Shown here one piece after another: positions 1-64,000 of a stretch of 64,000 nt of DNA (positions within the stretch are counted from its first letter, which is position 1; the number at the start of each line of letters is the position of its first letter). Source of the stretch: Kribbella qitaiheensis (GTDB lineage Bacteria > Actinomycetota > Actinomycetes > Propionibacteriales > Kribbellaceae). Location of the stretch: positions 7,006,001-7,070,000 of the forward strand of contig NZ_CP043661.1 in assembly GCF_014217565.1 (NCBI RefSeq). The letters are read 5' to 3'. Both the position numbers and the translations under genes were made by a program. Below the pieces are notes generated by a model that saw only the letters and a list, made by a program, of their open reading frames with translations, was not told the DNA's origin and made no database searches.

Positions 1-2
1 AA

Positions 3-2390
3 CTCCACCTGTCCAGGTTCATCCTGAAGACCGACAACACGCTCGACCTGGCCAGCGAGAAGATCGTGCTGCGGGTGGCGAACGATCGCGGCCAGTGCTG
101 TCACGTCGGCGGCGATCTCGACTTCGATGCTGCCGGCAACCTTTACCTGACCACCGGTGACGACAGCAACCCGTTCCAGTCCGACAGCTTCACGCCGATC
201 GACGAGCGGACCAGCCGCAACCCACAGTTCGACGCGCAACGCAGCGCGGGCAACACGAACGACCTGCGCGGCAAGCTGCTCCGGATCCACCCGCAACCGG
301 ACGGCACCTACACGATTCCGGCGGGCAACCTGTTCCCGGCCGGGACCGCGCAAACCCGCCCGGAGATCTACGCGATGGGCTTCCGCAACCCGTTCCGGAT
401 GAGCGTCGACAAGCTGACCGGCATCGTCTACCTGGGCGACTACGGACCGGACTCCGGCGTCACTGATCCGAACCGCGGGCCGAACGGCCAGGTCGAGTTC
501 GACCGGATCACCGCGCCGGGCAACTTCGGCTGGCCGTACTGCACCGGCACGAACACCAGCAACGAGACCTACAACGACTACCAGTTCCCGAGCGGCCCGT
601 CGGGTGCCAAGTTCGACTGTGCGGGCGGGGTCACGAACAACTCTTTCCGCAACACCGGTCAGACCAAGCTGGCGGCCGCGAAACCGGCCTGGATCCGGTA
701 CGGCGGCGACGCCGGTACTCCGCCCGAGTTCGGCGCCGGCGGCTCCGAATCGCCGATGGGCGGCCCGGTCTACCGCTACGACGCCAACCTCAACTCCGCG
801 GTGAAGTTCCCGGCCTCGCTGGACGGCCGGTTCTTCGCCGGCGAGTACGGCCGCAAGTGGATCAAGGCGATCGAGGTGACCGGCAGCGGTACGCCGGGCG
901 ACATCGGCGCGTTCCCCTGGACCGGCACGCAGGTGATGGACATGGCCTTCGGTCCGGACGGTGCCTTGTACGTGCTCGACTACGGCACCGGCTCGAACAA
1001 CCAGGCGCTGTGGCGGATCGAGTACCTGGGCAGCCAGAACCGCAACCCGATCGCCAAGGCGAGCGGGAATCCCACCTCCGGCGGACGGCCGCTGACCGTG
1101 ACGTTCTCCTCCGCGGGCAGCTCGGATCCCGAGGGCGGCGCGCTGACCTATCGGTGGACCTTCGGTGACGGAGGCACCTCCACCCAGGCCAACCCGACCT
1201 ACACCTTCAACACTGCGGGCAACTACACGGCGACATTGACGGTGACAGACCCGACCGGATTGACGGGCTCGGCGAACGTGCAGGTCAGCGTCGGCAACAC
1301 GGCGCCGACGGTGAACCTGCAGACGCCTGGCGACGGTGCGTTGTTCTCCTTCGGCGACACCGTGCCCTTCCAGGTGACCGTCACCGATCCGGAGGACGGC
1401 ACGATCGACTGTTCGCGGGTGAAGGTGACCTACCTGCTCGGACACGACGATCACCAGCACCAGATCACCTCGAAGACCGGCTGCAGCGGCTCCATCGCAG
1501 TACCGGTGGACGGTGAGCACGATCAGTCGGCCAACGTGTTCGGCGTGTTCGACGCGTCGTACACCGACAACGGCGGTCTCACCTCGCACAGCATCCACAA
1601 GCTGCAGCCGCGTCATCGCCAGGCCGAGCACTTCACGGCGCAGTCCGGCATCCAGCTGGCCGATCACGGCACCGCCGAGGGAGGCCGGACGGTTGGCTTC
1701 GTGGACAACACCGACTGGATCTCGTTCCAGCCTTACACGGTGAGCAACGCCACCTCCTTCACGGCACGGGTCTCCTCGGCCGGTGCCGGCGGGACGATTG
1801 AAGTACGGGCCGGTTCACCGTCCGGTGCGCTGATGGCGACCGTCGCGGTGGCACCGACGGGGAGCTGGGACACCTTCACCAGCGTCTCGGCGAACCTCAG
1901 CAACAAGCCGGCCGGTACGACGAGCCTGGTGCTGGTGTTCAAGGGGGCCACTGGCAACGGAAATCTCTTCGACCTCGACGCGTTCACCCTGGCCACGACG
2001 GCATCGGGTGGGTCGACCACCGAGGGTGAGGCGTTCACCTCGCAGTCCGGCGTACAGGTCGCTGCGCACGCCGGTGCGAGTGGCGGGCAGACGCTCGGCT
2101 ACATCGAGAACGGCGACTGGGCCGGGTACGCCGGGGTCGCCACGGCCGGGATGCACGGGTTCAGCGCCCGGATTTCCTCGGCCGGATCCGGCGGCACTCT
2201 CCAGGTGCGCGCTGGGTCGGCGACGGGCACTGTGCTCGGGTCGGTCGCCGTGCCGGTGACAGGCGGCTGGGAAACGTTCCAGACCGTCTCCACCACCTTG
2301 AACGCAGCGGCCAGTGGGCCGTTGTTCCTGACCTTCACCGGCGGCGCCGGAAACCTGTTCGACGTCGACAACTTCACCGTCACTCCGTGA
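3..2390 (+). CDS. Secreted PQQ-type sugar dehydrogenase with PKD and two CBM6-like domains (5' partial)
   Basis: The frame is open from the left edge of the window, so the start and signal peptide are missing. The first ~330 visible residues match the glucose/sorbosone dehydrogenase beta-propeller: GGDLDFDAAGNLYLTTGDD, MGFRNPFRM, PGNFGWPYC, SPMGGPVYRY, FFAGEYG and FGPDGALYVLDYG are typical blade motifs. A PKD domain follows (TFGDGGTSTQANPTY, FNTAGNYTATLTV), then two related modules of about 130 residues starting AEHFTAQSGIQ and GEAFTSQSGVQ, each with an EN/DNTDW/GDW aromatic site like CBM6 carbohydrate-binding domains. The family oxidises sugars or polyols outside the cell. The next gene shares the same C-terminal module, suggesting a joint role on polysaccharide. 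The exact substrate is unknown. Confidence 0.85.
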   Translation, partial: LHLSRFILKTDNTLDLASEKIVLRVANDRGQCCHVGGDLDFDAAGNLYLTTGDDSNPFQSDSFTPIDERTSRNPQFDAQRSAGNTNDLRGKLLRIHPQPDGTYTIPAGNLFPAGTAQTRPEIYAMGFRNPFRMSVDKLTGIVYLGDYGPDSGVTDPNRGPNGQVEFDRITAPGNFGWPYCTGTNTSNETYNDYQFPSGPSGAKFDCAGGVTNNSFRNTGQTKLAAAKPAWIRYGGDAGTPPEFGAGGSESPMGGPVYRYDANLNSAVKFPASLDGRFFAGEYGRKWIKAIEVTGSGTPGDIGAFPWTGTQVMDMAFGPDGALYVLDYGTGSNNQALWRIEYLGSQNRNPIAKASGNPTSGGRPLTVTFSSAGSSDPEGGALTYRWTFGDGGTSTQANPTYTFNTAGNYTATLTVTDPTGLTGSANVQVSVGNTAPTVNLQTPGDGALFSFGDTVPFQVTVTDPEDGTIDCSRVKVTYLLGHDDHQHQITSKTGCSGSIAVPVDGEHDQSANVFGVFDASYTDNGGLTSHSIHKLQPRHRQAEHFTAQSGIQLADHGTAEGGRTVGFVDNTDWISFQPYTVSNATSFTARVSSAGAGGTIEVRAGSPSGALMATVAVAPTGSWDTFTSVSANLSNKPAGTTSLVLVFKGATGNGNLFDLDAFTLATTASGGSTTEGEAFTSQSGVQVAAHAGASGGQTLGYIENGDWAGYAGVATAGMHGFSARISSAGSGGTLQVRAGSATGTVLGSVAVPVTGGWETFQTVSTTLNAAASGPLFLTFTGGAGNLFDVDNFTVTP

Positions 2391-2404
2391 ATAGGACAAA
2401 TGCC

Positions 2405-3550
2405 ATGACTACTTTTACTCGTCGTGAAACGCTGCTGTCAGGGGCATTGCTGGTCGCCGGGGGAATGGTCGGCTGGCAGGCCACACCGGCCTCGGCAGCC
2501 AAGGCCGCGGCGTACCAGGTGCTGGTCTTCAGCAAGACGGCCGGGTTCCGGCACGACTCCATCCCAGCCGGCATCCAGGCGATCCGCGAACTCGGCGCCG
2601 CCAACGGATTCACCGTCACCGCTACCGAGGACAGTGCGGTCTTCACCACGTCCCAGCTGGCCGCCTACAAGGCCGTGGTGTTCCTCAGCACCACCGGCGA
2701 CATCCTGAACGATCCGCAGCAGGTGGCGTTCGAGTCGTACATCAATGGCGGTGGTGGATACGTCGGAGTCCACGCCGCCGCCGACACGGAGTACGGATGG
2801 CCGTACTACGGGCAGTTGGTCGGCGCGTGGTTCAACAGCCACCCGGCGATCCAGCAGGTGACCGCCAGGGTGGAGGACCGCACGCATCAGTCGACCGCGC
2901 ATCTCGGTGCGACCTGGGTACGCACGGACGAGCTGTACAACTACTCGACCAACCCGCGGCCGAACGTGCATGTGCTGATCAACCTCGACGAGTCCACCTA
3001 CAGCGGCGGCAACATGGGCGATCACCCGATCGCCTGGTACCACTCGCAGGGCTCCGGGCGGTCGTTCTACACCGGCTTCGGGCACACCATCGAGTCGTAC
3101 TCCGATCAGGCGTTCCGGCAGCACCTGCTCGGCGGCATCCTGTACGCCGCTGGTGCCGGATCTGTGCCGCCGGTGACCCAGATCGAGGGAGAGGCGTTCA
3201 CGTCGCAGTTCGGCGTACAGGTTGCTGGGCACGGCTCGGCGAGTGGCGGTAAGACGCTCGGGTACATCGACAACGGTGACTGGGCCGGCTACTCGCAGGT
3301 GAGTACGGCCGGGGCCACCCGCTTCAGCGCGCGGATCTCGTCGGGCGGCGCGGGTGGCACGATCCGGATCCGCTCGGGCTCGGCGACCGGGCCGGTGCTT
3401 GGGACGGTCGCAGTACCGGTGACTGGCGGCTGGGAGAACTTCCAGACCGTCTCGACCACCCTCACCGCATCGGGCAGCGGCCCGCTGTTCCTCACCTTCA
3501 GCGGCGGTTCGGGATCCCTGTTCGACATCGACACCTTCTCGCTGAGCTAA
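2405..3550 (+). CDS. ThuA-like domain protein with C-terminal CBM6-like module, secreted
   Basis: The ATG at 2405 has AGGA 8 bases upstream; a GTG at 2387 overlapping the previous stop is also in frame. The N-terminus has a twin Arg (TRRETLL), a hydrophobic core and an ATPASA cleavage site, so a Tat-type signal peptide is likely. Residues ~35-255 match the ThuA/trehalose-utilisation fold (VLVFSKTAGFRHDSIPAG, FLSTTGDILN, GGGYVGVHAAADTEY, HPIAWYH, FYTGFGHT), a glutamine-amidotransferase-like fold linked to sugar metabolism. The last ~120 residues (EGEAFTSQFGVQ, LGYIDNGDWAGY) repeat the CBM6-like module of the upstream enzyme almost exactly. The two genes are probably co-transcribed, and the inverted repeat at 3559 ends the unit. 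Confidence 0.85.
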   Translation: MTTFTRRETLLSGALLVAGGMVGWQATPASAAKAAAYQVLVFSKTAGFRHDSIPAGIQAIRELGAANGFTVTATEDSAVFTTSQLAAYKAVVFLSTTGDILNDPQQVAFESYINGGGGYVGVHAAADTEYGWPYYGQLVGAWFNSHPAIQQVTARVEDRTHQSTAHLGATWVRTDELYNYSTNPRPNVHVLINLDESTYSGGNMGDHPIAWYHSQGSGRSFYTGFGHTIESYSDQAFRQHLLGGILYAAGAGSVPPVTQIEGEAFTSQFGVQVAGHGSASGGKTLGYIDNGDWAGYSQVSTAGATRFSARISSGGAGGTIRIRSGSATGPVLGTVAVPVTGGWENFQTVSTTLTASGSGPLFLTFSGGSGSLFDIDTFSLS

Positions 3551-3558
3551 CCGCCTGC

Positions 3559-3597
3559 CGCGCTCGTCACCTGTGGACAACACAGGTGACGAGCGCG
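3559..3597. terminator. Perfect 17-bp inverted repeat after the ThuA gene
   Basis: Arms 3559-3575 and 3581-3597 are perfectly complementary (CGCGCTCGTCACCTGTG) with a 5-base loop. It lies 8 bases after the ThuA stop. There is no T-tract, as is common for actinomycete terminators. The sequence from here to 3724 shows no gene. Confidence 0.7.
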
Positions 3598-3724
3598 TAC
3601 CCCACCCAGACTCGCGTTCTGGCGGATGCGTTGTGCCCACCCGAGACTGTTCGGAGGTGGTCTTGCCGATCAGATCCGATGCTCGGACGTGCGCGTCGCC
3701 CGGCCAGGCTCACGAACCGGCGTC

Positions 3725-4359
3725 TCAGGTCCAGGTGTCGTCGGCTTGGGGATCTACGGCGAACTTCATGAGTGCTCCGATGCCGTTGGGGTTCTTGTCG
3801 AGCCGCCGCAGTGAATTGAGGTAGGCCGCCCGCTGTTGCTCGAGGGCTACTCCCAGGTGTCCTCCCCAGGAGAAGCAGTCCTCGTCCAGGCCGAGGGCGA
3901 GTTCCTCGGCGAGGATGCGTGCGTGGCGTCCGTTGCCGTTCTGGAACGGGTGGATCTGGACCGTTCGGTGGTGCAGTCGCAGAACCACCTCTGCGGGGCT
4001 GAAGGTCTGGTTGTCGACCCAGTACGTGGCGTCGCCCAATGCGGCTGGCCAGTCTTCGCGGATTCGGTACGGGTCGATACCGATGCTGAGCTCACGGGTG
4101 CGAATGCGCCCGGCCCACTCCCACACCTGGTCGAACATCCGTCGATGGATGTCGCATTGCACAGGAAGGGATGGCAGGTCGGGCACATCGAGTGCCTCGT
4201 CCCGGATCCAGAACCGGGCATCGCCGATGTTGCTGCTTTCGACGTCGTTCAGCTCAGACATCGATTCGATGCCTCGAGAGGTGCCAGGAGGTACTGCTTG
4301 TCCTCCTCCTCAACCGGAGTGGCTCCGTACGGCTGGTTGAGGGGGTCGAACACACTCAC
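3725..4359 (-). pseudogene. Fic/DOC-family AMPylase (mobile mystery protein B type), split by an apparent frameshift
   Basis: The longest uninterrupted piece, 3725-4261, contains the Fic motif HPFQNGNGRH (HPFx2GNGR, catalytic His) and the family-typical ELNDVESSNI and HRRMFDQVWEWAG segments. Members of this family normally start with a short TPL..E.E...L region. That region is present just upstream in another frame: from GTG 4359 the reading is VSVFDPLNQPYGATPVEEED onward, ending at a stop at 4249, so the two frames overlap by 13 bases. GAAGG lies upstream of the GTG. One missing or extra base near 4255-4275 would join them into about 210 residues. Alternatives are a true pseudogene, a sequencing error, or coupled re-initiation at ATG 4261. 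The HTH gene upstream on the same strand is a possible partner. Confidence 0.75.
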
Positions 4360-4419
4360 AGCTCGCACACCTTCATGATCGTTGGCTCCACTGCAGCAGA
4401 CACACGTCCTGCTGCACTG

Positions 4420-4956
4420 TCAAAGGGTCCGGAGCAGCCGTTCAGTAGCCTCATTCACAGCGCGCTCAGCAGCTGCGTTGCTCACAATTTGCGCCTCAAG
4501 GGCCATGTGCCGGTTGACGCGGCCGACCATTCGCTCAGCCGTCTGACGAGCGATCTGGTGAGTCTCCTCGTCGCTCAAGACGCCGCGCCGATGCGCGTCG
4601 CGTACCTTCGCCCACGGTGATTGGGGTCGCTTGTCCGGGTTCACATAGGTCAACTTGGTCTCGGCTAGTTGCGCTACCAGATCTTGTGACGAGATATCGT
4701 CGAGCAGTCTGCGGTGCATCAGTTCGTCGACGGTGACCGCCAACGAACGTGGATGAGTCACAACATCTGCCAGCCAACGCGAGATCTGAGCCTGTGAGGT
4801 CCCCAATGCCTCAGCGACAGCGTCTTGGCTGCAGCCGGACTTCACCTGTGCGACCGCGAACCTGCGTTGGTCCAGCTCGGCGAGTTCGCGGCGCGCTCGG
4901 ATGCGCGCCGCCTCGTGCGCGGCTCGCGCGCTCAGAACTGATTTACGAAGGGGCAT
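4420..4956 (-). CDS. HTH protein upstream of the Fic gene
   Basis: This 178-residue protein is Arg/Ala-rich with a clear helix-turn-helix at about residues 36-65 (SQDAVAEALGTSQAQISRWL). The rest is mostly helical and has no family I recognise. It starts at ATG 4956 and ends 60 bases before the Fic start at 4359, on the same strand, so the two are likely co-transcribed. Fic toxins are often paired with an antitoxin, and 'mobile mystery' B proteins usually neighbour an HTH partner, so an antitoxin or autoregulator role is possible. I see no clear inhibitory (S/T)xxxE(G/N) motif, so the pairing is inferred from position. Confidence 0.6.
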   Translation of the reverse strand: MPLRKSVLSARAAHEAARIRARRELAELDQRRFAVAQVKSGCSQDAVAEALGTSQAQISRWLADVVTHPRSLAVTVDELMHRRLLDDISSQDLVAQLAETKLTYVNPDKRPQSPWAKVRDAHRRGVLSDEETHQIARQTAERMVGRVNRHMALEAQIVSNAAAERAVNEATERLLRTL

Positions 4957-5102
4957 CAGGCGACCTTTCTCATTCAGATTGAATGATAACGGGCGTCGTC
5001 AACCATGCCTACGCATCCGCCGGAAACACGAGTCTGGGTGAGTGCGACGCTTCCGTCGGATTGTGGTTTGGGTGGGGAGGTGCAGTTGGTAGGTTTTCGG
5101 CC

Positions 5103-6594
5103 ATGGCTACCCCTGAGCAGACTCCGGAGAGCACGGAGAGCAAGTCCGCCGGCACGGCGAAGCTGACGCCGGTGGACGACCTGGTGACCACGCGGCACGA
5201 GCTGCCGATCGGCGACGAGACGCTGAAGTACACGGCGACCACCGGCCGGGTCGTGCTGCGTCAGGAGGTGGTCACCGACGGCAAGTTCGACGGGCACGTG
5301 CCGAAGGCAGAGGTGTTCCTCACGGCGTACACGCTCGACGACGCGGATGCTTCGCAACGGCCCGGTCACGTTCGCGTTCAACGGCGGACCGGGGTCGTCG
5401 AGCATCTGGCTGCACCTGGGGCTGCTCGGGCCGCGCCGGGTGGTCTCCGGCGACGTCGGCGAACTCGCGCCCCCGCCGTACGGGCTGGAGGACAACACCG
5501 AGACACTGCTGCGGCACAGCGACCTGGTCTTCATCGACCCGGTGTCGACGGGGTACTCGCGTGCGGCCGAGGGCGAGAAGCCGGGGGAGTACCACGGGTT
5601 CACCCGCGACCTGGAGTCCGTCGGTGAGGTGATCCGGCTGTGGACGTCGCGGAACGGGCGCTGGATGTCGCCGAAGTTCCTGGCCGGCGAGTCCTACGGT
5701 ACGACGCGCGCTGCCGGGCTGGTCGCGCATCTGCAGGACCGGTACGGGATGTACCTGAACGGCGTGATGATGATCTCCGCGGTGCTGGAGTTCGCGACGC
5801 TCGATTTCACGCCGGGCAACGACCTGCCGTTCACGTTGTTCCTGCCGTCGTACGCCGCGGCCGCGCACTATCACGGGCTGATCCCGGATCGGGAGCTGTC
5901 CGAGGTGCTCGCCGATGCCGAGCGGTACGCCGCCGGCCGGTACCCGAATGCGCTTGCTCAGGGCAACCGTCTTCCGGACGACTACCGAGCCGAGGTGATC
6001 GCCCGCCTGGCGGCGCTGACCGGGCTTTCGGAGGACTACATCGACCGGGTGAATCTGCGGGTCGAGCACACCCGGTTCTTTGCCGAACTGCTGCGCTCGC
6101 GTCGGCAGGTGGTGGGGCGGCTGGACAGCAGGTTCACCGGCTGGGACGTCGACTCCGCCGCCGAGGTGTCGAACGACGACCCGTCGATGCGGGCGATCAT
6201 GGGTGCCTACACGGCCGCGCTGAACCACTATGTGCGGGCGGAGCTCGAGTACCACAACGACCTCCCGTACGAGATCTTCAGCAGTGACGCGGCGAAGGAC
6301 TGGTCCTTCAAGGAGTTCGAGAACAACCACGTCACGGTGGCCGACAAACTGGCCGAGGCGATGCGGGCGAACCCGTATCTGAAGGTGCACATCGCGTCCG
6401 GGCACTACGACTGCGCGACGCCGTACTTCGCCACCGAGCACACCATCGCCCGGCTGCAGATTCCGGCGGTACTTCGGGACAACATCGAACTTCGCTACTA
6501 CCCGGCGGGTCACATGATGTATGTCAACGAGGAATCCCGGCTGCAGCAGTCGGAGGACCTCGCCGCCTTCATCCGGGGAGCCTCCAACCGGTGA
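5103..6594 (+). pseudogene. Peptidase S10 (serine carboxypeptidase-like), one-base frameshift
   Basis: The ATG at 5103 opens a frame (MATPEQTPES... to AEVFLTAYTLDD) that should run on into RPVTFAFNGGPGSSS but is put out of frame at the CCC of 5361-5363. Removing one C joins it to the downstream frame and gives about 496 residues, the usual size. The downstream part has the oxyanion motif NGGPGSSS, the nucleophile motif GESYGT, the Asp region HYDCATPYFATEHT and the His motif PAGHMMY, so the catalytic triad is intact. The homopolymer position makes a sequencing error likely. If real, translation could only start at ATG 5347 and the product would lack about 85 residues. No signal peptide is seen. 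The next gene overlaps the stop by 4 bases. Confidence 0.8.
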
Positions 6595-7361
6595 GTCTGC
6601 CCGACGACGTCGCCGCTACCACCTCGCAGTACCTGGACCTGATCGACAAGGCACTCCCTGGCCGGGTCGTCGGTCTCTACCTGACCGGCTCGATCCCACT
6701 CGACGACTACCGCCCCGGACGCAGCGACATCGATGGCGTAGTAGTGCTCGCGGAGCCGCTGAAGGACCTCGACCCGGCGCGTGAGGTCCATGCGCAACTG
6801 CCGCAGGAGCCGGCCTTCGACGTCACCTACCTAACCGCCGCGGAGCTCGCTTCACCGCCGGACGCAAGCAAGCCGGTCGTCTTCACCTTGGACGGCGCCT
6901 TCAACGAGGCCCGGAACGGCGGCCCGGTCAGCCCGGTCCTCTGGTCAGAACTGGCACGCCAGTCGCTGGCTGTTCGTAGTACGCCGGACTTGGTCGTGCA
7001 CGACGACCACCAGGCCCTGGTCGACTTCACCCGCGCCAACCTCACGTCGTACTGGACCCCGACCATTGACCAACTGGACACGGCGACCGCCAATCGCCCG
7101 GACGACGCGGCAATGCCGGACTGGGCCCTACCCTGGGTCGTCCTCGGCGTACCGCGCCTCCACGCACTACTTGCCACCGGCAACATAGTCTCCAAGACCG
7201 CCGCCGGCGAGCACGCCCTCGAAGCCTTCCCCGAATGGACCAGCCTCATCACCCGCTGCCTGCGCCACCGCGCCGGCCACCCGATGGATTTCACCGCCGT
7301 CGACGCCAAAGCCGCCGTCCTCTACGGCCGCAAAATAATCACCAACGCCCTGGCCCTCTAG
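6591..7361 (+). CDS. Nucleotidyltransferase, aminoglycoside adenylyltransferase-like
   Basis: The 256-residue protein begins at GTG 6591, overlapping the peptidase stop (GTGA), so it is translationally coupled. Residues ~25-50 hold the nucleotidyltransferase signature YLTGSIPLDDYRPGRSDID (GS, then DxD metal ligands). The C-terminal half is helical, like the AadA/DUF4111 domain, with RANLTSYW and a conserved WVVLGVPRLHALLATG helix. Enzymes of this fold add AMP to small hydroxyl substrates, and some confer streptomycin/spectinomycin resistance. The substrate cannot be told from sequence, and resistance should not be assumed. Confidence 0.75.
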   Translation: MSLPDDVAATTSQYLDLIDKALPGRVVGLYLTGSIPLDDYRPGRSDIDGVVVLAEPLKDLDPAREVHAQLPQEPAFDVTYLTAAELASPPDASKPVVFTLDGAFNEARNGGPVSPVLWSELARQSLAVRSTPDLVVHDDHQALVDFTRANLTSYWTPTIDQLDTATANRPDDAAMPDWALPWVVLGVPRLHALLATGNIVSKTAAGEHALEAFPEWTSLITRCLRHRAGHPMDFTAVDAKAAVLYGRKIITNALAL

Positions 7362-7400
7362 TGCCCCGCCCATCACCGAGCGCACACCCGCGCGGCGGCT

Positions 7401-7835
7401 CTACGAGTCGGTGGGGTTCCAGCCGGGGTAGATGCGGTAGCCGGTGAAGGTGTGGTGGGGGAGGGAGGCGTAAAAGGCTTCTGCGGTGTCTGTGACCAGG
7501 TCTATGCGTTGGGCGCCGGTGAGGGGCATCGCGTATTCGAGTAAGGCTCGGGCGATGCCTTTGCGGCGGCGGTCGGCGTGTACCGCCAGCTCCGAGAGGT
7601 GGGCCTGGATGTGGCCGTCGCTTTGGAGGTAGGCGAAGGCGATGACGTCGCCTGTCTCGTCGAGTGCGACGACGCTGGTGACGCCGGGAGCAGTCAGTAC
7701 TGCGTGGGCGCGCTCGTGGTCGGCGGGGAAGCTCGGCCAGCCCTCGGCTTCGCACAACACGACGATGCCGGGCAGATGCCCGCGTTCGTACTGCGCGAAG
7801 GTGGCGGCAGCGTTCAGCGCGGGCTCTGTGCTCAC
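7401..7835 (-). CDS. GNAT-family N-acetyltransferase
   Basis: The 144-residue protein starts at GTG 7835, which overlaps the map stop codon by 4 bases (GTGA), so it is translated from the map message. The acetyl-CoA-binding segment [23 protein letters not shown] (motif A, R/QxxGxA) and the C-terminal [19 protein letters not shown] are typical of GNAT enzymes. The length is normal for a single GNAT domain. The acceptor is unknown. A longer in-frame extension exists but runs through map and is not used. Confidence 0.85.
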
Positions 7836-8680
7836 GGCAGGGTGAGGACTTCGGCGCCCGAGTCTGTGACGACGAGGGTGTGCTCGAACTGGGCGGTCCG
7901 CGACTTGTCCTTGGTCGTCGCGGTCCAGCCGTCGTCCCACAGGTCGTAGTCGTGGCTGCCCAGCGTCAGCATCGGCTCGATCGTGAAGGTCATCCCCGTC
8001 TCGATCACGTCGTCGAAGCGCTCGTCGTCGTAGTGCGGGATGATCAGCCCGGAGTGGAACGAGGTGGCGATCCCGTGGCCGGTGAAGTCCCGGACCACGC
8101 CGTACCCGAAGCGCTTCGCGTACGCCTCGATCACGCGGCCGATGATGCTCACCTGACGACCGGGCCTGACCGCCTTGATCGCGCGGTTCAAAGATTCCTT
8201 GGTGCGCTCGACCAGCAGCCGGCTCTCCTCGTCGACGTCGCCGACCAGGAAGGTCGCGTTCGTGTCGCCGTGGACGCCGTCCAGGAACGCGGTGATGTCG
8301 ACGTTGACGATGTCGCCGTCCTCGAGCGGGCGATCGTCCGGGATGCCGTGGCAGATCACCTCGTTCACCGAGGTGCACAGCGACTTCGGGTAGTTGCGAT
8401 AGCCAAGCGTCGACGGATACGCGCCACGCTCGACCAGGTACTCGTGGCCGACCGCGTCGAGCTCGTCGGTGGTGACACCGGGCTTGGCGGCCAGACCGAC
8501 CGCCTGCAACGCCTGCGCTGCGAGTTTGCCGGCGACCCGCATCTTCTCGATCAGCTCGGGCTCGGTCACGTACGAACCTTCGTACGGCGTCGGCGTGGGC
8601 TTGTCGACGTACTCCGGCCGGGGAATGGACGCGGGTACCGGACGGCGAGGCGAGATGATGCCAGGAGTGAGAAGCGACAT
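7832..8680 (-). CDS. map: Methionine aminopeptidase, type I
   Basis: This removes the initiator Met from new proteins. All five metal ligands are visible: Asp in VNVDITA, Asp in GDTNATF, His in FTGHGI, Glu in TIEPML and Glu in QFEHTL. The substrate-pocket motif [13 protein letters not shown] is intact. Its 282 residues include an N-terminal extension of about 40 residues before the catalytic domain ([20 protein letters not shown]), as in other actinomycete Map proteins. ATG 8680 fits the family start. The downstream GNAT gene overlaps its stop. The next small gene upstream is divergent, with about 55 bases between the starts. Confidence 0.95.
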
Positions 8681-8735
8681 GGTGGAATCATTCTAGAGAG
8701 CGTTGCCAAGGCGATCGGAAGGGTGGTCATCCGTA

Positions 8736-8924
8736 ATGTCCGACGATCACAGCAATGAGTGGTACTACAACGTCAAGACCGGCCAGGTCGAGCCTTACGA
8801 GGGCGACAAGGCGTCGGAGCGACTCGGGCCTTACGGCTCACCGGAAGAAGCGGCCCGGGCGCTGGAGAAGGTCCAGGAACGCAACGAGTCCTGGGACAGC
8901 GACCCGAAATGGAACGACGACTGA
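8736..8924 (+). CDS. Small conserved acidic protein beside map
   Basis: A 62-residue protein (MSDDHSNEWYYNVKTGQVEP, then GDKASERLGPYGSPEEAARA, ending DPKWNDD). Small proteins with WYYN..TG.VE and LGPY...EEA are, as I recall, common next to map in actinomycetes and sometimes mislabelled as aminopeptidase. The fold may be SPOR-like, but this is uncertain and the function is unknown. ATG 8736 is chosen over an in-frame TTG at 8703 because the conserved part begins there. A GGAAGG lies about 13 bases upstream. Translation ends just before a strong hairpin. Confidence 0.75.
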   Translation: MSDDHSNEWYYNVKTGQVEPYEGDKASERLGPYGSPEEAARALEKVQERNESWDSDPKWNDD

Positions 8925-8939
8925 CTCGAGTTTCAGCAA

Positions 8940-8982
8940 TGCCTGAGGGGCACCACCGGATCCCGGTGGTGCCCCTCAGGCA
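8940..8982. terminator. Bidirectional terminator, 20-bp perfect stem
   Basis: Arms 8940-8959 and 8963-8982 are exact complements with a 3-base loop. It lies between two converging genes (stops at 8924 and 8999), so it probably serves both. Confidence 0.85.
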
Positions 8983-8998
8983 TGAGCTACTGGCTCGA

Positions 8999-9604
8999 TC
9001 AGGCCTTCTTCGCGGCGACCTTGCGGGCCGGTGCCTTCCGGGCCATCGTCGCGCGCTTGGCCACGACCTTCTTGGCCGGCGCCTTCTTCGCAGCTACCCG
9101 GCGAGCGGGAGCCTTCTTGGCGACGGTCTTCTTGGCCGGCGCCTTCTTGGCTGCCACCTTGCGAGCAGGAGCCTTCTTCGCCGGTGCCTTCTTGGCCACG
9201 GTCTTCTTGGCCGGTGCCTTCTTGGCGGTCACCTTCTTGGCAGCGACCTTCTTGGCCGGTGCCTTCTTCGCGACGGTCTTCTTCGCGGTGACCTTCTTGG
9301 CGGCGACCTTCTTCGCGGGTGCCTTCTTCGCGACGGTCTTCTTCGCCGGCGCCTTCTTGGCCACGGTCTTCTTGGCCGGAGCCTTCTTCGCGGTCACCTT
9401 CTTGGCGGCGACCTTCTTGGCCGGAGCCTTTTTGGCCGGTGCCTTCTTCGCCGCAGTCACCTTCTTCGCCGTTGTCGTCTTCTTCGCTGCGGTGACCTTG
9501 CGCGCGGTGGTCGTCGCGGCGCTGGCCTTCTTAGCGACAGTCTTCTTGGCGGGAGAAGCCTTTTTGGCTGTCGCCTTCCCTGCGGCTGCCTTCTTGGCTG
9601 GCAC
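8999..9604 (-). CDS. Lysine/alanine/proline-repeat histone H1-like protein
   Basis: The start is GTG 9604, preceded by a perfect AAGGAGG six bases upstream; longer in-frame extensions have no such site. The 201-residue product is almost entirely repeats of AKKAPAKK / [10 protein letters not shown] type. This is the same composition as the basic tail of mycobacterial HupB and of histone H1-like proteins such as chlamydial Hc. There is no HU beta-arm domain in front, so this is a stand-alone tail-type protein. It should bind DNA non-specifically and help compact or protect the nucleoid. The repeats make the length prone to change between strains. Confidence 0.85.
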
Positions 9605-9921
9605 TTCTGCCTCCTTGGTGCGGCTGAGGAAAACCACGGTGGATTCCTCGTCGTCATGATGATGACAACACTTGGTGCCTACGTAAAGCACCTGAATCGA
9701 CTGCACCTTAAGGCGTCCCGTTGTGCAATCCGGGCGAATTGAGCGAAAATCCTTGTAGAGAAGGGCTTTCACCAACCGTCGAGCATGCCGGACGGCGGGA
9801 AAGATTTGTTGGCGACACGCGCGCAAAGTTGCCGTCGTTCGGCCGATTCGGTGTGCTTCGACGCGAGTGTTGTCATCGGCAACCTCTGTCGAACGAGCAA
9901 CGGAAGAGAGGTTCGGAGCAC
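9605..9921. other. Divergent promoter region, 317 bases, no gene
   Basis: It separates the histone-like gene (minus) from the cobalamin-binding-like gene (plus). It holds the AAGGAGG site of the former (about 9611-9617), a short inverted repeat GGTGC/GCACC at 9674-9692, and AT-richer sequence around 9720-9760. I see no coding potential and no convincing operator. Confidence 0.5.
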
Positions 9922-10659
9922 ATGCGGGACGACCTTGGAGCGGTTGTCGCGATGCCGTCGCGAGTACGTCGCGTGGTCAGCATCGTGCCGTCGTTGACGG
10001 AAGCGATCGCGGCAACACATCGCGAGCTGCTGGTCGGTGCGACGGACTGGTGCACGCATCCGCAGGACCTCGACGTGACGCGCGTTCGCGGTACGAAGAA
10101 CCCCGACGTCGCACTGATTCGCGAGCTCGCGCCGGACGTCGTGATCGCGAACGAGGAAGAGAATCGGCGGCCCGATCTCGACGCATTGCGCGCGGCCGGA
10201 ATCGCGGTCTGGGTGACCGCGCCGACGACGCTCACCGAATCACTCGCGTCACTGCGCCGCATGCTGTCGGCAATCACCGGCGACGTCCCGCAATGGCTCG
10301 ACGATGCGGAGACGAGTTGGAGTACGCCGTACGCCGGGCCGCGTCGGCGCGCGATCGTTCCGATCTGGCGGCGGCCGTGGATGGCATTGGGACGGGACAC
10401 GTTTGCGGGCGACGTACTGGCACATCTGGGTATCGACAACGTGCTGGCGGAATCACCCGGGCGCTATCCCAAGTTCGAGCTCGCCGCGTTGCCGGAGTAC
10501 GACATCGTTGTTTTGCCGGACGAGCCGTATGCGTTCTCGGTGAATGACGGACCGGAGGCCTTTGAGCGGCCGGCCAAATGCGTCTCGGGTCGGCATCTCA
10601 CCTGGTACGGGCCGTCGCTGGTCGAGGCCCGCGCGGTGCTCACCGAACAGCTGCAGTGA
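9922..10659 (+). CDS. Helical-backbone metal receptor / cobalamin-binding-like protein
   Basis: The 245-residue protein matches the TroA/BtuF periplasmic-binding fold: [18 protein letters not shown] at the start, [30 protein letters not shown], then a C-terminal lobe with [16 protein letters not shown]. There is no signal peptide, so it is probably cytoplasmic, as for a group of actinomycete 'cobalamin-binding' proteins of this length. ATG 9922 has GGAG seven bases upstream. The ligand (cobalamin, haem or iron chelate) is not decided by the sequence. It is followed by an iron-box gene. Confidence 0.75.
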
Positions 10660-10694
10660 CGTGCGACACGAAGACTGCGTCGTCAGGTAGACGG

Positions 10695-10713
10695 TTAGGT
10701 TTGCCTCACCTAC
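10695..10713 (+). promoter_or_regulatory. DtxR/IdeR-type iron box overlapping a -10 element
   Basis: The 19-mer TTAGGTTTGCCTCACCTAC matches the consensus TTAGGTTAGSCTAACCTAA at 16 of 19 positions by my count. A TACACT -10-like hexamer at 10711-10716 overlaps its end and the GTG start follows at 10723, so the transcript may be leaderless. Iron-loaded repressor bound here would block transcription. Confidence 0.75.
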
Positions 10714-10722
10714 ACTCGCCAC

Positions 10723-10899
10723 GTGGCGTCCAAGACCGCGAAGAAGAAGTGCTGCAAGGACAAACCGAGGTGCAAGAAGTGCCCGGTGGTCCTGAAGCGA
10801 CTGGCTGATGCCGGCTGCGCGGAGCGGCTGGACCGCGTCCACTACAAGGTGGACAAGAAGGTCCCGAAGAAGGTCCTGAAGGAAGCCCGCTCGCGCTGA
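10723..10899 (+). CDS. Iron-box-controlled small Cys/Lys-rich protein
   Basis: This 58-residue protein has a dense Cys cluster near the N-terminus (KKKCCKDKPRCKKCPVV) followed by a helical Leu/Arg segment and a basic tail. GTG 10723 is the only sensible start, and the predicted -10 box lies seven bases upstream, so no ribosome-binding site is expected (leaderless). I recall similar small proteins in many actinomycetes but no known role. The four cysteines could bind metal or an Fe-S cluster. Control by an iron box suggests a job during iron starvation, such as iron handling or Fe-S sparing; this is inference. Confidence 0.75.
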   Translation: MASKTAKKKCCKDKPRCKKCPVVLKRLADAGCAERLDRVHYKVDKKVPKKVLKEARSR

Positions 10900-10908
10900 G
10901 CCCGGCCG

Positions 10909-11406
10909 TCAGGAAGCCTTCCGCAACTCGATCGCGTTGACGGCTTGCCGGAGCAGTCCGGGGATGGTGATGTGCGCGGCCTGACCGGTCGCCTCCAGCT
11001 CGTCCGGATGCCACCAGCCGTGGTCGCTGATCGTCTCCAGCTCGAGCTCCTCCTGGTTGGCGAAGCTCACCTCGACCGCTTCCACGCCAACGGCGAAGAA
11101 GGTCTGGTGCTGGATGATCGGGCACCCGCCCCATTCGTACTCGATCGTGTTCGTCGCGACCGGCTCGCCCAGCGAATCGGCGGGCAGCACGAGAGCGACC
11201 TCTTCGCGCAACTCGCGACTCGCGGCCTGGGCCGCCGTCTCGCCGGCTTCGACGCCGCCGCCGATGGTGAACCAATACGGACGGCTCGGAATCAGCGGGT
11301 CCCACCCGTGCAGCAGTAGGACCTTCCCGTCCGGTCGGACAGGAAGGACTCGGGCCGTCGTACGCCGGACGACGGTGCCGGGCGGAGGCAGGCGGGAATG
11401 GGTCAC
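10909..11406 (-). CDS. Nudix hydrolase
   Basis: The 165-residue protein carries a Nudix box at residues 49-72 (GGGVEAGETAAQAASRELRE, then EVAL). All catalytic Glu/Arg residues are present, but the Gly near the end of the box (EExGU) is replaced by Ala. The family cleaves nucleoside diphosphates linked to another group. The C-terminal part (ISDHGWWHPDELEAT) is typical of broad-specificity housekeeping Nudix proteins. It converges with the small iron-regulated gene, with only nine bases between stops. The substrate is unknown. Confidence 0.85.
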   Translation of the reverse strand: MTHSRLPPPGTVVRRTTARVLPVRPDGKVLLLHGWDPLIPSRPYWFTIGGGVEAGETAAQAASRELREEVALVLPADSLGEPVATNTIEYEWGGCPIIQHQTFFAVGVEAVEVSFANQEELELETISDHGWWHPDELEATGQAAHITIPGLLRQAVNAIELRKAS

Positions 11407-11493
11407 ACCTCAAAACGGTAAGCGACGAAGGCGCCGCGAAGAGTCGCCGTACGGCGCGTCTCGTCCTTTGGATCTGGGTGAGACGATCGGAGC

Positions 11494-12396
11494 ATGACTG
11501 CACGGATCGGCCTGGGACTGGCCGCGCTCGGACGGCCGGGCTACATCAATCTCGGCCACGACCAGGACCTGCCGCCGGGCCGTGAGGTCGAGGACCTGCG
11601 CCGTCGCACGCACGAGTTGCTCGACCAGGCCTGGCAGGCCGGCTTGCGGTACTTCGACGCGGCCCGCTCGTACGGTCTCGCCGAGGCGTTCCTGGGGGAG
11701 TGGCTGACCCCTGAGCGCCGTAGCCAGCTCACTATCGGATCGAAGTGGGGCTACACGTACGTCGCGGATTGGCGCGACGACGCGACGACGCACGAGGTGA
11801 AGGACCACTCGCTGCAGACCTTCGAACGCCAATGGCCCGAGACGCTCGCGGCGTTGGGTGGACGGCCGGACTTCTACCTGGTCCACAGCCTCACTTCGGA
11901 CAGCCCCGCGTTGTCGGACCCGAAGCTCCTCGATCGCCTCGCCGAGCTCGCCGCCGACGGCGTACGAATCGGCCTGTCGACCAGCGGCCCGCACCAAGCG
12001 GCAACCCTGCGCGAGGCCTTGAAACTCGGCGGGCCGTTCACGGCCGTCCAGTCAACGTGGAACGTCCTGGAAACCTCAGCCGGTACTGCGCTCGCCGAGG
12101 CCCACGAAGCCGGTTGGTTCGTCGTCGTCAAGGAAGCCGTCGCCAACGGCCGCCTCACCTCCCACGCAGGCGAGACGCCCTTCAACACCTTCGCCGCCAA
12201 ACACGGCGTCTCCCCGGACTCCCTCGCCATCAGCACCGCCGCCGCCCAACCCTGGGCAGACGTGGTACTCAGCGGTGCGACCACCACCGAGCAACTCGAG
12301 AGCAACCTCGCACACGCGACGGCAGGCCCTTTGACCGAGTTCGCGCAGAAGCCCTACGAGTACTGGTCAGAACGCTCAGCCCTGCCCTGGATCTAG
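11494..12396 (+). CDS. Aldo/keto reductase family oxidoreductase
   Basis: The 300-residue TIM-barrel protein has the expected catalytic residues: Asp and Tyr in YFDAARSYGLAE, Lys in IGSKWGYTY and His in YLVHSLTS. The NADPH-side segment near the C-terminus (VVLSGATTTEQLESNLAHAT) is present. The length is normal for AKR proteins of the bacterial general-stress type. ATG 11494 follows a short gap from the divergent Nudix gene. It reduces carbonyl compounds with NADPH; the physiological substrate is unknown. Confidence 0.88.
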   Translation: MTARIGLGLAALGRPGYINLGHDQDLPPGREVEDLRRRTHELLDQAWQAGLRYFDAARSYGLAEAFLGEWLTPERRSQLTIGSKWGYTYVADWRDDATTHEVKDHSLQTFERQWPETLAALGGRPDFYLVHSLTSDSPALSDPKLLDRLAELAADGVRIGLSTSGPHQAATLREALKLGGPFTAVQSTWNVLETSAGTALAEAHEAGWFVVVKEAVANGRLTSHAGETPFNTFAAKHGVSPDSLAISTAAAQPWADVVLSGATTTEQLESNLAHATAGPLTEFAQKPYEYWSERSALPWI

Positions 12397-12915
12397 TGCC
12401 CCGTGTCGGCGCCTTCTTGCTAGAGTCCTGCTTCTGAAGTTCGTTGCTTAAGTTGGTCTCGGGTGTTTTGTCCTGTGCCGCGTTGGCGGTAGCGGCTTCG
12501 GCTGCGTGGCAGTAGTCCTTCGCCTGCCGGGATCGGGTGGGAGTTCGTTCGCCGTCGGGGCACCGGGGTCTGGTGGGGTTGGTCAAGTGCGCGGAGTGTG
12601 ATTGGGCGGGTCGGCTGGCTCCGAGGCTGTGTGTGTCTGGGATGCTCGCTGTTGCCTGCGGTGTGGGCGTCTTTGTGCATCGGCTGAGTGTTCCGGGCCG
12701 ATCGCGTGCTCAGGGCGTGCACAAGGGCGCGGAACGCCCGCGTCGGTTGCCGGCCTCTGTGCATCCGCTGAGCGTTTTCCGCGGGCGGAATACTCAGCCG
12801 GTGCACAAAGACGCCCGCACTGGGGCGTCGGGGTTGGCTGCCATCGGTGCGGCCTCAGACACCTTCCGGGGAGCGGGGGGCCGGGGGCCGGGGGAAGGCC
12901 TCGTCCCCCGCGCCA
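12397..12915. other. 519-base gap between two converging genes; contains a long palindrome
   Basis: No reading frame here has coding character. The notable content is the palindromic element at 12665-12816 (listed separately). The rest is GC-rich with G-runs near 12870-12900 before the panB stop. Confidence 0.6.
12665..12816. repeat. 152-bp near-perfect palindrome, MITE-like or terminator-like
   Basis: The outer arms 12665-12695 and 12786-12816 match as inverted copies at 29 of 31 positions. The inner parts (around 12705-12728 and 12754-12775, with GTGCAC/GTGCAT and CTCAG/CTGAG) are also complementary, so the whole element can fold into one long hairpin. It can alternatively fold as two side-by-side hairpins, each GTGCAT..CTGAG / CTCAG..GTGCAC. 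It lies between the 3' ends of two converging genes. Confidence 0.75.
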
Positions 12916-15120
12916 CTAGAAGGTGTGTTCGTCGGCGGGGAAGGCGCCGTTGGCTACTTCGGCTGCGTAGGTGGTGGCGGCTGTGGTGAGGATGCTGCGG
13001 AGGTCGGCGTACTGCTTCACGAAGCGGGGCATCGGGCCTGACCGGAGACCGGCCATGTCCTGCCAGACCAGCACCTGGGCGTCGGTGTCGCGGCCTGCGC
13101 CGATGCCGATCGTCGGTACGGAGATCCGCTTGGTGATCTCCGCGGCGACATCGCCGGGCACCATCTCGAGTACGACCGAGAACGCGCCGGCTTCGGCAAG
13201 TGCAACCGCGTCGTCAATCAGCCCGGCTGCTTGGTCGCCGCGCCCCTGGACGCGATAGCCGCCGATGCTGTGCTCGCTCTGCGGAGTGAAGCCGATGTGC
13301 GCCATCACCGGGATGCCGGCCTGCGTCAGCTTCTCGACAGCCGGTACGACGGTCCGCCCGCCTTCGAGCTTCACCGCGTGCACGCCTGCCTCCTTCATGA
13401 AGCGGACAGCGGTGTGGAACGCCTGCTCCGGCGAACCCTGGTAAGAACCGAACGGCAGGTCGGCCACGACCAAGGCACGCTGCACGGCATTGGCGACCGC
13501 ACGGGCCAACGGGATCAACTCGTCGACCGTGACTCGCAGCGTGGTGTCGTAGCCGTAGACGTTGTTCGCGGCGGAGTCGCCGACCAGCAGCACCGGGATA
13601 CCCGACTCGTCGAAGATCTCGGCCGTGTACTGGTCGTACGCCGTGAGCATGGCCCACTTCTCGCCGCGGTTCTTCATGTCGCGCAGATGGTGGATCCGGT
13701 AGCGGCGAGGACGGTTACCGGCGTCGCCCGGAGTACTTGGCGTGGACGGGGGCGTCGCAGTACCGGCTGATTCGGCCGGCGCCGCGCTTGCGGTCGGCTG
13801 CGCGCGGCGAGCGCCTCGGTGCGACGCGGCCGGCTCGGCCTGGACCTGACTCGGTGCGTCCTGCTGCACGTCGGCGCGACGTCGTGCGCCGACCGGCCTA
13901 CCGCCAGTGCTCTGCTGCGGAGCCTGCTGGGCCTGACTTTGCTGACCCTGTGCCTGCTGGCCCTGCTGTGCCTGCTGGCCCTGCCGGTCCTGAGCTTGCT
14001 GGTTCGGCGGCGCGCTCGGGCCCGGCTGGTTCTGGCCTGGAGACGGGTTACGGGTCGACGAACTTGCCGCCGAGCTGATCGGCGAGCTGCTCTCGTACTC
14101 CGCCGACGGATCGGACGGGTAGCCGTTGGAAGCGTTCGGCGTCTGACCCGTGCTCGGCGCCTGCCCGCTCCACCCGGTCGGCGCGCTCGACGCGGCCGGA
14201 GTCGGCGGAGTAGCCGGTGTAGGTGCGCTCGGAGTCGGCCTGGTCGGCGTTTGGCCGTTGGCCGACGGCTGGCTCTGTGAGAGGCCATTGGATGGCGCAG
14301 TCGGCGACTGTGACGGCGACTGGGGCTTCGGTGCCGGGCCGTGCGGCTGGTTCCAGCCGTTGCTGCTGGCGTTGTGCGGAGTCACACCGTTGCTGGACTG
14401 CTGCTGCGGCGGTCGCGGCGGCACTGCCTGACCGGGAGCCGGGTTGGAACCGTTGGCGCCAGGAGTGTTGGCGCCCGGAGGACTGGACGCGGCACCGTTG
14501 GGACTGGGCGCGCTCGGTCGCGGCGTAGGCGGTGCGGCCGGCTGCGGCGGATGACCGCTGCTTCCGTTGCGGCTCGGTGCGAACGGGCTCTGCTGCGGCG
14601 GCGCCGGCGGAGGTCCCTGCTGCGGCGACGGCGGCTGCTGCTGTTGCGGCCGGAAAGACGTGGGTTCCTGGTACGGCGTACGCGGCGCGAACGGGGACTC
14701 GTCGTGCCGGTCGGAGCTGGACTCGCTGTACGAGTCGCCGTACGAGCGCGACGGCTCGGCGGGGTACTGCAGCTCGCTGGGCGGCTGCGGAGACTGCTGC
14801 TGGCTTGGGTAACCGGTGCGCTCGGGCGCGGCCGGCGGCGGACCAGGCAGGAACGGCGGCTTCGGTACGTACGGCTGCTGCGGCACCGGGCCGCGCTCGT
14901 ACGACCGGGGGGCGTTCGGCAGCGAGGGCGCAGGGTCGAGCCCGTCGAGCGCGGTCGAACGATCGCGCCAACCGTCGCCGGATCGCTCCGGCTCCGGATA
15001 GCTGTACTCCGAGCGGTGGTGCTCCTCGGTTGTCCGGTTCTTCGGTCCGGTCCCGTACGGCGCCGGCAGCTCGTCATCGGCGTCGCCGTTGGTACCGGCC
15101 GACATGAAGTTGTCAACCAT
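12916..15120 (-). CDS. panB: 3-methyl-2-oxobutanoate hydroxymethyltransferase with a ~455-residue disordered N-terminus
   Basis: The C-terminal ~275 residues are a complete Pan[55 protein letters not shown] and [20 protein letters not shown]. It makes ketopantoate, the first step of pantothenate and CoA synthesis, and PanB is normally about 270-290 residues. Here it is preceded in one unbroken frame by about 455 residues of Pro/Gln/Ser/Asn-rich low-complexity sequence ([31 protein letters not shown]). ATG 15120 is chosen; GTG 15183 is also in frame and neither has a strong ribosome site. Whether the extension is translated, or PanB starts internally near residue 460, cannot be told. Confidence 0.9.
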
Positions 15121-15272
15121 GGGGTCATCGTCCCACCGTTGCGGTGCGTGAGCGCCACCGCCTGTCGGTGAGGGATGCCTCACATCGCCATCGTCGTCGT
15201 CCTCGGGCAGGCTGAGGCCGCCCGTCCGGGGGAACGAGTCGTCGGGGTAAGGGCGGTGACGCCACGATCCAG

Positions 15273-17045
15273 TCAGCTTTCCGTCGCCTTCCTCGCATCC
15301 TCACGCCACGCGTTCGTGATCGGGAGCCGGCGGTCCCGACCGAACGCCTTGTGGGTGATCTTCGGACCCGGAGGATACTGCCGCCGCTTGTACTCCGCTT
15401 TGTCGACCAGCTGGATCACCCTGCTGACGACCTCCGGGTCGAACCCGGCGGCGACCAGTTCGGCGCTGCCGCGGTCCTGCTCGACATAGTCGTCGAGGAT
15501 GTCGTCCAGCAGGTCGTACGGCGGGAGCGAGTCGCTGTCCAGCTGCCCTGGGGACAACTCCGCGGACGGCGGCTTCGCGATCGAGTTCTCCGGGATCGGC
15601 GGCTGCTTGCCGCGCTCCTTGGCATCGGCGTTCCGCCACTTCGCCAGCCGCCAGACCACCGTCTTCGGCACGTCCTTCAGTGGCGCGTACCCGCCGACAG
15701 CGTCGCCGTAGATGGTCGAGTAGCCGACGGACAGCTCCGACTTGTTGCCACAGGCAAGTACCAGGTGGCCGTCCGCGTTCGACAGGCCCATCCAGACAAC
15801 AGCCCGGACCCGGGCTTGCAGGTTCTCCTCGGCCAGCCCGGTCAGTCCGAGCGTTTCCAGGAACGGCTGCACCATCGGCTGGATCGGCACCACCCGGTAG
15901 TTCAGCCCGGTCCGCGCGGCGAGCTCGGCCGCGTCGTCGCGGGAATGGTCGCTGGAGTACACGCTCGGGTTGGAGATGCCGAACACGTGCTCGGCCCCGA
16001 TCGCGTCACAGGCGATCGCCGCGACCAGCGACGAGTCGATCCCACCCGAGAGTCCGAGCAGCACCGACTTGAATCCGTTCTTGCGGACGTAGTCGCGCAA
16101 TCCGGTCACGATCGCGCCGTACATCTCGGCCTCGTCCGACAAGCGCGGCGCCATCGCGGCCGCGATCGGTTCGTAGGCCGGCAGCGGGTCCTCGTGGAGC
16201 ACGGTGTGCATGATCCGGATGCCCTCGTGCTCGCCCCCCGGCGTACCGGTCGGTGCCGGGAGGTCCAGGTCGACCACCATGCTGCCCTGCTCGAACTGCG
16301 GCGCCCGCGCGAACACCTTGCCCTCGGCATCGGCGATCAGTGAGTCCCCGTCGAACACCAGCTCATCCTGGCCGCCGACGAGATTCACATAGGCCAGCGC
16401 GCAGCCGGCCTCACGCGCCCGCCGGGTCACGAGTTCACCGCGGACGTCGTCCTTGTTGGCCTCGTACGGCGAACTGTTCACGACCAGCAGCAATCCGGCT
16501 CCGGCGGCGCGAGTGGCCGCCACCGGGCCACCGTCCTGCCAGAGGTCCTCGCAGATGACCAGTGCGACGTCGACGCCGTGGATGCGGATGACCTGGAGCG
16601 TGTCGCCCGGGACGAAGTGGCGGAACTCGTCGAAGACGCCGTAGTTGGGCAGGTGGTGCTTGACCGCGGACGTGACGACCTGGCCGCCATGGATGACAGC
16701 GGCCGAGTTCGTGGGTGATCCCTTGGGCCGGCCGAGCCGGTCGACGCCCATCGCCGTACCGGTGGCTCGGTCGAGATACCCGACCACCACAACGACCTCG
16801 CCGAGTCCTTCGGCGGCGAGCCGCTCGGCGAGGGTGTGGGTCTTGGCCTGCGAAGCGTCGACGAAGGACCCGCGCAGGGCGAGGTCCTCGACCGGATATC
16901 CGGTCAGCACGAGCTCGGGAAAGGCCACGACGTGGGCACCCCGCTCGACGGCGTTGCGGGTCCAGGTCAGGACCTTCTCGATGTTCCCGTCGACGTCACC
17001 GACCGTGACATTGAGCTGAGCAAGAGCAACCCGAAGCTGAGGCAC
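15273..17045 (-). CDS. nadE: Glutamine-dependent NAD+ synthetase
   Basis: It makes NAD+ from deamido-NAD+ using glutamine, the last step of NAD synthesis. The N-terminal ~270 residues are a nitrilase-type glutaminase with the Glu-Lys-Cys triad ([43 protein letters not shown]). The C-terminal half is the ATP-dependent synthetase with the PP-loop SGGIDSSL and [16 protein letters not shown]. At 590 residues it is close to the shorter bacterial two-domain enzymes. The start at ATG 17045 is the first residue of the nitrilase domain. panB lies downstream on the same strand, about 150 bases away, so two cofactor genes are neighbours. Confidence 0.95.
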
Positions 17046-17105
17046 CCCCGAACCCTACTGCCAACCGGGCCCGGCTCCTACGTACCTGGCCGGAGAGCCT
17101 CTTTA

Positions 17106-17120
17106 GTTGCTAATAGCAAC
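17106..17120. promoter_or_regulatory. 15-bp perfect palindrome upstream of the membrane gene
   Basis: GTTGCTAATAGCAAC is a 7-1-7 inverted repeat in an AT-rich patch, about 105 bases upstream of the ferric-reductase-like gene and 60 bases upstream of nadE (divergent). It looks like an operator for a dimeric repressor; the regulator is unknown. Confidence 0.5.
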
Positions 17121-17225
17121 GGAGTTTGTAAAGTCGGCGCAAGGGTCGACGTCCTAACGAAACAAGGCATTCCGGATCGCCGTCCGGTGGGCACAGGTTC
17201 CAGTCGCGCCCCCCTGACGGATGCG

Positions 17226-17855
17226 ATGGGAACCGACATGATCCGCCGTAGACCTGTCACCACCCATGCGCACGGACCGGCTGCACGGATCGGCTGGTTC
17301 CTGCTCTATCTCGAAGCGCTCCTGGTGCCGCTCGCACTCACCTGGCTGTCACTCGGCCCGCCGGAGCTGGGGGTCGGGGAGGCGGTCGCGCTGAGCCTGG
17401 GGCTGGTTGCCTTCTCGGCTCTGGTGGTCGCGGTGATCCTGCCGGCCAGGGTCTCGCCGCTGATCGCGGCGTTCGGTATCGAGACGATCCTCAGGATCCA
17501 TCGGAGCATCGCCAAGGCAGCCGTGGTGCTCGAGGTTTTGCACCTGCTCGCCGTGCTGATCGAGGATCGCCGCCAGCTCGCCATTTTCGATCTGGTGCAT
17601 ACGACCTGGGCCGCGCGGGCGGCGACCTGCTCGACGCTGGCGCTGATCCTGTTAGTCGTACTGGCGATCACCGGACCACGCCGCCAGCCGCGGTACGAGG
17701 GGTGGCGGCTGGTCCACATCGCGTTGGCCGGGATCGTGCTGGTGACCGCCTGGCTGCACGTGTGGTGGTTGCGGCACCTGATGTCGAAGCCGTTGCTGGG
17801 CAGCTGGTTCTTCGCGACTGGGCTGTTGCTCGGCGGAGCTGAGTCAGGCCGATGA
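17226..17855 (+). CDS. Ferric reductase-like transmembrane domain protein, probably 3'-truncated
   Basis: The 209-residue product has about six membrane segments. Two carry the His pairs expected for haem binding in ferric reductase/NOX-type domains: RIHRSIAKAAVVLEVLHLL and GWRLVHIALAGIVLVTAWLHVWW. Such domains usually continue into FAD- and NAD-binding modules. Here the frame ends abruptly after FATGLLLGGAESGR, and no oxidoreductase module follows before the decayed permease. ATG 17226 and ATG 17238 are both possible; the second has GGGA closer. It may be a stand-alone membrane domain or a broken gene; the decayed neighbourhood favours truncation. Confidence 0.65.
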   Translation: MGTDMIRRRPVTTHAHGPAARIGWFLLYLEALLVPLALTWLSLGPPELGVGEAVALSLGLVAFSALVVAVILPARVSPLIAAFGIETILRIHRSIAKAAVVLEVLHLLAVLIEDRRQLAIFDLVHTTWAARAATCSTLALILLVVLAITGPRRQPRYEGWRLVHIALAGIVLVTAWLHVWWLRHLMSKPLLGSWFFATGLLLGGAESGR

Positions 17856-17933
17856 CGCATGCGTACATGTGGAACGATGTCGTGGCGGCTGGGGGTCGCT
17901 GGATCAGTCGGCCGGGAGATGTAGGAGCTAACC

Positions 17934-18831
17934 ATGGTGCATTTCGTCGGTCGCCGCTTGGTGAGCGCCATCAGCGTCATCCTGGTCACGATGGTCGCGA
18001 CCTTCGCGTTGTTCTTCATCGCTCCGACCGATCCGGGCCGGGGCGATCTGTGGTGAGCGCGACTGCACCTAACAGCGCTACAACGAGATCAAGGCGAACC
18101 TGCACCTGGATCAGCCGAAGGTGCAGCAGTTCGCGGAGTACGTGGCAGGCATCTTCGTCGGCCGCGACTTCGTGACGTCCGGGTTCACCCAGCATTGCCC
18201 GGCGCCGTGCCTCGGCCTCTCCTTCAAGAACGACCGGCCGGTGTACGAGCTGCTCTCGACGAGGCTGCCGGTGACGGTGTCGCTGGTGGCGGGGTACGGC
18301 GTACTGGTTCTGACCATCGGCGTCTCGGTCGGGGCGATGGCGGCGAAACGCCGCGGTACCGCGGGGGACCGGTTCCTGATGAGCGGCACGCTCGTGGTCA
18401 GCTCGGTCCCGTTCTACATCGTCGGCCTGATGGTCGCGCTCTACCTGACCATCCTCTATCCGGTCCTGCCGCGCGGAGGCTGGACGCCACCGTCGGAGAA
18501 CCTCGCGAAGTGGTTCGGCGGACTCATCACCCCGTGGCTGGTACTCGGCATCTACAGCTGCACGGACTACGCCCGCTACTCCCGCGGTTCGATGGTCGAG
18601 ACGCTGGGTGAAGACTTCGTCCGTACGGCGCGCGCCAAGGGCCTGTCGGACCGGATGGTCACCTACGAACACGCGCTCCGGGCCGGCCTGATCCCGGTCG
18701 TCACCATCTTCGGCCTCGACATCGCCGGCAGCCTGTCAGGCGCGATCTTCACCGAGAAGATCTTCGACCTCCCCGGCCTCGGCAACCTGGTCGTCGACAG
18801 CCTGATAGACCCCCGAGTCCGCCTCTCCTAG
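17934..18831 (+). pseudogene. Decayed ABC transporter permease (DppB/OppB type)
   Basis: ATG 17934, with TAGGAG upstream, opens a typical permease start (HFVGRRLVSAISVILVTMVA) that stops at 18056. Shifting frame near 18043 restores AICGERDC, but a TAA at about 18070 interrupts that frame too. The remaining frame then reads through QRYNEIKANLHLDQPKVQQF and on into the membrane part, including the loop YARYSRGSMVETLGEDFVRT that contacts the ATPase. The C-terminus ends DSLIDPRVRLS, which looks like the usual last helix deleted internally. With a frameshift, a nonsense codon and a deletion, and no partner transporter genes nearby, this is a true remnant. Confidence 0.85.
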
Positions 18832-19260
18832 CTAGCCTTTGGTTCGCGCGACCAGGATTTCGGCAACGGTCTTCCAGCCGAGCGAGTGGTAGAGGTCCGA
18901 CCCTCCCGCGAGGCCGCCAACAACCCGTTCGTCGCGCCGGCTCTCCGTGCTTCGCTGACCAACGCCGACATCACCGCGCCGGCCAGACCCTTGCTTCTGC
19001 GCTCAGACTCGGTCCAGATCATGTCCGCGACCGCATCATTGCCGTCAACAATCATCTGCCCGGTAGCCGCCACCTTGTGGCCGGCGTGGATCTCCACCGC
19101 GATGACCCACTCGCGCTGAACTACCTCAACCCCGTACGGCGCGGGCGCCCGAAGTACCGGCTGTCTATCCAGGAAACGTTCATCAACCACTCGGTACGCC
19201 GGTACTCCAACCCCTCCGCCTCGATCCGCGGACGCAGGGCGGCGGGAGGCGGCTGGGCAG
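18832..19260 (-). pseudogene. GNAT acetyltransferase remnant with two frameshifts
   Basis: The central frame has the acetyl-CoA motif (DAVADMIWTESERRSKGLAG, then AVMSALVSEARRAGATNGLL). After AASREG the family continues as SDLYHSLGWKTVAEILVART, and exactly this is found in the next frame from about 18900 down to a stop at 18832. Upstream, the family N-terminus (RIEAEGLEYRRTEWLMNV) is also found in a different frame, above about 19150. So at least two single-base changes break the gene, and no proper start is visible. It faces the decayed permease tail to tail, in the same degraded stretch. Confidence 0.75.
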
Positions 19261-19293
19261 AGGTGGGGTGCCAGGGAGCTGGGGAGGGGGTGG

Positions 19294-20337
19294 TCAGGCG
19301 GCGGCTCGTTGGAGGCGGGGTTCTGCTTGGGCTCGTAGTTCGGTTAGGGCGATGGGTGGGTGGTTCCAGAGGAGTTCGGCGCGGGCGTTGTGGAGGGCGG
19401 GCCAGAGGCTGGCCGCCCAGGCGATCTCAAGTTCGGGTGGGGTGAAGGGGCGATTGCGTGCTTCCTGGTAGGCGGTGAGGAAAGCCTCGGAGCTGGTGAG
19501 TGGGGCGAGGGTGGGGGTTTCGGTGCTGGCGAAGCATCCTGCGGCAGCGCCGGCTAGGGCCGACTCCGGGAGGAAGGCCATGCTGTCCCAATCGTGGATG
19601 GTGTGTGGCTCGTTGCCTTGCCAGCGGAGGTTCTGGGCTTCCCAGTCTGCGTGGCCGAGGACGTGCGGCATCGAGGTGGAAGCGAGCAGGCGCTTGCGTG
19701 TTCGGGCGGCGATGGCGAGCAGGTCCGGGGGTAGTGAGTCTGCGCCTGGGCGGTGGTCGTGGCGGGGGTTCGGCGGCCAGTGGCCGGGGCCGTCGTGGTC
19801 CCAGTGCACCCACTCGGGGTTGGGCAGCGGGGGAGGGAGGCGTAGGCCGTTGGTGATCGCGCTGACGGCGGCGTACAGCCGCGCCGAACGCTCGGCGGCG
19901 GCCACGCCGGTATCGCGCTCGATCTCGCCGCCAGGCCGCCACTCCTCAGCGTGCACCACGAGATCGTTCGCCGCAGGGTCGTTCGCCGTGAGGTCGTGCA
20001 GCGTGAGGCCGTGCACGGCGAGGCCGTGCAACGCGAGGTCGTCCACGGCGACGTCGCGCGCCGCCAGGCCGTGGACTGTGGTTGCGCCTGTGAGGGGGCG
20101 GGCGCACGGTAGGCCGGCTTCGGCGACTGTGCGTTGGACGGCTAGGCAGGTTGCTACTCGGCCGCTGGGGTCCGGGCGGGTCTTGATCACGACCTCGCGG
20201 CCGTCGTCCAGCCTTAGTGCCTTGACGTCGCTCATTGCTGCGGCGGCCAGGAGTTGCTCGGCCGGTAGCGCCCCGAGCTCTCGTTTGCACCAGGTCAGTA
20301 GCCAAGGCTCGATGGCCGGGGTGTCTTCGGTCGACAT
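19294..20337 (-). CDS. Aminoglycoside phosphotransferase-like (APH/choline kinase fold) protein
   Basis: The 347-residue protein has the kinase-like signature VLGHADWEAQNLRW (HxDxxxxN) followed by THIHDWDSM-like HTIHDWDSM (the metal-binding DxD position), plus an N-lobe with ALRLDDGREVVIKTRP (ATP-binding Lys). It probably phosphorylates a small hydroxyl substrate; resistance is not implied. Odd: between the N-lobe and the core lie eight 5-residue repeats (GLAAR, DVAVD, DLALH, GLAVH...) encoded by 15-bp tandem repeats. ATG 20337 is the only plausible start. Gene and repeat use the same GC-rich codons. Confidence 0.75.
   Translation of the reverse strand: MSTEDTPAIEPWLLTWCKRELGALPAEQLLAAAAMSDVKALRLDDGREVVIKTRPDPSGRVATCLAVQRTVAEAGLPCARPLTGATTVHGLAARDVAVDDLALHGLAVHGLTLHDLTANDPAANDLVVHAEEWRPGGEIERDTGVAAAERSARLYAAVSAITNGLRLPPPLPNPEWVHWDHDGPGHWPPNPRHDHRPGADSLPPDLLAIAARTRKRLLASTSMPHVLGHADWEAQNLRWQGNEPHTIHDWDSMAFLPESALAGAAAGCFASTETPTLAPLTSSEAFLTAYQEARNRPFTPPELEIAWAASLWPALHNARAELLWNHPPIALTELRAQAEPRLQRAAA
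19963..20082. repeat. Eight 15-bp tandem repeats inside the APH-like gene
   Basis: Units of the form GTCGTgCacgGcGAG run head to tail in frame, starting at 19963, 19978, 19993, 20008, 20023, 20038, 20053 and 20068. On the minus strand they encode a pentapeptide repeat of the D/G-L-x-x-H/N type. Adjacent units differ by 2-5 bases, so they are diverged but still obvious. Confidence 0.8.
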
Positions 20338-20462
20338 GGCTGCCCTTTCCTAGGCGGTAGACCATGGCCTATCACAGCCCGAGCCGGTGGGTCATACCTT
20401 CGTTGCGGGGTTGGGTACTTTTGCTGATATCGGGCGGTGGGTGGGGCCGATTGACTAGCGGG

Positions 20463-21621
20463 GTGACTAGTTCAGGTGGGCCTACAGGATTGAGTGCGCG
20501 GGCGTTGGCGCCGGATCTGGCGCGTGGGTTCATGTTGCTCGCGATCGCGTTGGCGAACTCGCATTACTTCCTGCAAGGCACCTCCATTCGCGGCGGGGTT
20601 CCCGGTCGGTGGGTCGACGGTTGACCGGGTGGTCGCCGGTGGCATCGCGACGCTGGTCGATGGGCGGGCGTTTCCGATGTTCGGAGTGTTGTTCGGGTAC
20701 GGCGTTGCGCGGATCGCGGCGCGGCAGTGTGAGCAAGGGGTCAGCCGGCGGTCGGTGCGGTGGTTGCTTTGGCGGCGGAGTCTCGTCCTGGTGGTGCTCG
20801 GGTTCCTGGACGCGATGTTGTTCTACATCGGCGACATCCTCGGCGCGTACGGCGTACTGCTGTTCGTCGGCGTCTGGGTGCTCCGCTGGAAGGATCGCTG
20901 GATCCTCCTCGCCGCCCTCTTCCTCGTCATCCTCACCGCCTTGCCGAACGCAGGCTCGATGGCGATCAGCGCGGACCCGCCGGACATCTCCATGCTCCCG
21001 CCGAACTTCCTCGACGGCCTGCAAGCGAGACTCCCGGTCCAGCCGGTGATCGCGTTGCCGGGCCTGATCGGCTTCGCCTGCCCGTTCCTCGTCGGCATCT
21101 GGGCCGGCCGTCGGCGCGTTCTCGAGCGGCCCGAGCAGTACAAGGGTCTCCTCGGAGCGACCGCCGCGATCGGCATCGGCGCCGGGATCGTCGGAGCACT
21201 CCCGGTCTCGCTGTGGATTGCCGAAGTCACTCACAAGCCGCAGGCGGACCTCTTCGGCCCACTACACGACGCCACCGGAACTCTCGGCGGTTTCGGGTAC
21301 GCCGCGCTGATCGCGTTGATCGCCATCAAGCTCAAGAACCACCCCGGAAGGATCACGCTCGCGATCGCCGCGGTCGGCCAGCGATCCCTCACCTGCTACC
21401 TGACCCAGTCGGTGGTCTGGACCGTTGCCTTCACCCCCTACCTGGCAGGTCTCGCCGACAACCTCTCGGTCACAGCCGCCGCACTCCTCGCGACAGCAAC
21501 CTGGCTGCTAACGGTCTTGCCGGCCGACCAGTTGCGCCGCGCCGAGTACCAAGGCCCGTTCGAGATCCTCATCCGCCGGATCACCTACAACCGCCCGGTC
21601 GAAGCCGTCACCGTCAAATAG
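20463..21621 (+). pseudogene. DUF418-type membrane protein, one-base frameshift near its start
   Basis: From GTG 20463 the frame reads GLSARALAPDLARGFMLLAI and ALANSHYFLQGTSIRGG, a typical DUF418 start, then hits a stop at 20624. Removing one G from the GGGG at 20595-20598 joins it to the long downstream frame (STVDRVVAGGIATLVDGRAF, FGVLFGYGVARIAARQ). The C-terminal part has the family motif RSLTCYLTQS. The joined protein would have about 385 residues and around nine membrane segments. DUF418 proteins are predicted carbohydrate-modifying or transport membrane proteins; the role here is unknown. A homopolymer sequencing error is the simplest explanation. Confidence 0.75.
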
Positions 21622-21627
21622 CCGAAC

Positions 21628-21990
21628 TCACTTCACCGCGGAGGAATCAACCTCGACCGTGTACGACGTGACCTTCGTCAGCGCCCCCTGGGTGAATTCG
21701 AAGATGTCGCAGCTGGAGACGAACGTGCTCTTCCACTTGGTGTCCACATAACGAGCGATCGCGTCGATAGCGACCACCTCGGGACCGGCCGCCGTCTTGA
21801 AGCGGAGGAACTGCGTCGTCGTACGGGCCAGTTCCTTCAGTGAGCCCTCGCAGGCCGACACCACCTGGTCGCGGCCTTCGAGCTTGGCGACGCCGACCAG
21901 GATCCATTGGATGTCCGGATGGAAGAAGTCGTAGACCTCCCGGAACCGGTGCGTCGAGAACGCCTCCGCGACCTCTTGGATCGTCGCCAT
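21628..21990 (-). CDS. SnoaL-like / NTF2-fold protein
   Basis: A 120-residue single-domain protein starting at ATG 21990, with AAAGGGAG eight bases upstream. It has the NTF2-like pattern: AEAFSTHRFREVYDFFHPDIQWILVG, a central FLRFKTAAGPEVVAIDAIA strand pair and a final TKVTSYTVEVDSSAV strand. Proteins of this fold act as small isomerases or binding proteins, or have no known function. It ends six bases from the stop of the converging membrane gene. No partner is obvious. Confidence 0.75.
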   Translation of the reverse strand: MATIQEVAEAFSTHRFREVYDFFHPDIQWILVGVAKLEGRDQVVSACEGSLKELARTTTQFLRFKTAAGPEVVAIDAIARYVDTKWKSTFVSSCDIFEFTQGALTKVTSYTVEVDSSAVK

Positions 21991-22100
21991 CGAGTCTCCC
22001 TTTCGGTGTACGTCCGCCGATATTCTCATCACCACGCGTCAACGTCGCGACACCGGGCCCAGCCCGGCGATGTCGGCTGGTGATACCGCCTTGGTGTGTA

Positions 22101-22583
22101 ATGACCGGCGTGAAGGTTAGCGGCGACCGTACGGGGGACGTGCGGCTGGGCAAGGTCGGCAAGGGCGTTCGGGTGCTGGTGGCGCTGGCCGGTATCGGGT
22201 TGCTGATCAACGGCTCGGTCCGGGAAAGTGACGATCTGTGGCCGTTCGGCCCGATGTCGCAGTACGCGATGACCGTGCCGGACGACGCCTCGATCACCTA
22301 CACCCGGGTCAGCGCGCAGACGGACGCCGGTACGACGGTCGACGTGCCGCTCAACATCGAGGGCGCCGGCGTCGCCCGGGCCGAGATCGAGGCGCGCACC
22401 GGCGAGATCGTCGCGGACCCGTCGAAGTTGCAGGCGGTCGCGGACGGCTGGGCGAAGAAGCATCCGGACAAACCGAAGTACGTGAAGCTCGAACTGATCC
22501 GCGACACCACCACGCTGGTCGAGGGCCGCGTCGACGGCCCGCCGAAGTCCGACGTACTGGCCACCTGGCAGGTGCGCCGATGA
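22101..22583 (+). CDS. Conserved membrane-anchored protein upstream of the HTTM gene
   Basis: A 160-residue protein with a basic N-terminus, one membrane helix at about residues 25-42 (VRVLVALAGIGLLING) and a soluble domain after it (WPFGPMSQYAMTVPDDASI..., ending VLATWQVRR). I know no named family. Its stop overlaps the start of the next gene (ATGA at 22580), so the two are translated together. The WPFGPMSQYA segment right after the helix looks conserved and may contact the HTTM partner; that is a guess. Function unknown. Confidence 0.7.
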   Translation: MTGVKVSGDRTGDVRLGKVGKGVRVLVALAGIGLLINGSVRESDDLWPFGPMSQYAMTVPDDASITYTRVSAQTDAGTTVDVPLNIEGAGVARAEIEARTGEIVADPSKLQAVADGWAKKHPDKPKYVKLELIRDTTTLVEGRVDGPPKSDVLATWQVRR

Positions 22584-23521
22584 AGAGCGTGGCGCCGATG
22601 AAGACCGTCGCGAACTGGTTCACCCCGACGATCGCGCTGGCCCGGATCGCCTGGCTGCGGACGGTCCTGTACCTGTTCGTCATCCTCGACATGCACGCGT
22701 TCGCCCGCGATACGCGGCTGAAGGGCGAACACCCCGACCTGTATAAACCGCTCTTCCTGGAGCGCCTCTGCCACCTGCCGACGCCGTCCGTCGCGAACAC
22801 CACAGTCCTGTACTACGTACTCATCGCCGCCTGCCTTATCGGCGCCACGAACCGTTTCCCGCGCATCGCCGGCTGGGTGGCAGCGCCCGCTTTCACCTGG
22901 TGGATGCTGATCGGGATGAGCGACGGCAAGGTCGATCACGACCACCTCGCACTCGTCGTCGCGCTCTGGGTGCTCCCGACCATCGCGCCGAACAAGGCCC
23001 GCGGCGGTAACCCGTACGCCGACCAGACCAGGTCAGAGGCGGCCGGCTGGGCGATCCGGTGTATCCAGATCGCGGTGGTCTGTACGTACTTCCTCTCGGC
23101 GATCGCCAAGCTCCGCAGTGCCGGCTGGGCGCTGACCTGGCCGGGCAGCGCCGTTCTGACCTGGGCGATCGTGCGTCGCCCGCACCCGGTCGGGGAATGG
23201 CTGCTGCATCACCCGTGGATGCTGCACGTGATGCAGTGGGTCGGGATCATCGGCGAGTTCCTGTCGCCGGCGGTGCTTTGGCTGAAGGGTCGCCGGCAGT
23301 TGCTCGCGGCCTTGTTCTTCCTCGGCTTCCACACCGCGAACACGGCGATCCTGCTGATCCACTTCCTGCCGACGGTCGTCTGCTGGCTCGCGTTCGCCCC
23401 GCTGGAGCGGATCGCGCCGTGGTGGCAGAGCCGGCGGGAGAAGGCCTCAGCTGGCGACGCCGGAGAGGCCGAAGACGAGGCCGAAGATCGCGGGCAGGCC
23501 AAGGAGCAGGCCGGCGCGTAG
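22580..23521 (+). CDS. HTTM-domain membrane protein (vitamin K gamma-carboxylase-like N-terminal fold)
   Basis: The 313-residue product has about eight membrane segments, with RTVLYLFVILDMHAFARD, LYYVLIAACLIGA, DGKVDHDHLALVVALWVL and SGFHTANTAIL-type (LGFHTANTAILLIH) helices, as in HTTM proteins. The His-containing helices are characteristic. The start overlaps the previous stop. The last ~25 residues (EKASAGDAGEAEDEAEDRGQ) are charged, low-complexity and antisense to the 3' end of the converging gene. Actinomycete HTTM genes are often near DUF393 thiol-oxidoreductase genes, and one lies 0.4 kb away. Substrate unknown. Confidence 0.75.
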   Translation: MKSVAPMKTVANWFTPTIALARIAWLRTVLYLFVILDMHAFARDTRLKGEHPDLYKPLFLERLCHLPTPSVANTTVLYYVLIAACLIGATNRFPRIAGWVAAPAFTWWMLIGMSDGKVDHDHLALVVALWVLPTIAPNKARGGNPYADQTRSEAAGWAIRCIQIAVVCTYFLSAIAKLRSAGWALTWPGSAVLTWAIVRRPHPVGEWLLHHPWMLHVMQWVGIIGEFLSPAVLWLKGRRQLLAALFFLGFHTANTAILLIHFLPTVVCWLAFAPLERIAPWWQSRREKASAGDAGEAEDEAEDRGQAKEQAGA

Positions 23522-23851
23522 CCGGAACCGGCGCCCGCCCGGGCCGGGGGTCCGTACGACGCGGGACAGCACCGCGCCGGCGTACCCGAAGATGAGGGCC
23601 GCGAGCAGGATCCGCATCGTCGGCAGGGCCCGGTTCTCGTGGGTCAGGCCGAGCGTGACCAGGCCGGGGCAGCAGAACGCGAACATGCCGAACCCGAGCT
23701 CCGGGATCGGCAGCCAGCGACGGCCGAGGACGTCGAGTTCGGCCGGTCGGCGGTCCTGGACCGAGCGGACGAAGCGCGCCGTGCTGAGCAGCAGGTCGCT
23801 GGCGCAGAGCACGCCGGCGACGATCAGGGCGGCTTGGAAGATCGTCTGCAC
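23447..23851 (-). CDS. Small four-helix membrane protein
   Basis: A 134-residue protein with four predicted membrane helices (AALIVAGVLCASDLLL, FGMFAFCCPGLVTLGL, ILLAALIFGYAGAVL, LLLGLPAIFGLVFGL). It starts at GTG 23851 with only a weak upstream site. Its last 75 bases overlap the converging HTTM gene on the other strand, so one of the two 3' ends may be overextended. No family is recognised. The DUF393 gene lies upstream on the same strand. Confidence 0.6.
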   Translation of the reverse strand: MQTIFQAALIVAGVLCASDLLLSTARFVRSVQDRRPAELDVLGRRWLPIPELGFGMFAFCCPGLVTLGLTHENRALPTMRILLAALIFGYAGAVLSRVVRTPGPGGRRFRLRAGLLLGLPAIFGLVFGLSGVAS

Positions 23852-23907
23852 GGGAGAAACTTAGGCCCTCAGGGTCGCAAGCAGGTGACGAATCCGGCAT
23901 GTCTCGG

Positions 23908-24363
23908 TCACGACCGCTGACCGAGACGTGAATTACAGGCGTCAGAACGGGGCTCCGGCCGACCCTCCGGCGCGGGCTGAGGCGGCCGTTGCGCCTGGGG
24001 GAGGGCGCAGGCCGGGGTTCCGCCCGGCATCCGGTCGCGGTTGTTCGCGATCAGCCGGTAGACGCCCGCGGCGACCCAGCGGACCGGCGGCAGCGTGATC
24101 AGCGTGCCCGCGACCCGCCAGAGCCCGCCGGAGTCGATCAGCCAGTGCGCGAACGCCTGCGCTCCACCGTGAATCCGACCCGCGGCGTCCACCCAGAGCA
24201 CCTCGTACTGCGCCCGCTCCGCGGTGGTCCCGTACGCCGTCAGGTCGGTGAACTGCCACGGCTCCACCGGTGCGCGCGAGGCGAGCTTCCGCTCCAGCCA
24301 CCGGGCGCTCGTAGTACAGAATGCGCAGTCTCCGTCGAAGATCAGGATCGGTGTGTCGGGCAC
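23908..24363 (-). CDS. DUF393 (DCC-type) thiol-disulfide oxidoreductase
   Basis: The protein carries the family motif FDGDCAFCTTSARWLERK near its N-terminus (DxxCxxC, a thioredoxin-like redox pair) and a typical W(A)xGVYRLIANNR C-terminal core. It ends with a Pro/Gln-rich tail. GTG 24363 is chosen because the domain starts there; GTG 24393 is also in frame, and neither has a strong ribosome site. DUF393 proteins are predicted redox partners of membrane HTTM proteins, and one is encoded nearby. It is divergent from glnA2, so the 130 bases between hold both promoters. Confidence 0.8.
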   Translation of the reverse strand: MPDTPILIFDGDCAFCTTSARWLERKLASRAPVEPWQFTDLTAYGTTAERAQYEVLWVDAAGRIHGGAQAFAHWLIDSGGLWRVAGTLITLPPVRWVAAGVYRLIANNRDRMPGGTPACALPQAQRPPQPAPEGRPEPRSDACNSRLGQRS

Positions 24364-24412
24364 ACCGCCACGGTACGCCGGGGCTCCGTTCACGGGTTGT
24401 CCGCACCAGCAC

Positions 24413-24428
24413 GTAACGTCTGCTTAAC
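24413..24428 (+). promoter_or_regulatory. GlnR-like half-site pair upstream of glnA2
   Basis: GTAAC and TTAAC separated by six bases resemble the GlnR operator GTnAC-n6-GnAAC used for nitrogen control in actinomycetes. It lies 66 bases before the glnA2 ATG. The second half-site is imperfect. Confidence 0.4.
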
Positions 24429-24493
24429 AAGGCCGGGGCACACTGTGTGAGGTCTCGACAACAAGTGTTCGAACCAGAGAGGTGGACTCGCCG

Positions 24494-25834
24494 ATGGACA
24501 AGCAGCAGGAGTTCGTGCTGCGCGCGCTCGAGGAGCGCGACGTACGGTTCGTCCGGCTCTGGTTCACCGATGTGCTCGGGTTCCTCAAGTCGGTGGCGGT
24601 GGCGCCGGCCGAGCTCGAGGGCGCCTTCGCCGAGGGGATCGGGTTCGACGGCTCCGCGATCGAGGGGTTCGCCCGGGTGACCGAGGCGGACATGCTGGCC
24701 AAGCCGGACCCGTCGACGTTCCAGATCCTGCCCTGGCGGGGCGAGACGATGGGCACCGCGCGGATGTTCTGCGACATCAACATGCCGGACGGGTCCGCGT
24801 CGTTCGCCGACCCGCGGCACGTGCTGAAGCGGACCCTGTCGAAGGCGGCCGACCTCGGCTTCACCTTCTACACCCACCCCGAGATCGAGTTCTACCTGTT
24901 CAAGTCGCTGACCGGCGCCCCGGGCACGTACCCGGAGCCGGTCGACTCGTCCGGGTACTTCGACCACACCCCGCAGGGCATCGGCAACGACTTCCGCCGC
25001 GAGGCGATCACGATGCTCGAATCGATGGGGATCTCGGTCGAGTTCAGCCACCACGAGGGCGGGCCGGGTCAGCAGGAGATCGACCTGCGGTACGCCGACG
25101 CGCTGTCGACCGCGGACAACATCATGACGTTCCGGGTGGTCGTGAAGGAGGTCGCGCTGTCGCAGGGCATCTACGCGTCCTTCATGCCGAAGCCGCTGAG
25201 CGAGCACCCCGGCTCGGGCATGCACACGCACATGTCGCTGTTCGAGGGCGACCGGAACGCGTTTTTCGAGGGCGGCGCGCAATACCAGCTGTCCAAGACC
25301 GGGCGCGCTTTCATCGCCGGGCTGTTGCACCACGCGGGCGAGATCACCGCGGTGACGAACCAGTGGGTCAACTCGTACAAGCGGCTCGCCGTCGGTGACG
25401 AGGCCCCGTCGTTCATCTCGTGGGGGCACAACAACCGGTCCGCGCTGGTCCGGGTGCCGATGTACAAACCGCACAAGGGGCAGTCCTCGCGGATCGAGTT
25501 CCGCTCGCTGGACTCGGCGGCGAACCCGTACCTCGCGTTCGCGCTGATGCTGGCGGCCGGGCTGAAGGGCATCGAGGAGGGGTACGAGCTGCCCCGCGAG
25601 GCCGAGGACGACGTCTGGTCGCTGACGCCGCGCGAGCGCAAGGCGCTGGGCATCAAGCCGCTGCCGAGCAGCCTGGCCGAAGCGATCCAGGCGATGGAGG
25701 AGAGCGAGCTGGTCGCCGAGACCCTCGGCGAGCACGTCTTCGACTTCTTCCTGCGGAACAAGCGCGCCGAGTGGCAGGACTACCGCCGCCAGGTCACCCC
25801 CTTCGAACTGAACAAACTGTTGCCCGTGCTCTGA
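24494..25834 (+). CDS. glnA2: Glutamine synthetase type I, GlnA2-like
   Basis: It makes glutamine from glutamate, ammonia and ATP. The 446 residues begin MDKQQEFVLRALEERDVRFV, very like the mycobacterial GlnA2 start, which supports ATG 24494 over GTG 24482. Signature parts are present: FTDVLGFLKSV, GIGFDGSAIEGF, the metal-ligand segment EIEFYLF, HHEGGPGQQEI, GSGMHTHMS and NRSALVRVP. The enzyme is of the GSI-alpha type: it lacks the extra loop and the NLYDLPPE-type adenylylation Tyr of GlnA1. It is followed by a strong terminator and, 1.2 kb on, by glnE, as in mycobacteria where glnA2 and glnE are neighbours. Confidence 0.93.
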   Translation: MDKQQEFVLRALEERDVRFVRLWFTDVLGFLKSVAVAPAELEGAFAEGIGFDGSAIEGFARVTEADMLAKPDPSTFQILPWRGETMGTARMFCDINMPDGSASFADPRHVLKRTLSKAADLGFTFYTHPEIEFYLFKSLTGAPGTYPEPVDSSGYFDHTPQGIGNDFRREAITMLESMGISVEFSHHEGGPGQQEIDLRYADALSTADNIMTFRVVVKEVALSQGIYASFMPKPLSEHPGSGMHTHMSLFEGDRNAFFEGGAQYQLSKTGRAFIAGLLHHAGEITAVTNQWVNSYKRLAVGDEAPSFISWGHNNRSALVRVPMYKPHKGQSSRIEFRSLDSAANPYLAFALMLAAGLKGIEEGYELPREAEDDVWSLTPRERKALGIKPLPSSLAEAIQAMEESELVAETLGEHVFDFFLRNKRAEWQDYRRQVTPFELNKLLPVL

Positions 25835-25917
25835 CCGCGGTCCGCGCCCCCTGTTCTTCCTTGCTGAGTTTATCGAGGAACCGGGTTTCGGACGCGAAGT
25901 TATCCACAAGTGCAAGA

Positions 25918-25965
25918 CCCTTGCGTCCGGGGCTTGGTCTGGCTCCGGACGCAAGGGGAGTTTTT
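25918..25965 (+). terminator. Rho-independent terminator after glnA2
   Basis: Arms 25918-25930 (CCCTTGCGTCCGG) and 25945-25957 are perfect complements with a 14-base loop, and GAGTTTTT follows. The T-run reaches the stop of the converging gene. Confidence 0.88.
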
Positions 25966-26449
25966 AGCTGGCGTCGGCGTGGTCTGGTGTGGACCAGCGG
26001 GCTGCAGCGGTGGAGTGGCGGTAGGGCGGTGTGATTGCGTCGGGCAGCGGGTTGATTGTGGTTAGGCCCGTGAGGTGGAGGTCAACGGCCGGCTCTACGA
26101 TCGCCGTTCCGTCTGGTGCGAGTGCGTGCACCTCTTCCACGGTGAGCAGCCCGACCGGGCGTACCCCTTCGGTGATCACCACGATTCCTCCCGGCACCAC
26201 CTGCTGGGCGCGGTAGCCCTTGGCAGGCACCAGGATGCCCTCGGCCGGCGTCCGCCAGGCGCCCGGCGCGAATCGACGTAGCGCGATCCCCGCCTGACCG
26301 TCCTCGGGCGATCGCGGCGGCAGATAAGCCGTTGCTGTGTAGTCGTAATCGTAATCCGGCTCGGGCGGCCCGGACACTCGCCCACCCTGCTGGGGCGTCA
26401 ACCAGACCACCGTGCCCCGGACAGAGAGCGACCCCGTCATCATGACCAT
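25964..26449 (-). CDS. Hypothetical protein with an EF-Tu-tail-like beta domain
   Basis: A 161-residue protein. The first half (VRGTVVWLTPQQGGRVSGPP, TATAYLPP..., IALRRFAPG) resembles the beta-barrel domain found at the C-terminus of EF-Tu and in small actinomycete proteins of that type. The second half (VPGGIVVITEGVRPVGLLTV) fits the rest of that barrel, then a tail. ATG 26449 is the first of three closely spaced ATGs, and which is used is unclear. It converges with glnA2. The 268 bases upstream hold no recognisable motif. Function unknown. Confidence 0.6.
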   Translation of the reverse strand: MVMMTGSLSVRGTVVWLTPQQGGRVSGPPEPDYDYDYTATAYLPPRSPEDGQAGIALRRFAPGAWRTPAEGILVPAKGYRAQQVVPGGIVVITEGVRPVGLLTVEEVHALAPDGTAIVEPAVDLHLTGLTTINPLPDAITPPYRHSTAAARWSTPDHADAS

Positions 26450-26717
26450 AGCCAGCCATCATGCCGACTACAGCCCGAATATGCCAGGCGACTCCGTGTG
26501 TTGACCGCAATCCAGCCGTGATCCCCCCGCGCGCCCCCCGAGATCTCTCGGCCGCCCAGCACCGCGTTGATACTCTGTCGTGCAGAGTCCCTCACTATCG
26601 AGGGGTGCTGAAACACCCGCTTGCGTCCGAACAAGCGAGGGGTCTGCCCCTCACCCCTTCGGACGCCATGGATCCGCTCGTCCTTGCCGCCGTCAGCACG
26701 CCACAGGAGACCATCGG

Positions 26718-27072
26718 ATGAGTGAACACCCGATCCACCGGCTCGACGACGATGTCCACCAGCGGGTCCGGCTCGGCATCCTGACCGTGCTGGCCCGGCG
26801 TGGCCAGGGCCGACTTCGGGCATCTGAAGAGCACCCTCGGGGTCACCGACGGCAACCTCGGCAAACACCTGGAGTCGCTCGCGGCGGTCGGCTACGTCCA
26901 GGTCGACAAGGTGATCGACGGTCGCCGGCCGCGGACCTGGGTCACGATTACCCGATCGGGCCGGACCGCGCTGCGCCGGGAGGTGCAGGCCTTGCAGGAT
27001 CTGCTCGCGACACTCGCGACATCTGACGGCGACCAGCCGGTGGGTCGGGAGTCCACCGAGCGGAGTGGATAG
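26718..27072 (+). pseudogene. Small winged-helix (MarR/ArsR-like) regulator, one-base frameshift
   Basis: From ATG 26718 the frame reads HPIHRLDDDVHQRVRLGILT then goes wrong. The next frame holds the DNA-binding domain (RADFGHLKSTLGVTDGNLGK, LESLAAVGYVQVDK, RPRTWVTITRSGRTAL). Removing one C from the CCC at 26794-26796 gives a continuous RLGILTVLAGVARADFGHLK and a typical ~117-residue transcription factor. Its end overlaps the glnE start by 8 bases, so the pair is probably co-transcribed. The single-base homopolymer change suggests an assembly error. The target is unknown. Confidence 0.75.
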
Positions 27073-30067
27073 CCTGGCCGGTGTGGCGGAGGTTCGGAGG
27101 GTCTCGGGTGAGGGACGGCTGGCGCGGGCCGGGTTCGCGGATCCGCAGCGGGCCGGGCGGCTGCTGGACCAACTCGACGGGTTGGACGCGCACAGCCCGA
27201 TGGGCAGTGAACAGGTCGTCACCTCGCTGTCCGAGTCGGCTGATCCCGATCTCGCGCTGACCGGGCTGCTCGGGATGGCCGAGGCGCTCGACCAGAACGG
27301 GCACGACCTCGGCGCGTTCGCGCGGACCTTGGAGATGGACGCCGACTTCCGGCGCCGGCTGACCGTGGTACTGGGTGCCAGTGAGGCGCTCGGGCGGCAT
27401 CTGGGCGTGCATCCACGCCATTGGTACGACCTGGCCGACCCCGCGCTGGCGGCGGCCCGGCCTACGCCCGACGATGTCGCGGCCTGCCTGGCGACGGCCG
27501 TCGAGGCGGAGAATCCGGTCGACGCGCTGCGGGTCGAGTACAGACGGCTGTTGCTGAGGTTGGCGGCCCGGGACCTCGCGGAGGGACTGCTGGTCGACGA
27601 AGTCGCCGCAGTACTGGCTGATCTGGCCGGGGGAGCGTTGGAGACGGCGCTGCAAATCGCTCGCAATGACTACTTCAAGGCGCATCCGGGCGCGGCCGAC
27701 TGCCGGCTGGCGATCATTGCCATGGGCAAGTGTGGTGGCCGGGAGCTCAACTACGTCAGCGATGTGGACGTTCTCTTCGCCGCCGAGCCGCTGGAGGGTG
27801 AGCCGGAGTCGGCCGCTTTGAAGACGGCGACCCAGCTGGCTTCGGCGACGATGCGAATCTGCTCGGCTCACACCGCCGAGGGCACGCTCTGGCCCGTCGA
27901 TGCCAACCTCCGCCCCGAGGGGAAGTCCGGTCCGCTGGTGCGGACGGTCGACAGCCACCTCGCGTACTACGGGCGCTGGGCGAAGACCTGGGAGTTCCAG
28001 GCGTTGCTCAAGGCCCGCCCGGTCGCCGGGGATGCTGAGCTCGGCCGTAGCTATGCGGAGAGGATGGGTGAGCTCGTCTGGTCGGCCGCGGATCGGGACG
28101 GGTTCGTCGACGACGTCCAAGCGATGCGGCGCCGGGTGGTCGATCACATCCCGGCGGCCGACGCGGATCGGCAGCTCAAGCTGGGGCCTGGTGGGCTGCG
28201 GGACGTCGAGTTCGCAGTACAGCTTCTGCAGCTTGTGCACGGGCGCAGTGACGAAAAGGTGCGTAGTGGGACCACCCTGATCGCGCTGGAGCAGCTCACC
28301 ACCTCGGGGTATGTCGGGCGGACCGACGGCGCGGTGCTCGCAGATGCCTACCGGTTCCTGCGGTCGATGGAGCACCGGATCCAGCTGTACCGGTTGCGGC
28401 GTACGCATCAGGTTCCTGATGACGACGACGATCTGCGCCGGCTCGGGCGGTCGTTGGGGTTCACCAAGAATCCGATCACGGACCTGACCGCCGCCTGGAA
28501 GAAGCACGGCCTCGAAGTACGGCGACTGCACGAGAAGCTGTTCTATCGCCCGCTGCTTTCCGCCGTGGCGCGGATCCCGGGCGGCGAGGTGCGGCTGACT
28601 CCGGAGGCGGCGAAGCAGCGGCTGACCGCGCTCGGATACGACGATCCGGCGTCTGCGCTGCGGCACATCGAGGCGCTGTCCGAGGGGGTGTCGCGGCGTT
28701 CGTCGATCCAGCGTGCGCTGCTGCCGGCGATGCTCGGCTGGTTCGCCGAGTCGCCTGATCCCGATGCCGGTCTGCTCGCGTTCCGGACGATCTCCGATGC
28801 GCTCGGCTCGACACCTTGGTACCTGCGCCAGCTTCGGGACGAAGGCGCGTCGGCAGAGCGACTCGCGCACTTGCTGGCGAGCGGCCGGTACGCCGTGGAT
28901 CTGCTGCAGCGCGCCCCGGAAGCGACGGCGATGCTCGCCGATGAGCGTGAATTGACGCCGCGGACACCCGAGTCGCTGCAGACCGAGATGTCCGCGGCCG
29001 GGCGTCGCAAGGACGAAGCCGTGGCGGCGGTAGCGGCGATCCGCGCGGTGCGGCGGCGCGAGCTGTTCCGCGTCGCGGCGGCCGATCTGTCCTCGCTGGT
29101 CGATGTCGAGATCGTTGGCGAGGCACTGACCACGATCTCGGCCGCGACCTTGACCTCGGCGCTCGAGGTCGCGCGGCGGACGATCGCGAAGGGGGCCGAG
29201 GAGCCGACCCGGATGGCGATCGTCGCGATGGGCCGGTTCGGTGGGCACGAACTCAGCTACGGCAGCGACGCGGACGTGATGTTCGTCCACGATCCATTGC
29301 CGGGGGCAACCGAGAAGGCGGCGACGGACTTCGCGACCCAGGTAGCGACCGAGTTGCGCCGGCTGCTCGCCTTGCCGGGAGCGGATCCGGCGGTCGCGGT
29401 CGATGCGGATCTGCGGCCGGAGGGTCGGCAAGGTCCGCTGGTACGCACGCTCGCGTCGTACCAGTCGTACTACGCGCGCTGGTCGGCCGTGTGGGAGGCG
29501 CAGGCGCTGCTCCGGGCGGACCCGATGTGTGGCGATGCTTCGCTTTGCGAGGCGTTCCGTGCGCTGATCGATCCGTTGCGCTATCCGCCGGACGGGATCC
29601 GGGAACGCGACGTACAGGAGATTCGCCGGATCAAGGCGCGGGTGGATGCCGAGCGGTTGCCGCGCGGTGCGGATCCGACGACGCATACGAAGCTCGGCCG
29701 GGGCGGCCTGGCGGACATCGAGTGGACCGTGCAACTGCTGCAGATGCGGGAGGCGCATCGCGTTCCCGCCTTGCGCACGACGCGGACTCTCGGTGCGTTG
29801 CGAGCGGCTGTCGCCGCGGAACTGGTCGAGTCGCGCGACGCCGAAGTACTGGCAGCGGCCTGGCGGATGGCGACCCGGATCCGCAACGCGATCATGCTCG
29901 TCCGCGCCCGTCCCAGCGACTCGGTGCCCACCAACCCCCGCGACCTCGCCGCGGTGGCTCAGATCTGCGGCTACCCACCCGGCGAAACCTCCCGCTTCTC
30001 CGACCACTACCTCCGCACCACCCGCCGCGCCCGCAACACCGTCGACCACCTCTTCTGGGACGACTGA
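27065..30067 (+). CDS. glnE: Bifunctional glutamine synthetase adenylyltransferase/deadenylylase
   Basis: It adds and removes AMP on glutamine synthetase to tune nitrogen assimilation. Two nucleotidyltransferase domains are visible, each with GG-x-EL-x-Y-x-SDxD: GGRELNYVSDVDVLF near residue 225 and GGHELSYGSDADVMF near residue 725. Each is followed by a helical regulatory domain with DLRPEGxxGPLVRT. At 1000 residues it has the usual length. GTG 27065 is used; GTG 27083 is a possible shorter start. Its known substrate type is GlnA1, which is not in this window; the neighbour glnA2 lacks the modified Tyr. Confidence 0.95.
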   Translation: MDSLAGVAEVRRVSGEGRLARAGFADPQRAGRLLDQLDGLDAHSPMGSEQVVTSLSESADPDLALTGLLGMAEALDQNGHDLGAFARTLEMDADFRRRLTVVLGASEALGRHLGVHPRHWYDLADPALAAARPTPDDVAACLATAVEAENPVDALRVEYRRLLLRLAARDLAEGLLVDEVAAVLADLAGGALETALQIARNDYFKAHPGAADCRLAIIAMGKCGGRELNYVSDVDVLFAAEPLEGEPESAALKTATQLASATMRICSAHTAEGTLWPVDANLRPEGKSGPLVRTVDSHLAYYGRWAKTWEFQALLKARPVAGDAELGRSYAERMGELVWSAADRDGFVDDVQAMRRRVVDHIPAADADRQLKLGPGGLRDVEFAVQLLQLVHGRSDEKVRSGTTLIALEQLTTSGYVGRTDGAVLADAYRFLRSMEHRIQLYRLRRTHQVPDDDDDLRRLGRSLGFTKNPITDLTAAWKKHGLEVRRLHEKLFYRPLLSAVARIPGGEVRLTPEAAKQRLTALGYDDPASALRHIEALSEGVSRRSSIQRALLPAMLGWFAESPDPDAGLLAFRTISDALGSTPWYLRQLRDEGASAERLAHLLASGRYAVDLLQRAPEATAMLADERELTPRTPESLQTEMSAAGRRKDEAVAAVAAIRAVRRRELFRVAAADLSSLVDVEIVGEALTTISAATLTSALEVARRTIAKGAEEPTRMAIVAMGRFGGHELSYGSDADVMFVHDPLPGATEKAATDFATQVATELRRLLALPGADPAVAVDADLRPEGRQGPLVRTLASYQSYYARWSAVWEAQALLRADPMCGDASLCEAFRALIDPLRYPPDGIRERDVQEIRRIKARVDAERLPRGADPTTHTKLGRGGLADIEWTVQLLQMREAHRVPALRTTRTLGALRAAVAAELVESRDAEVLAAAWRMATRIRNAIMLVRARPSDSVPTNPRDLAAVAQICGYPPGETSRFSDHYLRTTRRARNTVDHLFWDD

Positions 30068-30092
30068 CCGTCTCCGTGCGCGATCATGGAGC

Positions 30093-30656
30093 ATGACGCG
30101 CGGAGTCGACTATCCGGGCCGAGGCCCGACCTGGCTGGGTGTGCCCGCGTTGGTCGCGGTGCTCGTCGGCGCACTGATCCTGATCGAGGTGCTGACCCGG
30201 CAGGGCCTCAGCCGCGACCTGCTGCGGTCCGGCATCGAGACGACAGCCGATTCGGTCCAGCTCGTGGTCTATCCGGGCAAGGGCGACCCGCTGGTCGAGG
30301 ACATCTCCGTGAAGTTCCGTACTGCGGACGGCGCGGTGGTGCGGGCGAAGCTGCAGAGGAACGAGGACGATCCACAGGGAATGTCCGAAGGCGAACAGGC
30401 GCCGGCCGCCGGCACCCGCTACGCGATGCCGCTTGAGCTCCTCTATCGCCCGTCTGACCCGTCGATCGTCCTTGCCTCGGTCGACGCCCGCGAGTGGTCA
30501 GCCGACCGCGAGACCCCACGTATCGGCACCGCTGTCCTCGCGGGTGGGCTGGCTGGAGTTCTCCTGGCCGCGATCCTGCTGACCCGCGGCGCGCGGAAAC
30601 GTGGGCTGGCCTGGTGGCGCTGGTACTCCGAGGCCCCGAGGCATGCCGCCTCCTGA
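30093..30656 (+). CDS. Membrane protein with two terminal helices and an outside domain
   Basis: The 187-residue protein has an N-terminal helix (LGVPALVAVLVGALILIEVL), a ~105-residue soluble domain (VQLVVYPGKGDPLVEDISVK, EQAPAAGTRYAMPLELLYRP) and a C-terminal helix (AVLAGGLAGVLLAAILLTRG) with a basic tail. The domain should lie outside the membrane. ATG 30093 has GGAG four bases upstream. No family is recognised. It is followed by an 8-bp perfect hairpin. Confidence 0.65.
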   Translation: MTRGVDYPGRGPTWLGVPALVAVLVGALILIEVLTRQGLSRDLLRSGIETTADSVQLVVYPGKGDPLVEDISVKFRTADGAVVRAKLQRNEDDPQGMSEGEQAPAAGTRYAMPLELLYRPSDPSIVLASVDAREWSADRETPRIGTAVLAGGLAGVLLAAILLTRGARKRGLAWWRWYSEAPRHAAS

Positions 30657-30676
30657 CAGACGCTGATGGTGGAGAT

Positions 30677-30696
30677 CCACCGCCGGACGGCGGTGG
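30677..30696. terminator. Short GC hairpin after the membrane gene
   Basis: Arms CCACCGCC (30677-30684) and GGCGGTGG (30689-30696) are perfect, with a 4-base loop and no T-run. Confidence 0.55.
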
Positions 30697-30790
30697 TGGT
30701 TAGCCAGTGCCTTAAGGGTTTCTGAAGGTGGCGGCGGACGCTGGGTTGTGGGTTGCTCAGGGGGAGTGGCCCCGACCCAGGGGGAACGAC

Positions 30791-31471
30791 ATGAGGACAG
30801 CAGTGAAGGCAGCGGAGTGGGCGAAGGGCAAGAAGGGGGCGATGGGCTGGCGGCGGAAGTGTCTGGTGTTCGTCCGGTCGGCCTGGGACCTGCCGGCGCA
30901 GGACGGATCGGCGCAACTGGAGTGGGACTCGGTTCCGGTGATCGACCGGCACTCCGACAAGCGGCCGCCGATCGGGGCACCATGCTTCTGGCACGGTCCG
31001 TCGGCCGAGGGGCACGTGGCGATCGTGGTCGAGTACCGCAGCGACGTGCCGTACATCGCCAGTAACGACATCGTGAAGCCGGACCGGATCGACCTGGTCC
31101 CGTTGTCGCGGATCACCGAGGACTGGAGCCACGCGAAGTGGCTCGGCTGGACCACGGTGCTGCAGGGCCGGGACCTGCCGCTCGGCTCGGACAACGACCA
31201 TCGAGTGGGGTTCCGGCAGAACCGGACGGTCTTCTCGTCGAAGATGCACCTCGGGCAGATGGACTCCGACAGCGTCTTCAATCTGCAGCTCGCACTGATC
31301 CGGCATGGTCTCGGAATCGGCGCCGGCAGTCCGACCGGCAACTACCTCAACGGCACCTTGGGCGCGGTCAAGAAGTTCCAGCTGGCGCAGGGCTGGAGCG
31401 GCACAGGGGCCGACGGCCTGGCCGGCAAGCAGACCGTCAAACGCCTCGGCCTCACCTGGATCGTCGACTGA
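30791..31471 (+). CDS. Putative peptidoglycan-binding protein, NlpC/CHAP-like N-terminus
   Basis: ATG 30791 has AGGGGGA eight bases upstream; a longer in-frame start at 30728 lacks this. The N-terminal ~125 residues (AVKAAEWAKGKKGAMGWRRK, CLVFVRSAWDLPAQD, APCFWHGPSAEGHVAIVVEY) look like an NlpC/P60 or CHAP-type cell-wall peptidase, with Cys and His in the expected order. The C-terminal ~60 residues (VFNLQLALIRHGLG, LGAVKKFQLAQGWSG, TVKRLGLTW) are a peptidoglycan-binding type-1 domain. There is no signal peptide, so secretion may be non-classical or the protein may act inside. Catalysis is not proven by motif. Confidence 0.65.
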   Translation: MRTAVKAAEWAKGKKGAMGWRRKCLVFVRSAWDLPAQDGSAQLEWDSVPVIDRHSDKRPPIGAPCFWHGPSAEGHVAIVVEYRSDVPYIASNDIVKPDRIDLVPLSRITEDWSHAKWLGWTTVLQGRDLPLGSDNDHRVGFRQNRTVFSSKMHLGQMDSDSVFNLQLALIRHGLGIGAGSPTGNYLNGTLGAVKKFQLAQGWSGTGADGLAGKQTVKRLGLTWIVD

Positions 31472-31524
31472 CCACCCTGCCCGCCGCCTGATCCGCCGAA
31501 TCCGCCGACCTTTAGGATTGTCCG

Positions 31525-32220
31525 GTGGAGACGGTGGATCAGGTTCGGCAGGCGGGGGTGTTCAGCCATGTCCGGCGCAGTGTCCGGATGACGGCCGGGC
31601 AGGAACGCGTCTGGCGCACCAACTGGGACGGGCTCGGCCGGCGGCTGGAGGAGATCGAAGGTCAGGTCGACCTCGCCGGGTGGTTCGGACGGCAGGCCCC
31701 GACCGTGCTGGAGATCGGCACGGGCATGGGTGACGCCACCGCCCAGCTCGCGCTCGCCAGTCCCGAGGTGAACCACCTCGCGGCCGAGGTGTATCCGGCC
31801 GGTCTCGGCCAGTTGATGTTGTGGATGGAGAAGTACGAAGTCGAGAACGTCCGGCTGCTCAAGGGCGACGCGCTCGACTTCCTCCGCGACCATCTCCCGG
31901 CGGAGTCGCTGGACGGCGTACGGATCTATTTCCCCGACCCCTGGCCCAAGAAGCGGCACCACAAGCGCCGCCTCGTCACGGCGCCGTTCGTCCGGTTGGT
32001 CGCATCGCGGCTCGCCCCCGGTGGAACGTTGCATCTGGCAACGGACTGGGAGCACTACGCGGATCGCATGCTGGAGATCTGTACCGCGGAACCGCTGCTC
32101 ACCAACCAGTACGCCGACTGGGCACCTCGTCCGGAATGGCGCCCGGTCACCAAGTTCGAGGCCCGGGCCCAGACGGACGGCCGCCAGATCCGCGACCTCC
32201 TCTTCGCCAAGAACGCTTAA
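31525..32220 (+). CDS. trmB: tRNA (guanine-N7)-methyltransferase
   Basis: It methylates G46 in the variable loop of tRNA using SAM. The 231-residue protein has the SAM motif LEIGTGMGD, the TrmB motif YFPDPWPKKRHHKRRLV (with the catalytic Asp) and the C-terminal TKFEARAQTDGR. The length is normal. GTG 31525 gives the usual TrmB-type start before RSVRMTAGQERVW. Its stop (TAA) overlaps the stop of the converging rhamnosidase in a shared TTAA. Confidence 0.95.
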   Translation: METVDQVRQAGVFSHVRRSVRMTAGQERVWRTNWDGLGRRLEEIEGQVDLAGWFGRQAPTVLEIGTGMGDATAQLALASPEVNHLAAEVYPAGLGQLMLWMEKYEVENVRLLKGDALDFLRDHLPAESLDGVRIYFPDPWPKKRHHKRRLVTAPFVRLVASRLAPGGTLHLATDWEHYADRMLEICTAEPLLTNQYADWAPRPEWRPVTKFEARAQTDGRQIRDLLFAKNA

Positions 32221-34859
32221 GAGGTGCGGCTCGTGAAGGACCAGTGTCCCGAGCCGACCGTGTAGATCGAGTAGCCGTCCTGGTGGTCCGCCTCCCCGGC
32301 GTATGGAGCCGGTACCGCGGTGACGTCTGTCCCGGCCGCCGACGGCACGTGAACTGTTGCCGTAGACCCCACCGGCACCTGTACTTCGAGGTGGAAGACC
32401 CGCCCGGTACGACGCCACGAAACCGAAACCCGACCGCGTACCGTGTCCGTCCGCAGCGAGGCAGAATCCACCTGCGCCCGTCCGTCCGGCCGAACCAGGA
32501 TCCGCTCCCAGCCGTTCGCGACGTTTCGCAGCCCGGCGACGTTCTCCAGCAACCACTGGGCAACAGTTCCCTGGAAGTAGTGGTTGCGCGACCTCGTGTC
32601 CGCCTCCCACATCTCCCACATCGTGTCGGCACCCTCGTCGAACCAATATCCCCAGCTCGGATACGTCCGCTGCAACGCGATCTTCGCCGCCACGTCACCG
32701 TGCCCGTACGCCGTCAGCACTGGCAGCAGCACTCCGACACCGAGGCAGCCGGTGTTCAGGTGAAACCCACGCGCCTCGATATCGGTGACCAGACTCGCCA
32801 CCACCCGGTCCACCTGATCCGCCGGCACCAGCCCGAAGGCCAGCGGCAACGCGTTCGAGGTCTGCCGGTAGTCGGGATCCTTCTCCGTCCTGTACAGCCC
32901 GGCCGACCGATCCAGGAACTCCCGGTTGAGCCCGTCGGCCAACTCGACCGCCGCCTTCCGCAACCGATCCGCGTCGTCGGTCCGGCCGAGGAGCTCGCCG
33001 ATCTCTGCGGCCGAGAGGAGCGCGCGATGCAGGTACGCCGTACCGGTGAGCCGGCGATCCTCCGGCGGAGGTCCGTCGGGGTAGCCCGGCGGGATCCAGT
33101 CCCCGAGGACGCTCAGCGACAGCCCGTCGACCACGCGGGCCAGCTCCCAGTCGAGATAGCGCAGTACCGGCTCCCAATGCTCCGCGAGCACCCGCTCATC
33201 GCCGTACCAGCGGTGCATCTCGCGCAGCAGGAACGGGTAGACCGTGGACCACTCGGTCGCGGGGGAGAGCTCCTCGAAACCCCAGCCGCCGCTCGGCACG
33301 ATCACCGGCAGCTGCCCGTCGTCGTGCTGGCTGTCGCGGAGGTCGCCGAGCCACTTGGTGAAGAACCGGGCCACGTCGAGTTGCCCGGCCATCGTCGGTG
33401 CGCCGACCTGCGCGTCGCCGGTCCAGCCGTTCTTCTCGAAGGCCGGTGTGTCGGTCGGGATCCCGTGCAGGTTGTTCAGCACGGTCCGCCGCATCGCCTG
33501 CTCGATCTGCTCGTACAGCGGCACACTCGCGGCGAAGCGGCTGGCCGACCGAACGTCGGAATGTGCCTCGCGCAAGGTCAATTCGGCCGCAGCACCCTCT
33601 ACTTGCACGTAGCGGAAGCCCTTGTACGAGAAGCGCGGTTCCCACTCCTCGACACCGTTGCCGGCAGCAACGTATTCGTCCAGCTGGAACCGATCGCCCT
33701 CGACGTGCTGGTTGACCGCGGACACGAGTCCGTCCGGCAGCAGCGTCTCGCCGTACAGCAAGCTGATCTTGGTACCAGCGGGCGCTGTGACCCGAAGCCT
33801 TGCCCAGCCGGCCGTGGTCCGGCCGAAGTCGACGACCTGTACGACGCCGTCGCGTGGCGTGCTGACCTCGACCGGTGCGACCTCTTCGACCACGCGAATC
33901 GGTTCGTGCTCCTGTGCGCGGAGCTTCCCGCGAGGAGCATCCAGTACTACGGCCGCGGACCAAGCCGAGTCGTCGAACCCGGGCGCGTCCCATCCCGGCA
34001 ATGCGAGTCGCGCGTCGTAGGTCTCCCCGGCGTACAGAGAGTCGGAGACGGTCGGGCCGGCAGTCGCCCGCCACGAGTCGTCGGAGTGGAGCTCGGTCTC
34101 GGTGCCATCGGTATGCGTGATCACCAGGCGGGCCAGCAACCTGGGATCGCCGGTCCAGGGTGCTTGGTGCCAGCGCCACACGTTCGGCGTCGTCATCCCG
34201 TAGAACCCGCGGCCCAGCTCTGCGCCGACGACGTTGTCCCCGGTCTGCAGAAGGTCGGTGACGTCGTGCGTCACGTACAGCACAGTGTCGTCGTAGTCGG
34301 TGAACCCTGGATCGAGCACGGCGTCGCTGATGCGCTGCCCGTTCAACCGCAGCTCGGCGTACGCGAGCCCGCTGGCATACAACCGAGCGCGCTCCACTGG
34401 GCGATCAACAGCGAACGTCCGACGAAGCAGGGGAGCCGCCTCGGTCCCGGCGCCGATCCACTGCGCCTCGCCGAACCCCTCGTCCAGCAGGCCGGTCTCG
34501 AACCAACTCGGCTTGCTCCACTGCCCGGTGCGACCCAGCCCGTCCCACAGACGCACCGCCCAGTGGTGCCGGGTCCGCGGCGCGAGCGCAGGCCCGTCGT
34601 ACGCGATCCGGAACGCGTTGGAAGCCACCTGCCCGGAGTCCCACACATCACCGGTCCCGGCAGCCGCCAGCTCCGCCGACGAGGCCACGACCACCTGGTA
34701 CGCCGATTGCGTCGCGCCGAATCCCGGCGCGGTGGCGATCCACGCGAGCCGCGGCCGGGCGATGTCCGTGCCCAGCGGCCGCTCGGCGTACTCGACCGTC
34801 AGCCTGGTCACCGCCAGCGGTCCACCGGAGATCCAGCCGTCGTCGGTCGGTTCGGCCAT
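32217..34859 (-). CDS. Alpha-L-rhamnosidase, GH78
   Basis: It cleaves terminal alpha-L-rhamnose from plant glycosides or polysaccharides. The 880 residues follow the GH78 layout: N-terminal beta domains with VEYAERPLGTDIARPRLAW and GEAQWIGAG, a rhamnosidase-N domain (YASGLAYAELRLNGQ), then the (alpha/alpha)6 barrel with FSYKGFRYVQVEG, GIPTDTPAFEKNGWTGDAQ and WEMWEADTRSRNHYFQGTVA, where the acid residues of the active site lie. There is no signal peptide, so it acts inside the cell on imported sugars. The SDR lies upstream on the same strand. The last four bases are shared with trmB. Confidence 0.92.
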   Translation of the reverse strand: MAEPTDDGWISGGPLAVTRLTVEYAERPLGTDIARPRLAWIATAPGFGATQSAYQVVVASSAELAAAGTGDVWDSGQVASNAFRIAYDGPALAPRTRHHWAVRLWDGLGRTGQWSKPSWFETGLLDEGFGEAQWIGAGTEAAPLLRRTFAVDRPVERARLYASGLAYAELRLNGQRISDAVLDPGFTDYDDTVLYVTHDVTDLLQTGDNVVGAELGRGFYGMTTPNVWRWHQAPWTGDPRLLARLVITHTDGTETELHSDDSWRATAGPTVSDSLYAGETYDARLALPGWDAPGFDDSAWSAAVVLDAPRGKLRAQEHEPIRVVEEVAPVEVSTPRDGVVQVVDFGRTTAGWARLRVTAPAGTKISLLYGETLLPDGLVSAVNQHVEGDRFQLDEYVAAGNGVEEWEPRFSYKGFRYVQVEGAAAELTLREAHSDVRSASRFAASVPLYEQIEQAMRRTVLNNLHGIPTDTPAFEKNGWTGDAQVGAPTMAGQLDVARFFTKWLGDLRDSQHDDGQLPVIVPSGGWGFEELSPATEWSTVYPFLLREMHRWYGDERVLAEHWEPVLRYLDWELARVVDGLSLSVLGDWIPPGYPDGPPPEDRRLTGTAYLHRALLSAAEIGELLGRTDDADRLRKAAVELADGLNREFLDRSAGLYRTEKDPDYRQTSNALPLAFGLVPADQVDRVVASLVTDIEARGFHLNTGCLGVGVLLPVLTAYGHGDVAAKIALQRTYPSWGYWFDEGADTMWEMWEADTRSRNHYFQGTVAQWLLENVAGLRNVANGWERILVRPDGRAQVDSASLRTDTVRGRVSVSWRRTGRVFHLEVQVPVGSTATVHVPSAAGTDVTAVPAPYAGEADHQDGYSIYTVGSGHWSFTSRTS

Positions 34860-34953
34860 CAGGCAGGCTCCTCAGCAGAAGTCGGCAGAATCCCGCAGGA
34901 CCGTACGTACCCCAGCCCGCAGATGACAACACCCACGTCCGGATTCGGACAGA

Positions 34954-35698
34954 TCAGGACTTCGCGCCTCGCGTCAGAGCCAAGGCCCAGAGCCGGTCCG
35001 GGACCAGCTTGGCCGCCTTCATCAGCAAGGACATCTGCCAGGGGAACACGATTCGCGCCGACTGCTTCTCCATCCCGTCCGCGATCGCCCGGCCCGCTTC
35101 CTCGGCGGAGACGATGAACGGCATCGGGAACGTGTTCGTCGAGGTCATCTCGGTCTCGACGAACCCCGGGCAGACGGTCAGTACGTCGATCCCGTCCGGG
35201 GCCGAGCCGGACCCGGAGCGCCTCGAGCAGATTGATCTGCGCGGCCTTGGTGGCGCCGTACGCCTCCGAACCGGGCAGGCCGCGATACCCCGCGACCGAG
35301 GAGATTCCGACGATCATCCCGGCACCGCGCTTGCGCAGGTAGGGGATCAGGGCGCCGAGGCAGTTCGCGAAGCCACCGAGGTTCACGTCCAGGTGCCGGT
35401 GGAACGACTCGACGTCGAACTCGTCGCCCATCTGCTGCCAGTAGCCGGCGCTCAGTACGACGATGTCGAGCCCGCCGAGCGCCTCGACCACTTGATCCAG
35501 CGCGGGCTGGACCTGCCCGGCGTCGGTGATGTCGAGCGGCGCGACCGCCATCCGGTCACCGGCGACGGCGCGCAGAGCGTCCGCTCGGCGAGCGGAGATC
35601 GCCACCGCCGCGCCCCGACCGACGAGCTCGGAGGCGAGCGCCGCGCCGATCCCCGTTGATGCCCCGATGATCCAGACTCTCCGCCCGGCGAAATCCAT
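34954..35698 (-). pseudogene. Short-chain dehydrogenase/reductase, one-base frameshift
   Basis: ATG 35698 starts a clear SDR: WIIGASTGIGAALASELVGR (NAD(P) site), LDIVVLSAGYWQQMG (NAG position), GISSVAGYRGLPGSEAYGAT with YxxxK (AYGATKAA). After EALRVRLGP the frame is lost. The next frame carries the expected C-terminus (GIDVLTVCPGFVETEMT to LTRGAKS). An extra base in the GGGGCC run near 35197-35204 explains it. It lies two bases after the methyltransferase gene, as the last member of the lipid operon. The family oxidises or reduces hydroxy/keto groups, possibly of a fatty-acid derivative here. Confidence 0.8.
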
Positions 35699-35700
35699 GG

Positions 35701-36921
35701 TCAGCTCCTGATCAGGGCCAGTTGAGAGACGCCGAGGTAGCCGGCCCGGAAGCCTGCCTCGGAGTAAGCCAGATAGAACTCCCACATCCGCCGGAAGACG
35801 GCGTCGAAGCCAAGGTTCGCCACCACCGGGGTCTCGGCGACGAAGCGCTCGCGCCACAACCGCAGGGTGTGTGCATAGTCGGCTCCCAGGTCCCGCCGCT
35901 GCTCGACCACCAGGCCGCCGGCGGTCGAGGCGATCTGCTCGATCGCGGTCAGCGACGGGATCAGGCCGCCCGGGAAGATGTACTTGTGGATCCAGCCCTG
36001 CGCATGCCGGGTCGCGAGCAGGCGGTCGTGCGGCATGGTGATCGACTGCAGACCGAATCTTCCGCCCGGTGCCAGCAGGCGGTCGATCGTCGCGAAGTAC
36101 GTCGGCCAGTACTGCTCGCCGACCGCCTCGATCATCTCGACGCTGACCACCGCGTCGTACTGACCCTCGACATCGCGGTAGTCGCACAACTCGACGTTTG
36201 CGTTGACGCCGGCTTCGGCGATGCGCTTGCAGGCCAGGTCGCGCTGCTCGGCGGACAGCGTGACCGAGGTGACCGTGGCACCCCGCTGCGCCGCCTGGAT
36301 CGCGAGCTGTCCCCAGCCGGTCCCGATCTCGAGCACCCGAGATCCGGTCCGTACTCCGGCGAAGTCGAGGATGCCGTCGACCTTCCGGACCTGCGCTGCG
36401 GCCAGGTCGTCGAACTCGCTCGGCGCATTGTCGAACCAGGCCGACGAGTAGCTCATGGTCGGGTCGAGGAACGCGGCGAACAGGTCATTGGACAGGTCGT
36501 AGTGTCGGGCGATGTTCGCTCGCGCGCCGGTCCGGTCGTTGTGTTCGGCCAGCCGCGGCTCGATCAGCTTCCGGAAGCGTTGCAGCACAGGCGGGACCAG
36601 GTCGGTCAGCTGGCTCGCGAAGACGGTCAGCAGGTCGGCGAGATCGGTACCGCGACCGGCTCGCCAGTCGCCGGCCATGAACGCCTCGCCGAAGCCGATC
36701 TTGAGATCCGCGCCGATCCGGTGGAAGAACCCGTCGGAGACGATCTCCAGCACCGGGCCGCCCGCACCGAGCCGGGTTCCGTCCGGCAGTATCACGGTCA
36801 CCGGTAGGTCGCGGACAGCCCGACGGAGGATTCCGCGCGCGGCCGTGGCCCGCAGCGGGCTGTTCGGCGTACGGGCGATCGCCGGCCAGCGGTCGGTCTC
36901 GACGAGTTGCAGTGTGCTCAT
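35701..36921 (-). CDS. Cyclopropane-fatty-acyl-phospholipid synthase-type methyltransferase
   Basis: ATG 36921 overlaps the DUF1365 stop by one base (TGATG). The 406-residue protein has the SAM site VLEIGTGWGQLAIQAA, the CFA family lead-in ARANIARHYDLSNDLFAAFL followed by TMSYSSAWF, and the downstream VSVEMIEAVGEQYWPTYF and HKYIFPGG. These enzymes methylate or cyclopropanate the double bond of lipid acyl chains. In this gene order (FAD oxidoreductase, DUF1365, methyltransferase) related clusters make modified fatty acids such as 10-methyl or furan types. Which product is made here is not known. Confidence 0.88.
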   Translation of the reverse strand: MSTLQLVETDRWPAIARTPNSPLRATAARGILRRAVRDLPVTVILPDGTRLGAGGPVLEIVSDGFFHRIGADLKIGFGEAFMAGDWRAGRGTDLADLLTVFASQLTDLVPPVLQRFRKLIEPRLAEHNDRTGARANIARHYDLSNDLFAAFLDPTMSYSSAWFDNAPSEFDDLAAAQVRKVDGILDFAGVRTGSRVLEIGTGWGQLAIQAAQRGATVTSVTLSAEQRDLACKRIAEAGVNANVELCDYRDVEGQYDAVVSVEMIEAVGEQYWPTYFATIDRLLAPGGRFGLQSITMPHDRLLATRHAQGWIHKYIFPGGLIPSLTAIEQIASTAGGLVVEQRRDLGADYAHTLRLWRERFVAETPVVANLGFDAVFRRMWEFYLAYSEAGFRAGYLGVSQLALIRS

Positions 36922-37655
36922 CAGACTCCCTTCGAAGGAACGTGCGGCCGGCGCGGAACGACTGGCAGACGACGCAACCAGAGCCGAATGCCGTGCACTC
37001 GGATCAGTGCCCAGACCTGGTACGTCACGAACGGCGTCCGCAGGGCCGCGGCAACAACCGCCGCCGTCCGGGCTACCCGAGGGCGCCCACTGAATGAGGC
37101 GGAGAAAACCCGGTGGTCGTCCTGCACCAGAGTGATGGCGACGGAGGCTTGCTCTGAGTCCAGTCGCAGCAGTACGTCGTACCGTCCGTTCACTGTGAAG
37201 AACGGGGAGACGTAGAACTCCTTGCCGAGCGAGAACCGCCCGGTGTCGTCCGGTCGCGCTAGCTGCGCGTGCCGCTCGCCGTACGTGTTGTGGATCTCCA
37301 GTACTACGCACCGCAGCTCACCGGTCGACTTGAGGCACCAGAAGACGCTGAGCGGATCGAAGACGTAGCCGAGGCTGCGTGCGTTCGCCAGCATCACCAC
37401 TCGGTCGTCTGGCTCAAGCGCTACGCCCTGCTCCGCGGTGAAGGCAGCAACGTTCTCGCGCAACGTGCGGTCCGGTGAACCCAGGTGGTCGGAGGGGGAG
37501 AAGGACGCCAGCACGCCGTGTCGCGGCAAGTCGTCGATGTCCACGAGCCACTGGTACGTGCGATAGGCGAACCGGTGTCGCAGCGGAACCCGCCTGGTGT
37601 GGCTGACCCGGCCCGGTACCACCGCCGGCAGCAGAGGCACTTCTAGCTTCACCAT
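36921..37655 (-). CDS. DUF1365 protein of the lipid-modification operon
   Basis: A 244-residue DUF1365 protein: GRVSHTRRVPLRHRFAYRTY, DHLGSPDRTLRENVAAF, LGYVFDPLSVFWC, HNTYGERHAQL, KEFYVSPFF. ATG 37655 lies 7 bases inside the end of the FAD gene, and its stop overlaps the methyltransferase start, so all are co-translated. DUF1365 genes accompany CFA-type methyltransferases very widely, and their biochemical role is poorly defined. The length is normal and no residue is missing from the recognisable motifs. Confidence 0.88.
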   Translation of the reverse strand: MVKLEVPLLPAVVPGRVSHTRRVPLRHRFAYRTYQWLVDIDDLPRHGVLASFSPSDHLGSPDRTLRENVAAFTAEQGVALEPDDRVVMLANARSLGYVFDPLSVFWCLKSTGELRCVVLEIHNTYGERHAQLARPDDTGRFSLGKEFYVSPFFTVNGRYDVLLRLDSEQASVAITLVQDDHRVFSASFSGRPRVARTAAVVAAALRTPFVTYQVWALIRVHGIRLWLRRLPVVPRRPHVPSKGV

Positions 37656-38914
37656 GAGCTGCCAAGCCTTGCTGCGGCTTCCACACCCGAACGGCACCCG
37701 TCCTCGTGGAACCCCCAACCCAGGTGTGCTCCCGCGAAGGCGAGACGCGGCCCACCGGCGTCCCGTAGTACAGGCGCTGCTCCTACCGACTCGGGCGTGA
37801 ACACCGGGTGCGCGTAGTTCATCTGCCGTACTGCGGTGGCCGGGTCGACCCAGCCGTCGGGGTTGAGCGTCACCAGGTGCTCGTCGGGCGACTCCAGCCC
37901 TTGTAGGCGGTTCATCCAGTAGCTGACGAGGACCTGCGGCTCATCCGACTGGCAGCCGCGCATCCGGTAGTTCCAGGACGCGCGCGCTCGGGCGGAGTCG
38001 GGCAGCACAGACGTGTCCGTGTGCAACCAGGTCGGGTTCGCGGAGTACCGGAAGGCGCCGAGCAGCGACTTCTCTTCGGGAGTCGCGTCGCTGAGCAGGT
38101 CGAGCGCCGTGTCTGCGTGCGTCGCTATGACGACACTGTCGAACTCAGTGGTCTTGTCGTCGGCCGTGGTCACCTCTACCGCGTCGTCGTGCCGCAGTAC
38201 CGAGCGGATCGGCGTCGAGGTGCGCACTGTGCCGACCTGGGTGACCACGGCGTCGACGTACGACCGTGAGCCGCCGGTGACGGTTCGCCAGCGTGGCGAC
38301 CCTCCGACGGTGAGCATCCCGTGGTGCTCGAGGAAGCGGAACAGATAGCGGGCGGGGTAGAGCGCGGCGTCCGAGGAGCCGGCGGACCACACGCACGACA
38401 CCAGTGGTACGGCGAAGTGCCAGACGAAGTACGGCGAGAACTTGCGATCGCGAAGGAACTCGCCCCAGGTCAGCTGGTCGTCACCGGAGGCGAGGACGCC
38501 GCGGGCCTCGCGATGGAAGCGCGGCACCTCCGCGAGCATCCGCAGGAACCGGGGATCGAGGGTCCGCCGCCACTGGCTGAACAGCGCACCGGCTCCGCGA
38601 CCACCGGCGTACTCGAGCCCGCAGCCGTCGCAGTGGACGCTCATGCTCATCTCGGTCGGCTGCGTGGCGATCCCCAGCTCGGCGAACAGCCTGAGCAGGT
38701 TCGGGTAGGTGCGCTCGTTGTGGACGATGAAGCCGGTGTCGATCCGCAGGGCGGTGCCGGCCGAGTCGGTCACATCGTGGGTGTGGGCATGGCCGCCGGG
38801 ACGGTCGTCGGCTTCGAAGAGCGTGACGTCGCTGGTCCGGCTCAGGACATAGGCCGCCGTCAGGCCGGCGATGCCGGACCCGAGGACCGCGACGGCTCGG
38901 CGTTGACCGTTCAT
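37649..38914 (-). CDS. FAD-dependent oxidoreductase (amine-oxidase/desaturase-like) of the lipid operon
   Basis: The 421-residue flavoprotein starts at ATG 38914 with AAGG eight bases upstream; TTG 38920 is less likely. The dinucleotide site VAVLGSGIAGLTAAYVLSRT, the DDRPGGHAHTHDV segment and the FIVHNERTYPNL motif are typical of the FAD protein that leads the oxidoreductase-DUF1365-CFA clusters. The C-terminus LAFAGAHLGWGFHEDG binds the FAD ribityl part. It probably oxidises or desaturates an acyl chain. This is the first gene of the operon; the upstream 187 bases hold an AT-rich promoter. Confidence 0.88.
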   Translation of the reverse strand: MNGQRRAVAVLGSGIAGLTAAYVLSRTSDVTLFEADDRPGGHAHTHDVTDSAGTALRIDTGFIVHNERTYPNLLRLFAELGIATQPTEMSMSVHCDGCGLEYAGGRGAGALFSQWRRTLDPRFLRMLAEVPRFHREARGVLASGDDQLTWGEFLRDRKFSPYFVWHFAVPLVSCVWSAGSSDAALYPARYLFRFLEHHGMLTVGGSPRWRTVTGGSRSYVDAVVTQVGTVRTSTPIRSVLRHDDAVEVTTADDKTTEFDSVVIATHADTALDLLSDATPEEKSLLGAFRYSANPTWLHTDTSVLPDSARARASWNYRMRGCQSDEPQVLVSYWMNRLQGLESPDEHLVTLNPDGWVDPATAVRQMNYAHPVFTPESVGAAPVLRDAGGPRLAFAGAHLGWGFHEDGCRSGVEAAARLGSSW

Positions 38915-39101
38915 TGTCAAAGCCTTGCCGGTGCATAAGTTTGGAACAATTTATCCATCGCCCATCTGCTGGTTCCGCCGGCGCGCCGGGGTGAAGGTCC
39001 GGCGCGGTCGGTCGTTGTTCGGAGCCGACGGGCGACCTGATCGGTGCGACCTGCGGAGTGGTCCGGGCGCACGGCGTGCGCGGGAGCCGTACTGTGGTGG
39101 T

Positions 39102-39548
39102 GTGGCTCGTTATCTGCCTTTCCTGATCAGCTTGTTCCTGACCATCTACGCTCTGTTCTCCTGCATTCAGACGCGGGACGAAGACGTGCCTTACCTGCCG
39201 AAGCTGGTCTGGATCCTGCTGATCGTGTTCGTCCCGTTCGCCGGCCCGATCGTCTGGCTGCTGATGGCCCGGTACTACGTGCCCCAGCAACCCGCGAAGG
39301 CCGGCCCCGCGCCCAAGCGCCCCACCGGCCGGCCCTTGGCTCCGGACGACGACCCGGACTTCCTGGCCACCCTCGAGCCCTTCCGCGACCCCCGCTTGTC
39401 CAACCACCCAGCCACAGACGACAAGCCAGAACACCCGGACACCCCGGCAGCAGCGGCCGAGCCCGACCCCGAGCCCGACCCGATCAAGCCCGCGGACTCC
39501 GAAACCCCAGCCGACGACGCCAAACCAGAAGACGGCCCCCGCGGCTAG
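39102..39548 (+). CDS. PLDc_N-type two-helix membrane protein with acidic tail
   Basis: GTG 39102 opens a 148-residue protein that begins ARYLPFLISLFLTIYALFSC and continues YLPKLVWILLIVFVPFAGPI, the two-helix pattern of the phospholipase-D-nuclease N-terminal (PLDc_N) family. The rest is a Pro/Asp/Glu-rich tail of about 85 residues. No catalytic domain follows. It is divergent from the lipid operon. Longer in-frame starts exist back to 38925 but lack family sequence. Function unknown. Confidence 0.75.
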   Translation: MARYLPFLISLFLTIYALFSCIQTRDEDVPYLPKLVWILLIVFVPFAGPIVWLLMARYYVPQQPAKAGPAPKRPTGRPLAPDDDPDFLATLEPFRDPRLSNHPATDDKPEHPDTPAAAAEPDPEPDPIKPADSETPADDAKPEDGPRG

Positions 39549-39964
39549 TCACACCACCGCCCGCCCGAGCACACCTCCGCCGCGTCCACGCGGCCGCCCC
39601 GCCCCGCGTCCCGGGCGCGCCTCGGCCATCTCAGCCCGCAGCTTGCGAGCCTGCACTCCCCGCCTTCCCTTCTCGGATCCCGTCCGCCCGCAGGGCGGGC
39701 GGGATCCGTTATTCGGACAGCTCGATCAGCATTTCCGTGGCTCTTCGGTGACAGCGCGCTGATTGACGTCCATAAACAGCATCCTGGATCTCAACATGTG
39801 GATACCAATCAGACCTAAGGCTATTGAGTTGGTTCAATTTCTGTTGTTTACTCAAGGTCGAGAGCGGTAGCCCAGGGGGGACCTCGGCCCAATCTCTTCC
39901 GATCGCACAGACGGGGCGGGCCGGTCATACGGCGCGTCTCGTTGAGACCGAAGGATCCGCCGAA
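39549..39964. other. 416-base intergenic region before the ABC importer operon
   Basis: It contains the hairpin at 39675-39707 and an AT-rich stretch at 39770-39850. The latter has TTGAGT and ACTCAA as inverted half-sites about 20 bases apart (near 39825-39855), a possible promoter/operator of the importer. No gene is seen. Confidence 0.5.
39675..39707. terminator. 15-bp hairpin after the PLDc_N gene
   Basis: Arms 39675-39689 and 39693-39707 pair at 14 of 15 positions (the other is a wobble) around a 3-base loop, then GTTATT follows. Confidence 0.75.
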
Positions 39965-41041
39965 ATGAAGCACATCATTCGTACTCCGCGCGCCGTCGCG
40001 GCCGCCACTGTCGCCGTCGCACTCCTGCTCGCGGCCGGCTGCTCGCGGGCCGACGAGAAGTCCGGCAGCGACGCGGCACCGGTTGCCGACAAGGGGGCGG
40101 CCACCGAGCTGAGGCTCGGATACTTCCCGAACGTGACCCACGCACCGGCCCTGATCGGCCTCGGCGAGGGACTGTTCACCAAGGAGCTCGGCAGCACGAA
40201 GCTGGTGCCGACCAAGTTCAACGCCGGCCCGGAAGCGGTCACCGCACTGCTCGGCGGCTCGCTCGACGCCTCGTTCATCGGCTCGGGCCCGGCGATCAAC
40301 GCCTTCGCCAAGTCGAAGGGTGAGGCGGTCCGGCTGATCGCCGGTACCACGTCCGGCGGCGCGCAGTTCGTGGTCAAGTCGACGATCACCAAGCCCGAGG
40401 ACCTGGCCGGCAAGACGATCGCGACGCCGCAGCTCGGCAACACCCAGGACGTCTCGCTGAAGAAGTGGCTGGCGGAGAAGAACCTGACCGGCAAGGTCAA
40501 GGTCACCAACCTCGAGAACGCGGCCACTCTGGACGCCTTCAAGAAGGGCGACGTCGACGGCGCCTGGCTGCCGGAGCCGTGGTCGTCCCGGCTGATCCTC
40601 GACGCCGGCGCCAAGGTGCTGGTGGACGAGGCCGACCTGTGGCCGGGCGGCAAGTTCCCGACCACGGTGCTGATCGTCCGGACCCAGTTCCTGCAGGAGC
40701 ACCCGGCCACGGTGAAGGCGCTGCTGGCCGGCCTGGTCGCTTCGATCGACGCCGCGACCGCTGACAAGGCGACCGCGGAGAAGACGGTCAACAAGCAACT
40801 GCTCGACCTGACCGGCAAGTCGCTCAAGCAGCCGGTGATCGACCGCGCGTTCAGCAAGATCGAGCTCACCGCCGACCCGGTCGCGGCCCAGTTCCCGCAG
40901 CTGGCCAAGGATCAGGTCACCGCCGCCATCGCCAAACAGGCCCCGGCCGTGGCCGGCTTCGCCAACCTGACGCTGCTGAACGAAGTACTCAAGGCCGCGG
41001 GTAAGCCCGAGATCGACGCAGCCGGCCTGGACAAGAAGTGA
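39965..41041 (+). CDS. ABC importer substrate-binding lipoprotein (sulfonate/nitrate/taurine type)
   Basis: ATG 39965 starts a lipoprotein signal with lipobox LLAAGC, so Cys23 or so is lipidated. The 358-residue protein matches the NMT1/SsuA-like family (ATELRLGYFPNVTHAPALIG, GPEAVTALLGGSLDASFIGS, KTIATPQLGNTQDVSLKKWL, DVDGAWLPEPW). It captures an organosulfur or similar anion outside the membrane. An ATPase and a permease follow on the same strand after a 199-base gap containing a long palindrome. The exact ligand is unknown. Confidence 0.88.
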   Translation: MKHIIRTPRAVAAATVAVALLLAAGCSRADEKSGSDAAPVADKGAATELRLGYFPNVTHAPALIGLGEGLFTKELGSTKLVPTKFNAGPEAVTALLGGSLDASFIGSGPAINAFAKSKGEAVRLIAGTTSGGAQFVVKSTITKPEDLAGKTIATPQLGNTQDVSLKKWLAEKNLTGKVKVTNLENAATLDAFKKGDVDGAWLPEPWSSRLILDAGAKVLVDEADLWPGGKFPTTVLIVRTQFLQEHPATVKALLAGLVASIDAATADKATAEKTVNKQLLDLTGKSLKQPVIDRAFSKIELTADPVAAQFPQLAKDQVTAAIAKQAPAVAGFANLTLLNEVLKAAGKPEIDAAGLDKK

Positions 41042-41204
41042 GTGCCCTGCGCCGGACGTTCTTTGGTGCTTCCGGCGCCCAGGCACGTACCTCGCGGCAC
41101 TGGCGAAGCGTCCACGATGCTCCGCATCGAGAACGCTCCGCCAGCACCGCGATGCACGCACCTGAACACCGCAATCACTCAAACAACGTCCGGCGCAGGG
41201 CACT
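41041..41204. repeat. 164-bp long imperfect palindrome with perfect 20-bp ends, inside the ABC operon
   Basis: Arms 41041-41060 (AGTGCCCTGCGCCGGACGTT) and 41185-41204 are perfect inverted copies. The interior is also largely self-complementary: GCGGCACTGGCGAAGCGT pairs with ACGCTCCGCCAGCACCGC, and the tip GATGctccGCATC is a small hairpin. The first base is the last base of the binding-protein stop codon. It resembles a MITE or a large RNA hairpin. Confidence 0.8.
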
Positions 41205-41240
41205 AAGAACCCCGAAGCCATCGAGAGGCAGGCGAAACTG

Positions 41241-42047
41241 ATGACCGCGACAGTCGAGGCGCAACGGGTTCGTACCGAAGCTCAGCAAGCCGTCAGATTC
41301 GACGGTGTCGGCAAGGTGTTCGGCAACGGCAAGCAGGCCGTGGTCGCCCTGGACCAGGTGCACCTGCAGGTCGAGGTCGGCGAGTTCGTCTGCCTTCTCG
41401 GGGCCTCCGGATGTGGCAAGACCACCCTGCTCAATCTGGTCGCCGGGTTGGACAAGGCGTCGGCCGGGACGATCGACATCAGCTCGTCCCGGCCCGCCGT
41501 AGTGTTCCAGGAGCCGGCTCTGATGCCCTGGCTCACCGCGGCCGGGAACGTCGAACTGCCGCTCCGGATGGCCGGGGTCGGACGCGCGGAGCGTCGTCGC
41601 AAGGCGTCGGCGCTGCTCGAGTTGGTCCGCCTCGGGGGACTGGGCGACAAGCGGCCGCACGAGTTGTCCGGCGGCATGAGGCAGCGCGTGGCACTGGCCC
41701 GCGCGTTGGCCTCGACGGCAGACCACACCTCCAACGGTGACGCGCACAAGCCGTCGCTGCTGCTGATGGACGAGCCGTTCTCCGCCCTGGACGCGATCAC
41801 CCGCGACGTACTCCAGTCCGAGTTGCTGCGGATCTGGGAAGCCACTCGTACGGCGATCCTGTTCGTCACCCATGACGTTCGGGAAGCCGTGCGGCTAGGG
41901 CAGCGGGTAGTACTGCTCTCTTCCCGGCCCGGTCGGGTGGTCCGCGAGTGGGCCGTTGACGGTCTCAGTGGTGCGTCGGAGAGTTCGACGGTCGACGAGA
42001 TCAACGCCGAACTGCGAAGGGTGATCAGCAGTCATGCCGCAGCCTGA
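41241..42047 (+). CDS. ABC importer ATPase (SsuB/TauB/NrtD type)
   Basis: The 268-residue ATPase has Walker A GASGCGKTTLL, the signature LSGGMRQRVALARAL, Walker B LLLMDEPFSALDA and the H-loop FVTHDVREAV. It powers uptake of the ligand caught by the lipoprotein upstream. ATG 41241 follows GAGAGGCAGGCGAAACTG. Its last 14 bases overlap the permease start. An unusual low-complexity stretch (ADHTSNGDAHKPS) lies between the signature and Walker B. Confidence 0.92.
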   Translation: MTATVEAQRVRTEAQQAVRFDGVGKVFGNGKQAVVALDQVHLQVEVGEFVCLLGASGCGKTTLLNLVAGLDKASAGTIDISSSRPAVVFQEPALMPWLTAAGNVELPLRMAGVGRAERRRKASALLELVRLGGLGDKRPHELSGGMRQRVALARALASTADHTSNGDAHKPSLLLMDEPFSALDAITRDVLQSELLRIWEATRTAILFVTHDVREAVRLGQRVVLLSSRPGRVVREWAVDGLSGASESSTVDEINAELRRVISSHAAA

Positions 42048-42936
42048 TCTCGAGGACCGCGTCGAACGGGCCGACACCGAATCCGTCGGCGCGGGCCTGG
42101 ATGCTCTGGACACCCCGCTGTCCGATCGTGCGACCGGCCCTGCTGCTGTCGCCAAGCGGATCGCCGCCCGCGCGCTGCCGCCGATCATCGCGGTCGCGCT
42201 GATGATCGGCGTCTGGCAGGCGCTCTGGGCGGCGGCCTTCTGGCCTGAGTTCAAACTGCCGGCGCCCTCGGCGGTCTGGGCCAACATCTGGGAGCTGGTC
42301 ACCACCGGCGACATCGTGGACCTGTTCTGGGTCTCGGTGCACCGGGCCGTGATCGGCTTCGCCATCTCGCTGGTGATCGCGGTGCCGCTCGGCCTGGCGA
42401 TCGCGAACCTCAAGGTGGTCCGGCGCGGTATCGGTCCGCTCGTGTCCGGCCTGCAGAGCCTGCCGTCGGTGGCCTGGGTGCCGGCGGCGATCCTCTGGTT
42501 CGGCCTGAACGACCGCGCCATCTACTGGGTCGTCCTGCTCGGCGCCGTACCGTCGATCGCGAACGGCCTCGTGTCGGGTCTCGACCAGGTCCCGCCGATC
42601 CTGCCGCGGGTCGGCAAAGCGCTGGGCGCTTCACGTCTCGGCGGCATCAGGTACATCTTGTTGCCTGCGGCCCTGCCGGGCTTCCTGGGCGGCCTGAAGC
42701 AGGGCTGGGCCTTCTCCTGGCGCTCGCTGATGGCAGCCGAACTGATTGCCACCTCGCCCGACCTGGGGGAGGGACTGGGCCAGTACCTGCACAACGGCAT
42801 GTCGCTGTCGGACATCAGCCTGGTCTTCGCCGGCATCATCTTGATCTTCGTAGTAGGCGTCGGCATCGAACTACTGGTCTTCCGCCCGCTGGAGAACTCC
42901 GTACTCCGCTCCCGCGGCCTGACCCGCTCAGCCTGA
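42034..42936 (+). CDS. ABC importer permease (SsuC type)
   Basis: The 300-residue protein has about six membrane helices and the binding-protein-dependent permease motif (LGASRLGGIRYILLPAALPG, the EAA-type loop that contacts the ATPase). It starts at ATG 42034, overlapping the ATPase gene by 14 bases. With the two upstream genes it forms a complete importer. The N-terminal 45 residues are cytosolic and acidic. It is the last gene of the operon; the 284 bases after it hold no gene I can support. Confidence 0.92.
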   Translation: MPQPDLEDRVERADTESVGAGLDALDTPLSDRATGPAAVAKRIAARALPPIIAVALMIGVWQALWAAAFWPEFKLPAPSAVWANIWELVTTGDIVDLFWVSVHRAVIGFAISLVIAVPLGLAIANLKVVRRGIGPLVSGLQSLPSVAWVPAAILWFGLNDRAIYWVVLLGAVPSIANGLVSGLDQVPPILPRVGKALGASRLGGIRYILLPAALPGFLGGLKQGWAFSWRSLMAAELIATSPDLGEGLGQYLHNGMSLSDISLVFAGIILIFVVGVGIELLVFRPLENSVLRSRGLTRSA

Positions 42937-43220
42937 CCCGAAGGCCCCACCCCGCACGGCCCGGCGCCCCCCCGCCGGGCCGTTGCCATGCCCAACGAGC
43001 ACGCGCCTGAACCAGGCGCCGACCCGGCAGATCCAAAGCGCGTCAGATACCCAACGCTCTACCTGGCATCGATTCCACCAACCGCCGGATCAACCCTCAG
43101 GAATTTCAAGGGTTTGATTTCCAGCTGGTAAGCGGGTGCCCGGGTCCGGCGGCTCTGGCCGAGCAGGCGGACCCGGGAAGGTCTAGTGGGGCACCGAAGT
43201 GCCGCTTCCCGCGCCGGCCG

Positions 43221-43514
43221 TCAGGCGGACTTCCTGTGTTCGGCAAGTACCACGTTGTCCCGCTCGGATTCCGTGGTTCCACCCCAGACGCCGTACGGCT
43301 CTCCGACGGAGAGAGCGTGCTGGCGGCACTCGGGCTGGACTGGGCAGGTACCGCAGAGCGACTTGGCCACCATCTCGCGAGCGCGTTTACGAACGCCACG
43401 CTCCGATTCGGGGGAGAAGAACAGCTCTGGGTTGACGTCGCGGCACGCGGCCTGCGACTGCCAGTCCCACAGATCCATGAGCGGGCGGGGTAGGCGAGGC
43501 ATCCCTCTCGACAT
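43221..43514 (-). CDS. WhiB-family iron-sulfur regulator (WhiB3/WhiD-like)
   Basis: The 97-residue protein has the four cluster-binding cysteines (Cys24, then Cys54-x2-Cys57-x5-Cys63), the GVWGG turn and a basic tail. MDLWDWQSQAACR and ERGVRKRAREMVAK resemble WhiB3/WhiD rather than WhiB1 or WhiB7. These proteins bind [4Fe-4S] and act with the main sigma factor in redox, dormancy or sporulation control. ATG 43514 has AAGGAGG six bases upstream. It is divergent from the MerR-type regulator with 153 bases between them. Confidence 0.9.
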   Translation of the reverse strand: MSRGMPRLPRPLMDLWDWQSQAACRDVNPELFFSPESERGVRKRAREMVAKSLCGTCPVQPECRQHALSVGEPYGVWGGTTESERDNVVLAEHRKSA

Positions 43515-43667
43515 GGCAACCTCCTTGACTCACCGTGAGCGCGGACGGGCGCTCGGTGAAAACTATGCTCAACTCATGCGTAGTTCAACCCTTGTTATCT
43601 CGAAACCCGGTCGAGTTGTTATCGGCCCGAGGCGTTTCCTGCCTGGCGAGGGCCCCGGGCGGGCAAG

Positions 43668-44627
43668 ATGAACGATGTGCCGACCGATTCCGAAACCCTC
43701 ACCGTCAGCGCCGTCGCGCGCCGGCTCGGGATTGCCGCCCCGACCCTGCGAAGCTGGGAGCGGCGGTACGGATTGAGCCCGAGCGCACGCTCGGCGGGCG
43801 GTCATCGCCGCTACAGTCCGCAGGATCTGGCCCGGTTCCACGCGATGCTCAAACTGGTCAACTCGGGCGTTCCGACCGCCGAGGCCGCGTCGACGGTTCG
43901 TGACCGGATCTATACCGCCCGCTCACCGAATGTGACATCCGCCACTTCCGATGCCGAGGGCACCCCGGCCCAGGATCACGCCGTACGGCGTGCGCCCCGG
44001 AACCGGCCCCGGTCGGCCGATCCGGCCGATCTGTTCCAGCTCGCGAACGCCATGGACGGCGAACGGCTGACCCACGAAATCGCCCGCAGCCTCGATCGGT
44101 CCGGTGCGGTCGAGGCCTGGACCAGCCGGCTGGTCCCGCTGCTGGTGGGGGTCGGGGACCAATGGGAGCGGACCGGCGAGTGCGTAGAGGTCGAGCACCT
44201 CGCGACCGAGGCGGTCGTGAGCGGCCTGAGGTATCACACCCGTCGCGCGGTCGAGCGCCACAAGCCGGACGAGACCGGGCGCCCCGTAGTACTGGCGTGT
44301 CTCGAGCTGGAGGATCACGCGCTGCCTCTGCTCGCCGTCGCGGCGGCGCTGGCGGAGCGAGGCGTGCGTGTGCAGACGCTCGGTGCGGCGACGCCGATCA
44401 ACTCCCTGTCAGCCGCCGTACGCCGAATCCGCCCGGCCGCGGTCTTCATCTGGTCCAGCGCCCCCCGAACCGCAGACGTCGAGTCCCTCCAGAGTCTCGC
44501 CCGCACCCGCCCGTCGTACTCCCTGGTCGTAGGCGGCCCCGGCTGGCAAGCCCTAGGCCGCCCCGACGGCTGGGTAGGCTCCCTCGCCGACGCCGTAGAA
44601 GCCCTGGTAACCGCTGCCCACCGCTAA
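43668..44627 (+). CDS. MerR-family regulator with B12-binding domain (CarH/LitR-like)
   Basis: Residues 8-75 are a MerR winged helix (VSAVARRLGIAAPTLRSWER, RYGLSPS.. GGHRRYSPQDL). Residues ~115-319 match the B12-binding modules of CarH/LitR photoreceptors: the helical part has W-x9-EH (WERTGECVEVEHLATEAV), and the Rossmann part has a LELEDHALPLLAVAA segment. The usual DxHxxG is EDHALP here: the axial His is kept but the Gly is not. Known relatives repress light-induced genes until light breaks the adenosylcobalamin bond. Whether this one binds B12 is open. Targets in other bacteria include CFA-type lipid operons such as the one at 35-39 kb. Confidence 0.8.
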   Translation: MNDVPTDSETLTVSAVARRLGIAAPTLRSWERRYGLSPSARSAGGHRRYSPQDLARFHAMLKLVNSGVPTAEAASTVRDRIYTARSPNVTSATSDAEGTPAQDHAVRRAPRNRPRSADPADLFQLANAMDGERLTHEIARSLDRSGAVEAWTSRLVPLLVGVGDQWERTGECVEVEHLATEAVVSGLRYHTRRAVERHKPDETGRPVVLACLELEDHALPLLAVAAALAERGVRVQTLGAATPINSLSAAVRRIRPAAVFIWSSAPRTADVESLQSLARTRPSYSLVVGGPGWQALGRPDGWVGSLADAVEALVTAAHR

Positions 44628-44671
44628 CCAAGCTGAGGGCGGGTGGGCTGGGTATGCTGTGGGGGTTGTGA

Positions 44672-44732
44672 CCGGCGGTGGGGCTCGCCGGACCGAACCG
44701 TCGCCTGATCGGTGGCCAACAGTCCCTACCTG
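44672..44732 (+). promoter_or_regulatory. Fluoride riboswitch (crcB motif)
   Basis: The 5' stem-loop GGCGGTGGGGCTCGCC and the 3' conserved segment AACAGTCCCTACC have the arrangement of the crcB/fluoride aptamer (GGCgaUGnnGnnCGCC ... ugauGnCuCCuac). It lies about 15-20 bases after a TATGCT -10-like hexamer at 44653-44658, and 53 bases before crcB. Fluoride binding should allow expression. Confidence 0.75.
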
Positions 44733-44736
44733 TCGA

Positions 44737-44765
44737 CCCTGCGGCCTGCCGTGGGGCCATTTTTC
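44737..44765 (+). terminator. Riboswitch expression-platform terminator
   Basis: CCCTGCGG and CCGTGGGG pair over 8 bp (with G-U pairs) around CCTG, then GCCATTTTT follows. It lies between the aptamer and the ribosome site, so it is the likely switch. Confidence 0.65.
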
Positions 44766-44784
44766 GGGTAGGAGGTAGGTCCAA

Positions 44785-45261
44785 GTGCGCTTAGATCCAG
44801 CTCCGGGTGAACCGGTCGACTCTGATGTCGATCTGCGGTTCGCGCGGTCTGCTCGTCCGCCGGCTCGCGATGTCGCCGTGTTGGGCGTCGTCGCCGCGGG
44901 CGGGGCGATCGGCGCTGCTGCCCGCTATCTGGTCGGGCTGGCCTGGCCTACCGCGTCGGGGGGCTTTCCGTGGGCGACCTTGGGTATCAACGTGGTTGGC
45001 TGCGCGTTGATCGGGGTCTTGATGGTGCTGGTTGCTGACGTGTGGACGCACCAGCGGTTGCTGCGCCCGTTCGTCGGAACCGGGATGCTGGGCGGGTTCA
45101 CCACGTTCTCCACCTACGCCGTGGACATCCAGCAGTTGTTCGCCGGTAGGCACGCGGGCACCGGGTTGCTGTACTTGGCCGGTACTGCGATCGGCGCGCT
45201 GGTCGCGGTCTGGGCTGCGGCGAGCACGACTCGACGGCTCGTCAGTCGGAGGCGGCGATGA
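44785..45261 (+). CDS. crcB: Fluoride channel subunit CrcB/Fluc
   Basis: GTG 44785 follows AGGAGG at 44770. The 158-residue protein has four membrane helices and the Fluc motifs GGAIGAAARYLVGL, WATLGINVVGCALIG and GMLGGFTTFSTYAVDI (the Thr/Phe-lined pore). It exports fluoride as a dual-topology dimer. Its stop overlaps the second crcB gene (ATGA at 45258), so the two subunits are made together and may form a heterodimer. Confidence 0.93.
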   Translation: MRLDPAPGEPVDSDVDLRFARSARPPARDVAVLGVVAAGGAIGAAARYLVGLAWPTASGGFPWATLGINVVGCALIGVLMVLVADVWTHQRLLRPFVGTGMLGGFTTFSTYAVDIQQLFAGRHAGTGLLYLAGTAIGALVAVWAAASTTRRLVSRRRR

Positions 45262-45626
45262 ACCTCCTGCTGGTGATTGTGGGCGCGGCTATCGGTGCGC
45301 CGCTGCGATACCTGACCGACCGTGCGGTGCAGAGTCGTCACGACTCGGTGTTCCCGTGGGGGACCATCACCGTCAACGTCGTCGGCTGTGTCGTGCTGGG
45401 CATCGTCGGCGGTGCGGCCAGTACTGCGAGCGTCCCGCACGAGGTGCAGCTGCTCGTCGGGACCGGATTCTGCGGCGCCCTGACCACCTACTCGACCTTC
45501 TCGTACGAGACGCTGCGCCTGATCGAGCAGGACGCGAAGTTCTTCGCCGCCGCGAACGTCGTCACCAGCATCGTCGCCGGACTCGGCGGCGCCTTCCTCG
45601 GCGTCGCGATCGCCCAGGCGCTCTAG
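45258..45626 (+). CDS. crcB: Second fluoride channel subunit CrcB/Fluc
   Basis: The 122-residue protein has the same plan: GAAIGAPLRYLTDRAV, WGTITVNVVGCVVLGIVGG and GTGFCGALTTYSTFSYET. It has the standard Fluc length. It overlaps the previous gene by 4 bases. Paired, diverged crcB genes are known in actinomycetes and other bacteria as obligate heterodimers. No promoter lies between them, so both depend on the riboswitch upstream. Confidence 0.93.
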   Translation: MNLLLVIVGAAIGAPLRYLTDRAVQSRHDSVFPWGTITVNVVGCVVLGIVGGAASTASVPHEVQLLVGTGFCGALTTYSTFSYETLRLIEQDAKFFAAANVVTSIVAGLGGAFLGVAIAQAL

Positions 45627-45670
45627 CCCCGCCCAGAGCCGTCGAGGCGCTCTGGCCTTGACCAGAGCCG

Positions 45671-46219
45671 TCAGGCGTCGTCGGCTGGGTCGTAGCGGTA
45701 GTACTCGTGGGTGCCGTGGGGAGTGTTCGGTACGCCGGTGAGGGCTTCGATGACCATCGCGTGCGTGATCACCAGGAGCGGGCCGTCCGTACTCGCGGTG
45801 TGCCGGGCCAGTACGGCACGAGCCCGCTCACGGACCCTGGACAGCGGCTCCCACGGCCGCGGAACGCCTTCCGGCCATTCCCCGCCGTACGCGTCGAACT
45901 CGGCCCTGGCAGCCCGTACGTCGGCTGTGCCGCGCCAGGAGCCCGTGCTGTCCGGCAACCAGTCGCGCAGGTCGTAGTCGACCCGTACGCCGAGCGCCAG
46001 GCGGTGGCCGATGATCGCGGCGCTCTGCAGGGCCCGGGTGAAGGGCGAACTGACCAGGTACGTCGCGCCGATTCCGCTGAGCAGGTCCGCCAGGGCCTCG
46101 GCCTGCTTCGTGCCGTCGGAGCTGAGTGGTGCGGTGTCCGCGGCCATACCGGGCCAGCCCCGGCTGTCGACGGGTGTGTAGTCCGGCTCACCGTGCCGGA
46201 CCAGGTAGATCTGTGTCAC
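45671..46219 (-). CDS. Histidine phosphatase (phosphoglycerate mutase-like) protein
   Basis: The catalytic RHG motif is right at the start (TQIYLVRHGEPDYT), and the second catalytic His is in LLVITHAMVIEAL. The YLVSSPFTRALQSA and LRDWLPDSTGSWRG regions are typical. From GTG 46219 the length is 182 residues, normal for the family. An in-frame ATG at 46327 with GGGAG upstream would add 36 residues and cannot be excluded. These enzymes remove phosphate from sugars, nucleotides or proteins. The substrate here is unknown. Confidence 0.85.
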   Translation of the reverse strand: MTQIYLVRHGEPDYTPVDSRGWPGMAADTAPLSSDGTKQAEALADLLSGIGATYLVSSPFTRALQSAAIIGHRLALGVRVDYDLRDWLPDSTGSWRGTADVRAARAEFDAYGGEWPEGVPRPWEPLSRVRERARAVLARHTASTDGPLLVITHAMVIEALTGVPNTPHGTHEYYRYDPADDA

Positions 46220-46432
46220 GAGCCCAGTTCTACCTGACAAACCAGCCAGCCGCTGGTCGGTCAGTGGTGTCGTCCAGTACGGGTCGAGGGTGGGCAGCAA
46301 GCGCGGCCGGTCGGCAGTGAGGTCCATGGCGGTGGCTCCCGTGCGGTTGTGGAACGGCGGTTGGTAGCTAGCTCTCGGCGGACGGGCCGAGGTGCGGGTC
46401 GGGCGGGTTGGGTCGGTGTGAGCGGGTACGGG

Positions 46433-46825
46433 TCAGCGGAGGTGGCGGGCGGCGGCCCAGCCGCGGGGGTGCTGGGTGGGGAGGCCCGACGGGTCGGCGA
46501 CGCCGGTCGGCGGGCGAACGTTGTGGGAGGCACCGAACAGGTGGTCGAGGTCGGTGTCGGGCGTCGGCAGTTGCTCGTCGCGGCGCTCACGACTTAACTC
46601 CGCTGGTGGGTCGGGCTCCAGCCAGCGGACCTCGGTCGCGCCCTGGTGGCCGTGGACGGCGAGGACGGAATCAAGATCCGGCCAGACGGCTGTCGCGGGG
46701 TTGTTGCCCCGCCAGCGCAATGCCACCGAGCCGTCGGTGAACACACAGCCCTCGGCCACCACACCGGTCCCGGACACACCGCTGAGGTCGTGGTACCTGA
46801 CGAGTTCGAACGTCCGCGGCCTCAC
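46433..46825 (-). CDS. Conserved actinomycete hypothetical protein
   Basis: A 130-residue protein. The first 75 residues (TFELVRYHDLSGVSGTGVVA, GSVALRWRGNNPATAVWPDL, DSVLAVHGHQGATEVRWLE) match a small family I recall as widespread in actinomycetes, with no known function. The rest is a variable tail. It starts at ATG 46825. The phosphatase gene is downstream on the same strand. Upstream are two 19-bp direct repeats. Confidence 0.7.
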   Translation of the reverse strand: MRPRTFELVRYHDLSGVSGTGVVAEGCVFTDGSVALRWRGNNPATAVWPDLDSVLAVHGHQGATEVRWLEPDPPAELSRERRDEQLPTPDTDLDHLFGASHNVRPPTGVADPSGLPTQHPRGWAAARHLR

Positions 46826-46877
46826 TGCAAACCCCTTAGAACCTCAACATGGTCGTTGCGACCCTCAACGACGAATG

Positions 46878-46954
46878 GGTGGCCGCAGTTACACCGAGGT
46901 GGCGGATGGCGAGGTTAGGGAAGGCGGGATGGGGAGGTGGCCGCAGTTACACCG
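46878..46954. repeat. Two 19-bp direct repeats
   Basis: GGTGGCCGCAGTTACACCG occurs at 46878-46896 and 46936-46954, exactly 58 bases apart. They lie in the 183-base gap between the hypothetical gene (minus) and the DAHP synthase leader (plus), so they could be regulator sites for either. Confidence 0.6.
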
Positions 46955-47008
46955 GGGGTGATGAAGGTCAGGCTGGGGAGGGTGGGAGTGGGTGATATCG
47001 TCTGCTGG

Positions 47009-47077
47009 GTGAAGCGTTGTTATTGGCGGTTTTTTGAGTGGCCGGCTGTGGTGCCGGGCGACTCAGCCGATTGCTGA
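47009..47077 (+). CDS. Aromatic-rich leader peptide of the DAHP synthase gene
   Basis: GTG 47009 opens a 22-codon frame beginning M-K-R-C-Y-W-R-F-F-E-W-P: one Tyr, two Phe and two Trp among residues 5-11, then a stop at 47075. A TATCGT hexamer at 46996-47001 could be the -10 box, placing the start of the message at or near the GTG (leaderless). The hairpin TCAGC/GCTGA follows at 47063, and a terminator at 47106. This is the arrangement of ribosome-mediated attenuation: ribosomes stalling for lack of aromatic aminoacyl-tRNA would favour antitermination. Confidence 0.75.
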   Translation: MKRCYWRFFEWPAVVPGDSADC

Positions 47078-47105
47078 CGCCTGACCAAGTACCAGAGCCG
47101 GCTCG

Positions 47106-47134
47106 AGGCAAGGACATTCGTCCTTGCCTTTTCT
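47106..47134 (+). terminator. Attenuator terminator before the DAHP synthase gene
   Basis: Arms 47106-47115 (AGGCAAGGAC) and 47120-47129 are perfect complements around ATTC, followed by TTTCTC. It lies 29 bases after the leader-peptide stop and 68 bases before the gene. Confidence 0.82.
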
Positions 47135-47196
47135 CATTCGCAGCCGGCGCTGTCCACGGGAACGACCGCGGGATATCCGGCGGAAAGGTTCCCCAG

Positions 47197-47718
47197 ATGA
47201 ACACCCTCCCTCAGCAGGCGACCGGCGCGGTCGTGGACAGAAGGATCGAGAAGACCGTCCCGCTGATCACGCCATTGGCCCTGCACGACGAGCTGCCGAT
47301 GACCGACCAGCTGGCCGAGGCCGTGGTCGCCGGCCGGCAGGCCGTCACCGACGTGCTGAACGGCACCGACGACCGCCTGCTCGTTGTCGTCGGCCCCTGT
47401 TCGGTGCACGACGCCAAGGCAGCGCTCGAGTACGCCGAACGACTCAAGCCCATCGCCGAGCGACTCTCCGACGGTCTGCTCGTCGTGATGCGCGTGTACT
47501 TCGAGAAGCCGCGCTCCACCCTCGGCTGGAAGGGCCTGATCAACGATCCCGACCTCGACGGCTCCGGCGACGTGAACAAGGGCCTGAGGACCGCTCGCGC
47601 CCTGCTGCTCGAAGTACTGGCCAAGGGTCTCCCGGTCGGTTGTGAGTTCCTCGACCCGATCACTCCGCAGTACATCGCGGACACGGTCTCTTCTTCAAGG
47701 GAGCGGTGGGCGGCGTGA
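47197..47718 (+). pseudogene. aroG: DAHP synthase (class I, AroG type), 3' half missing
   Basis: It would condense phosphoenolpyruvate and erythrose-4-phosphate, the first shikimate-pathway step. ATG 47197 has GGAAAGG eleven bases upstream. The N-terminal half is intact: LLVVVGPCSVHDAKAALEYA, VVMRVYFEKPRSTLGWKGLI, NDPDLDGSGDVNKGL and GCEFLDPITPQYIADTVS. The family then reads WGAIGARTTESQ. Here it becomes SSRERWAA and stops, so about 170-180 residues are lost. The break coincides with the left edge of the AICE-like region. Insertion, not decay, is the best explanation, and the 3' part should lie beyond the right edge of the window. Confidence 0.8.
47682..47700. other. Predicted attachment site attL
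   Basis: DAHP synthase coding sequence is recognisable up to GACACGGTCTC and foreign after it. The crossover should lie in or next to these bases. Serine integrases need only a 2-bp shared core, so the exact position cannot be fixed without the other end. Confidence 0.5.
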
Positions 47719-47897
47719 CGCGAAGTGATGCGGTGATGATCCGGCTGGAGGCCGCGAAGCTCACGGGGCAGTCGATCCTTGCAGCTGAGCACGAGGCTCT
47801 CTACCTATGGCGCAAGGACCTGGAGGAACGCCGCGAGGTTGTTGTGTTCGATCCGGTAAAAGGCTTCTCACGACGCTCAGTCCCGGAGAATCGCTAG
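47715..47897 (+). CDS. Small protein at the left end of the element
   Basis: A frame of 60 codons starts at GTG 47715 (GTG 47706 is alternative), with AAGGGAG about 12 bases upstream, and ends at 47897. The product (AVMIRLEAAKLTGQSILAAE, EALYLWRKDLEERREVV) is charged and helical, with base composition less GC-rich than the chromosome. I recognise no family. Its position next to attL would fit a recombination directionality factor, but that is speculation. It could also be a remnant. Confidence 0.35.
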   Translation: MTRSDAVMIRLEAAKLTGQSILAAEHEALYLWRKDLEERREVVVFDPVKGFSRRSVPENR

Positions 47898-48057
47898 CTG
47901 AAATCTCCCTATGTTCCAGCCCTCAGTCGGCCGGGTGCCGATGGCTGGAACATAGAGCGATTTGGCTAGGGCCGGGTCCGTGATGATGGCGGCGATCCCG
48001 AGCCAGGCCCAGGCCCAGTGCCAGGACTGGTCGGTGGTGAGGGTGCATTTGGAGTCC

Positions 48058-48159
48058 GCCGGGACAGCCGGGACAGGTGTTGCTGGGAGGTGTCCCGGCT
48101 CCGGGCATACAAAACCGCAGGTCACAGCGCTGCCGGGACAGCAGGGACAGCCGGGACAC
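48058..48159. repeat. Cluster of GCCGGGACA-type repeats, left end of the element
   Basis: About six copies of (G)CCGGGACAG/C occur in both orientations within 100 bases (for example 48058, 48068, inverted at 48091, 48132, 48151). The same unit is clustered at 62351-62479 near the other end. They look like iterons or binding sites for an element protein. The surrounding 47898-48385 has no other feature. Confidence 0.7.
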
Positions 48160-48385
48160 CTTCCGAGTACGACAGGCGCTCTCCGCCCGCATAGAAGCCT
48201 GTCAGCTAGCTCCTGTGGATAACCGCCGTTTGGCCAGCGCGACTCGTGCCAGACTTGTAGTCAGATCCGATGAGGTCACCCTCGCGGATCCTGGCCAAGC
48301 CTGAAGGCGTGGGAGGGAGCGGCCTCGGAAGGCTGCCGGGTCGCCAGGTTTGAGGCCATTGAGAAGGTCGAGAATTTCCCCAAAC

Positions 48386-48432
48386 AAAGGCCGGCCCCCG
48401 TTCGATTCAGGCGAACGGGGGCCGGCCTTTTG
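48386..48432. terminator. 19-bp perfect hairpin before the cutA stop
   Basis: Arms 48386-48404 and 48412-48430 are exact complements around a 7-base loop, with A-runs and T-runs on the outer sides, so it can work in both directions. Confidence 0.88.
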
Positions 48433-48453
48433 AGTTGAAGGATGGCGCGGGTA

Positions 48454-48777
48454 TTAGCGGGTCTGTTCGGTGATCCAGCTGAGGTAGGCGTCTGATCCAT
48501 CGGTGATTGGAAGGAAAATCAGTTCGGGCACCTCGCCGCTGTGATGCTCATCCAGCCAGTTGACCAGGTCATCGCGCTTGTCTGTTGCGGTCTTAATCCA
48601 CAACTGCCACTCGGGTTCGGTCCAGACCTTCTCTTGCCACCGGTATACGGCTGTTATCGGCGAGGAGATTTGGACGCAGGCGGCCAAGCGAGCATCGACT
48701 AGGCCTTGAGCAAGCTTGCTCGCCTCTTCTGCCGTGGGTGTCGTCGTGAGTGCAACCACATGATCAGTTGGCGTCAT
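48454..48777 (-). CDS. cutA: CutA1-like divalent-cation tolerance protein
   Basis: The 107-residue protein has the CutA1 core: VALTTTPTAEEASKLAQGLV, RLAACVQISSPITAVYRWQ, WTEPEWQLWIKTATDK and VPELIFLPITDGSDAYLSWI. CutA forms trimers with a ferredoxin-like fold; its role in metal tolerance is debated. Here it is translationally linked to the upstream repressor gene (14-base overlap), inside the element. A housekeeping-type protein is unusual as AICE cargo. Its codon use is less GC-rich than that of the transfer operon. Confidence 0.88.
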   Translation of the reverse strand: MTPTDHVVALTTTPTAEEASKLAQGLVDARLAACVQISSPITAVYRWQEKVWTEPEWQLWIKTATDKRDDLVNWLDEHHSGEVPELIFLPITDGSDAYLSWITEQTR

Positions 48778-49483
48778 CGCTAAGTCCTTCGGTCGGGGGA
48801 ACCATCCGCAATGCGGTAGCTCCCACTGTCTTCTTCAGTTGTGCGATTTGTGCACGGGCCTCGTCCTCGCTCCGTGCTAGAACGCCCCAGCCGGACACCA
48901 CATTCCCGTCGTGGCTGAGGCCAGTCCACATTCCCAAGGCGTTAATGCCGTGGTTGTGCAGGACGAAGTAGAGCGTTCCCTTGGAATTGACCGCGCCGTC
49001 TTCGGCCGCGTACCAGCCTAATAGAACCTTGTTATCCCAAAGGCGCATTTCGCCGCGCCAGTTATATCCACCCTCGTCTAGGGTGACGCTGCCCCGGGAA
49101 TTTGTTTTGACGTGAATTAGATCGCCTTGTTGCGTCAGCATCACGGTCTGCGAGGTGATTACTTCTTGGCCATGCTGGCTCGTTTGCCAGGCCATCCACC
49201 ATTCGCCGGACAGAGAAATTCGGTGCAGAAGAGTGGCTCCGGCCAGTTCGGTAACTGACACTTTTAGCGCTTCGGCGATTGCAACACCAACCAGCAACAG
49301 CGGCTGCTGCTCGCCCGCTTCGTAGCGGCGGATCTGCCGGATGCCGACGCCGACCTTCTCTGCTAGCTCGGCTTGCGACATCCGGAGCTCAGTGCGTCGC
49401 TTTCGGATCAGCTCTCCGGTGCGGGAGATCTCAGGTGCGCCTCGTACGTCAGGTGCGTCAGGGGATTCAGGGGTGTCGTCCAT
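48764..49483 (-). CDS. XRE-family HTH regulator of the element
   Basis: Residues ~20-75 are a Cro/C1-type HTH (IRKRRTELRMSQAELAEKVG, VGIRQIRRYEAGEQQPLLL). The C-terminal ~150 residues (SGEWWMAWQTSQHGQEVITS, YNWRGEMRLWDNKVLLGWYA) form a beta-rich domain I do not know by name, seen behind HTH domains in similar regulators. ATG 49483 is chosen; the upstream extension is promoter sequence. It is divergent from the transfer operon, with palindromes between them, so it is probably the element's main repressor. Codon use is less GC-rich than its neighbours. Confidence 0.82.
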   Translation of the reverse strand: MDDTPESPDAPDVRGAPEISRTGELIRKRRTELRMSQAELAEKVGVGIRQIRRYEAGEQQPLLLVGVAIAEALKVSVTELAGATLLHRISLSGEWWMAWQTSQHGQEVITSQTVMLTQQGDLIHVKTNSRGSVTLDEGGYNWRGEMRLWDNKVLLGWYAAEDGAVNSKGTLYFVLHNHGINALGMWTGLSHDGNVVSGWGVLARSEDEARAQIAQLKKTVGATALRMVPPTEGLSDDAN

Positions 49484-49498
49484 AGCCCCCAGTCTTGC

Positions 49499-49558
49499 GG
49501 ACCAACTAGTCCTTGACAAGCGGACGCACAAGACCTCATAGTCTGTGACTAATTAGTC
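49499..49558. promoter_or_regulatory. Divergent promoter with two palindromic operators
   Basis: GGACCAACTAGTCC (49499-49512, imperfect) and GACTAATTAGTC (49547-49558, perfect 12-bp palindrome) share the half-site TAGTC. They flank TTGACA at 49513-49518 and CATAGT at 49537-49542 (18-base spacer), a plus-strand promoter for the transfer operon. The XRE protein is the likely binder. Confidence 0.7.
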
Positions 49559-49615
49559 CGGTGGAGGTCTTACTAGACCTCTTCTCCGTACATCGATGAC
49601 TGGGGTGAGCAGACG

Positions 49616-49834
49616 ATGGAGTTGGCGATCTTCGGCTTGGTGCTGTTGGGCGCGCTGGGTGTGATGTGTTGGAAGAAGTGGGCGGCGGTGTTCGTCACGG
49701 TGTTGGGCGTGATGCTCGGGACCACGATTGCGAGTAGCGGCGGGATGCTGCATCAGCCGTCGCAGGACTTCACGAACTGGGTGCGGGCCGGTATCGGCAC
49801 CCTCGGTCACAAGACGTTCGGTGGCCGGTCGTGA
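49616..49834 (+). CDS. Small membrane protein, first gene of the transfer operon
   Basis: A 72-residue protein of two membrane helices (MELAIFGLVLLGALGVMCW, WAAVFVTVLGVMLGTTIA) and a short hydrophilic tail. ATG 49616 lies about 58 bases from the operator region. Similar mini membrane proteins open AICE transfer operons; the role may be in mating-pair or spread functions. Its stop overlaps a GTG at 49831. Confidence 0.65.
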   Translation: MELAIFGLVLLGALGVMCWKKWAAVFVTVLGVMLGTTIASSGGMLHQPSQDFTNWVRAGIGTLGHKTFGGRS

Positions 49835-49861
49835 CGGCCCCGGGTGCTGTGGGGCCGGGTG

Positions 49862-50197
49862 ATGGACGCGCTGTACGCCGCGTCGGACGCCTCGCACCGG
49901 GCGCGGGGCTGGGAGGTCCGCAGGGGCACGTTCGGTGGTCGCCGGTACAGGCCGGACGTGGCCGCGTGGCTGGAGTCGCAGCGCCGGTTGGAGCGGTTCG
50001 GCTCGACGCCCGGCCCGGTCCTGGTGGTCCGCGACGAGGCTGCCGACGTGTTCGACGCGATGCGGTGGACACAGGACGACCTGACGCCGGTACTGCGGGC
50101 GGCGATTGAGCTGGGCCGCCGGGCGGACATCGTGCCTGCGTCCTGGGCCACCCTGCCGGCGGACCGTGTGATCTGTGACGGGCAGGAGGCCGCGTGA
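49862..50197 (+). CDS. AICE hypothetical protein
   Basis: A 111-residue protein (MDALYAASDASHRARGWEVR, FGGRRYRPDVAAWLESQRRL, EAADVFDAMRWTQDDLTPVL), basic then acidic, with no known family. ATG 49862 is used; GTG 49844 is in frame. The only start coupled to the previous stop (GTG 49831) is in another frame and reads TAPGAV. Since nearly every other pair in this operon is coupled, a one-base frameshift in the G/C runs at 49850-49856 may hide the true start. It ends overlapping the next gene. Confidence 0.55.
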   Translation: MDALYAASDASHRARGWEVRRGTFGGRRYRPDVAAWLESQRRLERFGSTPGPVLVVRDEAADVFDAMRWTQDDLTPVLRAAIELGRRADIVPASWATLPADRVICDGQEAA

Positions 50198-50478
50198 TGG
50201 CCGGGTTGCGGATTGACCGGCCGTGCCGGGTACGGCGGGCCGTGGCGGGCTGCTGGGAGTGGACTTGTTTGTGCTCGCCCGCGGTGTGGCCGTGTACGAG
50301 CCGGGAGGCGACGTTCGCCGCCGCGATGGAGGCGGCCGACTCGCACCTGACCGACGCTCATGGCGTCTCGGAGCCGGTGGCGCTGGCGGTCGTGATCGAT
50401 CTGGCCGCGTACCGCACCACGACCCTGGCCGCGCTGGTGGTTGCCGGTGCCCCGCGCGTCGGCGGTGAGGCGGCATGA
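50197..50478 (+). CDS. AICE hypothetical protein
   Basis: A 93-residue protein with several Cys/Trp residues in the first half (GCWEWTCLCSPAVWPC) and a helical second half (LAVVIDLAAYRTTTLAALVV). ATG 50197 overlaps the previous stop by one base; GTG 50194 is also possible. Its end overlaps the next gene by 4 bases. No family recognised. Confidence 0.5.
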   Translation: MAGLRIDRPCRVRRAVAGCWEWTCLCSPAVWPCTSREATFAAAMEAADSHLTDAHGVSEPVALAVVIDLAAYRTTTLAALVVAGAPRVGGEAA

Positions 50479-50840
50479 CCGGCAGGGCGTCGAGCGGTTT
50501 CGACCCGTTCCGGCCGCCGATGGTCGGTGCCGAGACGTGGCAGTCCGCGATAACGCTGGCGGGTTGGCGGTGTGAGTGCACCGGGCAGTGCGGCAAGGGT
50601 CATGTGAAGACCGAGGGGCGCTGCGGGACCGAGCACGGTTCCCTGCACCCGCTGGCCGTGGTCGCCGCTGACCCGGTCCTGTCCCTGCACGCTGTCGTCA
50701 CCGGCGCCGAACTGGTCGCGCTGTGCGCGGGGTGCCAGGCCGGTGCGAAGCGGGCCGCGTTCAAGGCCGCCGAACGGGCCGCCATCGCCCGCACCGACCA
50801 ACTCGACTTGTTCGACCTGACCGGAGGCGATGCCGCGTGA
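50475..50840 (+). CDS. Zinc-binding, HNH-like AICE protein
   Basis: The 121-residue protein has a Cys-rich core, WRCECTGQCGKGHVKTEGRC, then HPLAVV, then VALCAGCQAGAKRAA. The spacing is like a small HNH or zinc-ribbon domain, but I do not see a full HNH catalytic set. The C-terminal helix (KAAERAAIARTDQLDLFDLT) may be a docking tail. It starts at ATG 50475 and ends overlapping the WhiB-like gene. Function unknown. Confidence 0.6.
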   Translation: MTGRASSGFDPFRPPMVGAETWQSAITLAGWRCECTGQCGKGHVKTEGRCGTEHGSLHPLAVVAADPVLSLHAVVTGAELVALCAGCQAGAKRAAFKAAERAAIARTDQLDLFDLTGGDAA

Positions 50841-51301
50841 ACACCCCGAATCTGACCTTGACCCTGATCGGTGCGGTGCCGGTCGTGACGGTGCCGGTGC
50901 GCGACGACGAGGCGACCAAGGCTGTTGTGCGCCACGAGCTCGGGTCGCTGGACGACTTCGACCTGCCGGCCCCGGTCCTGACCCGGTGCCAGGCCAGGGC
51001 TGAGCGGGCGCTGCACGCCGCGATCCGGACCGAGTACGACGACGGCGTGACCGTGCCGTGCCTGACCGATCCGGCGACCTGGGACGCCGACCAGAACCCG
51101 ACCGATTTCCAGATCACGACCGCCGCGCGGTTGTGCCGGACCGCCTGCCCCGTGTTCGACCGGTGCGCCGCGTTCGTGGCGACCGAGCCGCCGGTGTGCG
51201 GAATCGTTGCCGGGCGCTTCATCCCGCACCCCATCGACATGGTCGAGCACCGCGCCGCGAGCCACGCCCGCAAGGACCAGGTCGCCGCCCGCGCGGCCTG
51301 A
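50837..51301 (+). CDS. WhiB-like protein carried by the element
   Basis: GTG 50837 overlaps the previous stop (GTGA). Of 154 residues, the middle part has a WhiB-type pattern: VPCLTDPATWDAD, then LCRTACPVFDRCAAFVATEP and GIVAGRF. The Cys spacing is C...C-x3-C-x5-C, against x2 in standard WhiB, and the WGG turn is replaced by IVAG. So it is a divergent member. Mobile elements and phages of actinomycetes often carry WhiB proteins that alter host transcription. The cluster should be tested, not assumed. Confidence 0.75.
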   Translation: MNTPNLTLTLIGAVPVVTVPVRDDEATKAVVRHELGSLDDFDLPAPVLTRCQARAERALHAAIRTEYDDGVTVPCLTDPATWDADQNPTDFQITTAARLCRTACPVFDRCAAFVATEPPVCGIVAGRFIPHPIDMVEHRAASHARKDQVAARAA

Positions 51302-51331
51302 CTTCACAACTCATCGAAGGAGAAACACGTC

Positions 51332-51514
51332 ATGGCGAAAGACAAGTCCGCAACTGGCAAGTGGCGCAAGGACGTTGACGAGTTCATCGCCGGCGCCTAC
51401 GCGAAGGCGAACAAGCCCGGCGCCAAGTTCACCAAGGCCGACGTGAAGGCGCTGCACGCGCGATTCCACCAGAGCATCGACAACGTCGAGTCCGCGACCA
51501 AACACAAGCGCTAG
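51332..51514 (+). CDS. Small basic AICE protein
   Basis: A 60-residue, Lys-rich, helical protein (MAKDKSATGKWRKDVDEFIA, FTKADVKALHARFHQSID). ATG 51332 has GAAGGAG ten bases upstream, one of the few independent ribosome sites in the operon. No family recognised. Confidence 0.6.
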   Translation: MAKDKSATGKWRKDVDEFIAGAYAKANKPGAKFTKADVKALHARFHQSIDNVESATKHKR

Positions 51515-51557
51515 AACCCGCACTTGCCCGACTGCCTTGTCTGACTGGAGACCGCTG

Positions 51558-51797
51558 ATGAACCGCAAGCGCTACAACACCACCGCACCGCGTGACCTGG
51601 TGCTGCGCGTTGCCGAGGGCACCGACCGCCGATGCGAGGCGTGCGCGGTGCGCCGGACCCGGCGGCGGATGGACGTGGCCGGCGTGGTGTTCGCGATTTG
51701 TGAGTCCTGCGCCCCGGTGCCGGTGATGGCGATTCTCCCGGCCCGCGACGGCGCCAACCAGACCTGTGATCGTACCGACTTCAAGGACGCTGCCTGA
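51558..51797 (+). CDS. Small zinc-ribbon AICE protein
   Basis: A 79-residue protein with two CxxC knuckles: RCEACAVRRTRRRM and FAICESCAPVPVM, a likely zinc ribbon. ATG 51558 has CTGGAG upstream; ATG 51797 of the next gene overlaps its stop (TGATG). It may bind nucleic acid or protein. Function unknown. Confidence 0.6.
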   Translation: MNRKRYNTTAPRDLVLRVAEGTDRRCEACAVRRTRRRMDVAGVVFAICESCAPVPVMAILPARDGANQTCDRTDFKDAA

Positions 51798-52321
51798 TGA
51801 CGCATCCCTTCCCCGCCAAGCCCAAGCTGATTACCAAGACCAGCCCGCTCGATCTGGCGTGGCGGGCACACGACGCCGCCGCCGCGTCGATCGGCAAGGC
51901 AGACACGAAGGCCGGATTCGTTGCCACGCTGGACACCGCGGTCCTGGCCGGAGTGCTGGCAATCGCCGACAAGTCCTCCTCGCCCAAGGCATTTCAAGTG
52001 TTGACGGGCTTGGGTGCTGGGTGTCTCGTGCTCGCGGTCCTATTCGCTGTGACCGTGGTGTTGCCGATCCTGCGGGTTCGGCAGACTCGGCGGCACGCGG
52101 CCGGGAACTGGCTGTACTTCGGTGCCGTGCGCCACCACAGCGCCACTGAGTTGGCCGACCGGCTGACCGGTGAGGACCCGCTGCGCGGGGTGTGTGCGCA
52201 GACCGTGACATTAGCCCGGCTGGCCTGGCTTAAGCACCGCCTGTTGCAGGCGTCGCTGCTGGCCACTGTCGCTGGAATCGCCCTGTTTCTGACTGCCCTG
52301 ATCGCTGGAGGTACCCGGTGA
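51797..52321 (+). CDS. PycTM-like (Pycsar effector family, DUF5706-type) membrane protein
   Basis: The 174-residue protein begins with the family hallmark: ADTKAGFVATLDTAVLAGVL is close to the A/KADTKAxxxLxxNxAxL segment of the PycTM domain, with a membrane helix there. A second helix is FQVLTGLGAGCLVLAVLFAV, then a soluble part and a final helix (LLATVAGIALFLTALIAG). In the Pycsar anti-phage system such proteins are opened by cCMP or cUMP made by a paired cyclase. No cyclase is encoded nearby. It is coupled to both neighbours. Its role here could be defence, or a transfer function sharing the fold. Confidence 0.7.
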   Translation: MTHPFPAKPKLITKTSPLDLAWRAHDAAAASIGKADTKAGFVATLDTAVLAGVLAIADKSSSPKAFQVLTGLGAGCLVLAVLFAVTVVLPILRVRQTRRHAAGNWLYFGAVRHHSATELADRLTGEDPLRGVCAQTVTLARLAWLKHRLLQASLLATVAGIALFLTALIAGGTR

Positions 52322-52692
52322 ACGACGAAAAGCTTGTCCAGTACGCCGATGACGCCTATGAGGCGATCCGTGCCCTCAACCACGGCACCTTCCGCGCGCT
52401 CCCGGCGCCGCTGGCTTACAGCGTGCTCGGCAATCTCCAGGCGATGGGGTTCGGCCTGGCCCAGTTGACCGGGCAGTTGTCCGGTGGGCTGACGGAGTCG
52501 CTGACCGCCTACGACGTGTACGACAACAACCGGGACCCGAAAGTGAGTGTCGCGATGGCTGCCGAAGCGCTGCGACTGGCCGCCGCCTCCGCGCAAGGTA
52601 CGGCCGAACTGCTCGCCGCCGCGCAGTTGGCGATCAACGCGCAGGGCTACAACGTCCCCGACACCGACACCGACCAGGAGGACCAGGGATGA
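52318..52692 (+). CDS. AICE hypothetical helical protein
   Basis: GTG 52318 overlaps the PycTM-like stop (GTGA). The 124-residue product is helical and soluble (AYEAIRALNHGTFRALPAPL, SVAMAAEALRLAAASAQGT), with an acidic tail. Proteins of this look are frequent in AICEs upstream of the Spd and TraB genes; the role is unknown. The stop overlaps the next start. Confidence 0.6.
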   Translation: MNDEKLVQYADDAYEAIRALNHGTFRALPAPLAYSVLGNLQAMGFGLAQLTGQLSGGLTESLTAYDVYDNNRDPKVSVAMAAEALRLAAASAQGTAELLAAAQLAINAQGYNVPDTDTDQEDQG

Positions 52693-53663
52693 GCACGGGA
52701 CTGGTTGCCGCTGGCAACGCGAGGACCGCGCGGGTGGACAAGCTGCGCGAGTCGGCGGCGAGCGCGTCGCAGGTGCGGGCGCTGTCCACGCACCCCGACG
52801 TGGTGGCGCTGCGGGTGGAGTCGGTCCGTACGCAGGTGGACCGGTGCATGTGGGTGGGGATCGTGCTGGGTCTGGCGTTCACGATGGTCAACGTTCAGGC
52901 GTTCGCCGCTCAGGGCGGGGTGCTGTGGTCGCTGCCTTGGTTCGCCGCGTGGCTGCTGGACCCGATGGTGTCGCTGGTGTTGATCGCGGTCTTGCGGGCC
53001 GAGCAGGTCACTGCCCGGTACCAGGTCAGCGACCACACCCGTTGGATCAGCCGCACGAAGCGGTTCGCGTTCGCCGCGACCTATGCGATGAACACTTGGT
53101 CGTCGTTCCTGCACAGGGATGTTGCGGGGATGGTGTTGCACTCGGTGCCGCCGTTGCTGGTGTTCTGCGCTGCCGAAACTGCCCCGGTGCTACGCGACCG
53201 GCTGACAGAAGCGGTGCTGCGCGCCGAGCGGACCGCCGCCGAAGCCAACCCGGCCGCACCGTCACTCACCGAGCCGGCCACAGCACCCGCCCCGACCCCG
53301 GTACTCGAGTCCGAGCACGCGGGCGACGCCGCACCCGACACGACCGCACCGGCCCGGAAGCGGACCGCCCGCAAGGCGCCCGCCCGCCCGGCAGGCAAGC
53401 GCAGCGGTAAGGCCACCGGCAAGGACAAGGCACGCGCGCACTGGGATGCCGAAATCGTGGCTGGCCGTGAGCCGTCCGGCGGGGAGCTGGCCCGGGTGGC
53501 AGGTGTTGACCCGTCGCTGGGCCGGCGCTGGCTGCGCGACTGGAAGACCGAGATCCCGACCGACCAGGACGCTACCGGCATCACGGCGGCCGCGACCACC
53601 GAAACCCCGCAGACCGACAGCACGGACGACCTGAGCCGCGAGATGGAAGAGGAGGCCGCCTGA
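52689..53663 (+). CDS. Membrane protein with basic linker and C-terminal HTH (Spd/DUF2637-like)
   Basis: The 324-residue protein has four membrane helices in the first 165 residues (MWVGIVLGLAFTMVNVQAFA, SLPWFAAWLLDPMVSLVLIA, FAFAATYAMNTWSS, VLHSVPPLLVFCAA). A Pro/Ala region and a Lys/Arg/Ala stretch (RKRTARKAPARPAGKRSG) follow, then a DNA-binding-like end (GGELARVAGVDPSLGRRWLR). This layout is typical of AICE proteins next to the translocase gene and linked to intramycelial spread. It could tether element DNA to the membrane. Both ends overlap neighbouring genes. Confidence 0.72.
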   Translation: MSTGLVAAGNARTARVDKLRESAASASQVRALSTHPDVVALRVESVRTQVDRCMWVGIVLGLAFTMVNVQAFAAQGGVLWSLPWFAAWLLDPMVSLVLIAVLRAEQVTARYQVSDHTRWISRTKRFAFAATYAMNTWSSFLHRDVAGMVLHSVPPLLVFCAAETAPVLRDRLTEAVLRAERTAAEANPAAPSLTEPATAPAPTPVLESEHAGDAAPDTTAPARKRTARKAPARPAGKRSGKATGKDKARAHWDAEIVAGREPSGGELARVAGVDPSLGRRWLRDWKTEIPTDQDATGITAAATTETPQTDSTDDLSREMEEEAA

Positions 53664-55978
53664 TGCGTTTCATCGGCCGCAAGACCAACGACGAGAACGA
53701 CGACCGCGACGACGTGCAGGACGTGCCGGGTGAGCAGATGGGCGAGGTGGTCCCGCTGCACCGCGACACCGCCCCGATTCAGGACACGAACGACGACGAG
53801 GCCGGTGAGCAGACCGGGCCGCGTGTGCAGGACGTGATTGCGCGGGAGATCCCGGCGGGGGAGTCGGCGCCACCGGCTGACTTCGAGGTGGTGGACGGCG
53901 ACGAGGATGCGGACGAGGTCGCTCCGGTGGTGATGCGGGTAGATCCGTTGCCGGGGTCGGTTCCGGGTCTGTTTCCGTGGGACCGTACCGACGAGCGTCG
54001 CGCGCCGATCCCGTTGTGGGTCAGCGATGCCGCGACCCGTAGGGCCGCGATCACCTGGGCGGGCGAGATGGCCAAGCACAAGGCGAAGTTCCACGCGGTG
54101 CGCACGCCGCTGTATGCCGCACGGGTGGCGGTGCGGGTACCGCGCGGCGGTGTCCGGGTGCTGCGTGACTACACCCGCTGGGTGAGCGACGCCGAGACCC
54201 GGCCGCTGCGTAACGAGGCGGTCCGCAAGGCTGACGCGGTCGAGCACATGAAGCTGGCGCAGAAGACCGCCGAGCGGCAGAAGGCGCGGCTGGCGATCTC
54301 GGGTGCACTGTCGGTCCCGGTCCTGGCGGGACTGGCTGTGGTGGTGTTCGCCGCTCCGGTCCCGGTCGCGGTCCTGCTCGCGATCGGTGCTGTGTCCTGG
54401 CTCGGGGTCCGGGGCGGGACCGAGGACAAGCCGTTGATCGGTCGCGCCGTCGTGACCGGGAAGGTCCCGGAACTGACCTCCGACATGATCATCCGGGCGC
54501 TGGGGTCGCTGAACAACTCGCTGCTCAACGCTGCGGTCAAGTCCGGTCGCGGGGTCACCTTCCCTAACCCGATCCACCGTGACGGGCCGGGCTGGCGGGC
54601 CGACATCGATCTGCCGTACGGCGTGACCGCGAACGACATCATGGACAAGCGCAAGGCGCTCGCATCCGCGCTGCGCCGGCCGCTGGGCTGTGTGTGGCCC
54701 GAGCCGGACGCCGACCAGCACGAGGGCCGCCTGATCTTGTGGGTGGGCGACAAGGACATGGCCAAGTCGCCCGCGACGCCGTGGCCGCTGGCCAAGGCGG
54801 GCAAGGTCAGCCTGTTCGAGCGGTTCGCGTTCGCGACCGACCAGCGCGGCCGGATGGTCACGCTGCTGCTGATGTTCGAGAACATGCTGATCGGCGCGAT
54901 GCCCCGGTTCGGTAAGACGTTCGCGCTGCGGGTGGTCCTGCTGGCTGCCGCGCTGGACCCGACCGTTGAGATGTACGTCTACGAGCTCAAGGGCACCGGC
55001 GACCTGGACAGCCTGGAGCAGGTCGCGCACCGGTTCCACTCCGGTCCCGGTGACGATCCCGCCTTGAACGCGACGATGGCGGGACTGCGCGAGGTGTATG
55101 CGGAACTGGAGACCCGCGCGCACGCGATCAAGCGGCTCCCGGTGGACCTGCGCAAGGAGAACAAGGTCACGCCCGAGATCGCGGCGAAGCGGTCCCTGGG
55201 GCTGTACCCGGTCCTGGTCGCGATCGATGAGTGCCAGGAGTTGTTCTCCGACAAGACCCACGGTGCCGAGGCGGAGGATCTGTGCCTGGGGATCATCAAG
55301 CGCGGTCCCGCTCTGGGGATCATGTTGGTGCTGGCCACCCAGCGCCCCGACAGCGACTCGCTGCCCACCGGGGTATCGGCCAATGCCGGGATCCGGCTGT
55401 GCCTGAAGGTGATGGGCCAGACCGAGAACGACATGGTGCTGGGCACGTCCAGCTACAAGAACGGGCTGCGCGCGACCGAGTTCACCATCAAGGACAAGGG
55501 CATCGGCATCCTCAAGGGTCACGCCGACGCCCACCAGACCGTGCGGTCCTACTACATCGATGGCCCCGCTGCGGAGCAGATCGTCAAGCGGGCAAGGGCT
55601 TTGCGTGAGACCGCCGGGACGATCACCGGCCACGCGGCAGGCGAGGCCACCGCGGTCAACACCGGCCCGCGGTTCTCGCTGCTGGACGACATCACCGCCG
55701 TGATGGCGCCGGGGGAGGACAAGGTCCACTCCGAAACGATCTGCGACCGGCTCGAAGACCTGCGCCCCGACTTCTACAAGGGCTGGGACGCCACCGGCCT
55801 GGCCAACGCGCTCAAGCCGCTGGGTCTCAAGACCGACCAGGTTTGGGCCACCGGCACCAACGGCAAGCCCGCCAACCGGCGCGGCATCACCCGCACCGAC
55901 CTCGACAAGGCCCGTGCCGCCAACACCAAGACGAACACGAAGCGTGACGGCGGCGAGGGAGGTGAGGTGACCGCCTGA
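53663..55978 (+). CDS. TraB/TraSA-type FtsK-like conjugative DNA translocase
   Basis: The 771-residue protein moves double-stranded element DNA from donor to recipient. After an acidic N-terminus come two membrane helices near residues 210-250 (LAVVVFAAPVPVAVLLAIGA). The motor domain follows: Walker A GAMPRFGKTFALR near residue 415, Walker B VLVAIDECQELF near 520, and VLATQRPDSDSLPTG. The last ~90 residues (ICDRLEDLRPDFYKGWD, LANALKPLGLKTDQVW) form a winged helix like the DNA-reading gamma domain of FtsK/TraB. ATG 53663 overlaps the previous stop. A CTAG-rich region follows it, as expected for a clt site. Confidence 0.92.
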   Translation: MRFIGRKTNDENDDRDDVQDVPGEQMGEVVPLHRDTAPIQDTNDDEAGEQTGPRVQDVIAREIPAGESAPPADFEVVDGDEDADEVAPVVMRVDPLPGSVPGLFPWDRTDERRAPIPLWVSDAATRRAAITWAGEMAKHKAKFHAVRTPLYAARVAVRVPRGGVRVLRDYTRWVSDAETRPLRNEAVRKADAVEHMKLAQKTAERQKARLAISGALSVPVLAGLAVVVFAAPVPVAVLLAIGAVSWLGVRGGTEDKPLIGRAVVTGKVPELTSDMIIRALGSLNNSLLNAAVKSGRGVTFPNPIHRDGPGWRADIDLPYGVTANDIMDKRKALASALRRPLGCVWPEPDADQHEGRLILWVGDKDMAKSPATPWPLAKAGKVSLFERFAFATDQRGRMVTLLLMFENMLIGAMPRFGKTFALRVVLLAAALDPTVEMYVYELKGTGDLDSLEQVAHRFHSGPGDDPALNATMAGLREVYAELETRAHAIKRLPVDLRKENKVTPEIAAKRSLGLYPVLVAIDECQELFSDKTHGAEAEDLCLGIIKRGPALGIMLVLATQRPDSDSLPTGVSANAGIRLCLKVMGQTENDMVLGTSSYKNGLRATEFTIKDKGIGILKGHADAHQTVRSYYIDGPAAEQIVKRARALRETAGTITGHAAGEATAVNTGPRFSLLDDITAVMAPGEDKVHSETICDRLEDLRPDFYKGWDATGLANALKPLGLKTDQVWATGTNGKPANRRGITRTDLDKARAANTKTNTKRDGGEGGEVTA

Positions 55979-56009
55979 CCCCGGCGAAACCTCCACAACT
56001 TCATCTCGC

Positions 56010-56212
56010 GGCTAGCGCCGCACCGGCCCTAGCGGGGTCAGGAAATCCCGGAGATTCCTAGCACCTGGCCCCGCTAGACCTAGCACCACCGCTAGCAACC
56101 ACAACCAGACCGTGACCTGCGAAGACACCAGGTCTAACGGGTCAGCCGACTCATGCCGAAAACGCCCGGAACAGGCCCTAGGAGCGCCCTTGACCCCCCG
56201 CACAGCCGCTAG
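56010..56212. repeat. CTAG-rich region after traB, candidate clt transfer locus
   Basis: Eight CTAG tetramers occur at 56012, 56029, 56058, 56074, 56080, 56092, 56178 and 56209, mostly as (C/G)CTAGC(G/A)CC; fewer than one would be expected by rough base composition. Within it, 56029-56042 and 56064-56077 form a 14-bp inverted repeat (13 of 14). TraB proteins bind short repeats near their gene. Confidence 0.6.
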
Positions 56213-56261
56213 TGCTAACTCGACCCCGCAAACCCCCGCAGACAGCCACAGGAGCCCGCTC

Positions 56262-57323
56262 ATGCGCACCCTCGCCACCACCCTCAAGACTCTCCTTAAC
56301 CGCCGCGCTGCTCACTGTCCGCAGTCGAGTGTCGGGATCGGGCTGCGGCTGCGGTCGCTGCCGAGTCCTCAGCCGCTGCGCAGCATCACCGCCGTTCCGC
56401 TGGGGATCGATGAGACCGGGCAGCCGCTCGACGTGCCGCGCGGCATGTCGGTGCTGATCGCCGGTGACCCCCGCACCCGCGTCACGACCGCGCTGCGCAC
56501 TCTCGCCCTGGGTTACGCCCGGTTTCCCGGCACCCGGTTGCACGTCTACGAGGCCGACCTGCTCGGTGATCTGTCGGCCCTGCGTGGCCTGGCGCACCGC
56601 TACATCGACACCACCCACGGCAGCTTCACCATCCCTGCCGCGACCGACGATCTCAACCACCTGGCCGACCTGATCGAGCGGCGCGCTCAGCACCTGGCCG
56701 ACCTGAACGCCGACCTGTTCGCCGCCGAAGAGTTTGTCCGCCGCGTCACCGGCAAACCGGTCCCTCGGCTGACCAGCTTGGACGACATGCGCGCCGTCGA
56801 GGAACGTGTCTGGGCCGCCACCGGCATCCACCCCGACCGCATCGACCCCGAGACCGCAGACCTGCACCCGCACGTCGTAGTCATCGGTCACGCGATCCGC
56901 TGGGCGCTAAGCGACCGCGACGCCGAAGCGTTCACCACCGCCCTGACCCGCGTCACCGACCAGGGCGCCGGCCTGGGCGTGACCGTGCTGCTGGGCACCG
57001 ATTCGTCCTACCTGTCCTACTTCCCCGCCGATCTGGCCCCGGCGTTTCGCTATCGGATCTCGACCGGCCTGACCAAGCCCGTCCACGCCGACCAGGTGCT
57101 CGGTGCACTGGCTCGACAGTCCGGGATCGACACCACCCCCGACCGGCTACGCCGCCCCGGCCAGGGCTGGATCGCCGACCTGACCAGCGAACCGGTCTAC
57201 CAGCCCTTCCAGGTCTACGACGCCAACCCGCACGCCTTCCGCGCCGACTGCCTGCGCCTGACTCGCTCCCGCGCCCGCTCAGGCTGGCTGACCGGCGACG
57301 CCGCCACCCGGAGCGGCAAGTGA
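56262..57323 (+). CDS. FtsK-like paralogue with a degenerate Walker A motif
   Basis: ATG 56262 has AGGAG seven bases upstream; longer in-frame sequence covers the repeat region and is not used. The 353-residue protein follows the FtsK/TraB ATPase plan: MSVLIAGDPRTRVTTALRTL at the P-loop, DLHPHVVVIGHAIRWAL near the Walker B position, then GLGVTVLLGTDSSYLSYFPA and SGWLTGD. The P-loop lacks the GK(S/T) core (RVTT instead), so it probably does not hydrolyse ATP. It may pair with TraB as a non-catalytic subunit. It overlaps the next gene by one base. Confidence 0.72.
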   Translation: MRTLATTLKTLLNRRAAHCPQSSVGIGLRLRSLPSPQPLRSITAVPLGIDETGQPLDVPRGMSVLIAGDPRTRVTTALRTLALGYARFPGTRLHVYEADLLGDLSALRGLAHRYIDTTHGSFTIPAATDDLNHLADLIERRAQHLADLNADLFAAEEFVRRVTGKPVPRLTSLDDMRAVEERVWAATGIHPDRIDPETADLHPHVVVIGHAIRWALSDRDAEAFTTALTRVTDQGAGLGVTVLLGTDSSYLSYFPADLAPAFRYRISTGLTKPVHADQVLGALARQSGIDTTPDRLRRPGQGWIADLTSEPVYQPFQVYDANPHAFRADCLRLTRSRARSGWLTGDAATRSGK

Positions 57324-57628
57324 TGACGGCCGTCCCGGTCCTCGTGCCGGAACTCACGTCGGGGGCGGTGTCGCTGGTCGCGCTGATCACCGCAGGCGGC
57401 ACGTTCTTGCTGATCGTGGTCGGCGCCGCGATCAGCGGCCTGTACCTGCTCGTGTGCCGGATCTGGCCGTTCCGAGCCTGCAAACGCTGCAAGGGACTCG
57501 GCAGGCTGCACGCCCCGAGCGGCAAAGCCTGGCGCGACTGCCCCCGCTGCAAAGGCACCGGACGCAAACTCCGCATCGGCCGGCGCCTGTGGAACCACGC
57601 CGAACGCGCCAAACGCAACGCCATCTGA
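57323..57628 (+). CDS. Membrane protein with DnaJ-like zinc knuckles
   Basis: The 101-residue protein has one N-terminal membrane helix (LVALITAGGTFLLIVVGAAI) and a cytosolic tail with two CxxCxG repeats (ACKRCKGLGRL and DCPRCKGTGRK), the zinc pattern of DnaJ. ATG 57323 overlaps the previous stop (TGATG). It could hold a partner at the membrane. Function unknown. Confidence 0.65.
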   Translation: MTAVPVLVPELTSGAVSLVALITAGGTFLLIVVGAAISGLYLLVCRIWPFRACKRCKGLGRLHAPSGKAWRDCPRCKGTGRKLRIGRRLWNHAERAKRNAI

Positions 57629-57657
57629 CACCAACCCAGCAAGGAGAAGCCACCCTC

Positions 57658-57822
57658 ATGGCCACGAAGACACCCAAGAAGAAGCTCACCCCGCGCGAGG
57701 AGTACAACGCCGCTCTGGAAGACCTGAACCGCTACTCCGACAACAACGAAACCACCGCCGCACTCAAGGCCCGTCAGCGGTTCGAGAACGCCGACCGCCG
57801 CGTCCGGTGGTGGCACCGATGA
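57658..57822 (+). CDS. Small AICE protein
   Basis: A 54-residue charged protein ([38 protein letters not shown]). ATG 57658 has AAGGAGAAG 10-12 bases upstream. It overlaps the next gene by 4 bases. No family recognised. Confidence 0.55.
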
Positions 57823-58136
57823 TCTACCCCGGCACCCGCACCGCCTACGCCGGTCACCGGCCGGTGTTGCTGATGGCAGAGGTGCACCAGGCACGATCAG
57901 CCGCCCACGACAAACACGGCGACAACAGCATCGAGGCTCTCGCCGCCGACTCCCCGCGCTGGCTACCTGTCCTGGTCGAGGAAGTCGGCGAGATCGCCAA
58001 CACCCTCACCTACGACGGACCCGGCGACAACACCCGCGCCGAACTCATCGATGCCATCGCCGTACTCACGGCCTGGCTCGACGCCATCGACACCGCCCGC
58101 AAGCCCCGCACCCTCGCAACGACCGGAAGGAACTGA
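57819..58136 (+). CDS. MazG-like helical protein
   Basis: The 105-residue protein contains [20 protein letters not shown] and [17 protein letters not shown], which resemble the EExxE and (D/E)xxD metal helices of MazG-like NTP pyrophosphatases. The first helix has EEVGE, so a metal site is possible. ATG 57819 overlaps the previous stop. It lies directly before ssb, in the replication block, where a nucleotide-cleaning role would make sense. The match is by motif only. Confidence 0.55.
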
Positions 58137-58141
58137 TTGTC

Positions 58142-58642
58142 ATGAGCAACGAAACGGTGATCACCATCGTGGGCAACCTGACCGATGACCCCGAACTGCG
58201 CTTCACCACCTCCGGTGCCGCCTTTGCCCGGTTCTCGATCGCCTCGACCCCGCGCCGCTTCGACAAGGCATCGGGGGAGTACGTGGACGGCGACACTCTC
58301 TTCCTGCGGGCCACCGCCTGGCGTCAGGTCGCAGAGAACGCCGCCGAATCCCTCCAGCGCGGCATGCGGGTCATCGCGACCGGGCGCCTGCGCCAATCGA
58401 CCTGGGAGACGACCGAAGGTGACAAGCGGTCGTCGATCGACCTGGAAGTTGACGAGATCGGCCCGTCGCTGACGTTCGCCACCGCCAAGGTCACCAAGGC
58501 CGCCCGCGCGAACAAGACCAGCGGCAACCCCGCCGACCCGTTCACCAACGCCGGACGCGAACCGGCCACCGCAGGTGCCGGTCTTGGCGCTGGGGGCCGC
58601 GACCCGTGGACCTCGCAGGGCATGGACGAACCGCCCTTCTAG
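58142..58642 (+). CDS. ssb: Single-stranded DNA-binding protein of the element
   Basis: The 166-residue protein has the SSB OB-fold ([50 protein letters not shown]) and the acidic C-terminal tip DEPPF that binds partner proteins. It coats single strands during element replication. ATG 58142 follows GGAAGGAAC. The prim-pol gene follows after 98 bases. Confidence 0.93.
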
Positions 58643-58740
58643 CCCACCCCTCTGAGCCCGGTGGCCGGGCCGAGTCACGTCCCGTCCCGGCCACCGGAGA
58701 CCAACCGCCGACCGTAGCTGACCCCGACCTTGGAGGAATC

Positions 58741-59640
58741 GTGATCCCTAACCTGCGTACAGCGCTCGACGCGGCCCGGCGCGGCTGGCCGGTGTTTCCA
58801 CTGCGCCCCGGCTCGAAGGTGCCCGCGATGCCCGAATGGGAGACCAACGCCACGACCGACACCGACCGGATCGCCGGCTACTGGTTGCGCCACCGCGCCC
58901 ACGGCGTCGCGATCGCCTGCGGACCGGCCCGCCTGGTGGTTGTCGACCTGGACCAGCCCAAGCCCGGCAAGGCGACCCCTGCCGAGTGGGACCGGCCCGG
59001 CATCACCGATGGGTGCGACGTGTTCGCCGACCTGTGCGCGACCGCTGGGCAGCCGTTCCCGACCGGCACCTACTCTGTCCAGACCGGCCGGGGCGGGTTC
59101 CATCTGTACTTCACCACCCCGGCTGGGGTGGAGCTCCGCAACACCGGCGGTGGGCGCGGCCGGGGACTTGGGTGGCTGGTCGATACCCGCGCGGCCGGCG
59201 GCTACGTCGTCGCGGCCGGATCGGTTGTCGAGGGCAACCGCTACGACCTGGTCCACGATGTGCCCGCGGCGCCATTGCCGACCTGGCTGGCCGAACGCCT
59301 CACCGCCCCGCTGGTGGCACCGGCTCCGGTGCTGCCGGTGCAGTTGCGTACCGCGCGCCGTTCGGCTTACCTCGACCGGGCCGTGACCGACGAGTGCCGC
59401 CACGTCGTCACCGCCGCATCAGAAGCGCACAACGCCGCCCTGTTCATGGCCGCGCAGAACCTGGGCCGCCTGGTCGCCGGAGGCGCCCTGCCCGAAGCCG
59501 ACGTGTACGCCGCACTGCTCGACGCCGAACGGCGCCTCGCCGCGACCTGCACCGAGCCACACACCGAAACCCAAGCCCACAAGACGATCACGTCCGGCCT
59601 GCGCGCCGGTGCGAAGCGCCCCCGGAAGGTAGCTGCCTGA
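58741..59640 (+). CDS. Bifunctional DNA primase/polymerase (prim-pol) replication protein
   Basis: GTG 58741 has TGGAGG seven bases upstream. The 299 residues hold the prim-pol domain: AARRGWPVFPLRPGSKVPAM, ARLVVVDLDQ with the metal DxD, and VQTGRGGFHLYFTTP with the conserved His, followed by GGYVVAAGS. The C-terminal helical part (NAALFMAAQNLGRLVAGGAL) is the linker seen before the helicase in phage prim-pol proteins. The helicase-like ATPase is encoded separately, two genes on. Overlaps the next gene by one base. Confidence 0.88.
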   Translation: MIPNLRTALDAARRGWPVFPLRPGSKVPAMPEWETNATTDTDRIAGYWLRHRAHGVAIACGPARLVVVDLDQPKPGKATPAEWDRPGITDGCDVFADLCATAGQPFPTGTYSVQTGRGGFHLYFTTPAGVELRNTGGGRGRGLGWLVDTRAAGGYVVAAGSVVEGNRYDLVHDVPAAPLPTWLAERLTAPLVAPAPVLPVQLRTARRSAYLDRAVTDECRHVVTAASEAHNAALFMAAQNLGRLVAGGALPEADVYAALLDAERRLAATCTEPHTETQAHKTITSGLRAGAKRPRKVAA

Positions 59641-60428
59641 TGGGCGTGGAATTCTTCCTCGGCACGCACGAACCGGGCTGGCTGAACTGGTCACCGGTAC
59701 CGCTGTTCGTGTCCGACCGGCGGCTGCGCCGCTACCGGCGCCTGCCTCGCGCGGCCACTCGTTGGGCGCTGGACTCGGGCGGCTTCACCGAACTCGACAC
59801 CCACGGCAACTGGGACCACGGGCCGACCCCCGTCGCCTATGTGGCCGCGGTCCGCCGCTACCGCGATGAGATCGGGCAGTTGGCATGGGCCGCCCCGCAA
59901 GACTGGATGTGCGAACCGTGGGTCACCACCAAAACCGGATTGACGATCGCCGAGCACCAACGTCGCACCGTGGGCAACTACCTGACCCTCCGAGCGCTGG
60001 CACCTGACCTGCCGTTCGTGCCCGTCGTGCAGGGCTGGCAGGTGCGCGACTACCTGACCTGCGTGGAGATGTACGCCGCCGCCGGCGTTGACCTCACCAC
60101 CGCGCAGGTGGTTGGACTGGGGTCGGTCTGCCGGCGCCAAGCCACCAGCGAAGCCGCCGACATCGTGGATGCCCTGCACTCAGTCGGAGTCGGCAGACTC
60201 CACGGATTCGGCATCAAAATCCTCGGGCTTCGTCGCTACGGCCAACGCCTCGCCTCAGCCGACTCCATGGCCTGGTCCATCGCCGCCCGCTACGAACTCC
60301 CACTGCCCGGATGCACCCACGCCAGTTGTGCGAACTGCGCCCGGTACGCGCTCGCTTGGCGTGCCAACGTCGTCGCCTCCATCCCCACCCACGAGCCCCT
60401 ATCCCTCTTCGATCGAGAGGCCGCCTGA
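59640..60428 (+). CDS. Queuine tRNA-ribosyltransferase-like (DpdA-type) protein
   Basis: The 262-residue protein has a TIM-barrel look, with FFLGTHEPGWL, RWALDSGGFTELDTHG (the active-site Asp-type loop), WAAPQDWMCEPW, PFVPVVQGW and VGLGSVCRR. This combination is typical of the DpdA-like relatives of tRNA-guanine transglycosylase found in actinophages and mobile elements. DpdA enzymes put 7-deazaguanine bases into DNA. Toward the end CTHASCANCARYA supplies clustered Cys/His that could bind zinc. There are no preQ0 synthesis genes here, so the base would have to come from the host. Coupled to both neighbours. Confidence 0.7.
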   Translation: MGVEFFLGTHEPGWLNWSPVPLFVSDRRLRRYRRLPRAATRWALDSGGFTELDTHGNWDHGPTPVAYVAAVRRYRDEIGQLAWAAPQDWMCEPWVTTKTGLTIAEHQRRTVGNYLTLRALAPDLPFVPVVQGWQVRDYLTCVEMYAAAGVDLTTAQVVGLGSVCRRQATSEAADIVDALHSVGVGRLHGFGIKILGLRRYGQRLASADSMAWSIAARYELPLPGCTHASCANCARYALAWRANVVASIPTHEPLSLFDREAA

Positions 60429-61352
60429 TGGCCACCGCTCCCGCACTGACTGCCCTGTCGCTGGGGGCTGGAGTGCAGTCCACCGCACTGCTGCTGCTCG
60501 CCGCCGAAGGAGTGTTGCCGCGCCCGGACGTGGCGATCTTTGCCGACACCGGATGGGAGCCGGCCGCGGTCTACGCGCAACTCGACCGGCTCGCCGCCAT
60601 CGCCAAGGCGGCCGGAATCGAGCTCCACCGCGTCAGCAAAGGCAACCTGCGCGACGACGCCACCGACCCCGCCCACCGCTACGCCTCCGTGCCGTACTTC
60701 ATCCGCAACCCCGACGGCACCAACGGCATCGGGCCGGCGCCAATGCACGAGCGAATACAAGCTCGCGCCGATTACCCGCAAGGTCCGCGAACTGCTCGGA
60801 GCCACCCCACCGCAGTTTCGGCGTGTGCCAGCCGGGCGAGTGTGTGAGCAGTGGATCGGGTTCTCCACCGACGAGATCGGCCGCGTATCCGACCGCCAAA
60901 AGGTCCGGTACCTGACGAACCGATATCCACTGCTGGAATTGGGGATGTCGCGCAAAGACTGCCAGCGATGGCTGGCCGGCCGCGGCTGGGGCGACACGGT
61001 CAAGTCAGCCTGTATCGGCTGCCCGTTCCACGGCAACCGAGCCTGGCGAGACCTGCGCGACAACCAGCCCAACGAATGGGCCGACGCCGTCGCGTTCGAC
61101 GCAGCGATCCGACACGGAGGAGCCCGCGGCTCCGGCCTGCGCGGCACCGCCTACCTGCACGCCTCCCGGGTGCCACTCGACCAGGCACCGATCGACCGAA
61201 TCACCCGCACTGAACGCAAAGACGACCAGGTGGACCTGTTCGACGTACTCGCCGAACAAGGCGACCCGGACGGATGCAGCCCCTACGGCTGCCGCTCCGG
61301 CACCCCCGGCTCGCTGCCCACCGAATCGACCTCGTGGAGGGAATCGGCGTGA
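60428..61352 (+). pseudogene. PP-loop (PAPS reductase/DndC-like) protein, one-base frameshift
   Basis: ATG 60428 overlaps the previous stop. The first ~100 residues carry a PP-loop (LSLGAGVQSTALLLLAAEG) and IFADTGWEP. The frame is lost near 60734 in GGGCCGG. With one C removed it continues as GIGRRQCTSEYKLAPITRKV, giving about 307 residues. The rest has SACIGCPFHGNRAWRDL with paired cysteines and the end GCSPYGCRSG. These proteins activate a substrate with ATP, and some act in sulfur transfer to DNA or tRNA. Position beside the DpdA-like gene suggests one modification pathway. Sequencing error is likely. Confidence 0.75.
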
Positions 61353-62374
61353 CCGCCAACCCGCTCGATCCCGGCACCTACGGCGATCCCTACGGCGATC
61401 AGCTGGGCAGCAACGTTCGACCGCTGCACCCGTTCGCCGACGCCTGGACCGCCGACCGGCTCGTGCACCACGACTTCCCCGAACCGAACTGGGCCATCGC
61501 TAGCCTGGTGCCGGAGGGACTCTCGGTGCTCGCGGGGGCGCCGAAGGTCGGCAAGTCGTGGCTCGCGCTCGGCTGGGCGGTTGCTGTAGCGGGTGGATAC
61601 CGGGCACTGGGATCGATCGACTGCGCGGCCGGCCCGGTGCTCTACCTGGCACTGGAGGACAACCCGCGCCGCCTGCAAGGCCGCATCCTCAAGGTGCTCG
61701 ACGGTGCTGCAGCCCCCGGCGGTCTATACCTGCCCACCGCGTGCCTCAACCTGCCCGCCGGGGGAGCCGACATGATCCGCGCCTGGCTCGACGCCCACCC
61801 CGGCGCGCGGATGGTCGTCATCGACGTGTTCGCCAAGGTGCGAGGCCAGGCCGCCGGATCGAACGCCTACACCGACGACTACCGCGCCGCCGGAATTGCC
61901 AAGGCCATCGCCGACGAATACGGCATCGCCGTCGTACTCGTGCACCACACCCGCAAGATGGCCGCCGACGACTTCCTGGAGGAACTGTCCGGAACCAACG
62001 GCATCGCAGGCGCCGCCGACACCATCCACGTCCTGTCCAGGTCACGCCACGAGGCCGACGCCGTACTCAAGACCACCGGCCGCGACGTGGAAGAAGCCGA
62101 ACGCGCACTCAAGTTTGACCAGCCCACCGGCACCTGGTCACTGCTCGACGGACCCGCCCTCGACCACACCCTGTCCGACACCAGCGCCGTCATCCTGCGC
62201 TACGTCCGAGCCCACCAGGGCGCCACCCCTAAGGAGATCGCCGACACCACTGGCATCGCCTACGAGAACACCAAACGCACCTGCTCACGGATGGAGAAAC
62301 GGGGCCACCTGGTCCGCGTCGGTGACGGCCAGTACGCCGCACCGCCCGACGCCGGGACAGGTGGCCTGCCGTGA
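61349..62374 (+). CDS. RepA/RecA-like AAA ATPase with C-terminal winged helix
   Basis: GTG 61349 overlaps the previous stop (GTGA). The 341-residue protein has Walker A AGAPKVGKSWLALGW, Walker B RMVVIDVFAKV, HHTRKMAADD and SGTNGIAGAADTIHVL, as in RepA/KaiC-like hexameric helicases of plasmids and phages. The end is a winged helix (TPKEIADTTGIAYENTKRTC, SRMEKRGHLVRV). It is the probable replicative helicase or loader that works with the prim-pol. The iteron cluster begins inside its 3' end. Confidence 0.85.
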   Translation: MTANPLDPGTYGDPYGDQLGSNVRPLHPFADAWTADRLVHHDFPEPNWAIASLVPEGLSVLAGAPKVGKSWLALGWAVAVAGGYRALGSIDCAAGPVLYLALEDNPRRLQGRILKVLDGAAAPGGLYLPTACLNLPAGGADMIRAWLDAHPGARMVVIDVFAKVRGQAAGSNAYTDDYRAAGIAKAIADEYGIAVVLVHHTRKMAADDFLEELSGTNGIAGAADTIHVLSRSRHEADAVLKTTGRDVEEAERALKFDQPTGTWSLLDGPALDHTLSDTSAVILRYVRAHQGATPKEIADTTGIAYENTKRTCSRMEKRGHLVRVGDGQYAAPPDAGTGGLP

Positions 62375-62479
62375 CCTGTCCCGGCTGTCCCGGCTGTCCC
62401 GGCAACCCTCTGACCTGCGCATTTACCCCGATCGAGCCGGGACACCCCCGCCAAGACACCTGTCCCGGCTGTCCCGGCA
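62351..62479. repeat. Cluster of GCCGGGACA-type repeats, right side of the element
   Basis: About seven copies in both orientations: GCCGGGACAG at 62351, three tandem TGTCCCGGC from 62378, inverted GCCGGGACAC near 62436, and two more from 62461. It overlaps the last codons of the RepA-like gene. A replication origin with iterons next to its own replication genes is one reading. The same unit is at 48058-48159. Confidence 0.72.
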
Positions 62480-62513
62480 AACCCCCGAACCGACCACCCA
62501 GACGCACGGAGGC

Positions 62514-62696
62514 ATGACCCCGATGACTACCCCGATCGAGATTGGCACACGGCTCAAGGTGGATGTCTTGGAGCTGGCGCGACGACGCCGCGCGGAGAAC
62601 CCACGACCGGCACTTACGAAGGAGCAGGAGTGCGAGCTTCGTTCCCTCTTCGGTGTCCTACAAGTGCCTAGCGAGGCATTGCGCGAAGCTGCGTAG
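62514..62696 (+). CDS. Small protein before the integrase, possible directionality factor
   Basis: A 60-residue protein (MTPMTTPIEIGTRLKVDVLE, LARRRRAENPRPAL, LRSLFGVLQVPSEALREA) with a basic helix and no known family. ATG 62514 has CGGAGG upstream. It is the last gene of the plus-strand operon and converges with the integrase. Its position would suit a recombination directionality factor, but no motif supports that. Confidence 0.55.
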   Translation: MTPMTTPIEIGTRLKVDVLELARRRRAENPRPALTKEQECELRSLFGVLQVPSEALREAA

Positions 62697-62704
62697 CAAC
62701 TAAG

Positions 62705-62746
62705 AACCCCCCAGGCTCTGGAGTTCGGTCCGGAGCCTGGGGGTTT
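62705..62746. terminator. Bidirectional terminator between the operon and the integrase
   Basis: Arms 62705-62718 and 62733-62746 pair (AACCCCCCAGGCTC with GAGCCTGGGGGTTT) around 14 bases, with A-rich and T-rich outer sides. Confidence 0.82.
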
Positions 62747-62757
62747 TCCGCGTGTAC

Positions 62758-64000
62758 TCATGCGACCTTGTCGGCGATAACAACCTGTTCATCGATTGGC
62801 GTGCTCAGCTTGGATCCCCGCTTCCCGCCTGTCGGCGCCAGCTCAATATCAAACAGGAGGTCCAGGATCGCCCGCTGTCGAGCAAGCGGAAGGGCGACCC
62901 ACTGAGCCTTGACCAGCTTGGTTCCAACCGCCAGATCAGCAAGGAGGGACAGGCCAGGGGCGCGCCGAAGGATCGACTCCAGCTCTGCTATGCGCGCTAG
63001 CACCTCGGCAGTTCCGGCAACCACTTGATCCTCCGTCATGGCGTTCAGCGCGAATAGGCGGGCCATTGACTTCAGTTTGGCGTCCAGTTCAGCATGCTCC
63101 CGCTTGGCCTCGTCCAGCTCGTGATCGTCGGAGGGTAGGAGCAGGCTCAGAACCTCTTGGCTCTCGAGCAGGGCGATCGCAGTCGCATGTGCGAATTCGT
63201 CCGCCGCTTGTCGCAGCGTGGATACGTGCCCGCTCGCACCACAGGCATAAGTCTTGATGCCACGGTCGGAGCCGGCGCGCACCGGATCTCCGCACGTGGC
63301 GCACAGCGCCAGGCTGGATAACAACGTCGTCGGCTTCGGTCCCTTGCTCTTGCCGTTGGCTAGACGATCAAGGAATAGCTTGATTTCCAGATGCTCGTCG
63401 CGGGTGAAGACCGCAGGCCAGTCGCCGTTCGCTACCTCGACTCCGTGGTATGCACGAATGCCAGCGTAGACAGGATTTGACAGGACACGCGTGACACCGC
63501 CCGTCGTCCAGCCCGCCTTGGTCGGCGTCTTCCGCTTGGTGCTTGCGGCATGACCAGACTGAAAGCCGAGCTGATCCCAACGCCGTGCGACTTCGGCGCG
63601 AGACATGCCAGCGAGCACATCCTTCCGTGCCTGCACGAGCGCCTCAACCTCGGCCGGGATCAGTTCCATGTCTGCGGTGTAGGCGAAGCGCCTGACCCCT
63701 GCGGTCCAGGCGGCGCCTGCGTTGGCACGCTGCTCGTTCGCCAGTCGCTGTCGGGCGGCCTTGCGCTGCACCTCGGCGCGAGCGACGGCGGCCAGAATCC
63801 GGGCGACCATCTGCCCTACGTCAGTCGTCAGATCGATGTCACCGGTGACCGTAGCGACGCCAACGTCGTGTTGCTCGCTGAGGAGAATCAACTCCTCCAG
63901 CTCCAGCATCGAACGGGTGATCCGGTCCAGATGCCAGGCAACAATCACGTCCACCTGGCCTAGCCCGACCATCTTCAGCACGCGCTGCCAGGCTGGGCGC
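62758..64000 (-). CDS. Large serine recombinase (integrase), 5' partial
   Basis: The frame is open to the window edge; RPAWQRVLKMVGLGQVDVIV and AWHLDRITRSMLELEELI belong to the catalytic domain after the nucleophile, so about 60-70 N-terminal residues with the active Ser are outside. Next come GDIDLTTDVGQMVARILAAV, a recombinase domain (ARRWDQLGFQSGHAAS, GGVTRVLSNPVYAGIRAYHG), a zinc ribbon (CATCGDPVRAGSD, YACGASGHVS) and a coiled-coil region. The length and order are those of phiC31-type integrases. It should catalyse attP x attB. Its codon use is less GC-rich than its neighbours. attR should lie just beyond the gene's start or end. Confidence 0.92.
   Translation of the reverse strand, partial: RPAWQRVLKMVGLGQVDVIVAWHLDRITRSMLELEELILLSEQHDVGVATVTGDIDLTTDVGQMVARILAAVARAEVQRKAARQRLANEQRANAGAAWTAGVRRFAYTADMELIPAEVEALVQARKDVLAGMSRAEVARRWDQLGFQSGHAASTKRKTPTKAGWTTGGVTRVLSNPVYAGIRAYHGVEVANGDWPAVFTRDEHLEIKLFLDRLANGKSKGPKPTTLLSSLALCATCGDPVRAGSDRGIKTYACGASGHVSTLRQAADEFAHATAIALLESQEVLSLLLPSDDHELDEAKREHAELDAKLKSMARLFALNAMTEDQVVAGTAEVLARIAELESILRRAPGLSLLADLAVGTKLVKAQWVALPLARQRAILDLLFDIELAPTGGKRGSKLSTPIDEQVVIADKVA

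Follow-up and report, generated by a model that had tools for sequence, protein, structure and literature searches.

A GTG-started frame of 22 codons, encoding MKRCYWRFFEWPAVVPGDSADC, lies directly upstream of the class I DAHP synthase gene (aroG/aroF) of Kribbella qitaiheensis, and we consider it probable that the gene is under ribosome-mediated leader-peptide control of the same type as that of the Corynebacterium AroR leader. Judged from its sequence and conservation, the Tyr-Trp-x-Phe-Phe-x-Trp leader is very probably a genuine sensor that would raise DAHP synthase when aromatic amino acids are scarce. All aromatic amino acids, and many natural products of actinobacteria, derive from the pathway that DAHP synthase opens.

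The analysis covered a stretch of 64,000 nucleotides (the window; positions 7,006,001 to 7,070,000 of contig NZ_CP043661.1), and its features, including the RNA strands A, D and F, are listed in Table 1. Sequence reading and comparison established the frame, its conservation, the promoter spacing, the bias toward wobble codons, the terminator, the 8-nt spacing and the A:D helix. The change from A:D to D:F pairing is a prediction from folding, and we infer the direction of control, the amino acids that count and the way in which stalling would defeat the terminator.

Table 1. Features of the leader region, the DAHP synthase gene and the element inserted in it (positions in the window)
Feature	Position	Strand	Evidence or remark
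Extended -10 promoter box TGATATCGT	46993..47001	+	Ends 7 nt 5' of GTG; spacing kept in the genus and in 91/107 actinobacterial leaders
Leader-peptide frame MKRCYWRFFEWPAVVPGDSADC, predicted leaderless; Y5 W6 F8 F9 W11 (TAT, TGG, TTT, TTT, TGG)	47009..47077	+	Sequence; covariance-model match in 38/38 genus genomes
Strand A GGCCGGCU, in the W11-P12-A13 codons	47040..47047	+	Pairs with D or locally; A:D covariation outside the genus
Hairpin around the stop codon, GGGCGACUCAGC / GCUGACGCC	47056..47081	+	Folding, genus alignment
Strand D AGCCGGCU, immediately 5' of the terminator	47096..47103	+	Pairs with A, or with F when A is masked
Intrinsic terminator GAGGCAAGGAC-ATTC-GTCCTTGCCTT and tail TTCTC	47105..47135	+	Folding; compensatory G-C to C-G change in 5 genomes
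Strand F CAGCCGGCGCTG, which can pair with D, 3' of the terminator	47141..47152	+	Folding, comparison
CCGGCGG leading into the aroG Shine-Dalgarno GGAAAGG	47177..47188	+	Strongly kept in the genus
Class I DAHP synthase gene (aroG/aroF), 5' portion, interrupted	47197..47691	+	PF00793
Integrated element (FtsK-like, Prim-Pol, AAA_25, serine recombinase)	47680..64000, on to ~64242 past the window		Splits aroG at the GACACGGTC/GACACTGTC core

The leader frame and its promoter

The leader frame opens with GTG AAG CGT TGT TAT TGG CGG TTT TTT GAG TGG and ends with TGA. The original prediction had described a short GTG frame with Y, W, F, F and W among residues 5 to 11, placed before a DAHP synthase gene, and both parts were borne out: the five residues were read at these positions, and the gene that starts at 47197 is a class I DAHP synthase with the PF00793 domain. 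Five aromatic residues within seven were found in this frame alone among the 662 short frames of the window. An alternative start farther upstream in frame, at 46982 or 46988, was discarded, as it precedes the -10 box and the upstream part was without conservation.

The sequence TATCGT at 46996-47001 is followed by a gap of 7 nt and then by the GTG. Of 107 actinobacterial leaders, 91 had exactly 7 nt between the TAnnnT box and the start codon and 106 had 6-8 nt, counts that are somewhat inflated because frames were chosen partly by the box where several starts were possible; the same spacing was seen at 0.4% of random upstream positions. Such spacing is what a transcript beginning at the start codon would show, and a start at or adjoining the GTG is predicted, consistent with the earlier impression that the leader looks leaderless.

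Conservation and codon choice in the genus

All 38 genomes searched in the genus have a class I DAHP synthase gene, which is whole in the 37 relatives and there spans about 370-424 codons. When the leader region was modelled by covariance, 38/38 genus genomes matched, always before DAHP synthase, and none of 159 other genomes of the order did. Alignment of the region upstream of aroG in relatives, which had been proposed as a check, showed that the frame and its aromatic codons are kept: each of the 30 upstream regions read carried the leader, and in these the codons for Tyr5, Trp6 and Phe were invariant in all but L020, and Trp11 was changed to Gln in L014. In L020 (1303-1430), one T is lost in the leader Phe codons and the frame shifts to VKRSYWRFLSGRPW..., reflecting either decay or a sequencing error.

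In the leaders of the genus, Phe was encoded by TTT 58 times and never by TTC, and Tyr by TAT 29 times and never by TAC. The counts for the adjoining DAHP synthase genes were 0 TTT to 125 TTC and 1 TAT to 144 TAC. The 77 other actinobacterial leaders had 79 TTT to 19 TTC and 91 TAT to 8 TAC, and the DAHP synthase genes beside them 2 TTT to 391 TTC and 6 TAT to 264 TAC. The rarest synonymous codon for Phe and Tyr is used almost solely at the places where the ribosome would be expected to wait. The choice of wobble codons may either raise sensitivity through wobble decoding or serve RNA structure.

RNA strands and terminator

The small hairpins and terminator that had been expected after the frame were recovered by folding. 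The terminator stem (47105-47130) has 11 pairs with a short U-rich tail, the stop codon lies within a hairpin, and the leader region forms further hairpins (z of -6.4; 0 of 200 shuffles equally stable). Five genomes carry a two-sided change in the terminator stem, from AAGGC/GCCTT to AAGCC/GGCTT.

Strands A and D form a helix that could be followed outside the genus, where 12 distinct A/D pairs were found and 110 of 120 cells were paired, versus 85% in controls that swapped A and D between leaders. Covariation took the form of C-G/U-A at pair 6, G-C/U-A/A-U/C-G at pair 9 and U-A/G-C at pair 10. Since the core pairs never vary within the genus, where the helix is neither supported nor contradicted, the support for A:D pairing comes from other families only. 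The aromatic cluster closed with Phe in 77/77 leaders outside the genus. Among the 56 of these with a GGCUC-type A, the strand began 8 nt downstream of the first base of this Phe codon in 55. In most leaders, D ends a few nucleotides 5' of the terminator.

Folding predicted D to pair with a free A at a probability of 0.9-1.0 in most leaders (0.91 in the window) and, once A is masked, with F at 0.6-0.9 in most leaders (0.87 in the window). The D:F pairing was moderately above shuffled controls, at 0.84 versus 0.55 in the genus and 0.60 versus 0.32 in the others. The terminator itself had a predicted probability of at least 0.995 in all ribosome-stall models of the window ending at the terminator, and of about 0.9 or more in nearly all families with A either free or masked. 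Because the terminator stays formed in both states, the folding model yields no swap between terminator and antiterminator, and no antiterminator overlapping the terminator was found by ribosome-stall folding, nascent-transcript folding or covariation.

Leaders outside the genus

Relatives came to light when the DNA before class I DAHP synthase genes was read, not through the genus covariance model. In a class-wide sample outside the genus, a leader preceded the gene at 41 of 66 loci, and the other 25 had none by the criteria used; 19 of 20 further loci of one family also had a leader. The aromatic motif was YWRF in Mycobacterium, Mycolicibacterium, Williamsia and Dietzia, WYWRF in Isoptericola and Puerhibacterium, WYAYF in Arthrobacter and Microbacterium, YFWF in Rhodococcus, Nocardia and Amycolatopsis, and YWF in Pseudonocardia. 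YPYF was another motif among these leaders, and WRFYF occurred in two small genomes (L211, MWRFYFSKAPEAETS; L212, MRNWRFYFEWGSGR), together with an A strand, a D strand and a terminator.

In leaders of the YFWF type (L088, L090, L138, L170, L192 and several of L215-L230), a D:F hairpin without a U-tract comes straight after the leader, and the strand GGGYCGGYC, close to the Shine-Dalgarno, seems able to pair with F. From its sequence, this type is perhaps a purely translational version.

Short frames with aromatic clusters were also seen before class I DAHP synthase genes of proteobacteria (Bradyrhizobium, Mesorhizobium, Dyella and Alcaligenaceae; loci L143, L150, L151, L161, L173, L177, L178, L180, L190, L196 and L203). 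As many as seven aromatic residues stand in one cluster (SYFWYF and YFYFYFF are examples), and a TATA-like box is often close 5' of the ATG. A terminator follows in L143 and L178, the proteobacterial frames printed in full.

The element that splits the DAHP synthase gene

The statement that an inserted element leaves the leader in front of a broken gene was confirmed. A serine-recombinase element of ~16.5 kb (47680-64242; genome 7053680-7070242) sits within the DAHP synthase gene at GACACNGTC and cuts aroG after about codon 165. The left junction, GACACGGTC, is at 47680-47688, and the gene resumes at GACACTGTC (window-equivalent ~64242), with its 3' part at genome 7070228-7070788. The element carries an FtsK-like protein, a Prim-Pol and an AAA_25 ATPase, with the serine recombinase at its right end, a gene content expected of an integrative element of actinomycetes. 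At the element site, aroG was uninterrupted in 37/37 related genomes.

In this strain, the leader would control a truncated gene unless the element excises, and a reversible splitting of the gene by the element is possible. A class II DAHP synthase is encoded elsewhere in the genome (7328316) and would let aromatic synthesis continue; as far as read, the 300 bases upstream of it had no comparable leader. Within the element, a frame on the minus strand at 48454-48777 resembles, by sequence reading, a CutA-type divalent-ion tolerance protein.

Proposed mechanism and alternatives

In the mechanism that we propose, the transcript would begin at or adjoining the GTG, so that the ribosome would load on a leaderless frame. 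When aromatic tRNAs are charged, the ribosome would pass the aromatic codons and strand A, once freed, would pair locally or with D before the terminator, which would then stop most transcripts. When Phe is short (in the genus also Trp at codon 11), the ribosome would stall with its leading edge over A; D would re-pair with F, 3' of the terminator, in read-through transcripts, and aroG would be expressed. Stalling may defeat the terminator through loss of the stacked A:D helix and/or through control after read-through, for example at the aroG translation start. In the folding models, the ribosome would thus have a strand pairing to switch, yet the usual antiterminator is missing.

A ribosome is taken, by the textbook value, to cover 12-15 nt from the first base of the A-site codon. 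With this geometry, a stall at F8, F9 or W11 would cover A at least partly and a stall at Y5 or W6 would not, which favors Phe and Trp11 as the sensed residues. The original prediction had all three aromatic amino acids sensed by one peptide. This part found no support in that form, as a ribosome stalled at Y5 or W6 would stop short of strand A. That a stall at F8 or F9 would cover A and a stall at Y5 would not fits the behavior of Corynebacterium glutamicum aroF, which is reported to be derepressed by limitation of Phe, not Tyr (Neshat 2014 as summarised in PMC11802643). Speaking against the mechanism are the persistence of the terminator in the folding models, the invariance of the A:D core within the genus, the modest excess of D:F over shuffled controls, the L020 deletion in the Phe codons and the 25/66 class-wide loci without a leader by the criteria used.

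It could be argued that the leader is a chance frame in a GC-rich upstream region, joined to an ordinary terminator of an upstream transcript. That short frames are common in any GC-rich DNA is all that speaks for this; the leader is kept in 38/38 genomes with invariant Tyr, Trp6 and Phe codons, a frame with five aromatic residues in seven occurs once among 662, and because of the conservation we regard the idea as already refuted and its chance of being right as negligible. Nor is the leader likely to act through its peptide product, be it a small peptide with a function of its own or one that arrests the ribosome from within the tunnel, in place of sensing tRNA charging. Such a role would suit a peptide sequence that is well kept within the genus. 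However, the aromatic cluster alone is kept outside the genus, where the remainder tracks the RNA strands (GGCUCCGGGUGG to APGG), and the preference for TTT and TAT acts at the level of the codon, not of the peptide; we therefore consider this role quite improbable.

Two further explanations concern the step at which the leader acts. The original prediction spoke of an attenuator; in one of the classical trp type, a stalled ribosome would permit an antiterminator that overlaps the 5' arm of the terminator. All the outward parts exist (leader frame, regulatory codons, competing hairpins and terminator), and before the 3' arm exists, the 5' arm was predicted to be paired at 0.26-0.56 with stalls at F8, F9 or W11 versus 0.05-0.12 with stalls at Y5 or W6. 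However, the 5' arm was paired at 0.36-0.67 without any ribosome, so the effect in the nascent fold is not specific to stalling. Furthermore, the 5' arm has no conserved or covarying upstream partner, the compensatory change from AAGGC to AAGCC has no upstream counterpart, and the terminator kept its probability of at least 0.995 in every stalled state, which makes the classical swap doubtful. Alternatively, the regulated step could be the aroG translation start (or RNA stability), with the terminator as a fixed basal attenuator and a switch composed of A:D, D:F and pairing near the ribosome-binding site. The D:F helix sits 3' of the terminator and hence would act only in transcripts already past it; the D:F hairpin of Rhodococcus, Nocardia and Amycolatopsis lacks a U-tract, so that no terminator is evident; masking A lowered the predicted pairing of the ribosome-binding site from 0.74-0.80 to 0.19-0.34 in 4 of 7 Arthrobacter-type (WYAYF) leaders; and AroR was termed a translational regulator in one paper (PMC7356990). 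On the other hand, pairing of the ribosome-binding site in the window was predicted at 0.64 in both states, and the C. glutamicum work is described as transcription attenuation (PMC11802643). We regard control at this later step as a realistic possibility, though less likely than not.

Ribosome-mediated leader-peptide control may also be put into a class-wide form, which we offer tentatively and think rather unlikely to be right as a whole. Stalling would free D from A, the D:F helix would close around the transcribed terminator, and control would fall later than the terminator, on ribosome access to aroG or on the fate of the RNA, tuned by the near-exclusive use of UUU and UAU and by a last Phe codon 8 nt before the switch strand.

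Comparison with known systems

The original prediction had set the leader apart from single-amino-acid leaders, but this is not new, since AroR, the leader of C. glutamicum aroF, already contains the mixed motif Phe-Tyr-Phe (Mentz 2013, PMC4046766). AroR resembles the leader in the window in being short, in grouping its aromatic codons and in lying directly before a DAHP synthase gene, and ribosome-mediated attenuation with Phe limitation as the signal, as described for AroR (PMC11802643), is proposed here by analogy. The peptides differ (FYF versus YWRFFEW). Leaders L211 and L212 share FYF with AroR, a likeness judged from the reported AroR peptide. In the published actinobacterial literature examined, C. 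glutamicum is the sole record of a DAHP synthase leader.

The ilvB, trpL and leuA leaders of Actinobacteria are leaderless, including trpL of Streptomyces lividans (PMC8079986), and the -10 box lies 7 nt from the start in 91/107 of the leaders compared here. The reannotation of S. lividans lists eight leaders, none of them for DAHP synthase (PMC8079986), and in the actinobacterial survey of Seliverstov 2005 no conserved element was detected for operons of phenylalanine or tyrosine (PMC1262725). Rfam 15 gave no relevant match for the leader region at either curated (gathering) or permissive thresholds.

The trp attenuators of Corynebacterium and Streptomyces likewise consist of a leader frame and then a terminator (Seliverstov 2005, PMC1262725). 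However, their antiterminator and terminator share complementary triples, and no such overlap was found in the aroG leader. The LEU element of actinobacterial leuA (PMC1262725) also has a strand at the regulatory codons that pairs far downstream, with control proposed near the Shine-Dalgarno, but it differs in having leucine codons, a pseudoknot and no terminator between the strands. In the uORFC-13-1 motif of Acholeplasma aroF (PMC8632094), a Phe-containing leader frame and a terminator likewise precede the gene for DAHP synthase; the motif is from another phylum and has a ribosome-binding site, and no common sequence or structure was noted.

A leader with common parts across many families provides a test system for how one peptide weighs several amino acids, and could also be used to test whether the choice of wobble-only codons sets sensitivity. 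No description of how widely the leader occurs, of its inverted codon use or of the A:D helix was found in the mostly non-subscription literature covered. Mixed-aromatic leaders are a known kind through AroR, which the WRFYF relatives resemble, and what is new is the breadth of the leader, its codon inversion, the 8-nt spacing of A and the covarying A:D pairing.
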